This document shows positions 1-64,000 of a stretch of 64,000 nucleotides of DNA, one piece after another; position 1 is the first letter of the stretch; every line of letters begins with the position of its first letter. A program made the translations under genes and the position numbers. The DNA comes from Uloborus plumipes (Eukaryota > Arthropoda > Arachnida > Araneae > Uloboridae), in the NCBI GenBank assembly GCA_038373865.1, contig JAXGGA010000465.1, positions 62,001 through 126,000 on the forward strand, written 5' to 3'. Under the pieces are notes generated by a model. The model did not search any database and was not told where the DNA came from. It saw only the letters and a program-made list of their open reading frames with translations.

Positions 1-1683
1 ACAGTGCGCCCTTAGGCAGTTTGTAGTAGCAGAATTGAGGATTTTTTAATGCACATAGATTTATTCGGGAAACTAGGGCATGCTTTGCCAAAGGAATTTT
101 AGTTTTCTTTGTTTAGGTGTAAGTACAATTTGTTCACTATTTTTGAAAATCTGAGAAGGTTCCCTTTGTGTAAGGAAAGCCATCACTTAACAAAATGTTC
201 TGCGTGCTTTAATATCTTTAACTGAAACATAAAATTACGAGTGATCGATCATTTATCTGAGTTTATTTAATATGAATACTTATTGAGTAAAAAAAAATAT
301 TAAGATTAAGTTGAAAAAAATCTTGTGGAAAATGGATTTCTGGTGAATTCAACTAATTTATAACATTTCTTATTCAGAGTTCATCATTGTGCGAAATATT
401 GAAGAGAAGATCCAAAGAAGAAAAATAGGTTTTATATACTAGTTAAAATAGTGGAATTATGTAAATAAGCCGTAATGAAAGCTAAAAAAATATGAACCTA
501 TCAATACCTAGTTGGATGGTTATCTTAATGGAAGACGAATGATCGGAAAAAGACGTATGCCTTTTTTCATACATAAATGCATACGCTCAGTTTTTAATAA
601 TATAAAATTAGAAACAATGAGTTATTTTAAATAATAACATTTTCTAAAATAATCATGTATAAAGCATTTTAAGCCAAAACTGGGGTTGTTATGATTAAGG
701 TATATTGTAACCAGAGCATTTTTTGAAGAAAACTCTTGCACAGTAAAAACTTGTGAAAATCTATTACCCCAGTAGTATGCGAGCTGCATTTGTGGAGATT
801 ATAAGTTCTTGTCTCTTTTACAGTTTCATTTTTTTTTCGTTCATTGCACAAGGTTATCTTCGAATCATCATTAGAAAACAAGTTGATCGGCATCAAAAAT
901 GTCTCATATAAACTGATATAGACGGCTATCTTAGTCGAAAACGCATGATTTGTCTTTTGTACAAATAATTAATTTATGAAGTATAAAAGTTATTTTCAAG
1001 TGTTATTTTTGTCGGAACTAATCTATGAAATCCTTTACAAGAAATGAATATTAACCATCACATATAGTTTTCGGTATAGACTTTAATATACATAATCTCC
1101 AAAATAAATCCAAAATTGATTTTAAAATACTATGTCGTATCTAAAAATAACTTACCTTACCACATTCTTTTGAAGAAAATCATGTTATACCAATATAAAT
1201 GAATATTCTCTAGTAACTTCTCTAAAATAGCTACCTACGCATTCAAATTACATATGAAATATATTTATTGAAAATACCATTGGGGATTCTGAACGCATCT
1301 AGACAATTATACAATTACATGCACTGAATATCTAATTGATAAAGTAGGGCACCCAGGAGGATATGCATATAGTAAATATCTATAACATGTCTGAAATCTA
1401 TGTTTACTCGACAAAAGTATTTGTAGATATGGTATCCGTATGATTAATATTTATTTGGATGGTATTTTAGTGGAATGCATTACTTTTAGTGGGTAATATA
1501 GTCAGAACACAACACGGTTCTTTTGCAGATTCGATGCATTTTAAATATTAAAAACACCTCTTAAGAGCGATATTGTTATTAAGCGTAATATTAAGTATAC
1601 CTAGAAGCATGTTTTTAATATGTATAAAATCAGATTGGGAAGTAAAGCAGTGTAGTGTGTGAGTTACATGAAATTTAAAAAAA
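1..1683. other. AT-rich DNA without recognised features
   Basis: Low-complexity AT-rich sequence. The short open frames here (for example minus strand 669-896) show no motif, no biased composition and no family resemblance that I can recognise. I see no gene, RNA or repeat structure in this stretch. Confidence 0.6.
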
Positions 1684-2136
1684 TGCACAATGTAAAAAAT
1701 GAAATGTTCCTTTTACAGTATAATACTGGCAACCGAGGTTCCAATGTAAAACTGAAATACACTGTAATAAACTGTAAACTTAGCAATTTTACAGTTTCTT
1801 ACTGTAAAGTTAGAAATTTTACAGTTTATTGCCGTGAAGTAAGAATGTAAAAACAACAGTGTAATACTGGCATCAGAGGTACCAGTTTAAAACTAAAATA
1901 CACGGTAATAAACTGTTAAATAAGCAAATTTACAGTTAATTGATAATTTTACAGTTTAGTACTGAAAGGTTGGCAACTTTACAGTTTAGTACTGAAAGGT
2001 TGGCAATTTTACAGGTTAGTACTGTAAAAGTAGCAGTTTTACAGTTTATTACTCTAAAATTGTCAATTTTTACAGTTTATTTCTATAAAATTAGCAGTAT
2101 TATACTGTAAAAATAACATTAAGTTTTTACGGTGTA
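1684..2136 (+). mobile_element. MITE-like element, TACAGT-rich family, copy 1
   Basis: The left end reads roughly TGCACAATGTAAAAAATGAA and the right end, on the opposite strand, TACACCGTAAAAACTTAATG, so the termini form an imperfect inverted pair. The interior holds many units of about 30-36 bp alternating TTTTACAGTTTATTACTG and TAAAATTAGCAA, each itself nearly palindromic (ACAGT/ACTGT). A GGCAACCGAGGTTCCA-like segment at about 1728-1743 recurs in the other two copies at 24.3-25.3 kb. No coding capacity is visible; the 63-aa frame at 1659-1850 is simply this repeat translated. It is probably a non-autonomous DNA element, superfamily unknown. Confidence 0.6.
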
Positions 2137-4200
2137 CTGTTGAGGAACATTTTTGTTGTTGATCGAACTAAAGCTTTATTGAGCAATGACATTTCTTATA
2201 TGTTTTCTTTTTGGACCTCTGACGTCGTGGAGTCCCTCTTTCAAATTGGCAGTCTGCCTGCGTTACTCACTAAAAAGGGACCCTGCTCTGTAAATGTGGC
2301 ACCCATGCCTTTGCTCTGCGGCACAAAATGGCGGACGCAAAGCTGCAACCCTCTCCCCTCCCCTTTCCTTCAGGGATTGCAGGTCTACCTCTGGGCCTCG
2401 GCAAAAGTCACTGAAGCAGATGTTAAATAATTTTCTTACTTAAAATTTAACTAACTGCTGTCACAAATAATGAACACATTTTTAAAATATTTACAGAATC
2501 GGTATGTTATTTTGTGAAACAGTAAAACATCTTTTTGAAAAACCCCGATACTAGTAGAACATTTGTTTTAACTATTCTACTTCATTCATACTCTTACGAT
2601 AATCTCTCCAATCCATTTTAGACAAGTAGTTTCATTTTCTAAGATGGAATTGCTCCATATGTTTATTTTCAAATTCGATGTAATGTAGAAAAAAAATGCG
2701 CGATTTAAGCCCATTCCCTTTTTTCCTGGTATTGTTGTTGTTATCGTATACTTGTTTTCGTAAATGAATCCAAATAATCCGATTCAGAAAAATCTTTTAC
2801 CTTATATCAAATTTTCCAATTACCCGAGAAACAAGGATGTAAATTCTGAGCAAACACATAAACTTGAACTCTGCTTATTCGCGTAAACTAAATCGATATT
2901 TTCCTTGAAACTGCAATAAGCAATTTTTACGGCCCAAATGCGGTTTATTTTAATCAGCAATAAAAGACTCCTAAACACACAGGAGAGTTAGCAGTACAAC
3001 TAAAATATAACTAGAGGAAGTTATTTCCCCTCATATATGGTTTTACTGGGACATACTTAGTAGAGTGGAGTGCTCTAGATTATGGCTTTCAAAATGGTAT
3101 AACATGAGATTTAAGCTCCTTGGAATATTAAAAGACAGCCATACGCTTTACGTAAGTGCCGGAAGGAATTGAAAATGAAAAGGAATTTTCTTATTTTTTT
3201 TATTTTGATATCCTTGTTTCGCGTTAAGGAAAAAAATGGTATCTCTCATAAATGGTATAAGCATAGAGTTTAAGAGGTTTTATTCGCTTAAACAAGAGTA
3301 CTTTTCATGTAAAAGAGATGCAGAATTTAAATTCCGAACAGATTCTTGCATTACGTGTTCTCAGAAAAAAATGGTTTACAACTCAGAAAAGAATTAATTT
3401 TATCTATTAAATTACTTGAGAGTCCATCTTGCTATATTGACTACATAAAAACTATACATTTATATTTCAAAGTATATGATAAAAACAGCCTATTTAATAC
3501 CCATGTACCAAAATTCATCATCGCTCTTCACTATAAATGAAAAGGACAAGCTACATATGTTTCGCAAGCAAACAAAATGAACATGTAGACTACGGCAAGA
3601 GAGGAGATATAGCCACAGCCGAGTAAAATCTGTAAGACCTAGTGAAGGCAGGAAAACCTGTAAGGACAATGCTCAAAGACAATTTTCCGAACAGTTAAAA
3701 AAAGAAAGCGTGCTTCACAAGTCACTGACAAGGGAAGTCGAATTATTCTACATGATGAGTAATTCTCAAAAAGCTTAATCCCAAACAGGGTAAGGATCTT
3801 GAATAATTATAACTGAAGAATACGCAAAGACACAATTACAAGAAATACAAAAGGAGTTCAATGTAACCCCGAAATACGCATGTTCAGTTACTTTTTAGCA
3901 AATTTGTCTTTAACGGTGCTACATTTTCTTTTAAGTATCTATTCAATTCAACAACCCAGATCAATGGGAGATAGTCTGACATCCTAAGATTTTTTGTACA
4001 CGTTTTTAATTTTATTGTAACCAGAATTTCAACGCTTATTTTTCATAATGTAAGACATACTGCATTCATAAGAACTACGTTAAAATCCCCAAGTGCCCGT
4101 CACCTCCTTCGCATGAGATTTGTGCCGTTTGGTGACTTATTTTCTTGGAGTAAAGGCAAGACAAAGGTCTTGAAAATTGATATGAACAACAGCTACTGAT
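2137..4200. other. Mostly featureless DNA with one GC-richer patch
   Basis: A less AT-rich patch at about 2210-2430 (CTCTGGGCCTCGGC, GGCACCCATGCC) is open for 96 codons on the plus strand (2140-2430). Its translation has no motif that I recognise, and it may be a fragment of an old insertion. The remainder to 4200 is AT-rich and shows nothing that I can support. Confidence 0.4.
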
Positions 4201-5230
4201 TAAGTGAACACTTGGGATCTCCGACCTTTACAGAGTCAACCCCTTGTCAATTCCATTTTTCACCTGCAGCGGCTCTTCTTAGAACCCGGAATCAGCCAGG
4301 TACTGGGCCCTCGGAATTCGGGAATTGTCCATTTTGTCGCCAAATTTGGAGACCAAATTTGTATTATGTCTTCGAGCTTAGCACCAATCTGCCTGACAGT
4401 TGATGATTTTAATGGTGTAATTTTCAATGAATATCTCCAATACATCAAGTTTTATAAGAATGGAACAGCCGAATGGCTTCCTCTGGATATCATGTATCCA
4501 ATGGCACCTGTTTCTGCCTGAGAGACATTGACAGTCTGGAGTGGATAAGAGTTACAAATATACAGACATACAAAGAGGCATACGCATAATTTAAGGGTTT
4601 GGGAGATGAAGGGGTTATGTGACAAAACAGGACATTGCGAGTAATTAAAGTTCAAAGTTTTATTGTTGCAGTTGTTGCAGCTTTTTTGTTTTTAGTTTTG
4701 TCGTCAGTGTGCGTATGAAATTTGTCTAATAAAATGCACTTTTTGATGTACCAAGTTTTATTTGTTTACCTCCACCCATAGCTTACTATTTTCCAGAGTG
4801 CATTTTCAAAAAAAAATTAACATAGCCCCTCCATCCTCCAAACCTTTCAATTTAAAATAATATAGTAGGAGACTACGTCCCCTGCTAGCTTTGTTCGCCA
4901 TCTCTTGTCGCAGATAGCGGTGGTATTCTTCAGAGACCTCGCCCCTACTACATATCACCAGAATATTTTTTGTGACAGAATTTGCGATTTCTGGTCAAAT
5001 TCGGCCACAGAATTGGTACTATCTCGGTAAATTTGGTGTTTACTCGGACAACAATGAATGTTTTTTCTTGTGTTGTTTTCATTGTCCATCTTCTGCACAT
5101 ACATATGTAGAGGGACCGAAAAGGGCCTTATAGCTTTCTTTAAATATCCTGTATCAACCTAGGAGACATCGACAGCGCTGAGAAGAATGGGCTGCAAACA
5201 TACCCACACAGATTTCAATACTATAGAAGA
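4200..5230 (+). repeat. Two degenerate related segments (about 4320-4600 and 4980-5225)
   Basis: Both segments carry the same order of short blocks: CAAATT(T/C)GG, then a TATC-TGTATC block, then GAGACAT(T/C)GACAG, then an AAACATAC-like tail. This suggests two old copies of one dispersed repeat, perhaps a retroelement 3' tail. The first segment is open for 105 codons (4204-4521, plus strand), but I do not recognise the protein. By-eye alignment is weak, and chance plus shared AT bias cannot be excluded. Confidence 0.3.
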
Positions 5231-9647
<4,417 letters not shown>

Positions 9648-10940
9648 TACCGTAAAATGGGGTGAATCGGTACAATGTTCAGTTTTGATTGTTAAAAAAG
9701 TAGTTGAAAGATTTTTTTTCAATTTCATTTTTTTTTTTGTAAAAACTTCTGTTATGCTTTGCTTTTGATATTCCAAGCAAAGACAAAACATTTCGAACAG
9801 TTATTATTTATGTATATTGGAATTTCGGGGTGTTCCTAATCACCCCGCTGATAGGGGTCAATCGAAACACATGGTAAAATTTTTATTTTTTTCAATTTAT
9901 CCTGTAATAGGTCTCACAGACATGAGCAACATTGATGGAGAAGAATAAGAACAGATAGTTGCTGTCAAATAAAAGCTTATTTTCTATACCAGTAAAGGTT
10001 GATGATTTGTCAAAATTAAAAATAACATTGAACTTATGAAAAATTAAAATTAATTTTAAGAAATGCTTTTGAATTGAAATACAAAGATTTAACATAAATT
10101 GAAGTCATTCATGTCGTCCACAAATATATACTTGTCTTTAAAACTAGCAGTTGTGGCTTATCTTAAGTTTTTTCATAACATTTTCTGGGATGAACGCTGC
10201 TTTTTCTTTAGTTTCTTGAAATCTCTGTGATTTGGGGATTGTACTGTAAGATTTTCCCACTTATTGATCACTGTCTGTGTGCTGGACTTTTGCTAAGTCT
10301 GCATGACTTTCCCCCTGTATTTTAAGTAAAAATAAGTCTCCTGGAGCAAAAATCTTTCAAAATCTGTAACTTTCCATCATTCTAAGATCTAGTTGCTCAC
10401 AAAAACGGATAAACAGTAATAAGTCCTTGTTCTTGTGTCCTGACTAGAATAATTTGAGTTAGAATCTTGATTTTTCAAACAGTTTCCTTTAAATAAATTT
10501 GAATTGGAAAAACAGAACAAAGTGCTCCGATTCACTCCGGAAATTTTTTCCTTTGACATTTTTCAGAATTCTTCATTTTTATGACACAACTTTAAAAACA
10601 TGTAAAATCTAATGTGGTATTATGTTGCTCAGATACATGTGTAATTGAAACATACCACTCTTTGGTTAAAAATATAAGCAGTTTTGTTCGTACATATGAA
10701 GTTTTGCAGTCTGTGAAAACGTGACGTTTTCTAGCATTCCACGTGAAGCGCTCCTTAGAAGCCAGTAGCGTTGCCAGGTTGACAAAAGTAATTTTTTCTT
10801 ACTTCCTTTTATCTTACCTTTCTGAAAAAAAAAACAATGGCGAAAAATACCAAATAGTATATTTATGAAGAATTTCTTTGTACGGTCGGAACGTTTTGTT
10901 CCGATTGACCCCGCTGTTCCTATACACCCCATTTATGGTA
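9648..10940. mobile_element. Putative DNA element with GGGGTG-type inverted ends
   Basis: The left end reads TACCGTAAAATGGGGTGAAT and the right end, on the opposite strand, TACCATAAATGGGGTGTATA, so the two ends match over about 22 bp with a few differences. Short internal blocks of the same type recur (GGGGTGTTCC and GGGGTCAATCG near 9827-9865, and TTCCGATTGACCCCGC near 10898-10914). No transposase is recognised. The 88-aa minus frame at 10666-10932 mainly reads through the right-end repeats. No target duplication is evident. Probably a non-autonomous or decayed DNA transposon; superfamily not assigned. Confidence 0.45.
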
Positions 10941-12673
10941 CCAATTTTCAGATAAGTTTCCTAAAGTGCACTCATTGCTGCACCATAAAGCATATTCACG
11001 CCATTAAGCACAATTTAGCAAACTTCCCGGAATCACTTTTATAAAATGTTACTTAACAGTTTATTTTGAGCGAACTATATTTAATTTGACAAGTAACTTT
11101 TAAACAAGTAATAAGGAATGTGTAACCATGAAAGCAGAAAAAAACATAACTTATCTTTTAGTTAATATTTATGTTCAAAGGGATTTGAGTCTACAAATGC
11201 TTTTGAAATGAATGACAGCTTCATGATATGTGACCGTTCATTGTAAAAGTGATGTAACTGCTTGTGAATAGATTTATCATGCCTGATTACGAAAAGCCAT
11301 TTGCCGCATTTTTTAATTGGTAAAAACAAACAAGTGTTTAGCAACTATTGGTAATTAAATAATTATCTTAAGACTGGTATATATTAAAGAAAAAATCACA
11401 TATTGGGCATTTTTAGTATAAAATATTTACTTATTGGATGTACGATCGATATTTTAATCCTTTGAAGAAATGTCACAAATCAGTGTTTTATGTCACCACG
11501 AGGTGTATTGAGAGTTATAAATTTTTATTTCCTCATGTTTGTCTTCATTAGATCGTTTTTAGTACATATATACTCTAGTTTATTGTCCTAACACTTATCT
11601 TGGTTGGTAACGAAGACATGAACATTACGTTTCCCAGTACGTTGACTTCCTGCTCTATGTCAACTGAATTAAGCATAACAAATCGGACAGTTTATTCAAT
11701 TTGTAGCCTACTATATACAAGTACGTAAAATACAACTAAATATACTTTCTAATAAATCATAAAAGAGCTTTTGCAAATAGGGTTGCAATAACTTAAGTTC
11801 TCTAAAATCGGAATAAGCGCTGCTAAATAGCAAAGTAGTGGTCTAGACTCATAATTTTTTTTCAGAATTTTATTTGAATAGAGTTCTTGACAGCTAAAAT
11901 ATCACCTTTGGCGACACCCAGTGTCATCCATAGGCATTTCGGGGAGGGGGGCGAAATAAAACTAATGTAAAAATGAAACTAATGTAATTTCATGGCAGAT
12001 AGTATTAATAAATACTTCTGGTCAGAACGTATAAAAATAAAAAGAAAAGGAAAGACGTATTTCTATTATGTATTGGCTATACTTATGCTTTTGCTAATCA
12101 CGGTACATGTTTTTTTTAATCTGATAGTTCTTACTGAAGAAGTAAAAATGTAATAACAGAAGGAAACAAATGAGACGCTTTCGTATTAAATCCTCTAACT
12201 GAGGGTTATGTTCTTCCACAAATTAGAAACATAGCGTATTAATCGAAATAAATGTACAAATCGCAATCGCTCTCTTTAAATGGGGATTCCAGGTGATTTC
12301 TCTAGTCCGTAGTTAAGTCCAATCATTTCGAAACTCGAGGGAGGAAATCTCTTGGGTTTAATTTCGATACAAGCTGTGAATTCAGTCCAGATTAATTATA
12401 AATTGGGTTTAAGGGAGAAAGATGATAAACCTCCTGAATGAGTCAGGTGTGGCGGAAACGAAAAGTAAGCGTAACAATAGATATTCAAAGCCCCATTGTG
12501 TTGACGTCGTTATCGTCAACCACTTATACTTTTCCTCTCTAGGAAAATTTTAAATTTGCATAATGCTAGAAAACTGTGTGCTTGACGCGAGCAACTTCTT
12601 CCAAAAATGAAAGATGCATAGGTACTTCCCAAACTGAGAGATAGGGCGTTTCGCTAAAGTTTATTGTTCTCTC
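10941..12673. other. AT-rich DNA without recognised features
   Basis: Nothing supportable is seen. The patch at 12260-12470 is slightly less AT-rich but shows no open frame or family similarity that I recognise. Confidence 0.5.
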
Positions 12674-12687
12674 GCGCCACCTAGCGG
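12674..12687 (-). promoter_or_regulatory. Candidate CTCF-type insulator motif
   Basis: The 14-mer GCGCCACCTAGCGG is the reverse complement of CCGCTAGGTGGCGC, which matches the conserved CTCF core shared by insects and vertebrates. It stands out from the AT-rich surroundings. This is a single motif match with no supporting site nearby, so occupancy is pure inference. It could also be part of an unrelated dispersed repeat. Confidence 0.35.
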
Positions 12688-13736
12688 ATGACTGCGATAC
12701 CACTGTGTGCCTGATAATAGCCCGTTAATGTCATGGGCTGTCTTTTTGAGGGAAAACGATGGCTTTTGCTGTCTCTTATTTTCTCTTTCACTTTCTTCTT
12801 TTCACAATTTGTTTTCCTGGTTTTTCTTTCAAGTTCTCTCAACAGGATATCTAATAGGCTTATTTTCCTTCTGTTTTTGTTACATACTCTTTCTCTTAAC
12901 CCTTTTTTCCCATAATGACTGTCTTTGTTCTGAGGAATCAATATCTGGTTCAGATAAGGGTTTTCAAAGATGTTGCACGTATAGTCTCTTTTTTTTTCTT
13001 CGTCTTCTTCTTCGAGAGTCGATAATTGAATTAAAATTAAGCTTATCTTCTTTTTTGCTAGAATTTCGATTTCTCATTAATAAACGCCCGTGTCGTTTAT
13101 ATCAGCTGGAGTGATTGATTCGGAGAAAATCATTATGCCTGAGGCACTTGAATAGGAAAACGCATGCTGGTCAAATTATAAAGTTTGTTTCAACCAAGAA
13201 ACAAAAGAGCCGATGAAGAAGCGAGTTTTTAGTTTTTAGCTACATTTTGCTTCTCTACTGTCATTATTTATCTGAACCATCAATTTCAACTAGCATCACT
13301 TCTTTCTACGCACGAAAAAGCATTCACCTGACAAGACACAAATATTTAAAAAATGGTTTTGAACAATCCTCGCATTTCCAGAACATCATTGTGAAGTTTG
13401 AGAAAAATAGCTCATTTTCAAAAAATTTTGTTATTAATGTAAACTTACATTTATTGTAAAAACTTAATTGGTTTCATTAACTTAAGTAATATTATTGGTA
13501 GTAATAGAACGCTCTAAATTATTTAATAATAGTAATAATAATAATAATAATAATAATATATAGGCAATCTCAATGTGTTATAAATATTTAAATGAACGGA
13601 TTTCACTGCTATTAAATGCATATATTTTCAATATAGGTTCGTTAAAATTTACATCCGATACGTAAATGTACTTTCATTTGCAAATTTACGTACATAAAAA
13701 ATTCTGAATATAAATTGGAAAATTTGTTTATAAGAA

Positions 13737-13892
13737 TGTTACGAATCGTATTAAGCTGAATTACTATAGTTGAGATTATATTAGTAGTGGTGGTGAAATG
13801 GCTTTTTATTATTTTCTGTACGTTTACAATATACTTTACAAAACATATTTTATTCCTACAATCACGCTATTAATCACGCTCAGAACAAATAA
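13737..13892 (+). repeat. Direct repeat, left copy (paired with 15316-15473)
   Basis: It begins TGTTACGAATCGTATTAAGC and contains GATTATATTAGTAGTGGTGG, ending in TTAATCACGCTCAGAACAAA. The partner 1.58 kb to the right is clearly homologous, with scattered substitutions. The pair encloses a decayed gene-like repeat at 14.2-14.7 kb. The TGTTACG start is reminiscent of an LTR, but no matching 3' terminus, primer site or polyprotein is seen, so the nature of the element is open. Confidence 0.6.
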
Positions 13893-14192
13893 CACTGGGG
13901 AGCAGTCATTTTGCGGCATTCTAACTTAAAGTCAATTCCTTTTCAGACAAGTGTGCTGCGTACTAGTAAATTATTAGATTTGTCAATTTGGCTCTGGTTT
14001 TTATGATAAAGACTATTAGCTATTTCACTGAGAGAATCGAAATAAAAATACCAAGGTGTGTTTAAAAAATATTTTTATTAATATCCTTTACCAGAACGAT
14101 ATATATATAAATGAAAAAGTGCTGTTCATCAAGTTATTATAAATGAAAATTACAGAAAACTTTTTCTGTAAGCTTTTCTGTGATGGTATTGC
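13893..14192. other. Featureless stretch
   Basis: AT-rich DNA between the left direct repeat and the decayed gene-like block. I see nothing in it. Confidence 0.5.
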
Positions 14193-14730
14193 TCAGGAAA
14201 ATCTCTTATTAAAGTACGATAGTAGTATGTCATCATGTGGCGATCCCATCGACCTTGGTAACTTTTTTTCTATTACTCTGATGTCCTGGTAGAACCATTC
14301 TCCTTGTTTCTCACTGTATTCGCGCAGATTATCCACAATCTTGTCCAAATGGCTATGCAAAGAATGCAATTTAATGCTCATAGTAGCTCTTTATTTGTGA
14401 AAATATTGCAGCATTTTAGCAGCTATTTCTGAATAGTCTGGTGCTTCATTATACCCCCAAAAAATGTTTGACTACTAAAACAAAGCTTAGAGATAGTTCA
14501 GATTCAATTTGTGTCATATGGTTTACAAATAGTATCTTTTATAAGAGTATGGATTTGCAGTCTATCAAAGTTGCATGCTTCTCTTTTTCCACGCTCAGAG
14601 CTGGGCATTTTTGACACACATATAAAAAACAGTCATCTGTCTTATCAAGGTCTTTGATGAACTGTTAAATTAGCCCAAGCTTAATGTGAAGTGGTGGGAA
14701 AAGACTATTCTCTCAGCTTATCGGTGGTTC
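14193..14730 (-). pseudogene. Decayed copy of an uncharacterised arthropod repeat protein
   Basis: On the minus strand the first block (about 14725-14690) reads FPPLHIKLGLI followed by a stop. It continues with QFIKDLDKTDDCFLY (about 14690-14640) and later SIKLHSLHSHLDK with GEWFYQDI (14381-14250). From memory, blocks of this order (PPLHIKLGL, then a FVK.LDK segment, then KLH.LHSHLD with G..FHQDI) occur together in uncharacterised proteins repeated many times in spider and insect genomes. Several in-frame stops and at least one frame change separate the blocks, so this copy cannot make the protein. The function of the family is not known to me, and its high copy number suggests a link with a mobile element. 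Confidence 0.55.
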
Positions 14731-15206
14731 ATGAATCACGCTTTCTAGTCCAATGCCGGTTGTGCTCGACTATCCAATAGACATATGAAACAGGGATATT
14801 CAGTATACTTACCTTGATTGCCTAATGATAAATTCACCATCTTCAAGTGTGGGGGTTAACACAACGTTTTTATAAAGAACTTATATTTTTCCAGACAAAA
14901 AGCACTTTAAACTCATTGTAAGATACGAACCGATATTTTCAAGGTCTAATACCGAATTCGTAAAATTGTTATATACCTATATACGTGAGAAAATAATAAA
15001 ATTTAGAGGGAAAAATTGAATTATTATATCTTTATGAGGGAAGTTTAAACTTTCTTATCAATTTCTTGTGTTTCGTTTATCTCAAGAACCAGAGTCAATC
15101 CGAAAAAAGTAAATGCAGACTGCATGTCTAATGCAAGTGTCTACAAAAACCATTAACAAAATAACTGCCTCAGATTTTTATTTTTTTTTTTTGTTCCGAA
15201 GTGTAC
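14731..15206. other. Featureless stretch
   Basis: AT-rich DNA with a poly-T run at about 15179-15192. Nothing is recognised. Confidence 0.5.
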
Positions 15207-15541
15207 TGTATTGCATATTTGTCATTATTTTGATGCGTAATTGTCATTCTTTTGATGCATAATATAATCTTATAGTGCAAAATAATTAAATTTTTGATGA
15301 TTTTTTATTTTCAAATGTTACGAAAAGTGTTAAGCTGAAATACTACAAAGGAGATTATATTAGTAGTGGTGGTGATATAGCTTTTTTTATTATTTTCTGT
15401 ATGTTTACAAAATACTTTACAAAACATAACTTGTTCCAAGAATTTCGCTATTAATCACGTTCAGAACAAATAATGTATTGCTTTTTTGTCATTATTTTGA
15501 TGCATAATAATTTAATCGTATAGTGAAAAATAATTAAATTA
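15207..15541 (+). repeat. Direct repeat, right copy, with a partial tandem duplication
   Basis: Positions 15316-15473 are the partner of 13737-13892. In addition, the block at 15207-15292 (TGTATTGCATATTTGTCATT start, AAAATAATTAAA end) recurs at 15474-15541, giving an offset of about 267 bp and the order A-B-A'. Block A does not follow the left copy at 13.9 kb, so the A duplication is local. Confidence 0.55.
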
Positions 15542-15721
15542 AATCAAAAAGTCAAAATTTGGAGCACGGCTTTTGTTCGCTCTTAGAGGGTCATGCAGAA
15601 GTGTGGCCCTGTTTTCTCAAAAAAAAAAAAATTGGGCAAACAAATCCTGGAAAACCATTCTACAGAGCTGATTTCAAGTGTATGTTATCTTTTTAAATAT
15701 ATGAAAGATGCTATTATAAAC

Positions 15722-15734
15722 ACACTATCATCTA
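15722..15734 (+). repeat. 13-bp target-site duplication, left
   Basis: ACACTATCATCTA immediately precedes the 3' end of the leftward Penelope-like copy. The identical 13-mer lies at 20320-20332, right after the 3' tail of the rightward copy. A perfect direct repeat at the exact ends of the composite is the expected product of a staggered cut and repair. Confidence 0.75.
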
Positions 15735-15798
15735 TATTTGAAGTTAAAAATCAACGTAAATAAAGCACAAATAAGGTAGAAAGTACAGCAAATAGCTA

Positions 15799-15829
15799 TT
15801 TCAAGGCTACAATGGAGCCCCTTCATCAG
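15799..15829 (-). ncRNA. Hammerhead-ribozyme-like core in the Penelope 3' region (left arm)
   Basis: On the minus strand CTGATGA (15829-15823) is followed after 20 nt by GAAA (15802-15799). It is the mirror image of the motif at 20188-20218. See that entry for the fold and its weak point. Confidence 0.35.
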
Positions 15830-16056
15830 TGCAAGAAGCTCAGCAAACAACATGAAAGCTGTAAGAGAACTGAGCGCGAAGCACGTGTGCCCCGGTATTT
15901 ATAACAAATGGGCGAGTGCGCTTGAACTCACAACAAAGCGGGAAAACACCGACCAATCAGCGATCAGCGAAACGCCAGGAGAGCGAAGAAAAGGGGGGAA
16001 GGCGGCAAAGGAAAGTAGGGGCAAAAAAGCGCGGGAGAAAACACTAGAAGACGAAA

Positions 16057-18174
16057 TTATAAAAATTGCTTCCAGATGTCAGGGAAAAATGGAACACTGG
16101 AAAAATCATTCACCAGAGAATGGGAATTTTTCCAAATATGGTAAGCTTCCCAAAAATCGAGGTCATAAACTGACGAACATTTACAAATAATTCTAGCCGA
16201 AGAAAAATCAAAGCAGTGACCAGAAGTCCAACAATGCTGAGCAATGGAAGAGCGTGCTAGTTCTTTATGTTTAACATAATTTTGATGCTCTTTCAGACGG
16301 TGCTTAAGAGGCCGCTTAGTCTGGCCTACATAGCTAAGTCCGCATTTGCAAGAGATGCTATAAATGCCCCAGTTGCTTTGGCAATCAATGGGATGCTTTA
16401 AGTTTGTAAACTTGATTTTGTTCACAGGAGAGAAAGAAATATCGAAACCAAACTTTTTCAAAATATTTGCAACTTGATGACTTGCTTTTGGATAAAAAGG
16501 CAAAACAATGGTGTAACCAACCTTAGACTCGGAAACCTTGCTGGAATGAGAGGGCTTTATTAGCCTATTATATATAGAATCAATAATCTTGGGCGAGTAA
16601 CCCCGATCAAAAGCCACAGCTTTTAAATAAGAAAGCTCAGTATTTAAAGAACTGGATGAAGAACAGATATTCAAAGCACGAAACACAAAAGCCTTAAATG
16701 AGGCCAACTTTTGGTTTCGAGGATGAGAAGAGTAGTTGTGAGGAGGTAGTGTAACAGCAAAGGGCTTACGATACACTGAAGTCATAAAATCGTTATTACT
16801 TTTAGTAATCAAAACGTCCAAGAATGAAAGAGAACTTTCCATTTCCATTTCAATAGTGAATTGGATGCAAGGATCGATAGAATTAAGAGTGGAAAGTAAA
16901 AGCTCATTATTAACTTGGTTTTGGTCAAGCAAAACAAAGCAATCGTCAACATAACGAACATAGAACGGAAACTTTATGGTTTCAAAAAGTTTTACCTCAA
17001 AGTAGTGCATATAAATGTCACTTAGAATAGGGCTCAAAGGGTTACCCATCGCTAAACCTTCGGACATGCGATAGTAAACACCATCAAATACAAAAGTATT
17101 CTGCTCAAGACAAGCACGAGTAAGAGAAACAAGTTCATCAACCTCAAAACTAGAAAAATGATGTTCCTGGAGTCTCAATTTGAGACAATCCAGTGCTCCA
17201 ATAACAGGTACATTAGTGAAAAGTGATTTCACGTCAAAAGAAGCCATCGTTACGCCGTGAGGCTTAAAGCAACGTAACTTCTGAACAAAGTCAATGGAAT
17301 TTTTAACAGTGAAAGAATTGCTGGTCAAAAGAGGAGAAAAAATGGAAACTAAATGCTTAGCTAGTTTGTAAGAAGCCGTGCCAATGTTTGAAACAATTGG
17401 CCTAAGAGGAACGTTTGGTTTATGGACCTTTGGTAAAGCATAAAATCGGGCACAGTGTGCAACAGAAGGAATCAAACACCTTTTTGACGAATCACTCATG
17501 ATAGGAGAAGCCTTCACAATGTTTCTAATTAAGTTGACCTCTTTAGTACTAGGGTCTTTATGAAGTGTCACATATGGACCAACTTCAATTAAATCCTTAC
17601 ATTTATCCAAATATGAGCTTTTGTCCAGAATAACAACTTGACCTCCTTTGTCAGCCTTAGTGACTACTATATCAGGATCGGAGCATAAACCTTTTACCGA
17701 AAACTTAGCATGCTTGCTGAAAGTATTTGAAGTCAATTTAGCATTAAAATCTACAGTATTGGCAATGAGATGCCTAATAGAATCCTTTTGAGAAGCAGTA
17801 AGAGCACTAAATCTAAAGGCTTTCTCAATTGGAGCAACCAATTTGGGAAATGAAGGTTTTGAAGAAGAAGCAAAATTGTTATTCAGTTTGAGAGCATTGA
17901 GCTGATCCGAATTCAAGAGCTTAGAAGAAAGATTGAGGACCGCATTCTGATTCACCTTTGGTAAAACATCAGACGAATGATCCACATTATTAGCACAAAG
18001 ATATTTCCACTTTTTCTGAAGAGTAGTCCTATGTTTAAAAGTAGACTGAAGAACCCTATTCCAACTTTTCCTATCAACCGAATCAAAATCCAAGTCAGAA
18101 TTCGAAAGTTTTAGATGCAAAGTTTTAGATACGAATAACAATTTTGCTTCTTCTTCAAAACCTTCATTTCCCAA
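16057..18174 (-). CDS. Penelope-like reverse transcriptase with GIY-YIG endonuclease, leftward copy
   Basis: The frame is 705 codons. Residues 15-112 are the N-terminal part, including NLSSKLLNSDQLNALKL. The Penelope-typical DKG motif (ADKGGQVVILD) is near residues 174-183. The RT catalytic regions follow: FDVKSLFTNVP with Asp314, GLAMGNPLSPILSD around 373-386, and YVDD at 408-411. The C-terminus carries a GIY-YIG domain: WGIYSIS near 602-608, SYVGQTKR near 614-621, R..H.KEH, and the late glutamate in FWEAYH near 676. No stop or frameshift interrupts it. The frame opens at a TTG, and residues 1-14 are antisense to the opposing copy. The first in-frame ATG is only near residue 226, so the native start has been lost by 5' truncation. 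Confidence 0.88.
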   Translation of the reverse strand: MGNEGFEEEAKLLFVSKTLHLKLSNSDLDFDSVDRKSWNRVLQSTFKHRTTLQKKWKYLCANNVDHSSDVLPKVNQNAVLNLSSKLLNSDQLNALKLNNNFASSSKPSFPKLVAPIEKAFRFSALTASQKDSIRHLIANTVDFNAKLTSNTFSKHAKFSVKGLCSDPDIVVTKADKGGQVVILDKSSYLDKCKDLIEVGPYVTLHKDPSTKEVNLIRNIVKASPIMSDSSKRCLIPSVAHCARFYALPKVHKPNVPLRPIVSNIGTASYKLAKHLVSIFSPLLTSNSFTVKNSIDFVQKLRCFKPHGVTMASFDVKSLFTNVPVIGALDCLKLRLQEHHFSSFEVDELVSLTRACLEQNTFVFDGVYYRMSEGLAMGNPLSPILSDIYMHYFEVKLFETIKFPFYVRYVDDCFVLLDQNQVNNELLLSTLNSIDPCIQFTIEMEMESSLSFLDVLITKSNNDFMTSVYRKPFAVTLPPHNYSSHPRNQKLASFKAFVFRALNICSSSSSLNTELSYLKAVAFDRGYSPKIIDSIYNRLIKPSHSSKVSESKVGYTIVLPFYPKASHQVANILKKFGFDISFSPVNKIKFTNLKHPIDCQSNWGIYSISCKCGLSYVGQTKRPLKHRLKEHQNYVKHKELARSSIAQHCWTSGHCFDFSSARIICKCSSVYDLDFWEAYHIWKNSHSLVNDFSSVPFFPDIWKQFL
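17885..18132 (-). other. Unpaired centre of the palindrome
   Basis: This 248-bp segment belongs only to the leftward copy and encodes its residues from about 15 to 97 (KTLHLKLSNS through DQLNALKL). At 18132/18133 it meets the truncated 5' end of the rightward copy. It marks how much further reverse transcription of the leftward cDNA went before the two were joined. Confidence 0.8.
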
Positions 18175-19960
18175 ATTGGTTGCTCCAATTGAGAAAGCCT
18201 TTAGATTTAGTGCTCTTACTGCTTCTCAAAAGGATTCTATTAGGCATCTCATTGCCAATACTGTAGATTTTAATGCTAAATTGACTTCAAATACTTTCAG
18301 CAAGCATGCTAAGTTTTCGGTAAAAGGTTTATGCTCCGATCCTGATATAGTAGTCACTAAGGCTGACAAAGGAGGTCAAGTTGTTATTCTGGACAAAAGC
18401 TCATATTTGGATAAATGTAAGGATTTAATTGAAGTTGGTCCATATGTGACACTTCATAAAGACCCTAGTACTAAAGAGGTCAACTTAATTAGAAACATTG
18501 TGAAGGCTTCTCCTATCATGAGTGATTCGTCAAAAAAGTGTTTGATTCCTTCTGTTGCACACTGTGCCCGATTTTATGCTTTACCAAAGGTCCATAAACC
18601 AAACGTTCCTCTTAGGCCAATTGTTTCAAACATTGGCACGGCTTCTTACAAACTAGCTAAGCATTTAGTTTCCATTTTTTCTCCTCTTTTGACCAGCAAT
18701 TCTTTCACTGTTAAAAATTCCATTGACTTTGTTCAGAAGTTACGTTGCTTTAAGCCTCACGGCGTAACGATGGCTTCTTTTGACGTGAAATCACTTTTCA
18801 CTAATGTACCTGTTATTGGAGCACTGGATTGTCTCAAATTGAGACTCCAGGAACATCATTTTTCTAGTTTTGAGGTTGATGAACTTGTTTCTCTTACTCG
18901 TGCTTGTCTTGATCAGAATACTTTTGTATTTGATGGTGTTTACTATCGCATGTCCGAAGGTTTAGCGATGGGTAACCCTTTGAGCCCTATTCTAAGTGAC
19001 ATTTATATGCACTACTTTGAGGTAAAACTTTTTGAAACCATAAAGTTTCCGTTCTATGTTCGTTATGTTGACGATTGCTTTGTTTTGCTTGACCAAAACC
19101 AAGTTAATAATGAGCTTTTACTTTCCACTCTTAATTCTATCGATCCTTGCATCCAATTCACTATTGAAATGGAAATGGAAAGTTCTCTTTCATTCTTGGA
19201 CGTTTTGATTACTAAAAGTAATAACGATTTTATGACTTCAGTGTATCGTAAGCCCTTTGCTGTTACACTACCTCCTCACAACTACTCTTCTCATCCTCGA
19301 AACCAAAAGTTGGCCTCATTTAAGGCTTTTGTGTTTCGTGCTTTGAATATCTGTTCTTCATCCAGTTCTTTAAATACTGAGCTTTCTTATTTAAAAGCTG
19401 TGGCTTTTGATCGGGGTTACTCGCCCAAGATTATTGATTCTATATATAATAGGCTAATAAAGCCCTCTCATTCCAGCAAGGTTTCCGAGTCTAAGGTTGG
19501 TTACACCATTGTTTTGCCTTTTTATCCAAAAGCAAGTCATCAAGTTGCAAATATTTTGAAAAAGTTTGGTTTCGATATTTCTTTCTCTCCTGTGAACAAA
19601 ATCAAGTTTACAAACTTAAAGCATCCCATTGATTGCCAAAGCAACTGGGGCATTTATAGCATCTCTTGCAAATGCGGACTTAGCTATGTAGGCCAGACTA
19701 AGCGGCCTCTTAAGCACCGTCTGAAAGAGCATCAAAATTATGTTAAACATAAAGAACTAGCACGCTCTTCCATTGCTCAGCATTGTTGGACTTCTGGTCA
19801 CTGCTTTGATTTTTCTTCGGCTAGAATTATTTGTAAATGTTCGTCAGTTTATGACCTCGATTTTTGGGAAGCTTACCATATTTGGAAAAATTCCCATTCT
19901 CTGGTGAATGATTTTTCCAGTGTTCCATTTTTCCCTGACATCTGGAAGCAATTTTTATAA
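18134..19960 (+). CDS. Penelope-like reverse transcriptase with GIY-YIG endonuclease, rightward copy
   Basis: Homology with the other copy begins at codon 18134 (NNNFASSSKPSFPKL), although a frame counted from a TTG starts at 18176 (594 aa). Counting from 18176: the DKG motif is at 64-66, the RT Asp is D203, MGNPLS is at 265-270, YVDD at 297-300, GIY at 492-494 and YVG at 504-506, with the endonuclease glutamate at about 565. Only a few residues differ from the leftward copy (for example K121 versus R, and D246 versus E). All key catalytic residues are present and there is no internal stop. About 97 N-terminal residues, plus the start region, are missing compared with the longer copy, so it is a 5'-truncated copy whose domains look intact. 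Confidence 0.88.
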   Translation, partial: NNNFASSSKPSFPKLVAPIEKAFRFSALTASQKDSIRHLIANTVDFNAKLTSNTFSKHAKFSVKGLCSDPDIVVTKADKGGQVVILDKSSYLDKCKDLIEVGPYVTLHKDPSTKEVNLIRNIVKASPIMSDSSKKCLIPSVAHCARFYALPKVHKPNVPLRPIVSNIGTASYKLAKHLVSIFSPLLTSNSFTVKNSIDFVQKLRCFKPHGVTMASFDVKSLFTNVPVIGALDCLKLRLQEHHFSSFEVDELVSLTRACLDQNTFVFDGVYYRMSEGLAMGNPLSPILSDIYMHYFEVKLFETIKFPFYVRYVDDCFVLLDQNQVNNELLLSTLNSIDPCIQFTIEMEMESSLSFLDVLITKSNNDFMTSVYRKPFAVTLPPHNYSSHPRNQKLASFKAFVFRALNICSSSSSLNTELSYLKAVAFDRGYSPKIIDSIYNRLIKPSHSSKVSESKVGYTIVLPFYPKASHQVANILKKFGFDISFSPVNKIKFTNLKHPIDCQSNWGIYSISCKCGLSYVGQTKRPLKHRLKEHQNYVKHKELARSSIAQHCWTSGHCFDFSSARIICKCSSVYDLDFWEAYHIWKNSHSLVNDFSSVPFFPDIWKQFL

Positions 19961-20187
19961 TTTCGTCTTCTAGTGTTTTCTCCCGCGCTTTTTTGCCCCT
20001 ACTTTCCTTTGCCGCCTTCCCCCCTTTTCTTCGCTCTCCTGGCGTTTCGCTGATCGCTGATTGGTCGGTGTTTTCCCGCTTTGTTGTGAGTTCAAGCGCA
20101 CTCGCCCATTTGTTATAAATACCGAGGCACACGTGCTTCGCGCTCAGTTCTCTTACAGCTTTCATGTTGTTTGCTGAGCTTCTTGCA

Positions 20188-20234
20188 CTGATGAAGGGGC
20201 TCCATTGTAGCCTTGAAATAGCTATTTGCTGTAC
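20188..20234 (+). ncRNA. Hammerhead-ribozyme-like core in the Penelope 3' region (right arm)
   Basis: CTGATGA (20188-20194) is followed by a possible short stem II (AAGG/CCTT) and GAAA (20215-20218). Next comes a possible stem III (TAGC paired with GCTG around TATTT, with one G-U pair) and a GTA cleavage triplet ending at 20233. Penelope-like elements are known to carry hammerhead motifs (work of Cervera and de la Peña). Against this, I cannot close a convincing stem I around the motif, and stem II has a bulge. It is therefore a candidate only, possibly decayed or requiring a tandem context. Confidence 0.4.
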
Positions 20235-20285
20235 TTTCTACCTTATTTGTGCTTTATTTACGTTGATTTTTAACTTCAAATATAG

Positions 20286-20319
20286 TTCAGCACAAAGCCT
20301 ATTTGATCATTTTTCATTT
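20286..20319 (+). other. Extra 3' tail of the rightward Penelope copy
   Basis: Thirty-four bases beyond the last paired position lead directly into the 13-bp target duplication. The leftward copy lacks this tail and meets its duplication at once. The two copies therefore have different 3' ends, consistent with independent priming at each side. Confidence 0.6.
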
Positions 20320-20332
20320 ACACTATCATCTA
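20320..20332 (+). repeat. 13-bp target-site duplication, right
   Basis: Identical to 15722-15734 (ACACTATCATCTA) and directly adjoining the 3' tail of the rightward copy. Confidence 0.75.
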
Positions 20333-23215
20333 CACAAATAACCAAAAATAAAAAATACGCCAGAAGATAAAAGAACACATACGCAGATAGAAACTGGTAA
20401 AATTTACACACGCTCGACAAATTTTAAAAATATTGCACACAGAAAAGTCTAAGGAGATAATGAATCAATTAAAACTATCTCTGCAAAAAACATACAGACA
20501 ATAAGTTTAATAAATAAGTAATAAATAAATAAACATGTTGTTTGGAAGAAATTTATAACTGATTCAAAGGATATTGATAGATAACTTTTAAAAGTTGGAA
20601 AGTGGACACGCATTAAGATTTTAGAAAAAATGCCAAAACATTTATTTTAATGCTATCATTATTTCCCATAAAGTAGAAAATGTACGATGAAATTTTATAT
20701 ACAGTGATTTTTTTCTGGAGATATATGATTTTATGAAGTCTAATGCATCAATAAGTTCAGTATCAATCATTCCTGGCACTGAGATGAATTAAAAGGACAA
20801 TATTACATTTTAGAAATGTTTATATACTAATTGTTTATTCATTAATAAATGAAAATACCAAATTACTATTCCATAAACCATTAAATTGAAGCTTTTAAAA
20901 CATGGCGTATTTTACCCCTCTAGAGACTTATTTCACCCCACGCTATCTGGTAAAATAAGTTATTGACTAATCCGCATCATTTTTTTTTTCAGATATTTCA
21001 CTTCAAGTGCTATTAGGAATATTAATTTGCATATCCTGAGAATTTTTTTGCTGTTTAATACGATATATCTTTTGCTGTCAAAGGATAATTGTAAAATTGT
21101 TCTTTTTTGACCTGTTTTACCCCACCTGACCCTACATTTGTATAACTACAATACTTAAATGCTTTAACTAAAGAGTTCAGCTGTGTTCCACATGACCACT
21201 CTTATCCGATAGATTACCACTCTTTGTATAAGTTAGTCTTTTCATCGTTCCCAAGATTACATATCATGGAACGACGTCCAGAATTGGTCACCTTTGTCTC
21301 TTAAGTTTTCAGAATGTGTCTACAGATGTGATGCAACCAGTGCTATCTTCAAAAAATCATGGAGAACTAGTTATTACAACATTCCTCCTCACTCATGCGA
21401 ACTTGCAATTCCAACATACCACTTACAGCTCTTAAGTCGTATTTTGCGTAGTAGTGGTTGCGGTCATAGTATCAATAACACTGCAAAAAAATTAACAGTG
21501 CCAGCATAGCTGCCTCTAATGCAATGAAACTGAAAAGGTGTAAAGAAAGAATTGGCAACGAATACCAATACAACGAAATATATACATTTCAACGAAAAAA
21601 ATCAGTCCCAATGTTATTGCTATTACATTGTTTGAATTCCATTCCAACGATATTTCCATTACAGCGAACAAAATGCACATCACATGAAGTTCACTGTAAA
21701 CGGGATATCAACTATATCTACTATTATCAAAACATCATAAATGTAATTAATGTAGAATTTTTGCTTTGCGGAAAGGTGCTTAAGATATTTTTTTAAAAGA
21801 CTAGTTTTACTAACATGAGTTGTAAATAACATTTGAAAAGCTTATATTTCATTTCACCTTTCAGAAATATACTTTCTATTGAAAGATAGAGAAAAAAAAA
21901 TAATCCGATAATAATAGTATCTGATGTAGAGTCTTTCTTTGTGGAAAAATGCTTAAGATAATATTCTTTAAAGACTTAAAATAGTTTCATTAATATGTGT
22001 AGTTAATAGCATTCGAAAAACTGATTCATTCAGAAATATAATTCCTGTTGAAAGACCGATAAAAAAAATTAATCCAAAAGAATATGAGCCATAAGGTCTT
22101 TTTTTACCCTCTTCAAAAACATATTTTCTCTATAGAAACTAATTAATGCTTAACCCTTGAATATTCTTTTATTGTTATTTTTTTAATAAATAAATGATTT
22201 ACCTGAGGCGAAACAATCACAAACAACTAGTGAAAACTACACAATTTTAAAGAGTACTCAATGGAAATCCTTTGATGCTAAGTCGATTATCTCTCTTTTC
22301 GTCCTTTTTTATTTAAGCCTAAGCATCAAAATAAAACTATTGGTTTCTTATCTCTAAATATAAAATAATCCTCCAGCAAAATTATGCTTAAAATAACTGT
22401 TTTCTGCTTGAGTAATAATCTATAAACATTGCTTTTATCTCATTAAGGCCGAGCGATTTATTTTTTTTTTTGTTTCCATCTTAATTTACTAATGGGGCTC
22501 AAATCTCCGAACAGGTATTACTTATTTACCTCGAATTTTTAAACTAATAGCCTAAAGGGAAAGAAGTAAGTAGTTGTTAGAAGCAATACAGTGCCAGTCT
22601 CTGCGCATTCTTATTATCTGTTCACTGTTAAAGCGATTAAAATCGATTTCTACAACTTCTCTTTGGCCCTTGTCTAATTAAGTGCGAGTTGAGTCCCTGC
22701 TTAACAGCCTGGTAATTAGTTGAAATTAAAATTTCAGCTGTGCTTGTCGAGGACTTTTGCAAACTCGGTCTGCACTGTTCCAATTGCAGTGTCACAGGAG
22801 TTTAAGGAAAGGGTTAAGAATTCAGTTTAGAATTTAATTACTAAGAATATTTTTGAGAGCTATAGTAGGAACTACTTAATTAAAACGCAATGGTTATTGC
22901 TTTTTTTGTTAAAGGATATTATATGCTGCAAATAGATAGCCTCTATTACTCATATTGTCATAATATTTTAAATAGAAATAATAAATTAAGATGATAAATA
23001 CAGCTAAACAGATTCTAACCAAATGAAATAGTTTTCTCTGAACCCAGTTTTTTCCAAGAAAGTTTTCGTTCCAGGTTATCAATCTATCAATCTATATAAA
23101 TTAACACACAAACACGTATATGTGTAAGTAAACTTTATATTGCTTCTATTTATATTCTCATAATAAATATCTAAATTGTGATTCATTATTTTTTTGTTGT
23201 GTCTATGACTTAGCC
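20333..23215. other. AT-rich DNA without a supported gene
   Basis: A 230-bp patch at about 20900-21135 contains TTTTACCCC, TTTCACCCCACG and TTTTACCCCACCTGACCC. These resemble the ends of the element at 9.6-10.9 kb and may be a fragment of a related repeat. The rest has no recognised coding sequence. The 71-aa and 90-aa frames at 21294-21796 show no motif. Confidence 0.4.
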
Positions 23216-23218
23216 GAA

Positions 23219-23650
23219 TTAAATAACTCCATGGATCCTTATAACTGCTTTTGCGATTTGTTGGATGTTATCGTCATAAAGGTCTATAAGTGACGGCAAT
23301 ACACAAATTTCTCTCAGTTTCGCACTTATTGCTGGATACTCAAAGATATGACAAAGTGTAAGCTGTGTATCTGGACAACTACGACAGTTTCTACACACCC
23401 TTCTACCCTCTTCATCAATCTTCATGCCCCTGTGATGGCCGGTTCTAAGCCTGGTTATAGTTTTTGTTATAGATCGACTTGTATTTATTTCACAAAGTTG
23501 GTGTTTCACTTGGATTGATTTATCCCTAAGTTTAGATTTAGCTATTGCGTTTACATCTTGGAGATAGACACTGTTGTTGTTAGTATTGAGGTCTCTGGGC
23601 TCCTTAGCTAATTTATCAGCATATTCGTTGCCTGCTATTTTGACGTGATT
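23219..23650 (-). pseudogene. LINE 3' fragment: RNase H C-terminus and zinc-knuckle-like tail
   Basis: The minus frame is open from 23650 to about 23219 without an ATG at its start. It begins NHVKIAGNEYADKLAKE, matching the last conserved block of the RNase H domain in non-LTR retrotransposons of the I/Jockey-like groups (H..I.GNE.AD.LAKE). Downstream comes ITRLRTGHHRGMK, then a Cys cluster C-R-N-C-R-S-C with CHIFEYP, a typical LINE ORF2 C-terminal motif in arthropods. A stop lies just upstream of 23650, and no reverse transcriptase is present. This is a 5'-truncated copy. Confidence 0.75.
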
Positions 23651-23840
23651 TATTAATCACGCTTAAATATGTTTCTAAAAATTTTTGCTGATGTTTTTTT
23701 GTTAAACAAACCGTACTGGGTTACTTCTGTTAAACAAACTCCAACGTTTCAGTTTAAGGATTCTGGATACTGTTTAAATCGTCTTTCTTTTCTTGTGGAC
23801 AGCTCAAAAATATTATAAAAATAAATACATAAATAAATAA

Positions 23841-23841
<1 letters not shown>

Positions 23842-23933
<92 letters not shown>
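23842..23933. repeat. (TA)n microsatellite
   Basis: About 46 TA dinucleotides following a short (AAAT)n stretch. Confidence 0.95.
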
Positions 23934-23936
<3 letters not shown>

Positions 23937-24334
23937 ATCATACTATTTTGAGAAAATGTTTATCATATTGCATTAAAAGTTATTTTTGTTTTTTAAATGG
24001 TATAACTGCATGCGTTTACAGTGCAAACACACTATTAATTCATTTATTTTGAAAATAATTCATGAAATAGTTTTTTATTAGTTAGATCATTAATTAATTT
24101 ATATTTAAAATTTATTAGCGCAAACATAGAACTAGTCGTAGAACTGTCTGCAACTGTTTACTTTGTTTTATGTCATGTATGCATATTGAATTACTAAATT
24201 TGAAAAAACAAATGATAATAAGTAGCTCTAAAATGCAGAATAGTTTTAACAAATCCTATGTTAAGTTTTTCTTTTTGCCCAAATATATGTAGCCAAAATT
24301 GTATTATTTAAATACTGATCTACACATATTTGAA
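23934..24334. other. Featureless stretch
   Basis: AT-rich DNA between the microsatellite and the next MITE-like copy. I see nothing in it. Confidence 0.5.
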
Positions 24335-24628
24335 TACACTGTATCAAATGAATGTAGTTTTACAGTATAATGCAGCTACTTTTATAGTAATACACTGTAA
24401 AAATTGCTAATTTTACAGTTTATTACCGTGTATTTTAGTTTTAAACTGGAACCTCAGCTGCCAGTATTATGCTGTTGTTTTTACAGTATAATACAATTAA
24501 ATTTCACGGCAATAAACTGTAAAATTGGTAGTTTTATAGTTTGTTACTGTGTATTTTACAGTTTTACAGTGGTACCTCGGCTGCCAGAATTATACTGTAA
24601 AAACAACAGTTCATTTTTTTGCAGTGTA
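24335..24628 (-). mobile_element. MITE-like element, TACAGT-rich family, copy 2
   Basis: Reading the minus strand from 24628 gives TACACTGCAAAAAAATGAAC, matching the start of copies 1 and 3. The CCGAGGTACCA-like block and ACAGT/ACTGT units follow. The inner end at 24335 reads TACACTG. It is shorter than copy 1, with fewer internal units. Confidence 0.55.
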
Positions 24629-24904
24629 CAGTACCCGCCGCGTATAAAAATCACTTTCGTTCTAAAGGCATTTGATGTTATAAAGCCGCTCATTTCATAA
24701 AACGGCATACCAACACTCAATTTTTAAAAAAAGCTTAAACGTTTAGTATCTGAAAAAAATTAATTAATGTATATATAGTTTTAAAAGTTTTAAAATGTAT
24801 ATAACTAAATATGATTTCCATTTTTATTTGCAAAAGGAAATTTTTCTTAACACTGTTTCCTTTTGTGCACAAAAGTTGAATCCATTATTTTTTGTATTTA
24901 TTTA

Positions 24905-25256
24905 TGCACTGCGAAAAATGAACTGTTTTTTTTTTTTTTTTTTTTAAACTGTAAAATCCAAAGTAAAACTGTAAAACTAGTAATTTTACAGTTTATGAAT
25001 AAAGTCACAAATTTTATTGTTTGTTGCCGTAAAATTTGGCAAAAACAACAGTACAATACTGGCAGCTGAGGTTCCAGTTTAAAACCGTAAAAGTAGCAAT
25101 TTTACAATTTATTGCAGTAAAATTAGAATTTTTACTGTTTATTGCTGTTAAATTAGCAATGTTACAGTTTAGTACTGTAAAATTGGAATTTTTTACAGTT
25201 TATTACTATAAAATTAGCTGTATTATACTGTAAAAAAAACATTAATTTTTAGTGTA
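24905..25256 (+). mobile_element. MITE-like element, TACAGT-rich family, copy 3
   Basis: It starts TGCACTGCGAAAAATGAACT and ends ACATTAATTTTTAGTGTA. It carries a 19-bp poly-T interruption near 24927-24945 and the GGCAGCTGAGGTTCCAG block near 25062. It is oriented opposite to copy 2, about 280 bp away, so the pair is itself an inverted repeat. Confidence 0.6.
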
Positions 25257-27394
25257 GTACTAGAGAATCCTCGACAAAAGTTCTTACCGGCAGATGCTGA
25301 CTTGCAGCGAAAACGCTAGACACGGGATGTATAAAAAAGTTTTGCCGAGTTCAATCTTGCCGAAAATATTGTCAATAGATTGTTTGCATTCGGGTTAATT
25401 AAAAAGTCAATTTCACTTTCAAATTTAAAATTAAAAGGTTATACTCTTACACTCAATTTTTGAAATCCACAAGATGATGAACAAGTCTTTGAACTTAATG
25501 TCTGATGTCCAATTCTTTGAATGATAATAAATTTAATACTGTTCCTGTGTAAGTCATCAGTAACTCACAACTTTAATTACGCACACTGCATGAGTAACAA
25601 ATATATTTTCGGGTCGAATTGCTTGAAGAGTTGAATAACAAGTATAGCTTTTGCAGAATTACTGCAGTGGATATAATGTTATTATTAAACTAAGCGGAAT
25701 TGCCTCAACATATTCTAATTAGATAAGTTTATAGACTTGAAATGTGAATTGCTTTATTAAGATTTTGATTCAATTTGGCAGCTCCTGCATATTAATTGTG
25801 TTGTCTCTGAGAAGAACAGATGAAAGGTGCGCTGGAAGGAAGGTTGACAATGAACTCTCCACATGTGTAATCAAATTACTACTTGGGGGGGTTGGGGTTC
25901 ACTGAAATTATCGAAATCATTTTTGACCATAACTTATTAAATGCCTAGTGATAGATTTTGAGCAAAATAAAAATAAAAGCTGGGGTGGCGGGGGGACACA
26001 TGATTGATATATATTTGAATTGCGTCTTTGAAGAATTTAAAACAAAATTATCGGTCATATAGGAGTTCAAATAAATTATATTTTCGAAATTGAAAATGAA
26101 ACGTGGGGGAAATGGGAATTGAAAAAAAACATAGAATAGTGATGTGAGTGTATTGCATGTATTTTGATTTTCGTAAATAAATATTTCACACATCTAATCT
26201 ACAATAAAACATATTTAATTACTGCGAGGCAAATAGGAAAATGGCATCCTCTTGCTTACCCAATGTAGATCCTAAACCTGATGCGAATGTAACGTATCAG
26301 CAAAAACGTATTATACCTACATATATTTCAGCTTGATCATTTTTGTTTAGATCATCATTTCTATCTTAACCTATGGAGTTGGCATTATCACTATATTTTA
26401 AGTTTTTGGCATTTAATTCACATTATTTTCCCATTTTTCTTACGCATAATAAATTTTAGCTAGTATAAGGAAACTTTTGAAGAGCTTTCGAGATAGTACT
26501 GTCATTCAATTTTAAGGACTATGGGAAAATATCGTTTCATTTTAAAGGTTATACTTTTTAGTTTGATGTATAACATTTAAATCAAGCAATCCCATTTTCT
26601 TCTCTTCGTTATTAATTTGCTTACAAGAGAATTTGAAAGAATTATTTTTTTATGTTCTTAATTGAATGAATAACCCTTTTATGAAAAAATAAATTCTTCC
26701 TGGGCATCTTTTACTGCAAAATATATCAATTGGCAGCTTCACAATGCATTGTGATAAACACATAAAGACATAACATCAAAAAGATCAATGTTTTAATACA
26801 CAAAGCTAGCAGATTATCACATACACGTGTTTCTGAGTTACAAGGAGTACGTTTTCAGCGCAAAGAAAGTACATTAATGGCTGAAAAGACGTCGGACAAA
26901 AATCTCAAGCACCTATGAACTGTCACTGTTTTTTATATTGTTCAAAATTGCTCACTAACCATTTAATATATTATAGTCAAAAATTATTCTTTTAAATCAG
27001 ACGAAGTTCATTTCTGTGGATATGTCTTTTCATCCATAATCATGTTTGCTTTAAAAAAGGTAAAGATGTCTTGTAACGACTAAGCGTGCGTATATAATTA
27101 TCTGCCAGTTTCGTAGAATAGCACGTTGCAATTTTTAATTTTACTCTTCTGCACAGAGACATTTATTTCATATAAAAAGTCCGAAGAAAGGTAAATACTC
27201 TTTTTGACAAAAATATGAATGCAATCCTAAGAGATAAGACAATCTTGAAATATTACTTTTATAATTGTATAAGAGTATCTTCTTTTCCTTTTAGGTCAGT
27301 AAGTAACTGGGGAAAAAATCTAAAAAATTTTAAGTAATAACACGTGCCGCAAAAGGTCTGAAAATGAAATAAAACAGGGAAATTTTTGAATTTT
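25257..27394. other. AT-rich DNA; a possible short dispersed repeat near 26.82-26.90 kb
   Basis: At about 26820-26890 the sequence ACACGTGTTTCTGAGTTACAAGG, followed by CGTTTTCAGCGCAAA, resembles 43257-43305 (ACACGTGTTTTGGCGTTACA, then CCGTTTTCAAAGCAAA). An inverted fragment occurs near 57470-57495. The remainder has no recognised features. Confidence 0.35.
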
Positions 27395-27401
27395 TGCAAG
27401 A

Positions 27402-27479
<78 letters not shown>

Positions 27480-27486
27480 TCTTGCA
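27395..27486. repeat. (TA)n tract bounded by a 10-bp inverted repeat
   Basis: TGCAAGAAGA (27395-27404) and TCTTCTTGCA (27477-27486) are perfect reverse complements and enclose about 36 TA units. The whole segment can fold into one long hairpin. This may reflect palindromic expansion or an assembly join at a simple repeat. Confidence 0.8.
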
Positions 27487-27498
27487 TATATATATATA

Positions 27499-27610
27499 TT
27501 TCGTTCGGATTGCCTCGCAATCTGAACTCGGAATACGCGTTCACTACATACTATATCAATAAATTTAAAACTATATTTTGATGCATATTTGATAGAAGTA
27601 GTTAACTATG

Positions 27611-27615
<5 letters not shown>
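27499..27615 (+). repeat. 117-bp direct repeat, left copy
   Basis: By eye it is identical to 29021-29137 over all 117 bases (starts TTTCGTTCGGATTGCC, ends AACTATGGGACA). The two copies lie on either side of the Tc1-like transposon. The left one leads straight into (TA)n, the right one into ordinary sequence. Confidence 0.85.

Positions 27616-27691
<76 letters not shown>
27615..27691. repeat. (TA)n microsatellite hosting the Tc1 insertion
   Basis: About 38 TA units end exactly at the left terminus of the Tc1-like element; a short TA run continues after its right terminus. Tc1/mariner elements insert at TA, so this tract is the target. Confidence 0.9.
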
Positions 27692-27694
<3 letters not shown>

Positions 27695-28909
27695 TGAAGT
27701 GACAAAAGTCATGGGATACCTCTTAATATCGTGTCGGCCCTCCTTTTGCCCGGCGAAGTGCAACAACTCGACGTGGCATGGACTCAACAAGTCGTTGGAA
27801 GTCTTCTGCAGGAATATTGAGCCATGCTGTCTCGATAGACGTCCATAATTGTGAAAGCGTTGAAGGGGCAGGATTTTGGGCACGAACAGACCTCTCGATG
27901 GTGTCCCATAAATGCTCAATGGGATTCATGTCGGGCGATCTAGGTGGCCAAATCATTCGTTGGAATTGTCCAGAATTTTCTTCAAACCAATTGCGAACAG
28001 TTGTGGCCCGGTGACATGGCGCATTGTCATCCATAAAAATCCCATCGTTGTTTGGGTACATGAAGTCCATGAATGGCTGCAAGTGATCTCCAAGTAGCTG
28101 CACATAAGCATTTCCAGTCAATGTTCGGTCCAGTCGCACTAGAGGACCAAGTCCATGCCATGAAAAAACAGCCCACACCATTACGGAGCCACCACCAGCT
28201 TGAACAGTGCCTTGCTGACAGTTTGGGTCCATGGCTTCGTGGGGTCTGCGCCACACTCGAACCCTACCATCGGCTCTTACCAGCTGAAATCGTGACTCAT
28301 CGGACCAGGCCACGGTTTTCCATTCATCTAGGGACCAACCGATATGCTCACGTGCCCACGAGAGTCGCTGCAAGCGATGTCGTTCTGTCAGTAAAGGCAC
28401 TCGAGTCGGTCTTCTGCTGGAATAGCCCAAGAAATCCAAATTTATCCGCACAGTTCTAGCAGACACGTCCATTGTACGTCCCACATTGATTTCTACGGTG
28501 ATTTGACGCAGTGTTGCTTGTCTGTTAGAATTTACGACTCTTTGCAGACGTCGCCGGTCTCGATCTTTAAGTGCAGGCGGTCGACCACTGCGCTGTCCAT
28601 GGTGGGATGTTATGCCTGAAATTTCATACTCTCGGCACACTCTTGACACAGTGGATCTGGGAATGTTGAATTCTCTAACGATTTCCGAAATGGCATGACC
28701 CATGCGTCTAGCTCCAACTAACATTCCGCGTTCAAAGTCTGTTAATTCACGTCGTGCGGTCATCATCACGTTAAAACCTCTTCACATGAATAACTTGAAC
28801 AGAAATGAAAGCTCTGTAAAAGCACTGCGCATTTATACCTGTTCTATGCGATGCTACTGCCATCTGAAAATTTGCATATTGCTATCCCATGACTTTTGTC
28901 ACTTCAGTG
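27692..28909 (-). mobile_element. Tc1-like DNA transposon, apparently complete
   Basis: The element is 1218 bp. Its 27-bp terminal inverted repeats (27692-27718 and 28883-28909) are perfect matches, starting CACTGAAGTGACAAAAGTCA. TA flanks both ends. A single uninterrupted transposase frame fills most of it on the minus strand. Intact termini plus an intact frame suggest recent activity. Confidence 0.92.
27723..28769 (-). CDS. Tc1/mariner-type transposase (DD36E spacing)
   Basis: The protein is 348 aa and starts at the first of three consecutive ATG codons. An N-terminal paired-type helix-turn-helix lies at about residues 8-50 (RELTDFERGML, SRSTVSRV-like), followed by GRPP at 62-65, in the position of the AT-hook-like GRPR linker, and a second helix-turn-helix near 85-120. 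The catalytic triad reads D157 in WSDESRF, D248 in MDDNAPCH and E285 in SPDMNPIEHLW. I count 36 residues between the second Asp and Glu, rather than the 34 of classic Tc1. The length fits the family, and no stop or frameshift is seen. The stop codon lies a few bases from the inverted repeat. The enzyme would cut and paste the element at TA sites. Confidence 0.92.
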   Translation of the reverse strand: MMMTARRELTDFERGMLVGARRMGHAISEIVREFNIPRSTVSRVCREYEISGITSHHGQRSGRPPALKDRDRRRLQRVVNSNRQATLRQITVEINVGRTMDVSARTVRINLDFLGYSSRRPTRVPLLTERHRLQRLSWAREHIGWSLDEWKTVAWSDESRFQLVRADGRVRVWRRPHEAMDPNCQQGTVQAGGGSVMVWAVFSWHGLGPLVRLDRTLTGNAYVQLLGDHLQPFMDFMYPNNDGIFMDDNAPCHRATTVRNWFEENSGQFQRMIWPPRSPDMNPIEHLWDTIERSVRAQNPAPSTLSQLWTSIETAWLNIPAEDFQRLVESMPRRVVALRRAKGGPTRY

Positions 28910-29020
28910 TATATATATATACTGGAAATGCTTAAACACAAAATGCAGAAGTTGTTACAGCATACGAGAGGGTTGCCGCCTCGGTAAGCTGTCACTCACA
29001 TTTCTTGGAACTGTAAGCAG

Positions 29021-29137
29021 TTTCGTTCGGATTGCCTCGCAATCTGAACTCGGAATACGCGTTCACTACATACTATATCAATAAATTTAAAACTATATTT
29101 TGATGCATATTTGATAGAAGTAGTTAACTATGGGACA
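29021..29137 (+). repeat. 117-bp direct repeat, right copy
   Basis: Identical partner of 27499-27615, offset 1522 bp. The sequence between the two copies is TA tract, Tc1 element, and about 110 bp of other sequence. Confidence 0.85.
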
Positions 29138-32100
29138 GATATATTTTTTTAATGTTATTATTTATTTAAATTTTAAGAAAAACAAGATCACATTTTCAGC
29201 CTCTGCGGCATCGTTTAAAATTGTGGGAATGAGCTAATTTTTTCTGGTGTTAGTTTTAGAGCAGATGTGTAAAAAAATGAAGGGGTATGACTTAAGAAAA
29301 AATAAAGTTGAAAAAACAGGAGAACTCTAATACGTGCATATATATACACACACAGAGGGAAGGATAGATGACGAAAATTAATGCGTACGTTATGTTTATT
29401 ATTATTAACATGTGCAAAAAATAAAAATACTGATATAAAGTAACTTATGAAGTCTTTGTTCGTCATCACTTCAAAGCACTGTTACGTTACAACACCTCAT
29501 CAATCACTTTTGACATCGCAATAGATTAAATATTTCAAAGAGTAATTCTTCACAGTTGCCTCATTCTATACATTATTAAAAGAAAATTAAGCCATTATGT
29601 GTTTTTTTTTTCAAACCTTGTATCGTATTATTTATTTACTTGAAAGGAATTAATCATTCTTCAGAGCATAAATAAAAAACAGTGAAAAGCTTTCTAAATT
29701 AATATGTAATTAGTAATTACATATGAGGGATCCTTAATGTTATTTTGCAGGAAACGCAGATTATATTTTAATTAAAAATTGGCTTGTATTTAATTTAAGG
29801 ACTGAATACACGTATTCAATGCAATACTTAGTAAAGAACTTCATCATTGCATGTTTTATGAACTTTTACATTAAAACAGATTCTTATTCAGAAAAATATG
29901 CATCTTTAAAACTAATATATTTTTGATTACATTGAAAATTTTAAAATGACTTATGGACTGCTTTGCTGCAGTCTTATTTATTCAATTTTCCAATAAACAA
30001 AAAGCATTAATCTCAAATTCCTGTTTCAGAACACAGCAGAAAATTTTCATGCAAAGAAAGGGAACTACTAATTAATATTCATTTACACAATAATTCATTA
30101 ACTTTTTCTCTTACACATTTTTTAGTAAATTTGATTGCCTTAAATGACACGAAGCTACTTGAACAACTAATTCAGCGAATAAGTACAGTGGTACCCATCT
30201 GGAAAAGACTCATTGTCTTCTTACGTCCAAGTTTGTGAGTTTTTCAAGATTTAAAAAGTCATAAACTAACTTGTCGTTTCCCTTATTACAATACTAATGC
30301 TTCGTGGAATGTTTGTCTTCGATATTCTTGGTAAAAGCTCAGCTCACATCTTCAGAGTCCTCTTGCCTCCAGCTGAAAGGAAATTTGGAGTCAAAACTCT
30401 GAAGAGGTATTAAAATCCGCCAATTGAATTGCCAACAGAAAATGTGGTTGTCGTCCCTGTCCGATGCATTATATCTGCAAGTGAATAAGACCCGAATACG
30501 CTGCAAAATCAAAAACAACAATATTTAAATTATTGTAACATCTGCCGTAAAAGAATGCTCAACTGTTTACAAATATGACTAACGTCGTATAAAAAAATGA
30601 TGTTCACAAAAAGCAATAGAACAATGGTTTGTTTGATAATAAAACAGGACATCCAAAAGATTGAAAGCATACCATTCATGCTATGATAAATACTTTATTA
30701 GATGCATTGCGCTATTGATTTATTTGACACCCCAAAAAGCTAGAGGTTCAGTTTTGCTCAGGTAATATTTAAGTCCGACGGATAAAAGACTCAACCATTC
30801 CATTAATCAATGTGAGTGAAAATGATGCCTCTTTGCTTTACCAGTAACTTTTTTAGATATTTACAAAAAATCTGCGAAATTCTGCTGAAATGAAAATTAT
30901 CTTTCTTTTCATGAAAATGAATTCGTCTAAGAACAGATGTCTTGTTATCCAAACCTTACTGCATATTTAGACGTAAAGCATGTCAAACATCAGTTATCGA
31001 TATTTTCTGTTACCTGAAATCGCACTTATATTGGCTATGTGAAGCTATTCACATTTTGTAATTGCGCAAAAATATTTGCAGCACATGATTGAAATTTTTG
31101 CAGTGTTCAGCTATTTATATGATGCATGTTCATCATGTCTGATTAAAAATATTAATGCAACTCAAATCAAATAATGCATAAAAGTGAGAGTGAAAAATGT
31201 ATATGGACGTAAAATTCTGTGGAGACTTCTCATTTTAAGTACTTTTGACAAATTAAAAATGAAGTAAGTATAAAGAAACCCCCAAGACATTTTCATATGT
31301 GTGGAAGAAGAAAAATTATGCAACATTTGTGAGTGTAAGTAATAGTGTGATTTTAAGTATTCATGGTATTTCTGGGCATTAAATAAAACTAAAAATTAAA
31401 TCTAAAATAAAAATGCGCTTGAGTTCTATTTTTATTGCATATCTTAAAACTTTAAAGTGAGCTTACTAATGTTTGACATAATTATAAAAAGTCCAACAGC
31501 TATTATAAAGCTAGCGTTACTTATGGCATTAACTCGTTTTAAAGAACAAAGTATTAATTCTTTTAAATTAAATATTTTATCTGCAGCAAGTTAACTGAAA
31601 TACTTTGCGACGTTTTCGAAATGTAAAAATATCTTTTAGTTTTATGTTTTCTTTGCATTTTTATAGGAGGAAGTTGAATTTCAAGTTTTTTCTCCTGTGA
31701 ATTAACAAAAAAGATGTTTTCCTTTTCCTGAATAATAAGAGGGTAAAAAATGCTTTAACTATGTCGTGGGTGTGCACAGAAAATAAAATAGTAGAACGCT
31801 TTTTCAATTCCAAACTTAAAGGTTAGGATTTTGTTTCTTTCAAAACTCGATGCTTAAACGTTTTTATAAATCAATGTTATTTTTAATCGACTTTTACACG
31901 AGATCTTTGGTATTAAAATTGGTTCTGTATATAGTATACAAAAGGTTGCAGAATACATTTGTTTCGCTGCAGTTTTCTAGCAAATAAATGAGTAAGCATA
32001 TTGAATATTTAACAATATACGTTTTTCTGTTCTAGTACATGACACATGAATAAAAAAATCACTTCATCAACGAACCATTAGCTTCTTTCAAAATAAAATA

Positions 32101-32728
32101 AAAGAAATTGTCTGCAAGTGCAAAAACTTGCAAAAATTGCTATGCATACTTCTGAAAAAATTCAAAGACAAATCTACAAAACTTAGGAAACTGTTTTTCT
32201 AATTACACCATTTAGAATTTAATAACGTAATGACCTATCGTAGTAACCTTGCACCTTCTCTAAACATAGGAATAGTAAAAGGATTTTGAATTTAAAGATT
32301 TTAATTTTAGCTCTTTATAAGTTATTATATTAGGGTGATTTTTCATTGTCAAGATCTGCATCGGTTTTTACAGGTCCGTTATCTCGTTTTTCTTGGACAA
32401 ATTTTCGTTCTTGGTATATTGGTTCTGGTTTTACAAAAGTATTAAGTAAGGTTGTGAGCATTCAACCAACTTTAAAAGAGCTGAAAATGTATACCCATGA
32501 AAATGCTACACTATATTTGGGAAAGGTTTGAGTCTGAACCGACTGTTTCATAAAAATTTCGTGATTCCTGCTGTAATTTTATCCAAAGAAAAAATTGTAA
32601 TTTTATTCAAGAGCACTTAAAACTTATGCAATGAAGAGTTATGTGGCCTAGAAAACGCTCTCACTCATAAAACATATTTCTCCTATTTCGCAAGAACTTG
32701 ACTAGCTTGAAGCCTTAGAATTGCCATA
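29138..32728. other. AT-rich DNA without recognised features
   Basis: I see no coding region, RNA gene or repeat pair. Short frames at 29215-29469 and 30339-30521 have no recognisable motif. Confidence 0.5.
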
Positions 32729-32730
32729 TA

Positions 32731-32981
32731 CTGTCGTGCTAAGCGCAAAAGTGGTTACTGCAATCAAGCTCAAACTGAAATATTACTCTTTAAAGTTTTG
32801 CGTCACCATGTAATTGATTCAGGTGATACTTTTTTTCAGAATTTTCTTTAAAATATTTCCCGTCCTCAAATGACCGTACCACTTTGCATTTAGTTAAAAT
32901 CTGTCACAAAGAGCCATCTGGTGTCGATAACTCACCTTTTGTTATAAAGTGCAGATACTACTTTTATGCTTAACACGGCAG
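32731..32981 (+). mobile_element. 250-bp MITE with CTGCCGTGCTAAGC-type ends, copy 1
   Basis: It begins CTGTCGTGCTAAGCGCAAAA and ends, on the opposite strand, CTGCCGTGTTAAGCATAAAA. TA flanks each end (32729-32730 and 32982-32983). The interior matches the copy at 34.55 kb in inverted orientation (TTTAAAGTTTTGCGTCACCA block, CACAAAGAGCCA block). It has no coding capacity. TA flanks suggest a Tc1/mariner-related MITE. Confidence 0.75.
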
Positions 32982-34550
32982 TACAGTGTTGTCGAAGTGG
33001 TTGACTCATCCATACCGAAGATCGAGCCTTCATTGTGTGGATGGAAAAGATCAGATCTAACTACAGATCGCATGAAACTCCCAACTTCCTTCTACTGGTA
33101 GAGACACAGTAATCAACTGAAAAAGGAATTAGCCTTACCGTACATTGACGACACACACCGAAAAAAGCAAATTATTTGCCCATGATTCTTTAATAAAGGC
33201 AATTGTTTTGTTCTTATTTCGTAACTCTTAATATTTAAAATTACTTTAATTCATAATAGTGTGCGCACATTATGAATATGTCAAGTTTGAAAAAATAAAT
33301 ATATACATAATAAATTATTTCAAAAATTTTACGTAATATACAAAATATGGCTTTAGATGCAGGAAAAGCATTTATATCAAAATAAAAAGGGGGGGGGGCG
33401 GATAATATAGGATTAGATGAATGTGGTGCATTTTCTAACTGAAGCTCGTTCCACTTCACACTGCAATATTGAAACATTATTGATAATGTACCGTCAAACA
33501 GTAATCCGCAAAGTTAATTTTCAGAAAATAAAAACGAAAAGGGAAAAAATGTATAATGATTTATTCTTTGTTCTTTTGCATTTGCCCGAACGCAGAAGGA
33601 ATACATTCCACAGCATCACTATTTCTTTTAAATTACTTATACGGCAGAATGAAAGAAGGCCTTAGAAGTGAAATATTTGCCATGGTATTTGAAAATGATG
33701 TGAGGAACGCCAGATGCATGCAAAGTGTATGGTATACATTTTCTGAGCAGGAAATCAATTACGAGTGTTGAAGGCGAATATCCTGCGGGCCTCTGGGGAA
33801 AAAAGTTAATAACTAGCATTAAAGTTGGGCTTTTATTTTTCTATTATTTTTGAACGAGGTAGGAGAGTGAAAATTATTAATTTACAATTCAAATGCTGTA
33901 ATGCTTTATTTTAAGCTTGGAGAGCTTCTTAGTTGCATGTGATGTGCCATTTTCTCCTTTTGCTCTTGACTAAACTGTTCGTTCAAAAGTGTCATTTTTT
34001 TCAAAATCACCATTTGTTAATAAGTTGAAAAATATTGTCCTAGTCAATTATATTTATATTTTGAAGTATGACTGTTTGGCACGACATTCTTATTATGCCG
34101 TATACGATTACTCATGCCATTGTTATAATAAGGTCAGGTTATCATAGTTATTAAAATTGAAAGTATGATCTAAAGGCAATGAGTGTTTTTTTAATGCGTT
34201 TAGTGACATCTTGCGAGAACATGATGTGTTTTCTTTTCTAAACTATATCATATCTAAAATGCTCTCATTGAAAATGTTAAAAATAATTTAGAACTACATG
34301 GTGTCTTCAGAAAGCTTTAAACACCGTCTCAGAAAGAAGATATTAAACATTTTCGTACTGAAAACTAATGAATATGATCCTTTTGCATCAACATACCGTT
34401 TCCAGTTTTTTATACTATTCGTGGGAGCTCTTCGGGCGGATAGTTGTGAAGGTTCCTCGTCAAAACATCCTGGACCGTTTTAATCGCATCCATTACAGGT
34501 TTTTCTTGATTTGAAGGAACACAGAGAAGTAGTTGAGAGCTAGGTCTATA
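32982..34550. other. AT-rich DNA without recognised features
   Basis: A G9 run lies near 33390-33398. No supported gene or repeat is seen apart from the flanking MITE copies. Confidence 0.5.
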
Positions 34551-34799
34551 CTGCCGTGCTAAGCACAAAAGTCGTATCTGCACTTTTTAACAAAATTGAG
34601 TTATCACCACTAGGTGTCTCTTTGTGACGTATTTTACCGACAGACAAAATTATACGTTCATTTGAGAACGAGAAATATTTTTAAAAAAAAATCTGAAAAC
34701 GTTTCATCTGAATCAAATACATGGTGACGCAAAACTTTAAAGAGTTTTATCTCAGTTTGAGCTCGACTGCAGATACCACTTTTGCGCTTAGCACGGCAG
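34551..34799 (-). mobile_element. 250-bp MITE with CTGCCGTGCTAAGC-type ends, copy 2
   Basis: The termini CTGCCGTGCTAAGCACAAAA (left) and CTGCCGTGCTAAGCGCAAAA (right, opposite strand) match over about 28 bp. TA flanks both sides. The interior is an inverted relative of copy 1, 1.8 kb away. Its termini match each other better than those of copy 1, so it may be the younger insertion. Confidence 0.8.
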
Positions 34800-36710
34800 T
34801 ATACTCCAAGGGTGCTTCGAAAAACTTGCTGGGGTTGAGCGACACCAGGAAAGGTGTATTGTTGTGGTAAAGAAACCATACGTTTTCTTTTTAATTTTTT
34901 TTTTTTCTATCATCTCCGAGTTGAAACGACAGACTCGTTCCTCGAAACAGCGCAGCACTCCAGCAGGTGTGACTCTTTGGATTTTCAACTGAAACGCACT
35001 CACGCCACTAGCGATCTGTTTCCTCACTCCAGTTTCTGGAAGGCTTCTTTGATGATGTAGCTCTAATATTATATATGTTCTGCGTTGAAGCCCCTCGTAA
35101 CTCATCACTTTCTGTAGAACTGATTTTCACTCTATCATTTACTCAGTTAAAATTAACTTTAAAACTTTCTCAACACACCTTGTGAATTGATCAGGATAAT
35201 CTTCTTGATATTGATCAAGGAAATAAGATAAGAAACTTAAACTAAACTAGATATATTCATATATTCAAACTACAAAATCTTACAATGACAATTAAATATA
35301 TCTAAATGATGACAAAGCAATATCAACAAGAAGTTTATTATCACAAAGCAACAGTATAGAAAAAGTTTGCCTAGAGCCTAATTTATTTAGTTTCCAAATT
35401 CAAAAATTAAAATGGCCGTTTTACCTTCATTTTTTCTCCTATGATTTTAAAATCTAGAGTAGATCGTATCACAATAAGGCCATGGTTCTCTTAATTAGGA
35501 CACCGGAGTATCGGATGAAGGATATAAGCATATGTTGCGCATGCTGCACATATGTGCCCGAACTGCAAGCAGGAGCTGGTTAAAAAGGCAGAAATTGACG
35601 AATTATTAGTGACATGGATGTAATGATTAATATTTCGCCTCACCATTAAAGTAACCATGGGTTTTTTTGAAATTGTTGTAATTATTCTTTAAATAAAAAA
35701 TTTTTCAATAATATTTTGCATGTTTAAAAAATTTATAATATTTTGTCATTTATGATGACAAAAACTAACACACTACATATCATTTATGATGACAATATGA
35801 CATTTAAGTATTTGAAGCAGCATTTTTAAATTCACAAGTTTACGTTCTAATATGAAGAGATTTTGATGGTTTGCATGAACAACGTAAATGCATTTTCTGC
35901 GCAGCTGTTTTTGCTTATATTTTACTTTATATAGTTAATTACATACACGTAACTGTTGCCATTATTAAGTTCCAATTAAGCGTCAGCAATTACGATAATT
36001 ATTTCTCTCAACACCATTGATAAGAGCTGTCATTTTTATTTTTTATCCTAAATTTATGGAGCAGAGGAAATATGTATAAAAGAATTTTTTACTTGTTTCG
36101 AATTATGTTGTTAAAAACTGACACATATCGTTAGTCACATAAAAGGAATTCCTTTTCATTGTGTCACTAAAATGAATACATCAATTAATAATTCAATTAA
36201 CACTCTTTTGTTACGTAGTTACCTTTTTCTTTTAAAAAACATTAACTTTTAATTACAGCTGTTTAATTTTTAGAAGAAATGATATATAAAGAAAAAATAT
36301 GAGCCGAAAATTATAAAATTCGTTGATTTGAATTTAAAACTTCCAGCACCATGTTTCTCTATTAAAGAAAAAAAAAATCTAAATAATGAATTTTCCATCT
36401 AGCCGGAATTACTTACTGTAAAAAAAAAGTACATAACAATATCTATACTGTCCTTGCAAAGTAAGTTTTTTCAATTGAGAAAAATATTGAAAAAACTAAA
36501 ATCAAATTGAGAAGCAATTAAATTTAACAAATACTGCAAACGTGTTATCATTCACAATAGTAAATATAGTACCAATTAAATGATTCTTAAGTAATTATAT
36601 GCTTGTAAAAATGTACTAAGTGCAACTTAATAATGAAATATTAATTTCGTATAATACAAGATAGGTGCAAGTGTATAAAATAGGGCTGTAGTCATATATA
36701 TTATATACAG
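34800..36710. other. AT-rich DNA without recognised features
   Basis: A short local duplication of CATTTATGATGACAA occurs near 35748-35796. No gene is recognised. Confidence 0.5.
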
Positions 36711-37860
36711 GTGCGGACAAAAGCGCATCATTTATAATGCATTTTTTTTTGACATTTCTGAACTAATTGTCGTTAAAAAAACACAGAAAAAATACAACGT
36801 TGTTCCAAGGGCTCTATTGACCAATGAATCCACTCAGCCTTCCAATGTGTGCAATTTTGCTTGCCCTCAAAAAACTAAACAAATAAGTTTTCATAAGTTT
36901 AACAGTATAAAATAACTACCTTTTTAGGTAAATGTGACTGACTAAATGATTGATAACAGTTGGCAACAGTGTTACAGCTGCCCTTTTCTCGTGAGATTGT
37001 GAGAGGGTATCAAATTAAGCTTTGCAACAACGCGGTGTAAGGGCATGTTGTAGAATAAACAAGTTGTCTGTTCCTATAGTCTATGTAACGAGAATTGGTC
37101 TGCCAAATTAAAAAAAAATCAATTATCTACATTTTTACCATTCTGATTGTCATGGTTACGGCACTATGAACGTTTTTTCCACGTCGTTTCTGCAACACAT
37201 GCAATAAGTAGAAACAGTGCGGGAAAAATATCGTAGTTCTGTATCCATGACAACCGAAACTGTAGAAAATGAGAAAGTTTTTTGACTTTTACAAGCTAAT
37301 TCTTGTCAACTCAGGTTTTTCCTGCACACAATTTTGCAATTGTAGTATAGTTTAACGTTTTACAGAGGAAAGTAGTTCATGACCATTTTTCATTTCATTC
37401 AACCAATTTTCTGAAATTTCCATTTTAAATGAGTTTTAACTTTGACTTTTGAGGGGGAAGAGGTATAGTCTTGTGCCTTGTGGACCAGTGTGACAATCAA
37501 ATTTTGATTATTTATTATTTTTCTTTAACATTATGCACTGAACTGCACTAAATGCCTCCGCTATGGCAATAAGAATACGTCTAAAATTCAATGTGCGTAT
37601 GAAAAAAAAAATAAATTTAGTTTGTAGTTTTGAATATTTTTTTCTATTTGAAAAAAGATAATACATAAAGATAAAAAAAATAATTTTTCGATAATATTTA
37701 AGTAAGGGAGCACTGATTAGGTAATGTGTGATTCTTATTCTAGAGCATAATTTGTTTTTATTTCATTTCCGTAAGTGAAACAATTGTTCAACAATTTTTT
37801 GGTTTTGCTCTGAATTTTTTTAACTATCGCACCATCCTAGTAAGTGCGCCACTTTAGTTG
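36711..37860. mobile_element. Possible decayed Tc1/mariner-type element
   Basis: A left segment CAGGTGCGGACAAAAGCGCA (about 36711) and a right segment near 37838-37858 (GCGCCACTTTAGTTGTCGCT) are roughly reverse complementary, with gaps. The distance of about 1.15 kb and the GCGGACAAAAG-like end are typical of Tc1-like elements. No transposase motif survives that I can read. The match is weak. Confidence 0.25.
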
Positions 37861-40340
37861 TCGCTGCATTATATGCATAAGCGAAAACAATTAAAATTGT
37901 AATCAAAACGAAAAATAAGAATAAAAACAGAAAAAAGTTCTATTAAAACATGCAAACAGGACCGTCATTTCTAATTTTTTCCAGGGGGGAGGGGCAAATG
38001 ATGTATACACAATGTAAATTTACCGAAAATTGGCAAAAACGACTCCTACTTACATGTAAATAGATTGATTTCCCAAATTCAGGGGGGGGGAATTGACCCC
38101 CCCCCCCTGAACCCCGAAATGACGGGCCTGCATGCGAACGAGTAGACAAAATGTTCAAAAAAAAAAACAACTGCATAATTTTTAAATATAGATCTTATTA
38201 AAGATATTAAGCTTTGCATGCTTATAATGAGCTTTATTTTAATTTTTTCTATGGGCTAACTTCGTAGCAATCAGTTTGAGAAAAGTTTTCACTTAAAATA
38301 TATTTGTGTTATGCATGTTGCTAAGTTTACACTAAAAAATCAAACGCGCAAAGACACTAATATGAAAAAATAAAAAATAAGAAGAGAGAGAGAGACATCA
38401 CTTTATCCTACAAGGACTTCAATATCAACTGAAGATCAATTCAGTTGTAAACAACTGTCTGAGTAGCAGAGGTAATGAACATGATGGGCGCTCGACACGT
38501 AATCAATAACTCGAGTTTTAGACTTCTTTACTCTTTCAGGGCAGAACATCTGTATCTTTTTTATTTGAATGAATGACGAAACTTGCAGACATTCTCAAGT
38601 ATTTTCTGCTCACTCTATGCTAAAGAGATTTAGCTTACAGTGTTACTTAAGGAAGACGTTTTTCTTGTGACCTAAGGAAAGAAAAGTACTTTTGGCCGTT
38701 TCAAGAAAGTCTTTTAACGTCTCGTTGTCTAGAGACAGTGTTAGAATTGTAGCAGTGCTTTAATTATTCATGTATAGTAAAAATATGTGTCTGCAAATTA
38801 CTTCTTTTAAATGACTACAATTTGTAAACATAGCGCATATATTTACTTTAACGTCTAGGAAATGTTAAGTGGTTTCTTAGTTCTTAAATTTAAGCTAACC
38901 AAAATAAGAAAAGTGCAGTAGGAAAAATTTCAAAATGTGCGTTAAGATGTTTGTCTCAACTACTTGTATGCAAGTTTTAACTGGGTTGAGTTAACGCGCA
39001 AATTAATCCCATAATAGTTAACTATTATGTACATATTCGTAATTAGTAAAGTATTTCTTAATGACAGCCTATAAATTTTAAATATATTATTGTTATCGTT
39101 TCTTTGTTTCGTCAAAAACTTTGGTTTAAACTATTTCTCTAAGTGTAAAAAAATGTGCATTTTTATGCTATTTTTCATATTGAAGGTGTATTAGAAAAAT
39201 GATGAGGCATTGTTTTTTTTTTCAGTAAACGTTTTTATTTGTTTTAAACAGCAAAATTGTTCCTTTCAAAGAAGTTCCCATCGGCATCTGTACACCGGCA
39301 GGATATTTGTTTCATTCTTGGTACCACCGCTATAAGGCTTCAGTTCTTAGGGCCTTCAATACGTTAGTCATTTTTGTTGAACATTATCAGGAGTCTCAAA
39401 ATGTTGTCTTTAAAAGAAACATTAAAAACTCATTTTACATCAAAAATAATTTAAGAAAAGTTCTAATTTTTGCCTCACAACGGTGTGTTATAAAACCTAA
39501 ACCTAACATGTAATCTTAATTTAATAATCATGAAAATTGCACAACAATTGCGATCTTGATTTTTTTTTTTGTCATATATGCATCTTACACCCTGCTTGGA
39601 AATTGGATAGTAATAAATACCACCCGGCCTTGTTCTCTCGTATAGTTTAACCTCCCCCCCCCCCCCCACAAAAAAGTCAATACTTACACCAAACTGTAAA
39701 TCAATCCACAAGTACAATGACTATGCTGAATGATGTTCCTGCATCAGTTTTAACTGCCTGGTATTAATTTTAACCATGCAGCATATTAGCCCGTACATTT
39801 GAGAAAATGAGCTCAAATTTTAACAAAAAATCAAGCATCAAAATCAATCAAATTTGAGCATCGCATAGTTGACTTCAGTAAACTTCTATTTCTTTAGGAT
39901 GACAACTCTTGAAATTATTAGCCAAACAACTGTTCATTTTTTTCTTTAAAAAATTTCGAAACAAAAAAAAGCACGAATATTTTAATTCAATTCACAAATA
40001 TTATACATATCCATCCTTTACCCAAAATAAACGTTGCTGAAATGAAATAAAAGCGCAAAATGGAAATGGAACTAGGTTCACTAGGTTCAAAAATGGAACT
40101 AGGTTCACTTGCAGGTTGCATCGCGTTATTGTCCTCTGAAGCACGTGATAGACTCTTTGGATTTTCTTGCTACAGATCTACTGCACATTGCAGCTTAGCA
40201 TTGTTAAACTACGAATGTTCGTACAAGTAACACTTCTGCTTGTTACATAAATGACATTTTAATAAGAAAAAAAAAATTCTCCATAAATTCACATAAGAAT
40301 AACCTTTTTTTACAAAATAGATTATTATTTGGTAAAAAAC
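37861..40340. other. AT-rich DNA with G/C homopolymer patches
   Basis: The patch at about 37964-38130 (GGGGGG, CCCCCCCCCC, GAAATGACGGGCCTGC) resembles 45658-45705 (GACCCCCCATAAATGACACG) and may be two fragments of one repeat. A second C-run lies at 39654-39667. A short tandem GGAACTAGGTTCACT duplication occurs at about 40065-40110. No gene is seen. Confidence 0.35.
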
Positions 40341-40710
40341 GGTTATTTCCATCCATGGACTGCATGGAACTGCAGTCCATGGATCGAAATAACCGAGTTG
40401 GCGGTGTATTGCATGTTTTTGCCTTAGCCCCTGCTTAGGGGCGATTACTCACTGCTTTATCCCCGAGATCTGTCTTCAAATTTACGAGTTGTACAGTACC
40501 AAATGCAGTCGCTCGCTGGTATTCTAATTTCACATTAGCTACCAGTTTGTTGGCTCTTTTTGCTCTATAAGAGGATGTTTGCCTCCAACTCGGGTATTTT
40601 CCTGTTACATGCTGATGAATGCATAATAAGCACGAAACTGCAGTCCATCGATGGAAATAATCGAGTTGGCGGTGTATTGTTTGTTCCTGCCTTAACCCTT
40701 TTTCACGATT
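40341..40710 (+). mobile_element. Retrozyme-like repeat, locus A (tandem, head-to-head start)
   Basis: One full 268-bp unit runs from just after GTC at 40377 to GTC at 40645, followed by about 60 bp of the next unit. Both unit starts share AACTGCAGTCCAT and then CGAGTTGGCGGTGTATTG. At the left border 40341-40364 is an almost perfect inverted copy of 40371-40394, so the locus begins with a short antisense fragment joined head to head. The unit is non-coding and its border is a hammerhead cleavage site. That is the layout of retrozymes, small non-autonomous retroelements copied through circular RNA. Confidence 0.7.
40598..40657 (+). ncRNA. Type I hammerhead ribozyme, locus A
   Basis: The core is complete: CTGATGA (40612-40618), GAAA (40634-40637) and cleavage triplet GTC (40643-40645). 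Stem III is 2 bp (AC with GT) closed by TGCA. Stem II pairs TGC with GCA, with an A-C mismatch at its base. Stem I has CAT/ATG next to the core and TTTCC/GGAAA beyond an internal loop. Short stem III and a long looped stem I are typical of natural type I hammerheads in animal genomes. Confidence 0.7.
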
Positions 40711-41369
40711 GTGATTCTATAAAGATCCCATTATTTGATTGTGAATTTTAAGAAAGGATCCTTCATGGAACATAGCAAGGACCTTTTGGGGCATTCCTTG
40801 CTCTTTTGCATAGGCACGCTCTTTTGAAAATATTATCGAACCTGAAGCCTTTTCGTTTTATAGTCAGGACTACATCAACATATGTGACATTTCTCAAGAA
40901 CTGTTTACCACAGATTTTATCTACTTTACTACTTGCGTAGTATATAGTGTAATGCAATTGAAAAAGTATATAAATAAATTTATATATTTATCGATTTATA
41001 TTTCATAAAGCTTGGTAATAATTTAATACAACATGTTATAACCTACATTTAAAAATATCCAATCGTGAAAAATACAAGATAGTTATGTTATGTTTATACT
41101 AAAAATGGAAAACAAAAGTTTACAACCCATAATTACACAAACATATACTTTAGAAAAAAGGTTTGTACATTTATCTAAGCGAAATTCAAACACTTTTTTG
41201 AAGAAGGTTTACCTTTAATGTTGCTATGGAAATTTAATGCAGAAAAAAAATATGGATTTTAATAAGGGTAAAACATTTTAATCCTTCTTGATTACAGATA
41301 GAAGGATAAAAACTATAGAATAAACTGCCCAGGTAAAAAAAAATACAGCAATTATAGGAACCTATACCA
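40711..41369. other. Featureless AT-rich DNA
   Basis: Nothing recognised between the retrozyme locus and the piggyBac-type MITE. Confidence 0.5.
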
Positions 41370-41373
41370 TTAA

Positions 41374-41810
41374 CCCGTGAGCACTCGCACGGGGCCTCTC
41401 AGGCCCGGCCATTATTTAAATTCGCATCGCCAAAAATCACCCCTTCAGCGGAAATGAACGAGGTTCACAGTAGCTGCGTTCAGGGTCACCTTCTTACTGA
41501 CCACATGTTTTTCAGGAATGTACAGACCCTCTTTCCCCCTAAAAATACCGGTTGGGGCCTCAGAGGCCCGGCGCAAGTGCTCGCGTTTTTCATTCTGCAT
41601 TGAGAACGCGAAGAAAGAGGTTGCAAAATGCTTCGCAATTTGAGTTATAAAGATGAAATGAAGAGGTTGCAGACTTTGTGATTAAAATTTAGTGTTCAAA
41701 ACACAATTTTTTTCTGCTTTACAAACTCAATTTCCTGAAAAAACCGCTCCGGGCCTGCAAGGCCCGGCGCGAGTGCTCGTGTGACGCAAAGTAGCGCGAG
41801 TGATCGCGGG
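41374..41810. mobile_element. piggyBac-type MITE with internal GGGCCT/AGGCCC hairpins
   Basis: TTAA stands at both borders (41370-41373 and 41811-41814), the target duplication of piggyBac elements. The ends read CCCGTGAGCACTCGC (left) and CCCGCGATCACTCGC (right, opposite strand), 13 of 15 matching and starting with the CCC expected for this superfamily. Three internal copies of a GGGCCTNNNNAGGCCCGG palindrome lie at about 41393, 41555 and 41752, two followed by a GCGC(A/G)AGTGCTCG block that resembles the terminus. At 437 bp with no frame, it is non-autonomous. Confidence 0.75.
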
Positions 41811-41814
41811 TTAA

Positions 41815-43672
41815 CGAAAACCATTCATAAAGGACCCCCATCTTGCAACTATATTGACAATTTCTGGTTATGGTGGTAGTAAAGAAAATGTAATCAGTAA
41901 CAGAAGCAGGTATTTTTAAATTCAAAAATCAAAATGCACCTATAATATTTTTTGCACCTCGAAAACTATAGAAAATTCCAAAATGTCTTTCACTTGAAAT
42001 TTTATGAAAAGGATTTCAATTAAAATAGGTATAAAAGAAAAAACTGATCCATGCCAATACCTATCTGTAGTGCGTGCGACAAAAAGTGATAAAAATGATA
42101 TGCACGTAAGTGATATTTCTCGCATTTAAACGGCCTGTGGGTGTAGCACTGAATCATTTACGTGGATGTAGTTACGATAATACCTTGGTAGCTCAGTACT
42201 TTTCCATTCTCGCTTACTGTTGCATGCCAACAAAAATCCATTAATGCTGCCTTAATAGCCCAGTAAAGATTCATTAGCTTTCGGGTGGCATCATTAACCC
42301 ATCAATAAATACTACCTGATAGCAAAAGTTACAGATAAAATTAAGGTTACACAGAGACATAAGGTAATTTAGAGATATTTGAGGTAGATTAAGACTGTTG
42401 CAAATATTTATTAATAGAAGACAAAACATGTTTAGGCATAATGAAAAGTCGAAGTAAAAGAGAGGGGATATTAACGGCTGAACTATGCTTTGTTAGTATA
42501 ATTTTAATGTATCGACGTTTTTATCTTTTATATGCATTGTATCGAGTTACATCCAACTAAGAGTGTGTTTTTACAGAAACAGTCTCAGACGAAACTTTAC
42601 CAGTTCGTGTTTTCTGCCGTACAAAGAGAGAAAAAAAAAATCTGGACTTTTAGGGCTTTAGTTTTTTTTTTCGTTAGATTTTGCCTGTATAAATTTGTGA
42701 AAAATATGAGATATAGTGATTGTTTGTGACATTCTAATTATAATTTAACACAACAGAAAATGATGTTAATATGACTTAAAAGGATATAAACTCTAAAACC
42801 TCAAATGCAAAGTTTTATTGGAAGTGTGCAATATGATCAAGTAAAAACATGTTTGAAAAAAAAAAGAAAAATACCTTATTTCACTCCATAATCAATAAGT
42901 GTGAAAAATATAACTATGATTCAAACACACATGTTGCAATTTACAAGCACTAACGTAACGACATGCATAAAATATTACTTGAAATTTGAATTCAATTTTC
43001 GACATCTACTCAAAAGACAAACGTATAACAAGTATTTGAATTTTGTACTGATTTCAACCATTCGTACTGTAACATTTCTACTCTGCTATTATTGTGGTAC
43101 TGTTTACATTTCAAATTATTTATTAGCTGTTATCACGTTGATAAATAGTGAAATTACTGGCAATAAATATGAAAAAGAATATCAATATCGTTGTGCTTGA
43201 AAAGTTAAAGCAAATTAAACAACGTTAAAAACTAAAGTGACTATAAAAATTGCAGACACGTGTTTTGGCGTTACAAGGAATGCCGTTTTCAAAGCAAAAC
43301 GTTGAACTTATAGATGAAAAGTCATCCAACAAAAAGGTCTGCAAGTTAGTTTTTTACGTTGTTTTATTCGATTTTATGCTAATAATGTGACTGATAATAA
43401 CAAAAGTACAATCATAAGTAAGGGTGAAAAAAAAAAATAAGTTAGAGCAAATAAAACGCAATGCAACTGGAAAGAAAGCAAAGCAACAAATATCGTCGAC
43501 TGAAGTGAAAAAGATTAAAAACGTATAAAAACTGAGTGACTCAGATGAAATATGAATAATGGAAACATATCGGACATGTAGAATGAAAGAAGCACTTCTA
43601 TGATCATAATGTATGTGATAAGTTTGGATAAGAGAGTATAACAGAGCTGAAGGCAAAAATCATCTTTTTGAA
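41815..43672. other. AT-rich DNA; possible dispersed-repeat fragment near 43.26 kb
   Basis: The segment 43257-43305 resembles 26820-26890 (ACACGTGTTT, GTTACAAGGA, CGTTTTCA). No gene is recognised in the rest. The 99-aa frame at 42901-43200 shows no motif. Confidence 0.35.
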
Positions 43673-44020
43673 GCTAAGAGTGCTGAAAACAAATTTGTAG
43701 CTAAATTAAAATTAGCGCACCAGCGAGAGACCGCAGCAAAAGTATGGTTCAACGAGTACATTGAAGGCAAATCTTGGGTATTAAGCAGTAAGCTGCAGTA
43801 TCAAAGCCAGAGATAAGGCAGAATTTACGTAAGCTACCAGTTTGTTTGGCACTCTTAGCTTCTTTAAAATGATTTCCGCCTCCAGCTCAGTTACTGTCCA
43901 ATCCTGACTGATGACTCTTAATGCGGACGAAACTGCAGTCTTTGGATACTATGACAAGGGATAAAGGTGAATTGCTTCTAGTTTTGTGTCTGTCCTGACT
44001 TTGGAACGGTGACTTACTGC
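43673..44020. mobile_element. Retrozyme-like repeat, locus B (two halves head to head)
   Basis: Positions 43673-43835 read as the middle of the unit on the minus strand (TGCGGTCTCTCGCTGGTGCG, AGCTACAAATTTGTTTTC). Positions from about 43836 to 44020 read as the second half plus the next unit start on the plus strand (AGCTACCAGTTTGTTTGGCA, then the hammerhead). The two pieces point away from a junction near 43835. It is the same family as loci A and C. Confidence 0.65.
43890..43955 (+). ncRNA. Type I hammerhead ribozyme, locus B
   Basis: The core elements CTGATGA (43908-43914), GAAA (43929-43932) and GTC (43938-43940) are all intact. Stem III is again AC/GT with a TGCA loop. Stem II is CTCTTAATGCGGAC, with only two or three pairs. 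Stem I next to the core is weak (TG-A pairs, then ATCC with GGAT further out). The core could be active, but the arms are partly decayed. Confidence 0.6.
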
Positions 44021-44585
44021 TTAATGATGCATTGTTTGTGATCGAACCTTGTTTTTATTTTTTTTTATACGTACAAAAATTGGTAAGCTTTTATTTCTTT
44101 CTTTTTGCATTTCCTTGAGAACTTTTTTAAAAGGCTGAAATAAGAGTGACGCAAAAAAAAAAGGTGAAACTGCGCACGAAATAAAATTTTCAAAAATAAA
44201 CGCATCCAATAATAAGAGATAAAGCTCCATAGTTCTCTCATAATTTATGGCTGGGAAAGAAGGAGGCATTCCGACCTCTCACTATTTCTTTCGCCTTTCA
44301 TCCATTCCATCAATCAAAGATTGGAGATTGGCTATCAGGAAGAATGCTCAGAAAACAAACAAAAAATGTTAAAAGAAAAGAACTTTGAAAGTAATAAATA
44401 TGCAAGTAGTATTTCACACACTGGCGCAGAATTTTCAAAATTCACAACCACGTTAATGTGCAGTAATTTAAAAAAAAAATGTAAGTAAGATTGAAAAAAA
44501 AATCTACAAATCAGCCTTTTCTCGCATTTGCAAAACCGCCCTTTTGAGAAAAAATACTGTCGTATAAATTACCGAGTTACTACCC
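44021..44585. other. Featureless AT-rich DNA between retrozyme loci B and C
   Basis: Poly-T and poly-A runs only. The 82-aa minus frame at 44021-44269 shows no motif. Confidence 0.5.
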
Positions 44586-44639
44586 CTATAATCCAGGGCT
44601 AAGGCAGAACTGCATGCAATACACCGCCTGCTCGGTTAT

Positions 44640-44700
44640 GCCACCCAATGACCTCGGTTTCGATCTCGTGAGGGCTCATCAGTTTGGATTAGACACTAAA
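44640..44700 (-). ncRNA. Type I hammerhead ribozyme, locus C minus copy
   Basis: On the minus strand: CTGATGA (44682-44676), GAAA (44661-44658) and GTC (44652-44650). Stem III is AC/GT closed by CGAG. Stem I pairs TCCAAA with TTGGGT outside an A-A mismatch. Stem II has only a few pairs. The conserved core is complete. Confidence 0.6.
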
Positions 44701-45077
44701 CGAGCTGAGGACAGAAAATATTTAATATAAGTTAAGAGTACTTAGCAAACTGGTAGCTAAAATAAAATTAGCACACTAGCGAGAGATTGAAGCAATGGTG
44801 CGGTTCAAGTCAAAACTTAAAGGCAAAGCTAGAAGCAGAATCAGTAAAGACAGTCTTTGGATTACATAACCGAGAAGGCGGTGTATTGTATTTAGTTCTG
44901 ATTTAGTTCTGACTTAGGAGGGATAGCTTACTGCTCCATACCCTATTCTTACTTTCAATTTACGAGTTGAGCTATACCATTACTGCGGTCTCTCGCAGGT
45001 ATGCTATTTTTTTCTTTATGTACAAGTTTGTTTAACCCTATTAGTTTTTGTAAGATGCTTTAGCTCAGTTACTGCAT

Positions 45078-45130
45078 AATCCAGACTAATGTGTCTTAAT
45101 AAGGAATAAACTGCAATCTCGGGATGGCGT
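45078..45130 (+). ncRNA. Decayed hammerhead, locus C plus copy
   Basis: The positions of the core are clear, but CTGATGA reads CTAATGT (45086-45092) and GAAA reads TAAA (45107-45110). The cleavage triplet is ATC (45116-45118). Stem I still pairs well (AATCC.GA with TC.GGATG). Core changes at invariant positions should abolish cleavage. Confidence 0.6.
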
Positions 45131-45170
45131 AACTAAGCTGGTGGTGTATAGCATTTTTGCATATTTATGG

Positions 45171-46633
45171 CTTTCAAAAACTTTTTATAGATTTCAACCA
45201 CACCGGGTATGATGAAAAATACTATTCCAATTTAAAATTTTGTTTTAAATGTATGCTCCCTAAGCAAAACACAAATTATTTAAAGTAATGGTTTATGTAA
45301 TCAAAGGAAAAATTATTTTCATTTTAGAATGTACCTAAAATCTCTAGCGGAGTATTGAGCAATCATAGATTCGAGTTAAATATATCAGGCTGCTTTTGTA
45401 GTGCTGCAGGGATAACATTATTGCGGAAATATGAAGAAAAAAAAATCACATTTTAAAATCAACTCTTTTCGTCACTTTCTCTGTATTTGGGAAAGAAAAA
45501 ATCAAATTATTTACATAAATTCAGTTTTTCTTTTGCTTGAGAACAGATTTCTGCACATAACCATTGTAAAGTGTGTTATGTAGCCGTGTAACCAGAATAC
45601 GAAATATCTTTGGGAAAAAAATGTTAGGCATTATTGGGTTAATAAAATTAATAATAATGCCCCACCCCCACTCTTGACCCCCCATAAATGACACGCCTGT
45701 ATCTATTCTCAGAAGTCAAAAGGTATGAATTGATTTTTTTTTGAACATATGATTCATTTTTTTTAATGTTAAAAATCGCTATTTTTACGTTTTATAAATA
45801 TTACTATCACTATTTACTTTTTTTTTACCAAGCAATATATTTAATATTTTATTATATTTAATTATTTCTGAGTAAACTTTCTACTTTATAACAATTTTTT
45901 TAATGATTTTGTTGCGTACCGCGATTTAACTTTTATAGTGATTCGATTTATTAGAGTCTCCTTAGTATAATATTACGTTAATTACTTTAGCTTAAAAGTA
46001 GTATTTTGTAAGCTGAATAAGGATTTATCCTGAAATTAATGCAAAACTTTGACTTTAAGAACACGGAATGATCATCCGACAGCATGGACATTTGAAGATA
46101 CTCAAAGTGAAATGTAGCCTTAGGAGAAGCTGTTACTGAGAAGAAAAGCAGATTAGTTGTTTTTAACTACCGAGGTTTAACTACAGAGATAAAAATTAAA
46201 TTTACATTATGAAAAGAACATTATGCAAGCTGTAAATTAAATAGATAAAAACTTACATCAAATAATTAATTCTACTTTTATACAGATTTTTTTTCTTAAT
46301 TTAGTAGAAATTATAAAAGAAATTAAGTTTAAATGGTCTGGATACAAAAGAATAATTTCAAGAAAATATGAAAGTAATTATTTCATATAAGGGAACTCTT
46401 GCGGGAAATTAATGGTGTGTAAATTAACTGTCACTCACTTACTAGTTAAGAATGTAAATGCTGATTATTTTTTCCTGTGTTTTGACTTAACGACTTTTAA
46501 TTTTACTAGTTACTATTTTTTACGACTAAGACTCCTTTCACTCCTTCTTTTTTGGTTCCTTTTCTTTGAAAAATAAACTATTTTTCATAACAAATCAAAA
46601 AAATATTTCCTAAGGACATCAAATTTGTATTAT
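45171..46633. other. AT-rich DNA without recognised features
   Basis: A short C/G-rich patch at 45658-45705 resembles 37964-38130. Nothing else is supportable. Confidence 0.45.
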
Positions 46634-46780
46634 ACGTTAGGGTATGTCATAAAAATAAAAGTTCTTTTTTTCGATTTGATACACGCACTTTCCTATGTAT
46701 TCACTAATTTTGAGTTGATTAGTACAAAAAAAAGTTTCTGGAAAGCAATTTTAGCTACCGGAAAACGTGAATGAAATGCT
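46634..46780 (-). repeat. Dispersed repeat, inverted partner of 55800-55960
   Basis: Read on the minus strand it shows GGTAGCTAAAATTGCTTTCC, then AATTAGTGAATACATAGGAA, AGTGCGTGTATCAAATCGAA and GACATACCCTA. The plus strand at 55815-55950 has the same series with few changes. The two copies point toward each other across the 46.6-56.0 kb block that holds both copies of the unnamed gene family. Confidence 0.65.
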
Positions 46781-47001
46781 AAATGATGTTTATACTAACC
46801 AAATTGCTTGTGGAATTTAATTTAGTACTTACAGACATTTAGCCAATTAAATCATTTATTTAATAAAATAAAAATAAAGATAAATGTAAAATAAAACATA
46901 CTTTATCAACTGCTAGCAGTGTTATACCAGTAGATTACAATAATTTGAATATATGGACAAGTTTACAAACATCGTATCTGCATTTTATTTAGTGTCCAAA
47001 T

Positions 47002-48621
47002 ACAATACAGCGCACAACCAGTTTTTTTTTTCCATCAAGTTTCCAAGACTTTTAGGAAGTCTTTCTTTGTTTTCAACCATTCCATTTCTCTATAGCACAA
47101 CTGCGTTCATATAAAGCTATCTCTCTTGACCCAACCACACACTGATTCAGCAGCCCCCGTCACTAATCTCACTGCTCTCCTCACAACTTTGTGTATGTAA
47201 TGAATATGGAGGAATTTCCAGTGGGGTGATATTCAGTTCTTTAAGTTGTACCAAAGACAAATTTTCTGTGAAAATTGGTTCAGTGAGGATCTCTGCGTCT
47301 CAGGGGATCAGTTCCCTGTGGTCACAATACTGCGCACAACCACTAGTTTTTTTTTCCATCAAGTTTCGAAGACTTTTAGGAAGTCTTTGTTTGTTTCCAA
47401 CCATTCCATTTCTCTATTGCGCAACTGCGTTAGTTTTAAGCCATCTCTCTTGACCCAACCACACACTGATTCAGCAGCCCCTGTCACTAATCTCGCCGCT
47501 CTCCTCACAACTTTGTGTATGTAATGAATATGGAGGAATTTCCAGTGGGGTGATATTCAGTTCTTTAAGTTGTACCAAAGACAAATTTTCTGTGAAAATT
47601 GGTTCAGTGAGGATCTCTGCGTCTCAGGGGATCAGTTCCCTGTGGTCACAATACTGCGCACAACCACTAGTTTTTTTTTCCATCAAGTTTCGAAGACTTT
47701 TAGGAAGTCTTTGTTTGTTTCCAACCATTCCATTTCTCTATTGCGCAACTGCGTTAGTTTTAAGCCATCTCTCTTGACCCAACCACACACTGATTCAGCA
47801 GCCCCTGTCACTAATCTCGCCGCTCTCCTCACAACTTTGTGTATGTAATGAATATGGAGGAATTTCCAGTGGGGTGATATTCAGTTCTTTAAGTTGTACC
47901 AAAGACAAATTTTCTGTGAAAATTGGTTCAGTGAGGATCTCTGCGTCTCAGGGGATCAGTTCCCTGTGGTCACAATACTGCGCACAACCACTAGTTTTTT
48001 TTTCCATCAAGTTTCGAAGACTTTTAGGAAGTCTTTGTTTGTTTCCAACCATTCCATTTCTCTATTGCGCAACTGCGTTAGTTTTAAGCCATCTCTCTTG
48101 ACCCAACCACACACTGATTCAGCAGCCCCTGTCACTAATCTCGCCGCTCTCCTCACAACTTTGTGTATGTAATGAATATGGAGGAATTTCCAGTGGGGTG
48201 ATATTCAGTTCTTTAAGTTGTACCAAAGTCAAATTTTCTGTGAAAATCGGTTCAGTGAGGATCTCTGCGTCCTAGGGGATCAGCTCCCTGGGGTCACAAT
48301 ACTACTCACAACCACTGATTTTTTTTTCCATCAAGTTTCGAAGACTTTTAGGTAGTCTTTGTTTGTTTTCAACCATTCCATTTCTCTATTGCGCAACTGC
48401 GTTAGTTTTAAGCCATCTCTCTTGACCCAACCACACACTGATTCAGCAGCCCCTGTCACTAATTTCACCGCTCTCCTCGTAACTTTGTGTATGTAATGAA
48501 TATGGAGGAATTTCCAGTGGGATGATATTCAGTTCTTTAAGTTGTACCAAAGACAAATTTTCTGTGAAAATTGGTTCAGTGAGGATCTCTGCGTCCTAGT
48601 GGATCAGTTCCTTGAGGTCAC
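47002..48621 (-). repeat. Five 324-bp tandem units made from a decayed coding block
   Basis: Unit starts are 47002, 47326, 47650, 47974 and 48298. The middle three units are nearly identical, while the outer two differ at many positions, the usual result of unequal crossing over. On the minus strand each unit encodes EPIFTENLSLVQLKELNITP and then IPPYSLHTQ. After a frame change it continues VVRRAARLVTGAAESVCGWV and NREMEWLETNKDF before a stop. This is the C-terminal block of the unnamed family seen in 48625-50558. The plus-strand frames of 75 and 92 aa repeated in these units are antisense by-products. Confidence 0.85.
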
Positions 48622-49280
48622 AATCATTGAAATTCACTGACTGCGGAACTGTAAAAGATCATAATAAAGTACATCCAAAGTCATTTTCAACCCTTATTGA
48701 TATTATTTTGTCAACTGAAAGGCTCTTTTACTTGTCCTTAGACCCGAGAAGCGCAATGGGTGTATTTTCTGGAGCTATCGAGGAGTTTTTAGGCAAAATG
48801 CATCATGCCTCCTTTCCAGCCTAACATATCATTGGTGGTATCACTTCCAATTATTTGAAGGCTAATATCTATACCTCTGTCCTTTAACCAGTCATTTAAT
48901 CTTATTGCACATTGCTCAGCCGTTTTTGCCATTGTTGTTTTCTCTTCTGGTGTACAGTGAGTGAGGTAGCGACCTCTGGGCTCTTCTGTCACTCTCATAT
49001 GACTTTCTTTAATGATGCTCTTCTGAAAGCTACCAGTGTTCTCATCGTGCCTTATAATTAAAGTGTTATCCTTCCTGCATCGACAAAAATACGAGTAATG
49101 TTACTTTTTGCGATATTGGGACACTCTTCTGCTCTTGAGTGCTTCATAACACGCTCTTTGGCACGAAACACCTTTTTGGTATCGCATATGAGATGTTTTC
49201 TATCTTCATCGATATGGCTTGCCTTCACAAAATCACCCAAAAGACCATTGATGATAGCTGTGGCGGTTAAACCCAAACCT
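48622..49280 (-). pseudogene. Decayed middle region of an unnamed invertebrate repeat-gene family
   Basis: Minus-strand blocks in order are: NGLLGDFVKASHIDEDRKHL and FRAKERVMKHSRAEE (49276-49058), RVTEEPRGRYLTHCTPEEK with AIRLNDWLKDRGIDISLQII and DTTNDMLGWKGGMMHF (48998-48789), then SVDKIISIRVENDFGCTLL and NFNDCDLKELI (about 48730-48625). A frameshift separates the first two blocks, and stops follow GGMMHFA. Compared with homologues that I remember from invertebrates, the part between the GGMM block and the VDKII block is missing. The function of the family is unknown to me, but its repeat character suggests mobile-element origin. Confidence 0.6.
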
Positions 49281-49673
49281 GACTGTGGTATAGAGGTTAG
49301 TTATAATGTAAAAAATTAATGAAATGACATTGCGTTGTGTAATTAAATCTGCTATAAAAAAAGGCTGAAAAGGAAAAACCTGCTGAAATATAATTTGGAG
49401 GAATCTGGTAATAAATGCAAATGGCTCCGGTGGAAATATTGTCAAAACTAAATCGTATTATACAAAACTTTAATGCTGTGCTCAAGCAACAAAAAGGGTG
49501 AGCGACCCAGGAAATTTGGAAATAAATTAAAATCAATTATAAAATACTATCAGAAGGGGAACATTAAAAAAACATAATGGATAAGGAGCATTTGCAAGAG
49601 TAACCCAGGTTCACTACTGCGAATGAAGGAAAGAGGACACAAAATTAGGATAAAACTCACCATTTGGTCTAGA
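49281..49673. other. Unassigned sequence inside the decayed gene
   Basis: AT-rich sequence between coding block and LTR-like segment. Frames on the minus strand (49233-49536) carry no recognised motif. Confidence 0.4.
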
Positions 49674-50096
49674 TGTGGGTTTTAATGGTTGGGCGAATCA
49701 AAAAATATAAAAATATGTAAAGCGCTGGAACAAGACGGTGATTTCGGCACCACGGCCGGCATTGGCGTTTTTCAGAGCAGCGGGGAGCCACGCGGATGGT
49801 GGTCCGTCGAGCCGAAGGGAGTCGGGAATCTCCTCATACAGTCGGGGAAGGGTTCCGAAGACGAGAAAAAGCCCCTCATCTCTCTTGGCCAGGGCTTATA
49901 TAACCTTCCTTCCTCTTGCTGCCACTCGCACTTTCTTTGGCAGAAACTAATTTGTTAAAATAACGTACGGAAAAGAAGAGGCACAGAAATTGAGTCATCC
50001 TCTGAGGCGATGATGACGTGAGCTCCGACACAATACGATGATAACAAAGCGACCTGCCAAGGTCACTTTCTCCCATCCTCAAGGACATATTCTACA
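49674..50096. mobile_element. LTR-like segment (possible solo LTR)
   Basis: This 423-bp GC-richer block begins TGTGGG and ends TTCTACA, the TG...CA ends of LTRs. It contains a TATA-like TTATATAA at 49897-49904 with GC-rich flanks on one side and a pyrimidine-rich side on the other, as expected for a promoter-bearing LTR. No target duplication is visible (CTAGA left, CCACT right), and no polyprotein lies beside it. It could instead be another kind of promoter-containing insertion. Coding orientation is unknown. Confidence 0.35.
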
Positions 50097-50330
50097 CCAC
50101 TTCTTGCTTAAAAAAAGCGTTTTTTTATGGAGAGCTATACAGAAAGGGACCATCTAAACGATGTGTCCACAATCTTAAAAATACATATGACTGATTACAC
50201 GATGAATGGATCAGTAATTGTAAAACTTTGATTCTCATAAGTTTTGCCAAAATGGAGTGATATGAGACATGTTATGACACTGACTGAAGCAACGGCAGCA
50301 CCGTTCCTTCAATTCTCTGTTAGAACTTGA

Positions 50331-50570
50331 CTACCGTTCTGCAATATTATAAGCAACAAGATAAAAGATCTTCGTCATTGAAACATTGCGTGGGTCTTGA
50401 TCACTAATGATGATTTCATCTTGCTGTAACTCAAGACATCTTTGCAAACAATCACGTAAGGTTAGAAACTCGGGTGGTAGGAAATGTTTGGGATTTCCTA
50501 GATATTCACCCTGCTTAGTGTTTAAAGCTTGTCTGTTTTTTTTTTTTTTTTTTGGCACCAGAAGATGCCA
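50331..50570 (-). pseudogene. N-terminal block of the unnamed family
   Basis: The minus frame carries KKKKKNRQALNTKQGEYLG, then FLPPEFLTLRDCLQRCLELQ, DQDPRNVSMTKIF and LVAYNIAER, followed by a stop at 50331. The LPPEFLTLRD.L....L pattern followed by a polar stretch and a Val-rich helix matches what I recall of the N-terminus of the family found at 48.6-49.3 kb. It lies upstream in the right order and strand, so it is probably part of the same broken copy. Confidence 0.5.
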
Positions 50571-51276
50571 TCATAATAATTAGAGAAACAATCGATGAAG
50601 TTTTCTTGGAGTCTTGTGTCTCTGAGGGGCAAAATACGCAGTATAGCACAGATGAGTGGTCAGCTGAGTAACAGATTTAACAAGGGAAAAACTTATAGAA
50701 CGTATATTAAAACACTACACAACAAAAAATAAGTGGGTATTTCGGCTTCATGATATTACATTACGGCAGTTAAATTCGGGAGAGTCAAAATGTAAATCTG
50801 ACTTCTTGGATTTTAAAAATTATTAGTGTCTTTCGCGTTCCATATTTTTAGTTTAAATCAACACACCCTTAAAAAAAACAAAAAATGCCATTCTGTCTTT
50901 GTCGGAAACTGCATCTGGCATAAAAATCTTCGGAAGGATGAGAGAAATTTTAGCTAAAACGAGATCGCCGGTCAAAGGTTATTTGGGGGGGGGGTGGTAA
51001 ATGATTTAAATGGGGTGTCAGTCCCCCCGATGCAGGTGGCCGTTTCCAGGCCCTGAGCTGGCTGCGTAACGAAGGCAGCGGAGTCAATTGACCTAAAGCG
51101 TAATGCGTTTCAGTACGAATGATTACCGATAGCCGTAGCTCTGTAAAAAATAAAAATAAACGAATGCGCATTTAACTGCATTTTTTCAAACAAAAGTACG
51201 TTCATTAGAGTTAAAAATATGCATTTAAGAAAGAATAACAATCTTTAAAAATATTCCGGTAGCTGTATGGCGTATT
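50571..51276. other. Spacer with a G-run patch
   Basis: A G10 run near 50986-50995 and a GC-richer patch (51000-51140) with no recognised structure. Confidence 0.4.
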
Positions 51277-51899
51277 TTGGGTGGAGCGAAAAAAATGAAT
51301 GTTTGATTTTCGTAAACGGGTACCTTTCATTTACTGTGAATGAGGCTTAGTAACAATTCTGTAAAATATTTCACTTTTGCGAAGTTATCTATAGTCTGCG
51401 CATTTGGCGTAAAGTTTTGAAATTTGTGATGTTTTTTTTAGATTTTTCAATATTTTTTTTTTTTTTTTTAATATTGCAAATAATAAAACTAGTGACGGTT
51501 GGTTGTTAAATGGAAGAAAAAGGTTTGAAATACACAAGGATTTTTTTAAAGCCATTTTAGATTATGATTTCAGTCTGCGCATTAGGCCCAAAGTTCATCG
51601 AATTTTCCGAAATTTCCGATATTTTTAATATTGAGCAAGTATTTTATAATGTAATATTTCCTCTCAATATTTACTAGATAACATGTTCTTATTTATTTTG
51701 TTATTTCTTTGAATTACTCAACTCTTTGCTTGCTCATTGAAACTACCCAGGATTCACCACGAGGAAGTGGCTGCACTTTGGGTGCCACCCGTTCTCCCCT
51801 TGCTTCCAACCAATGAGAGCACACTTTTACGTTTCTTAGACAAGTCACGAGCAATAAAATGTTCCTTTTGAGTAGGAAATTGTTTGCATTGGTTTTAAT

Positions 51900-52320
51900 G
51901 AATGCACTACAAAGACAGGAACAGTGTAATGCGGAAACTGGAAGAAAAACTTGGTAGACCTCTGTAATGGGATATTTGCCAATTACACTTGAATGAACCA
52001 AATTTGTGGCATTTTTTTGCAAAAGCTAAATGGACCTACCAGTGGACCAAAGTGATTTTTTGGGCCTGTTGGACGAAGCTAAACAACAAGTTATACTTCC
52101 AAATCATTTCAATATGAACCTATAGAGTTTATCATTGATCAGACCGATGGTGACAATAAAAATGATTTAAGTACTGAGCAACAGTAACTTCATGAGATGA
52201 GCAAGGTAGTTTTGACTGGGAAAATATCCAAAAAATTATGAAACAGAAGTCCAAGAAAGCTTTCCCAAGCCAGATGGTTGACTACAGCAAACATAATCTT
52301 TAGACTGGGTCATTCCATAT
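51900..52320 (+). pseudogene. Middle blocks of the unnamed family, plus strand
   Basis: Reading the plus strand: RKLEEKLGRPL, stop, WDICQLHLNE.NLWHFFAKA, then (frame change) GPVG..LNNKLYFQI, STEQQ, stop, LHEMSKVVLTGKISKK and ARWLTTAN. In homologues that I remember, QLHLNELNLRHL and then STEQQYL....GK.S......RWLTTA..LRLY occur in this order in the very region missing from the minus-strand copy at 48.6 kb. Several stops and frame changes show decay. Its place between the long inverted termini makes it a candidate remnant of that element's transposase. Confidence 0.5.
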
Positions 52321-53149
52321 AAAATCACAAATCTTCAGAAATTTTCGTGCCGCACCATTTTTGATTTTGATGATATTTGGTAGGTTATTGGCACCTATAT
52401 TCTGTACCTCCAAACCTTTTTCTTGAGAAATTTTTTTTCTCGAGATATAGCCATTTTTTTGTTCCGCCGATGAGTAAAATTCGGCATTTTTTATCTTTTT
52501 TCTAAGAGCTCTGGTAAATTTATTTAAGATGGTAGAAAGATCAAATATGGCTTATTTTAAAGCTAAATAAATGAACTTTGATTTGTGAATAAAAAGAAAC
52601 GGTTTAAGTTAAGCCTAAATATAAATTTTCCCGGGTCAATTCGCTGTTCAAAAATTGCTGTTTTTGTCATTTCAAGCATGAAAAAGTATATAAAGGGCTG
52701 ACAGTTGGGTTCCAATTTTTTTTCTCTTGCACCCAGTTATAGATACTAGAAGCACAGAAAAAAATAAAATGATACCAGTAGTCCTAATGAAAAAATTGCT
52801 TAAACTTGAGAAAAAATAAAAATTGGCCTTTTTCACTTCCCAAAAAGGGCCTGTGGAACAGGTAGTAAAACTTTACAAATGCATGGAGTAAGAAGGTGTT
52901 ACATTGCCACTTAAAATGAAACAAAAATTGTCTTGTTATCCGACTATAATTTTTTAAAGAGTTAGTAACGTTCGCGGTAAAAGTGTTCTTGCTTTTTGAG
53001 GATGAAGTGCAGACGTTACTAATTAACTATGAATTTGTGTAAGATTATAAAGAGTTACACTTATCTTTCCATGAAAAAGAAGAAAATTGTATTCACATCC
53101 ATTCAAAACAATGTATACTTTTTACCCTAGAAATATGCTGTTATCGATA
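52310..53149 (+). repeat. Possible further DNA-element terminus and AT-rich spacer
   Basis: From about 52316 the sequence GGGTCATTCCATATAAAATC followed by poly-T blocks resembles the GGGTCATTCCA-type terminus common in arthropod DNA elements. I find no matching opposite end before the Helitron. The rest is AT-rich. Confidence 0.3.
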
Positions 53150-53518
53150 TCAATATGTATAAAAATGAATGTATATATGTTTGTTCTTTATACAAATCCA
53201 CAATTTTCGTTGGATTTTCATCAAATTTGGCACAGAAGTTCCTTGATGCGCTAGAATTCACATAGGTGGGGTTTTGAAACTCTAAAAAAATCCAACAAAT
53301 TTAAAAAAAAAAAAACTAAATTACATACACAAATCAAAAATCAGAATATCTACTTATATTAAAAACTGAGTATCTTTCTAACTATCTTTCTATGTCACGC
53401 TTCTTTCTCCTGAACGCCAATGAACTGAAAGTCGAACCAGGTACCGACAGATAGGTAATTTTTCAGGCTTCATTAGTTTCAATCTATATAATTATACGAT
53501 TTTAATTAGCGAAGATAT

Positions 53519-54458
53519 CAATTAATAAGTAGTCAAATTTAAAGCGATTAAGCCTAATAAATGATTAAACTTCCAAGACATTTTTTCTTACCGTTGCCAT
53601 TTTGAATTAAAACGTTAATTAAATTATTGAACTATTTAAAATTCCAAGATATTTATTTCTTTCCGTTGCGATTTTAAGGCAGAAATTCAAGTGAAACACG
53701 GACGATCGCAACTCACCAATGCAATCGCAAATTCCAAAATTTGGATTCAAGTGAAACGAATTCACTTGAATTCGACTTACAGTAGCGGTTGCAATATGCG
53801 ATCGCCTCGAAGCGACTGCAATGGTGTTTCACTTGAATTCGGCCCTAAATTAAAACGTTAATTAAATTGAACTTTTTAAAATGAAAGAGTGTTATTTTTT
53901 TCCATTGTCATTTTAAATACGTGTTATAACAAAGTTCTAACAATTGTTTTTATTCTAATTATTAATGACATATTTTTTCTCAGGTACCATTTGGAAAATG
54001 TGTTTTTAAATAAAATTGCAATTGCTGTTTTTAGAAGGGACTTTTTCTGGCTGCGATCCATAAGTAGTCAAATTTAAAGCGAATTTTTAATTAATAAGTA
54101 GTCAAATTTAAAGCGATTAAGCCTAATTAATGATTAAACTTCCAAGACATTTTTTCTTACCGTTGCCATTTTGAATTAAAACGTTAATTAAATTATTGAA
54201 CTATTTAAAATTCCAAGATATTTATTTCTTTCCGTTGCGATTTTGAATTAAAACGTTAATTAAGTTGAACTTTTTAAAATGAAAGAGTGTTATTTTTTTC
54301 ATTGTCATTTTGAATACGTGTTATAACAAAGTTCTAACAATTGTTTTTATTCTAATTATTAATGACATATTTTTTCTCAGGTACCATTTTGAAAATGTGT
54401 TTTTAAATAAAATTGCAATTGCTGTTTTTAGAAGGGACTTTTTCTGGCTTCGATCCAA
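53519..54458 (+). repeat. Tandem duplication (about 400 bp) inside the Helitron
   Basis: Block R1 (53519-53675 and 54089-54244) and block R2 (53846-54060 and 54245-54458) occur twice in the same order. The R1 offset exceeds the R2 offset by about 172 bp, which is the length of the MITE inserted between R1 and R2 in the first copy. Without it the period is about 400 bp. The MITE therefore arrived after the duplication, or was lost from no other place. Confidence 0.85.
53678..53845. mobile_element. 168-bp PIF/Harbinger-like MITE nested in the Helitron
   Basis: The ends are GGCAGAAATTCAAGTGAAAC (left) and GGGCCGAATTCAAGTGAAAC (right, opposite strand). TAA stands on both sides (53675-53677 and 53846-53848), the 3-bp duplication of PIF/Harbinger elements. 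The second copy of the host block shows the empty site with TGA at that spot and identical flanks. A further inverted pair AAGTGAAACGAATTCACTT occupies the centre. Confidence 0.8.
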
Positions 54459-54649
54459 ATATTAAAAGAACTTTTTCGTTTAGAATTTTGCAATTAATTT
54501 TACCGGAAGAAAGCGGTTTGGAAATAATTGTTTTTGGAAAGGAATTTTATTTGTAATTTAGGGAGAGTGCTAAGTATGCGCTACTTGACATTGTCTTTAT
54601 TTTTGAGGAAGCATGTGCAAATAATTCGATTGATTCTTTGATGCAGGAA

Positions 54650-54850
54650 AGCTTTTTAGCGAGCCGCTTTAGCGGGGAGTAGTTTATTAAACTTTTCCTT
54701 GGTACTTTAAAGGCTAGCCGCCTTGGCGGCGAGTAGTGAATTGAAACTTTCCTCGCTATTGTAAAGGCGAGCCGCCTTGACGGCGAGTAAACTGTTTAAA
54801 CTTTCCTCAATTCTTTAAAGGCGAGCCGCCTTGGAGGCGAGTAGTTTTCT
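54650..54850 (+). repeat. 54-bp minisatellite with hairpin-forming core, four units
   Basis: The cores start at 54659, 54713, 54767 and 54821, exactly 54 bp apart. Each core is close to GCGAGCCGCCTTGGCGGCGA, which folds as GCCGCC/GGCGGC. Variants in the stem (CTTTAG, CTTGAC, CTTGGA) show independent decay. The array lies just inside the Helitron 3' hairpin. Confidence 0.9.
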
Positions 54851-54902
54851 CAAACTGCCTTCACTACATTACAGCCCGTGCAACGCCGGGCTACGCAGCT
54901 AG

Positions 54903-55189
54903 TATCCATATGATTTCTTGTCATTACGCAGAAATTACAAAGCCACTTTTAACTTAACAACACAATATTTATAAAGATTACTGGAAGCTGAAAATTTAAA
55001 TAGGATTTCTGAATGCGCACTTTTAAACTTAAATTCAAGACTCAATCAGTTGAAAGAGCTGTCAAATATGTCTCAAGCTCTTCAAAATCGGTATGTAATC
55101 ACAGGGAAAGAAAAAAGTTTTAAAAACGAGGATATCTAACAGAAATATTTGATCAATTTACGACACAAAGGGACAACTTAACTGTTTAA
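54903..55189. other. Interior of the long-inverted-repeat element
   Basis: AT-rich DNA between Helitron end and right arm, with no recognised coding block. Confidence 0.4.
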
Positions 55190-55799
55190 AAAAAATCTAA
55201 GAAATGTAAATACGTGCTCGCATTGGTTGGATGGAAGGGCTCACGTGTAGGACTCGAAGTGCTGTCCCCTCCTCGTGGTGAGTCCTGGGTAGTTCCACAT
55301 GAGCCAGCGAAGAGTTGAATTATTCAAAGTAGTAACACAATGAATAAAATCAGGTTTGAAGACACTGCAAGTGAATATTGAGAGGAAATACTGAGTTAAA
55401 AAATGTTGAAAATATCAGAAATTTTGGGAAATTTGATGAACTATGAGCGTAATGCACGAACTGAAATCATTATCAAAAATGATTTTAAAAAATTCCTTGT
55501 ATATTTCAAACCTTTTTCTTCCGATTAATAGCCACCAGTCACTAGTTTTATTATTTAAAATATTTTTTAAAAAAAAAATTGAAAAATCTAAAAAACAATC
55601 AAAATTTTCAAAACTTTAGGCCAAAAGAGCAGACTAAAGATGACGTCGCAAAAGTGAAATATTTTACAGAATTGTTACTTAGCCTCATTCAGAGTCAATG
55701 AAAGGTACCCGTTTACGAAAATCAAAAATTCATTTTTTTCGCTCCACCCTAGTATTCAGCATGAAAGTAGTGGACTTTTTGAAAAAAACACCGTAATTT

Positions 55800-55960
55800 T
55801 ATATAAATTGCGTTTACCCGGTAGCTGAAATTGCTTTAAAAATATTTTTTTGTGTACCAATTACCTCAAAATTAGTGAATATATAGGAAAGTGCGTGTAC
55901 CAAATCGAGAAAAAGAACTTTTATTTTTATGACATACCCTATTATACATGCTAAAAATTT
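55800..55960 (+). repeat. Dispersed repeat, inverted partner of 46634-46780
   Basis: It contains GGTAGCTGAAATTGCTTTAA, AATTAGTGAATATATAGGAA, AGTGCGTGTACCAAATCGAG and GACATACCCTA. It begins about 50 bp outside the right end of the long-inverted-repeat element. Confidence 0.65.
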
Positions 55961-58900
55961 AGTTTTGTTTTGAGTATGAAGAATGTTTAAGTTTTAAAAT
56001 CTGATTTTGACACTAAAATCAACATTTTTTTTTCAATAAATCCGAGAAAAAAAAGGGGGGGGGGTATTAAAGCACTTATGACCTTTGCAGAGAATATTTT
56101 CGGTTAGTACTAAAAATACATAAATAAATAAATAAATACCTTCTTTTATGGATTTGGTTAATACTTTTGAGTACTACTTAGCATGGTTGATTAAAATGAG
56201 TATTGATAACAATTACGTAAAATTACCCAGAGTAAGCAAAAGTTCAAATAGAACCTTAAAAACTCAACAAACAACTGTTTTGAGAATATCAATACAAGCA
56301 TATTTGTCAGCACAGTAAAGATTACTCACGATAACCCAAACACATGCCAAGTGAAGTTACAAAATAAAACAAGAGAGGGTAATATATACACAAGTAGCAA
56401 CCAAACAAACACTTTCTGATTTGCAATTGCTAAAATAGACAACCATTTTTAACTACCTCTGTTTGAAGAGTAATAAGTTTGAGAAGTATGGAAACATTTT
56501 ATACAAGTCTGTACCCTAAGGTACATTTAAATCCCGTTATTTCTACGAAAGCTTTTATTTTGATCATCGTTATCATAATTATTTCAGTAATTAAATCTTA
56601 AAGGATACATAGTCCTTTACCACAGACAAACATTGGCTTTATGCATCCAATTTTAATTTCACAGATGTTTGGACACAATATTCAAATTTGCTCCTGTGTT
56701 GACAGTGCACTAATGACTGTTTAACAAGAGCTTAATTATTGAAGCTGGACTGATTTTGGTAAAACACGTTGAGTAGAATTTAATAACATTGCTTCATATT
56801 CCACGCTATGGTACTTACTCTCAGATACTTGTTACTCGAATGAGAGGTTTTAAGTTTATAAGAACTTTGCGAGCAATTAATAATTTATATTTAATGTAAA
56901 ATATTTTTATGCTGTATTTTCATTTTCTTTTTGTTTATTAGTACTTCGTATTTTAAACCGAGCCGTGGATGTAATAAAACTTTAATGTTAAACTTATATT
57001 TGATACAACATAAAAAATTTAATACATGCATAAAATCGTAAACGCGTTTTTTGTTGAACATATCTGATTTCTTGAACAATATAATGTGCTTTTTGAACCC
57101 TGTAGTAGTCTGTTTCATATTGCTCTAAAATGATTATCAGCGTTGTTTATTCGTGAAGTTGTGCTTTTGAAAATTTCACGACCTTTTCATTTTGCAATAT
57201 TTTCCAGTTTCAAAGATTAAATAATGTTGCGTCATGATAAAATTGCATTTATGATACAATTGCAAATTTGTAAAGCAGTAGTAGAGAACTGATCAACACT
57301 TTTTCAAACGATCTAATACCTTGCAGCTCTGAGTTTTATTTTGTCGTGTGTGTTTTGTTAATTTGCTATTTTTACTATTTAAGCTGATCGCTATTCATTC
57401 TCATTAATTTTACCGGATGGCTTTACAGCCAAAAGTTAAGAGTTTTTTTTTTTCGTCGAAAAAGCGGTGCACTGAAAACCCAAAACACGTGTCTGCATCT
57501 TCTTGCAATTATTTAGCCCTGTTTAGACTGTTCGTTGTGGTTACTTTGTTGCAAAAGGTATTTACTCATTTTAGAAAAGCGTAGTGTATCAAAAAAGCTA
57601 TTGATCTATCGAAACGTTTTAAGTTGTGGTTGTTAATGCTATTCTAGGGAAGCAATATTATTAAATATAGCAGTATGATTATGATATGGACAGTTTCAAA
57701 CTATTATAACGTCTGTCAATTTAGTTTTTACAATGTTGAACCCTGTTTTTTTTTTTTTTTTTTTTTCGTTTAACATAATTTATCAACTGGAACTGTTCAT
57801 GAAATAAAATGGCAGTTTGTATATTTTAATAAATTTGCGTACCATCCTTTTCTTTTCTCTAGGTTCGTTATATAAATGACCATAGCACAAGAAAAGTGTT
57901 CGGTGGGAAAGATATATGCACATGCTTTTTACATGTGCTGCTTGATTCTATTCTAACAACAGCAGTTTTGTTTCGTAAGGTTTTATTTTTATTAGAAGAA
58001 TACCGGCATTGTCTTGGTAAAGTGCAAGGAAAGCATATAAAAAAGTATTACGTTGAAATTATAAAGCACTATCATTTTCTTACAATGGCATTCCACAATT
58101 ACTAATTATCACATTTAACTTCAAATTTTAAATTTCTTTCATACTTAACTTAGTTTTGATCAGAGTGTATGTACTTTCTTCATGTTCCACTTTACTTTGT
58201 TCAAGGAATTTTCACTAAATTTTGTAATTAACAATAATAATTAGTATTGAAATTAAAAGTAATTGATGTTTTTGACCAAAAAACGCACGTTGAGTAAAGG
58301 TTATTGCTTTATTAGAAACATCGGCAGTGTAGAAATAGGCTTTCTGTTGTACGAGAAACACTTGCACTTCTTAATTTTAAATTTTGTCAACACTATGCAC
58401 TATCTCTAGATGTCAATTTAATTAATAAAAGAATGTTTAACATAATATGGTCATAATTGATACAGAAATAGAAGCTATTGGCATTTTTAACAGCTCCAAA
58501 AAAGACTCTTTGAGTAAAGTTTACAGCCAAACTATTTTTTTTTAAAAATGAGGAAAAAGGTCTGTTAACTGGGTAAGTGGGTAGTGCGAGATGTGACACC
58601 ATAGGTCTGTTAACTGAGTGTACGCTTCATGAAATTAAAACTTCTTCTACAGCAAGTTAAGAGGTTAGTTTCTCTTCGTGCAAGCATTGAATAACCTACA
58701 AAATCATGCAGTTTTGTGAAATATGTTGGTTCACTGTTCTCAAAAGAAGGTTTTTTTTGGTTTAAGTTCTAGAAAAGAGCATTTTTGAGCCGTTGTGAAA
58801 GATTTTTGCGCCTAGAGTGTTTATGTCTTAGTAGAACATGTCGGATGTAATTGAACACAAAATGCTTACAAGTTCCATGATTCACTTTTGGCTCAAAAGT

Positions 58901-60128
58901 ATTAAATAATTTAAGTTGGTACGTTTCTTTTTTTTTTTTTTTTTTTGGAAGAAGCACCGAATTTTGACATCCCAAATCAGATTTTTTTTATCCAAAATAA
59001 TATTAAAATTTAATGTAAAGAACGCGTGTCTAATAATGTGACATAAAGTACATTTCCTGAAAATTCCAGAAAAATAAATACTGGAAACTGTCTGTGCCTG
59101 GATTTTCCCGAATAAAAAAAAAGAATTGGTTCTTAAGTGTTCCTGTTCATTGCACAGTGGTTTGTAATCTTGAAAGCTCGAAGACAGATGTTCAAATCCT
59201 GACTTATAGATTTTACTTTATATCATTTAATTTTAAAGGTGCATGGCGTCACTTCAACTGTTACTTTCTTTACCCTGTGGGAGTGCACCTTCATTGCACC
59301 AGAACGCGAAAATACGTAATGAATTTAAGAACTAAAATGAAACAGGTAGTTGGCTGTGCCCTCTACCTTCAGTAATATAGATAACTTTTTATTTTTGTTC
59401 TTTCACGAAACTTGTGCTGTGGTTTTATCACACGTTTGACCTCACCAACTAGTTTGGGTTTTTATGTTTCTAGCACTCATTTAAACTACTTTAACTATTT
59501 ATTTCACTTTGATCTATTCCACTTTAATCATTCAAAATTAATACATTTATCTTTCTAAGTCATTTTTCTAATACCAGTTGCTACAACTCCCGAGAGAAAA
59601 TATTGCATCATTAAAAACTCATTAATAAATCATTTAAGTAATGTTTTACCGTTTTTTAATCAGAGAAATTTAATCTTCGATAACAGTTTGAGTTTTGATG
59701 CGTAGTGTTTAGAATTGCTTTGAGTTGATTGACTTCATATTATGTTAAGAACTAGCATATTATAAACATTGAAAATGGCAATTAAATAAGCATTATGTGG
59801 AGTCTTTATTTTCACTTTATGAATAAAACATTACTTAAAGGAAATACCATCCGATTTGAGCGCATATAAATGTACTGAACTAAGATAAACATGACTAATG
59901 CTAAATATATAAGTTCTTGTTAGCATTTTGATTGCTTAAACTACCGTTAAAACCAGCATTTTGGGAATTAGTAGGCACATTTAAGTGATTATTGAGCATT
60001 TCACCCGGAATACATAAAGGAAATAACGTGTTCTCTGTTCGCAGTATATCGTTTTTCATTCAGATATACCCTTTAACTATTGAATGATGCCAATGCCACG
60101 TAATGAAGGATTTCTACTCTGCAGTCTT

Positions 60129-60130
<2 letters not shown>
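55961..60130. other. AT-rich DNA without recognised features
   Basis: Homopolymer runs occur (G9 near 56056, T21 near 57747, T17 near 58928). No gene, RNA or paired repeat is supported apart from a possible dispersed-repeat fragment near 57470-57495. The 93-aa plus frame at 59094-59375 has no motif that I recognise. Confidence 0.5.

Positions 60131-60211
<81 letters not shown>
60131..60211. repeat. (TA)n microsatellite
   Basis: About 40 TA units. It encodes runs of Tyr-Ile in open frames, which are artefacts. Confidence 0.95.
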
Positions 60212-60214
<3 letters not shown>

Positions 60215-60371
60215 ACAGATCCCCTGCTGGTGATTTTTCAAACTATTTTTTTTTATTCCAGAAATCTAAATCCCATGGTCTAATATACACGCTAAAGAAA
60301 TTTGGCAATGTTTCACCCAGTAGTTCGCGAGCTAGAGGGCTCCAAACACCTCCTGTTAATTTATAATCATC

Positions 60372-60512
<141 letters not shown>

Positions 60513-63500
60513 TTCTTTACATTCTTAAGACAAAGATTATACTTCCACTGCAAAATACATTTAAAGCATTATGATTCATGTATGTTTTTTGTTAAGAAAT
60601 TGTCATAAAAGTTTTCCAGGAGGCTTGATTCTAATCGTATTATTAAGGTATCTGATATGACTTTTGAAAAATCAAATTTTTTTTTCCATAAGTAAAAATT
60701 TCAACTTCTTTTGTGAATTTATTAGTTATATTGCAATTATTTTTAATTTTCCTATTTTCATGAAAATTTTAATTAAAATGTTTTGAGTGTTGAACAGTAA
60801 AAAGAGAAAAAAATACAAAAGAGGTATTTCTTTTAACAGAATGTATTTACGCAAGGATGCACCGCTCTATTCATGTTTCAATCACTTATAACCGCTTTTT
60901 ATTTCAGGTTAAAAAGAACCAACGTTTCTATAATTACTCTTTTATTGTTTTAATACTTGTATCAAGAAGCTATATGAATGAAATTATTAACCCATTTATT
61001 TTGTTTATAAAAACTGAAACACGAGATTTAAAAAGAGAAAAGATGTGAGCAGTTGAAAAGCAACGAAATGCATGTGCAAAATATATTTCATGAGTACGGT
61101 TTTTAAATAAGTGCAACAAATAAATTAAATGTTTCTCGCATGCGTAAAAAAATACGATACGTTTCTTTACTCAAGCTGTGCATTGTGACTCCTTTGAAAA
61201 ATGCCATGTTCAAAGATTTTTGTTTTTAAAGCTTTTAACAACGTGAAACTTGATTTTCGGATATTAGGCTCATTGGAGTGAATCTAATATTTTAGTATTA
61301 CACAAAAAAGTAAGTGAAATAAGTTTCATAAAACAAGCTACTAAATAAAAATCTATCATTTTAGAAAAATTTTCGAATATTTTTTAAATGGAATGCCACC
61401 ATAGAACTAAAATTCTCGAGAAGATTCAATATGAATTTATTTATTATTGATGTTACACAGCTGATAATTATGATTTTTGCCTTTTTTAGCACCTTTTTGG
61501 GTAAGCTTTTGTGTCTTTTTTTTTTTTTTTTCATATTATTTTTATCAAATGCAACTATGCAGATAACTTTTGTATTTTTTAAATTTTACTAACTTTTTAA
61601 CATGTACTGCCGCGGTTTAGATATTTTTAACATGGTAATGCATAATTTTAAGTTTAGATGTTTTAATATTTTAAAGTTATTATTTTTCTAATTGCTATTT
61701 TTATGTTGATAGCCACAGTAGTTAGATTTTTTCTGTAGTTCGAATGCTTCTTAAATAAATAAATATATATATATAAGTATTCCTACTTACTACATTTGGA
61801 ACAGAGTAAGTAGGGAAAGTTATGACCAATTTACGACCAACTTACCAACCAGCTTTATCAACCAACTACAGTTGAATCAATGTTCATGCTTTCAAACCTT
61901 TCTCCTCTCTAGCCTCTCAGAACAAGATTAATGTCTAATATAATTCCCTCTTAACATGTAAATGAAAACGACGGCTATGAATCTGTCAAAAACTGAAAAA
62001 CGGTGTGTTATCTCCAAACAGTTGGTTTGATGGGGAACAATATGTCAAACTTGGATTCAGGGAGTCATTTATACATAATAGTTAGAGCAAGAATGGTATC
62101 AGAAGCATTTTTAAGGGTTTTTTATCTGACGCATCTATGCTATATCTACTAAATAAGATTACACTTAAAGAAGCAATTTTACTATCAGTGCAATTTTATT
62201 GATCACTGTTAATACCTAAATAAAAAAAAAAAATTCCAAAAAACTGTGGTAACAATAATCGAATTTTATTTATTGAATCTTTGTTTAATTATAATTATTT
62301 TTTTTACATGAAATGAATATATAAGTAGCTTAAAATATGCTTTTTTAAAAATCTCAGTTGTGATTGAGTAGAAAGGGGATAGAAAATTAAAAATACTTAC
62401 AAACAAAGTGCAAACGATTTAACATCACTACTTTGAGTTTCATAGTATTAAATTAAATTAAAACAAATTGCTGTACTTACAAATATCATAACCATGGAAA
62501 TAATAAGAACAGCTTTACACAAGAAAAATTCTGTATAGTTGTGTCATCTATCGCAAAAAAGTTAGTTTTAATCTTGCCTATTTGGTTCTACTAGAATGCA
62601 ACTCCGAAAGAAATAAAACAACGCGATAGGTAACATCACTTTGGTGAGACACAGGTATGTGCAAATTTTTCGGCACCTTTAGTCCGTATCAAACATGGGC
62701 AAGGATGGTTAAATCACATATCATAAGATCACCAGTTTTAAATCTGCCCAACCGGAATGATTAAGAAAGCGAGAATGCAAGTCAACCATTTATTTTAGGT
62801 ATAACTTGTAATGTATGTCTTATTAGGTCGCTCACAATTACAATAGCTTTAATTCAGTTTGAAATTTTCTGGAAAATATAAAGAAAGCGCTTGATCCACA
62901 GTTAGATCCCATGCAGTAGTATAAGTTGAGTAAGTGAAATTTATTCATATCATTCCGTGAGAAAAATCTCAAATTAGGTAATTTTTTTTCATTGTCATTT
63001 TTTACCTAATCAAACTTTCTTAATTTTAGAATGGCAAAAATATGAAAATTCCAAGCGACTGATAGAAATCGAATAGTAAATAAGAAAAACTACCATTTTT
63101 TTAAATAAACAATTTATTCTACTTTACAATATAAAAAGCTACACACACTAAGCAAAATAATTGCACAAATGTAAAAACTTCAATATATATTTATTTTTAA
63201 AGAAAAATCGGGTAATGTTTCATTATTTAGCAACACATAAATACAGGCTTTCGCAACTGCGAACAAGCGCAAACGATTGTACAATGTAAGAAAGTGTACA
63301 AAACGTTCAACCATAAATTATCTAAATTACGAACTGAATGAATAACCAGTAAGCAAGACATCCTTTTAAACATTCATTTCCTTGCTTAATAGTACTACTA
63401 AAATCACATTTGTATAGTATAAATATGATATATATAGTTTTTTCCTTTCAGTTTGATTAAATAATTTTACGCACTTCAAGGACTATTTTTTTTCCGTATT

Positions 63501-64000
63501 TGTAGGAGTAACTTCCTAGAAATTCAGAGGTCGACCATATCTTTTTAGTAAATGTGCAATATGATATGCATTTAAAATAATATATCTTTTATAATAAAAT
63601 AAATCGTGGTTTCACTAAATCAGATATTAGTTTCAATTAGGTAAAAATACCTTAATACTGTCCTCAATGTTAAATTATTACTTTTTCTTTCATAGTATTA
63701 CCCATTTCTTCCTGAAGTTATATTTATGCTTCTTAATGAACTAGTGTATTTTTTAATACGAATCAAAATGCACTAATGAAATGCATGTTTTAGCCTTTTT
63801 TGTCAAAGAAAATTTTTTGCGAAAACTTTTGTTAATATAAATAATTTTGTAGTCATTGAAAATTACATTAATTTTGAATACTTCTTTTTTTTTTTAATTT
63901 CTTGAAAAAAATATGTATTTCCGTTTTGAGAACTAAAAATGAAATATATTTTCTTCTTTCTTATATTTTATTTTATTTATTTATTTTTTGTTTACATTTT
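60513..64000. other. AT-rich DNA without recognised features
   Basis: I see no coding sequence, RNA gene or repeat pair in this terminal stretch. Short frames such as 60857-61048 show no motif. Confidence 0.5.

Follow-up and report, generated by a model that had tools for sequence, protein, structure and literature searches.

A short repeat that encodes no protein and carries hammerhead-like motifs raises two questions: whether it is a retrozyme with a genuine ribozyme, and what copies it into the chromosome. The repeat lies in a stretch of 64,000 nt (the window) from Uloborus plumipes, assembly GCA_038373865.1, contig JAXGGA010000465.1, positions 62,001-126,000 of the forward strand. Metazoan non-LTR retrozymes were described by Cervera and de la Pena in 2020 (PMC7229834), where Penelope-like elements (PLEs) are presented as a strong helper candidate because of co-occurrence, common hammerheads, and tandem copies. 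The family studied here is a non-coding animal retrozyme of approximately 270 bp with a genuine type I hammerhead, and its insertions are probably produced by two-sided target-primed reverse transcription of the PLE type, with a retrozyme RNA in circular or multimeric form as the template.

Retrozyme loci in the window

The original prediction was a 263-268-bp unit at three loci (A, B, and C), delimited by hammerhead cleavage sites. Locus A contains a 268-bp unit (40378-40645) and the diverged relatives at B and C are real, but the latter two are inverted pairs, arranged head-to-head. The proposed boundaries were not borne out, since insertion ends across the genome fall instead at two internal points past the cleavage site, S (~37 nt) and L (~84 nt). 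The predicted full core in three of four hammerheads is confirmed, with three intact and the fourth degenerate, except that the minus strand carries one of the three. The features of the three loci are as follows.

40340..40364, minus strand: short inverted (foldback) arm of locus A, unit ~264 to 18 (inverted repeat I10, 25-nt arms, 96% complementary)
40362..40700, plus strand: retrozyme plus arm of locus A, unit ~255 via 270/1 to 55, including the 268-bp unit
40589..40665, plus strand: type I hammerhead of locus A, intact core 40612-40645 (motif match and 76-copy model, E 3.6e-19)
43592..43821, minus strand: minus arm of locus B, ~70% identity to the family consensus
43822..44025, plus strand: plus arm of locus B, 3' end at L (unit 83)
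43886..43959, plus strand: hammerhead of locus B, intact core 43908-43940 (motif match; the copy is itself part of the model alignment)
44562..44830, minus strand: minus arm of locus C, outer 3' end at L (unit 85); 44543-44845 by other aligners
44631..44704, minus strand: hammerhead of locus C, intact core 44650-44682 (motif match and model, E 3.3e-07)
44851..45157, plus strand: plus arm of locus C, outer 3' end at S (unit 40)
45064..45137, plus strand: degenerate (fourth) hammerhead, locus C (model, E 1.1e-07)

Two cleavage positions are covered by locus A only, and there a foldback hairpin (40338-40397) has taken the place of the upstream hammerhead, which is destroyed. The region from 40 to 45.5 kb has no reading frame of at least 120 aa, so the unit is non-coding and is not itself a PLE. 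The GC content is 0.452 for the 270-nt consensus and 0.437 for the window unit, the former being at the upper edge of the range in PMC7229834, which is given as <45% in one place and <50% in another.

Evidence for the ribozyme

The motif CTGATGA..GAAAC..GTH has three matches in the window where 0.05 are expected, and at least three matches occurred in 0 of 100 shuffled sequences. Folding the window loci with Rfam hammerhead models, which had been proposed as a check, gave no match: no hammerhead was reported at gathering scores in the whole window or in nine family loci, nor over 40200-45300 with E up to 5. The microRNA-like Rfam matches obtained at E up to 5 correspond to the locus A hairpin and to chance. 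Among ten hand-chosen related loci, the best match to RF00163 (Hammerhead_1) scored 29.5 bits (E 0.0017), under the 34-bit cut-off. Covariance-model support was instead obtained with a hammerhead model built on 76 copies of the family, window locus B included, which finds loci A and C where the Rfam models do not.

The core was also expected to be conserved above the rest of the unit, and it is (0.981 versus 0.938, rank 5 of 238 slid positions). Covariation is evident: both partners of a pair have changed in 48 cells, compared to 15.7 in shuffles (0 of 500). A slide of the pairs by -1 is not separated from the structure by the number of pairs with two-sided change (11 versus nine), though it is by the number of cells (16 versus 48). 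The ribozyme is supported because the core is conserved and the pairs covary, and the retrozyme-like class assigned from the window holds: the repeat is non-coding and its hammerhead is a canonical type I, which makes it a metazoan retrozyme.

Insertion anatomy of the family

A first look at the genome gave 3351 candidate copies, 40 of which were scored. The shortest arms have 0.1 units and the longest more than 3, and there are also long tandem arrays (L009, L015, L037, and L041), while a long inverted arm is absent in seven of 36 loci. Where arms of opposite strand meet, they are almost always head-to-head: 26 junctions to no tail-to-tail junction in the main set of fetched loci and 14 to one in an older set, or 40:1 for both. 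Both ends could be classified by a fixed rule in 18 of the 26 main-set junctions; 16 of these are S/L, two are L/L, and none is S/S, the remaining eight having an unclassified end. The older set has five S/L and two S/S pairs, which is not significant. All end counts follow the fixed rule, under which L020 was scored L/L and L041 was unscored; reading by hand would move L020, the second L021 pair, L033, and L041 into the S/L class. In the predicted fold S and L would lie on one hairpin, for which there is no covariation.

Exact flanking repeats of at least 10 bp, consistent with target duplications, were found in nine of 26 loci compared to one of 650 mismatched controls; in the other 17 loci of this test the flanking repeat is shorter than 10 bp. 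The inner breakpoints, arm length, and phase all differ from locus to locus, and the two outer ends are unlike. In pairs other than those of locus A, L029, and L014 the inner breakpoints are mostly far apart, with a mean circular distance of 57.6 nt versus 67.5 nt if unrelated (a descriptive comparison), and the inner junctions have either microhomology of 0-4 nt or gaps of 1-37 nt.

Template variants are common to both arms of a locus about as often as to the units of one arm. At eight polymorphic sites, agreement was 100/120 for units on one arm, 132/164 for units on the two arms of a locus, and 6734/12615 for units of different loci (0 of 1000 permutations), excluding the arrays L009, L010, L015, L037, and L041, the complex loci L043 and L044, and L028, whose flanks are those of L012. 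In an earlier run without exclusions, the values for shared variants were, in the same order, 0.368, 0.120, and 0.030. Sharing of rare variants was uninformative (17/289 between arms, 14/202 within arms).

A Penelope-like element with the same anatomy

The window also contains a PLE whose arms are head-to-head and whose two 3' ends differ by 37 nt; it is flanked by a duplication of 13 bp and has a minimal hammerhead.

15722..15734, no strand: left target duplication ACACTATCATCTA of the PLE insertion, 13 bp
15735..18132, minus strand: PLE minus arm, outer 3' end the short end (S)
18133..20319, plus strand: PLE plus arm, outer 3' end the long end (L); reverse transcriptase by Pfam, GIY-YIG-like motif by eye
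20188..20226, plus strand: minimal hammerhead, with a mirror copy at 15791-15829 (minus); weak alone, two matches occurring in 5 of 100 shuffles
20283..20319, plus strand: 37-nt tail, on one side only of the insertion
20320..20332, no strand: right target duplication ACACTATCATCTA of the PLE insertion, 13 bp

Its protein has RVT_1 above the cut-off; the Pfam GIY-YIG domain was not called at 1e-3, although a GIY-YIG-like motif can be seen by eye. There are 1400 homologues, many with RVT_1 and PF26215 and some with PF01541, which we take to be the GIY-YIG domain. The family is nearly identical among copies and apparently recent. The head-to-head arrangement and the two alternative 3' ends are seen in the window PLE and in each of six fetched copies, and five of the six fetched copies are S/L with duplications of 11-13 bp. 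However, L/L occurs in two of eight independent copies and every copy was chosen through an L end, so a rule of one end of each kind is not established for PLEs. No sequence likeness between retrozyme and PLE 3' ends was seen by eye, and the window PLE therefore need not be the helper.

Relation to known systems

As in the metazoan non-LTR retrozymes of PMC7229834, the family has a short unit (~170-400 nt in that paper, 270 nt here) that is non-coding and holds a type I hammerhead (covarying here), tandem copies or multimers, no ORF, and, where present, target duplications of more than 4 bp. It differs in that PMC7229834 describes tandem repeats, the word "inverted" being absent from its main text, whereas these copies are paired head-to-head and have their 3' ends at two fixed internal positions. 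Plant LTR retrozymes are likewise non-autonomous and hammerhead-processed, with circular RNA proposed as the template, but their hammerheads are of type III, they have LTR features and duplications of 4 bp, and their helper is thought to be Ty3-Gypsy (PMC7229834, PMC7761336).

The family also resembles PLEs, which have type I hammerheads and for which PMC3846280 describes head-to-head pseudo-LTRs, a tail on one of them, and duplications of 8-10 bp. The retrozyme has the same head-to-head arms with short duplications and two internal 3' starts tens of nucleotides apart, with a one-sided tail of ~47 nt compared to 37 nt in the window PLE and 30-40 nt in published PLEs. PLEs, however, encode a reverse transcriptase and a GIY-YIG endonuclease, while the retrozyme encodes no protein. 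According to a 2024 study (PMC11167929), a PLE enzyme uses two internal sites to initiate reverse transcription and carries out extension on both strands of the DNA, with completion of two-sided priming left to be validated there. The retrozyme class is thus known and PLE mobilization was proposed in 2020, but the S/L head-to-head insertion anatomy was not found in print.

Proposed mechanism and alternatives

By analogy with published work in other animals, retrozyme copies would be transcribed and the hammerhead would release monomers that are then ligated into circles. A Penelope-type reverse transcriptase-endonuclease would cut both target strands, approximately 8 to 14 bp apart, and each DNA 3' end would prime within the RNA, typically at S (~37) for one end and at L (~84) for its partner. 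The cDNAs would pass the cleavage site, often for more than one lap of the unit, their far ends would join head to head, and gap repair would leave the target duplication. Circular RNA is suggested because copies continue through the cleavage site, a result that a linear multimer as template would also give.

The most probable alternative, though unlikely, is self-priming, in which a cDNA 3' foldback or a self-primed antisense RNA copies the inverted arm, as PMC3846280 proposes for the Penelope elements of Adineta. Locus A, L029, and L014, with short arms and inner breakpoints near each other, fit such snapback, and it is retained for them; for most other pairs it is ruled out as a general cause by the distant inner breakpoints with their slight microhomology or gaps. 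Self-priming also leaves the S/L end of the inverted arm beside the target duplication unexplained. Somewhat less probable again is a LINE-type retrotransposon or other reverse transcriptase as the helper: PMC7229834 lists LINEs or PLEs as candidates, but the two internal starts, one-sided tail, head-to-head arms, and 10-14 bp duplications are those of PLE copies in the same genome and of published PLEs. A satellite or MITE-like foldback DNA element merely carrying a hammerhead would account for inverted arms, flanking duplications, and the long tandem arrays, yet is very improbable considering the variable inner breakpoints, arm lengths, and phase, the unlike outer ends, the 40:1 orientation bias, and the covarying ribozyme. 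Chance hammerhead-like motifs within an ordinary repeat would fit the lack of Rfam matches at gathering scores in the window and nine loci, but are scarcely credible given the motif count, core conservation, covariation, 76-copy model, and sub-threshold RF00163 match in relatives.

Within PLE-type two-sided priming, a more tentative suggestion is that the two DNA ends of the staggered break use a single small circular RNA at once, with a dimeric PLE enzyme bound on one hairpin of the circle and the DNA ends priming at S and L, respectively. Both polymerases would travel the same way round the circle, so that they would not collide and each could lap, and their products would be joined head to head. 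This reading would account for the pairing of an S end with an L end in most classifiable insertions, and for the same variants appearing in both arms.

Retrozyme insertions carry a mark that in-vitro work ties to a PLE enzyme, which points to what copies animal retrozymes into chromosomes. Since the retrozyme family is abundant and a recent PLE family lies ~20 kb away in the window, the pair is directly testable. The inserted copies further preserve a record of the way in which two-sided priming may be finished. Of 48 inner ends, 14 lie within the hammerhead core, a clustering with p 0.002 (excluding L028, L043, and L044, for a segment picked post hoc).

The retrozyme family and its hammerhead

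The original prediction placed one repeat, with three of four hammerheads keeping the full conserved core, at three loci, and both statements hold: the 268-bp unit of locus A (40340..40700) has diverged relatives at loci B (43592..44025) and C (44562..45157), and the window contains three intact hammerhead cores against 0.05 expected. Searching the genome (1.42 Gb, 25,906 contigs) with the unit gave 3,351 first-look candidates; scoring 40 of them yielded 80 matches, of which a single one stands at 74% and all others above that. Thirty-six stretches were fetched around the best matches; in L009, L015, and L037 the arrays continue past the fetched stretch. Loci L012 (contig C23137) and L028 (contig C9687) have identical insertion flanks and slightly different units, and judging from these sequences are probably two haplotypes.

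A 270-nt consensus unit was built from 85 full-length copies in the 36 fetched stretches. Joining its end to its beginning makes a type I hammerhead with the following parts:

Stem I: interrupted by an internal loop
Stem II: GTGC paired to GCAC, closed by a 7-nt loop
Stem III: two base pairs capped by a TGCA loop

The fold of this stretch has a z of -5.3, and the exact core is kept in 64 of 104 full-length hammerheads from the fetched loci and the window. The prediction turned on the core being conserved above the rest of the unit, and it is (0.981 versus 0.938 elsewhere). In an alignment of 76 copies (75 from loci, at most four per locus, plus window locus B), 48 cells are altered on both sides of a pair compared with 15.7 in shuffles, a level reached in none of 500 shuffles. 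A model built on these copies recovers locus A at E 3.6e-19 and locus C twice, at 1.1e-07 and 3.3e-07; its match to locus B (2.8e-06) is to a member of its own alignment. It also matches all 28 older loci searched (49 matches at E ≤0.01). The Rfam type I model, Hammerhead_1, stays below its threshold in the relatives (10 loci), the best score being 29.5 bits against a cut-off of 34.

Insertion anatomy

The cleavage sites had been taken for the element ends, but block maps against the consensus put the ends elsewhere: many loci consist of a minus arm and then a plus arm, with both 3' ends facing out. Under a fixed rule these ends were classed as S (unit 29-48; GGTGTATTGCAT runs up to the end) or L (unit 80-91; CTCACTGCTTTAT runs up to the end). 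In the main set, 36 loci minus L028 (same flanks as L012), all 26 opposite-strand junctions are head-to-head and none is tail-to-tail; the end pairs are 16 S/L, two L/L, no S/S, and eight with an end in neither class, an excess of S/L over an even mix (one-sided p 0.0007). The older set, 29 loci minus the overlapping L074, has 14 head-to-head junctions and one tail-to-tail, with five S/L pairs, no L/L, two S/S, and seven in which an end fits neither class (p 0.23); identity here is about 70%, which makes end placement difficult. As for target duplications, an exact repeat of at least 10 bp is common to both ends in 9 of 26 pairs versus 1 of 650 mismatched end pairs with windows of equal size; for at least 7 bp the counts are 14/26 and 71/650.

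Block maps found no long inverted arm in 7 of 36 loci (L018, L027, L029, L031, L034, L036, and L042), of which L029 has a short foldback. Five insertions (L044, L043, L030, L010, and L014) are complex or atypical, carrying either an extra inverted piece or an end that is neither S nor L. Inner joints have microhomology of 0-4 nt or gaps of 1-37 nt. Of 48 inner cDNA ends in the fetched loci, 14 lie in the hammerhead core (unit 237-270, a segment picked post hoc), an enrichment that looks as if a folded ribozyme halted the reverse transcriptase.

With eight loci excluded in advance, units agree at eight polymorphic sites in 100 of 120 comparisons within one arm, 132 of 164 across both arms of a locus, and 6,734 of 12,615 between different loci. 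In template, then, one arm resembles the other roughly as closely as consecutive units of a single arm resemble each other. When minus arms were reshuffled between the 19 loci with two arms, none of 1,000 permutations came up to the agreement seen. These variants fit a single RNA circle, or one clonal multimer, as the source of both arms, without amounting to proof; they could instead track insertion age rather than a common template.

The Penelope-like element

The window also holds a Penelope-like element (PLE), arranged as follows:

15722-20332: whole insertion, flanked by an exact 13-bp target duplication
15735..18132, minus strand: first PLE arm
18133..20319, plus strand: second PLE arm

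The arms are inverted, head-to-head, and 99.86% identical over 2,153 bp, with a 37-nt tail on one side that is missing on the other. The element encodes a reverse transcriptase and has a GIY-YIG-like motif, read by eye; a minimal hammerhead in its 3' region is weaker evidence, as two matches also occur in 5 of 100 shuffles. Among named relatives of its protein the closest come from two spiders, Uloborus diversus (one match of 84% over 74% of the query and another of 88% over 55%) and Parasteatoda tepidariorum (62% over 55%), which makes it probable that the genome is that of a spider. The PLE 3' end has 40 scored matches in the genome at 98-100% identity, which suggests a recently active family.

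All six further fetched copies are head-to-head, and five are S/L (the short and long ends of the PLE) with duplications of 11-13 bp, while the sixth, L047, is L/L without a clear duplication. Of two more, L081 is also L/L and carries a partial tandem and a 6-bp repeat; L082 was excluded from the count for sharing its left flank with L081, a case like that of L012 and L028. With the window copy, the independent copies number six S/L and two L/L, from which no pairing rule for PLEs is drawn because the fetched copies were all selected via an L end.

Mechanism

PLEs have been named a strong candidate for mobilising retrozymes (PMC7229834). According to PMC11167929, a PLE protein of Anolis, in purified form, cleaves both strands and extends them, and its reverse transcription has two internal start sites next to each other; the genomic 30-40 bp tail is the sequence between them, and the start sites have no apparent difference between strands in that account. 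PLE pseudo-LTRs are described in PMC3846280 as inverted head-to-head and accompanied by 8-10 bp duplications; one of the two can bear a 31-bp tail, and self-priming is the explanation favoured there. The retrozyme insertion anatomy fits a PLE-type enzyme that likely carried out two-sided target-primed reverse transcription on an RNA template, circular or multimeric. Folding the circle by prediction places S and L on opposite strands of one hairpin, for which no covariation support was found. The boldest reading, that one hairpin of one circle might serve both DNA ends, is possible, if somewhat doubtful. Both readings are given these strengths because the one-of-each pairing was not seen in the older set or the PLE copies. 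Among the papers listed by searches of an open-access library, from which subscription journals are mostly missing, we recognised none as describing head-to-head retrozyme insertions or S/L-type paired ends.

Other features of the window

The window also carries this open frame:

27723-28781, minus strand: 352-aa open frame, which we take to resemble a Tc1/mariner-type transposase

It is flanked by a near-identical 124-bp direct repeat (27499-27622 and 29021-29144). Between loci A and B, at 41378-41800, lies a GC-rich short repeat with a palindrome in three copies (GGGCCT..AGGCCCGG), and at 47002-48624 a unit of about 324 bp recurs in tandem, its copies 92-97% identical over aligned stretches.
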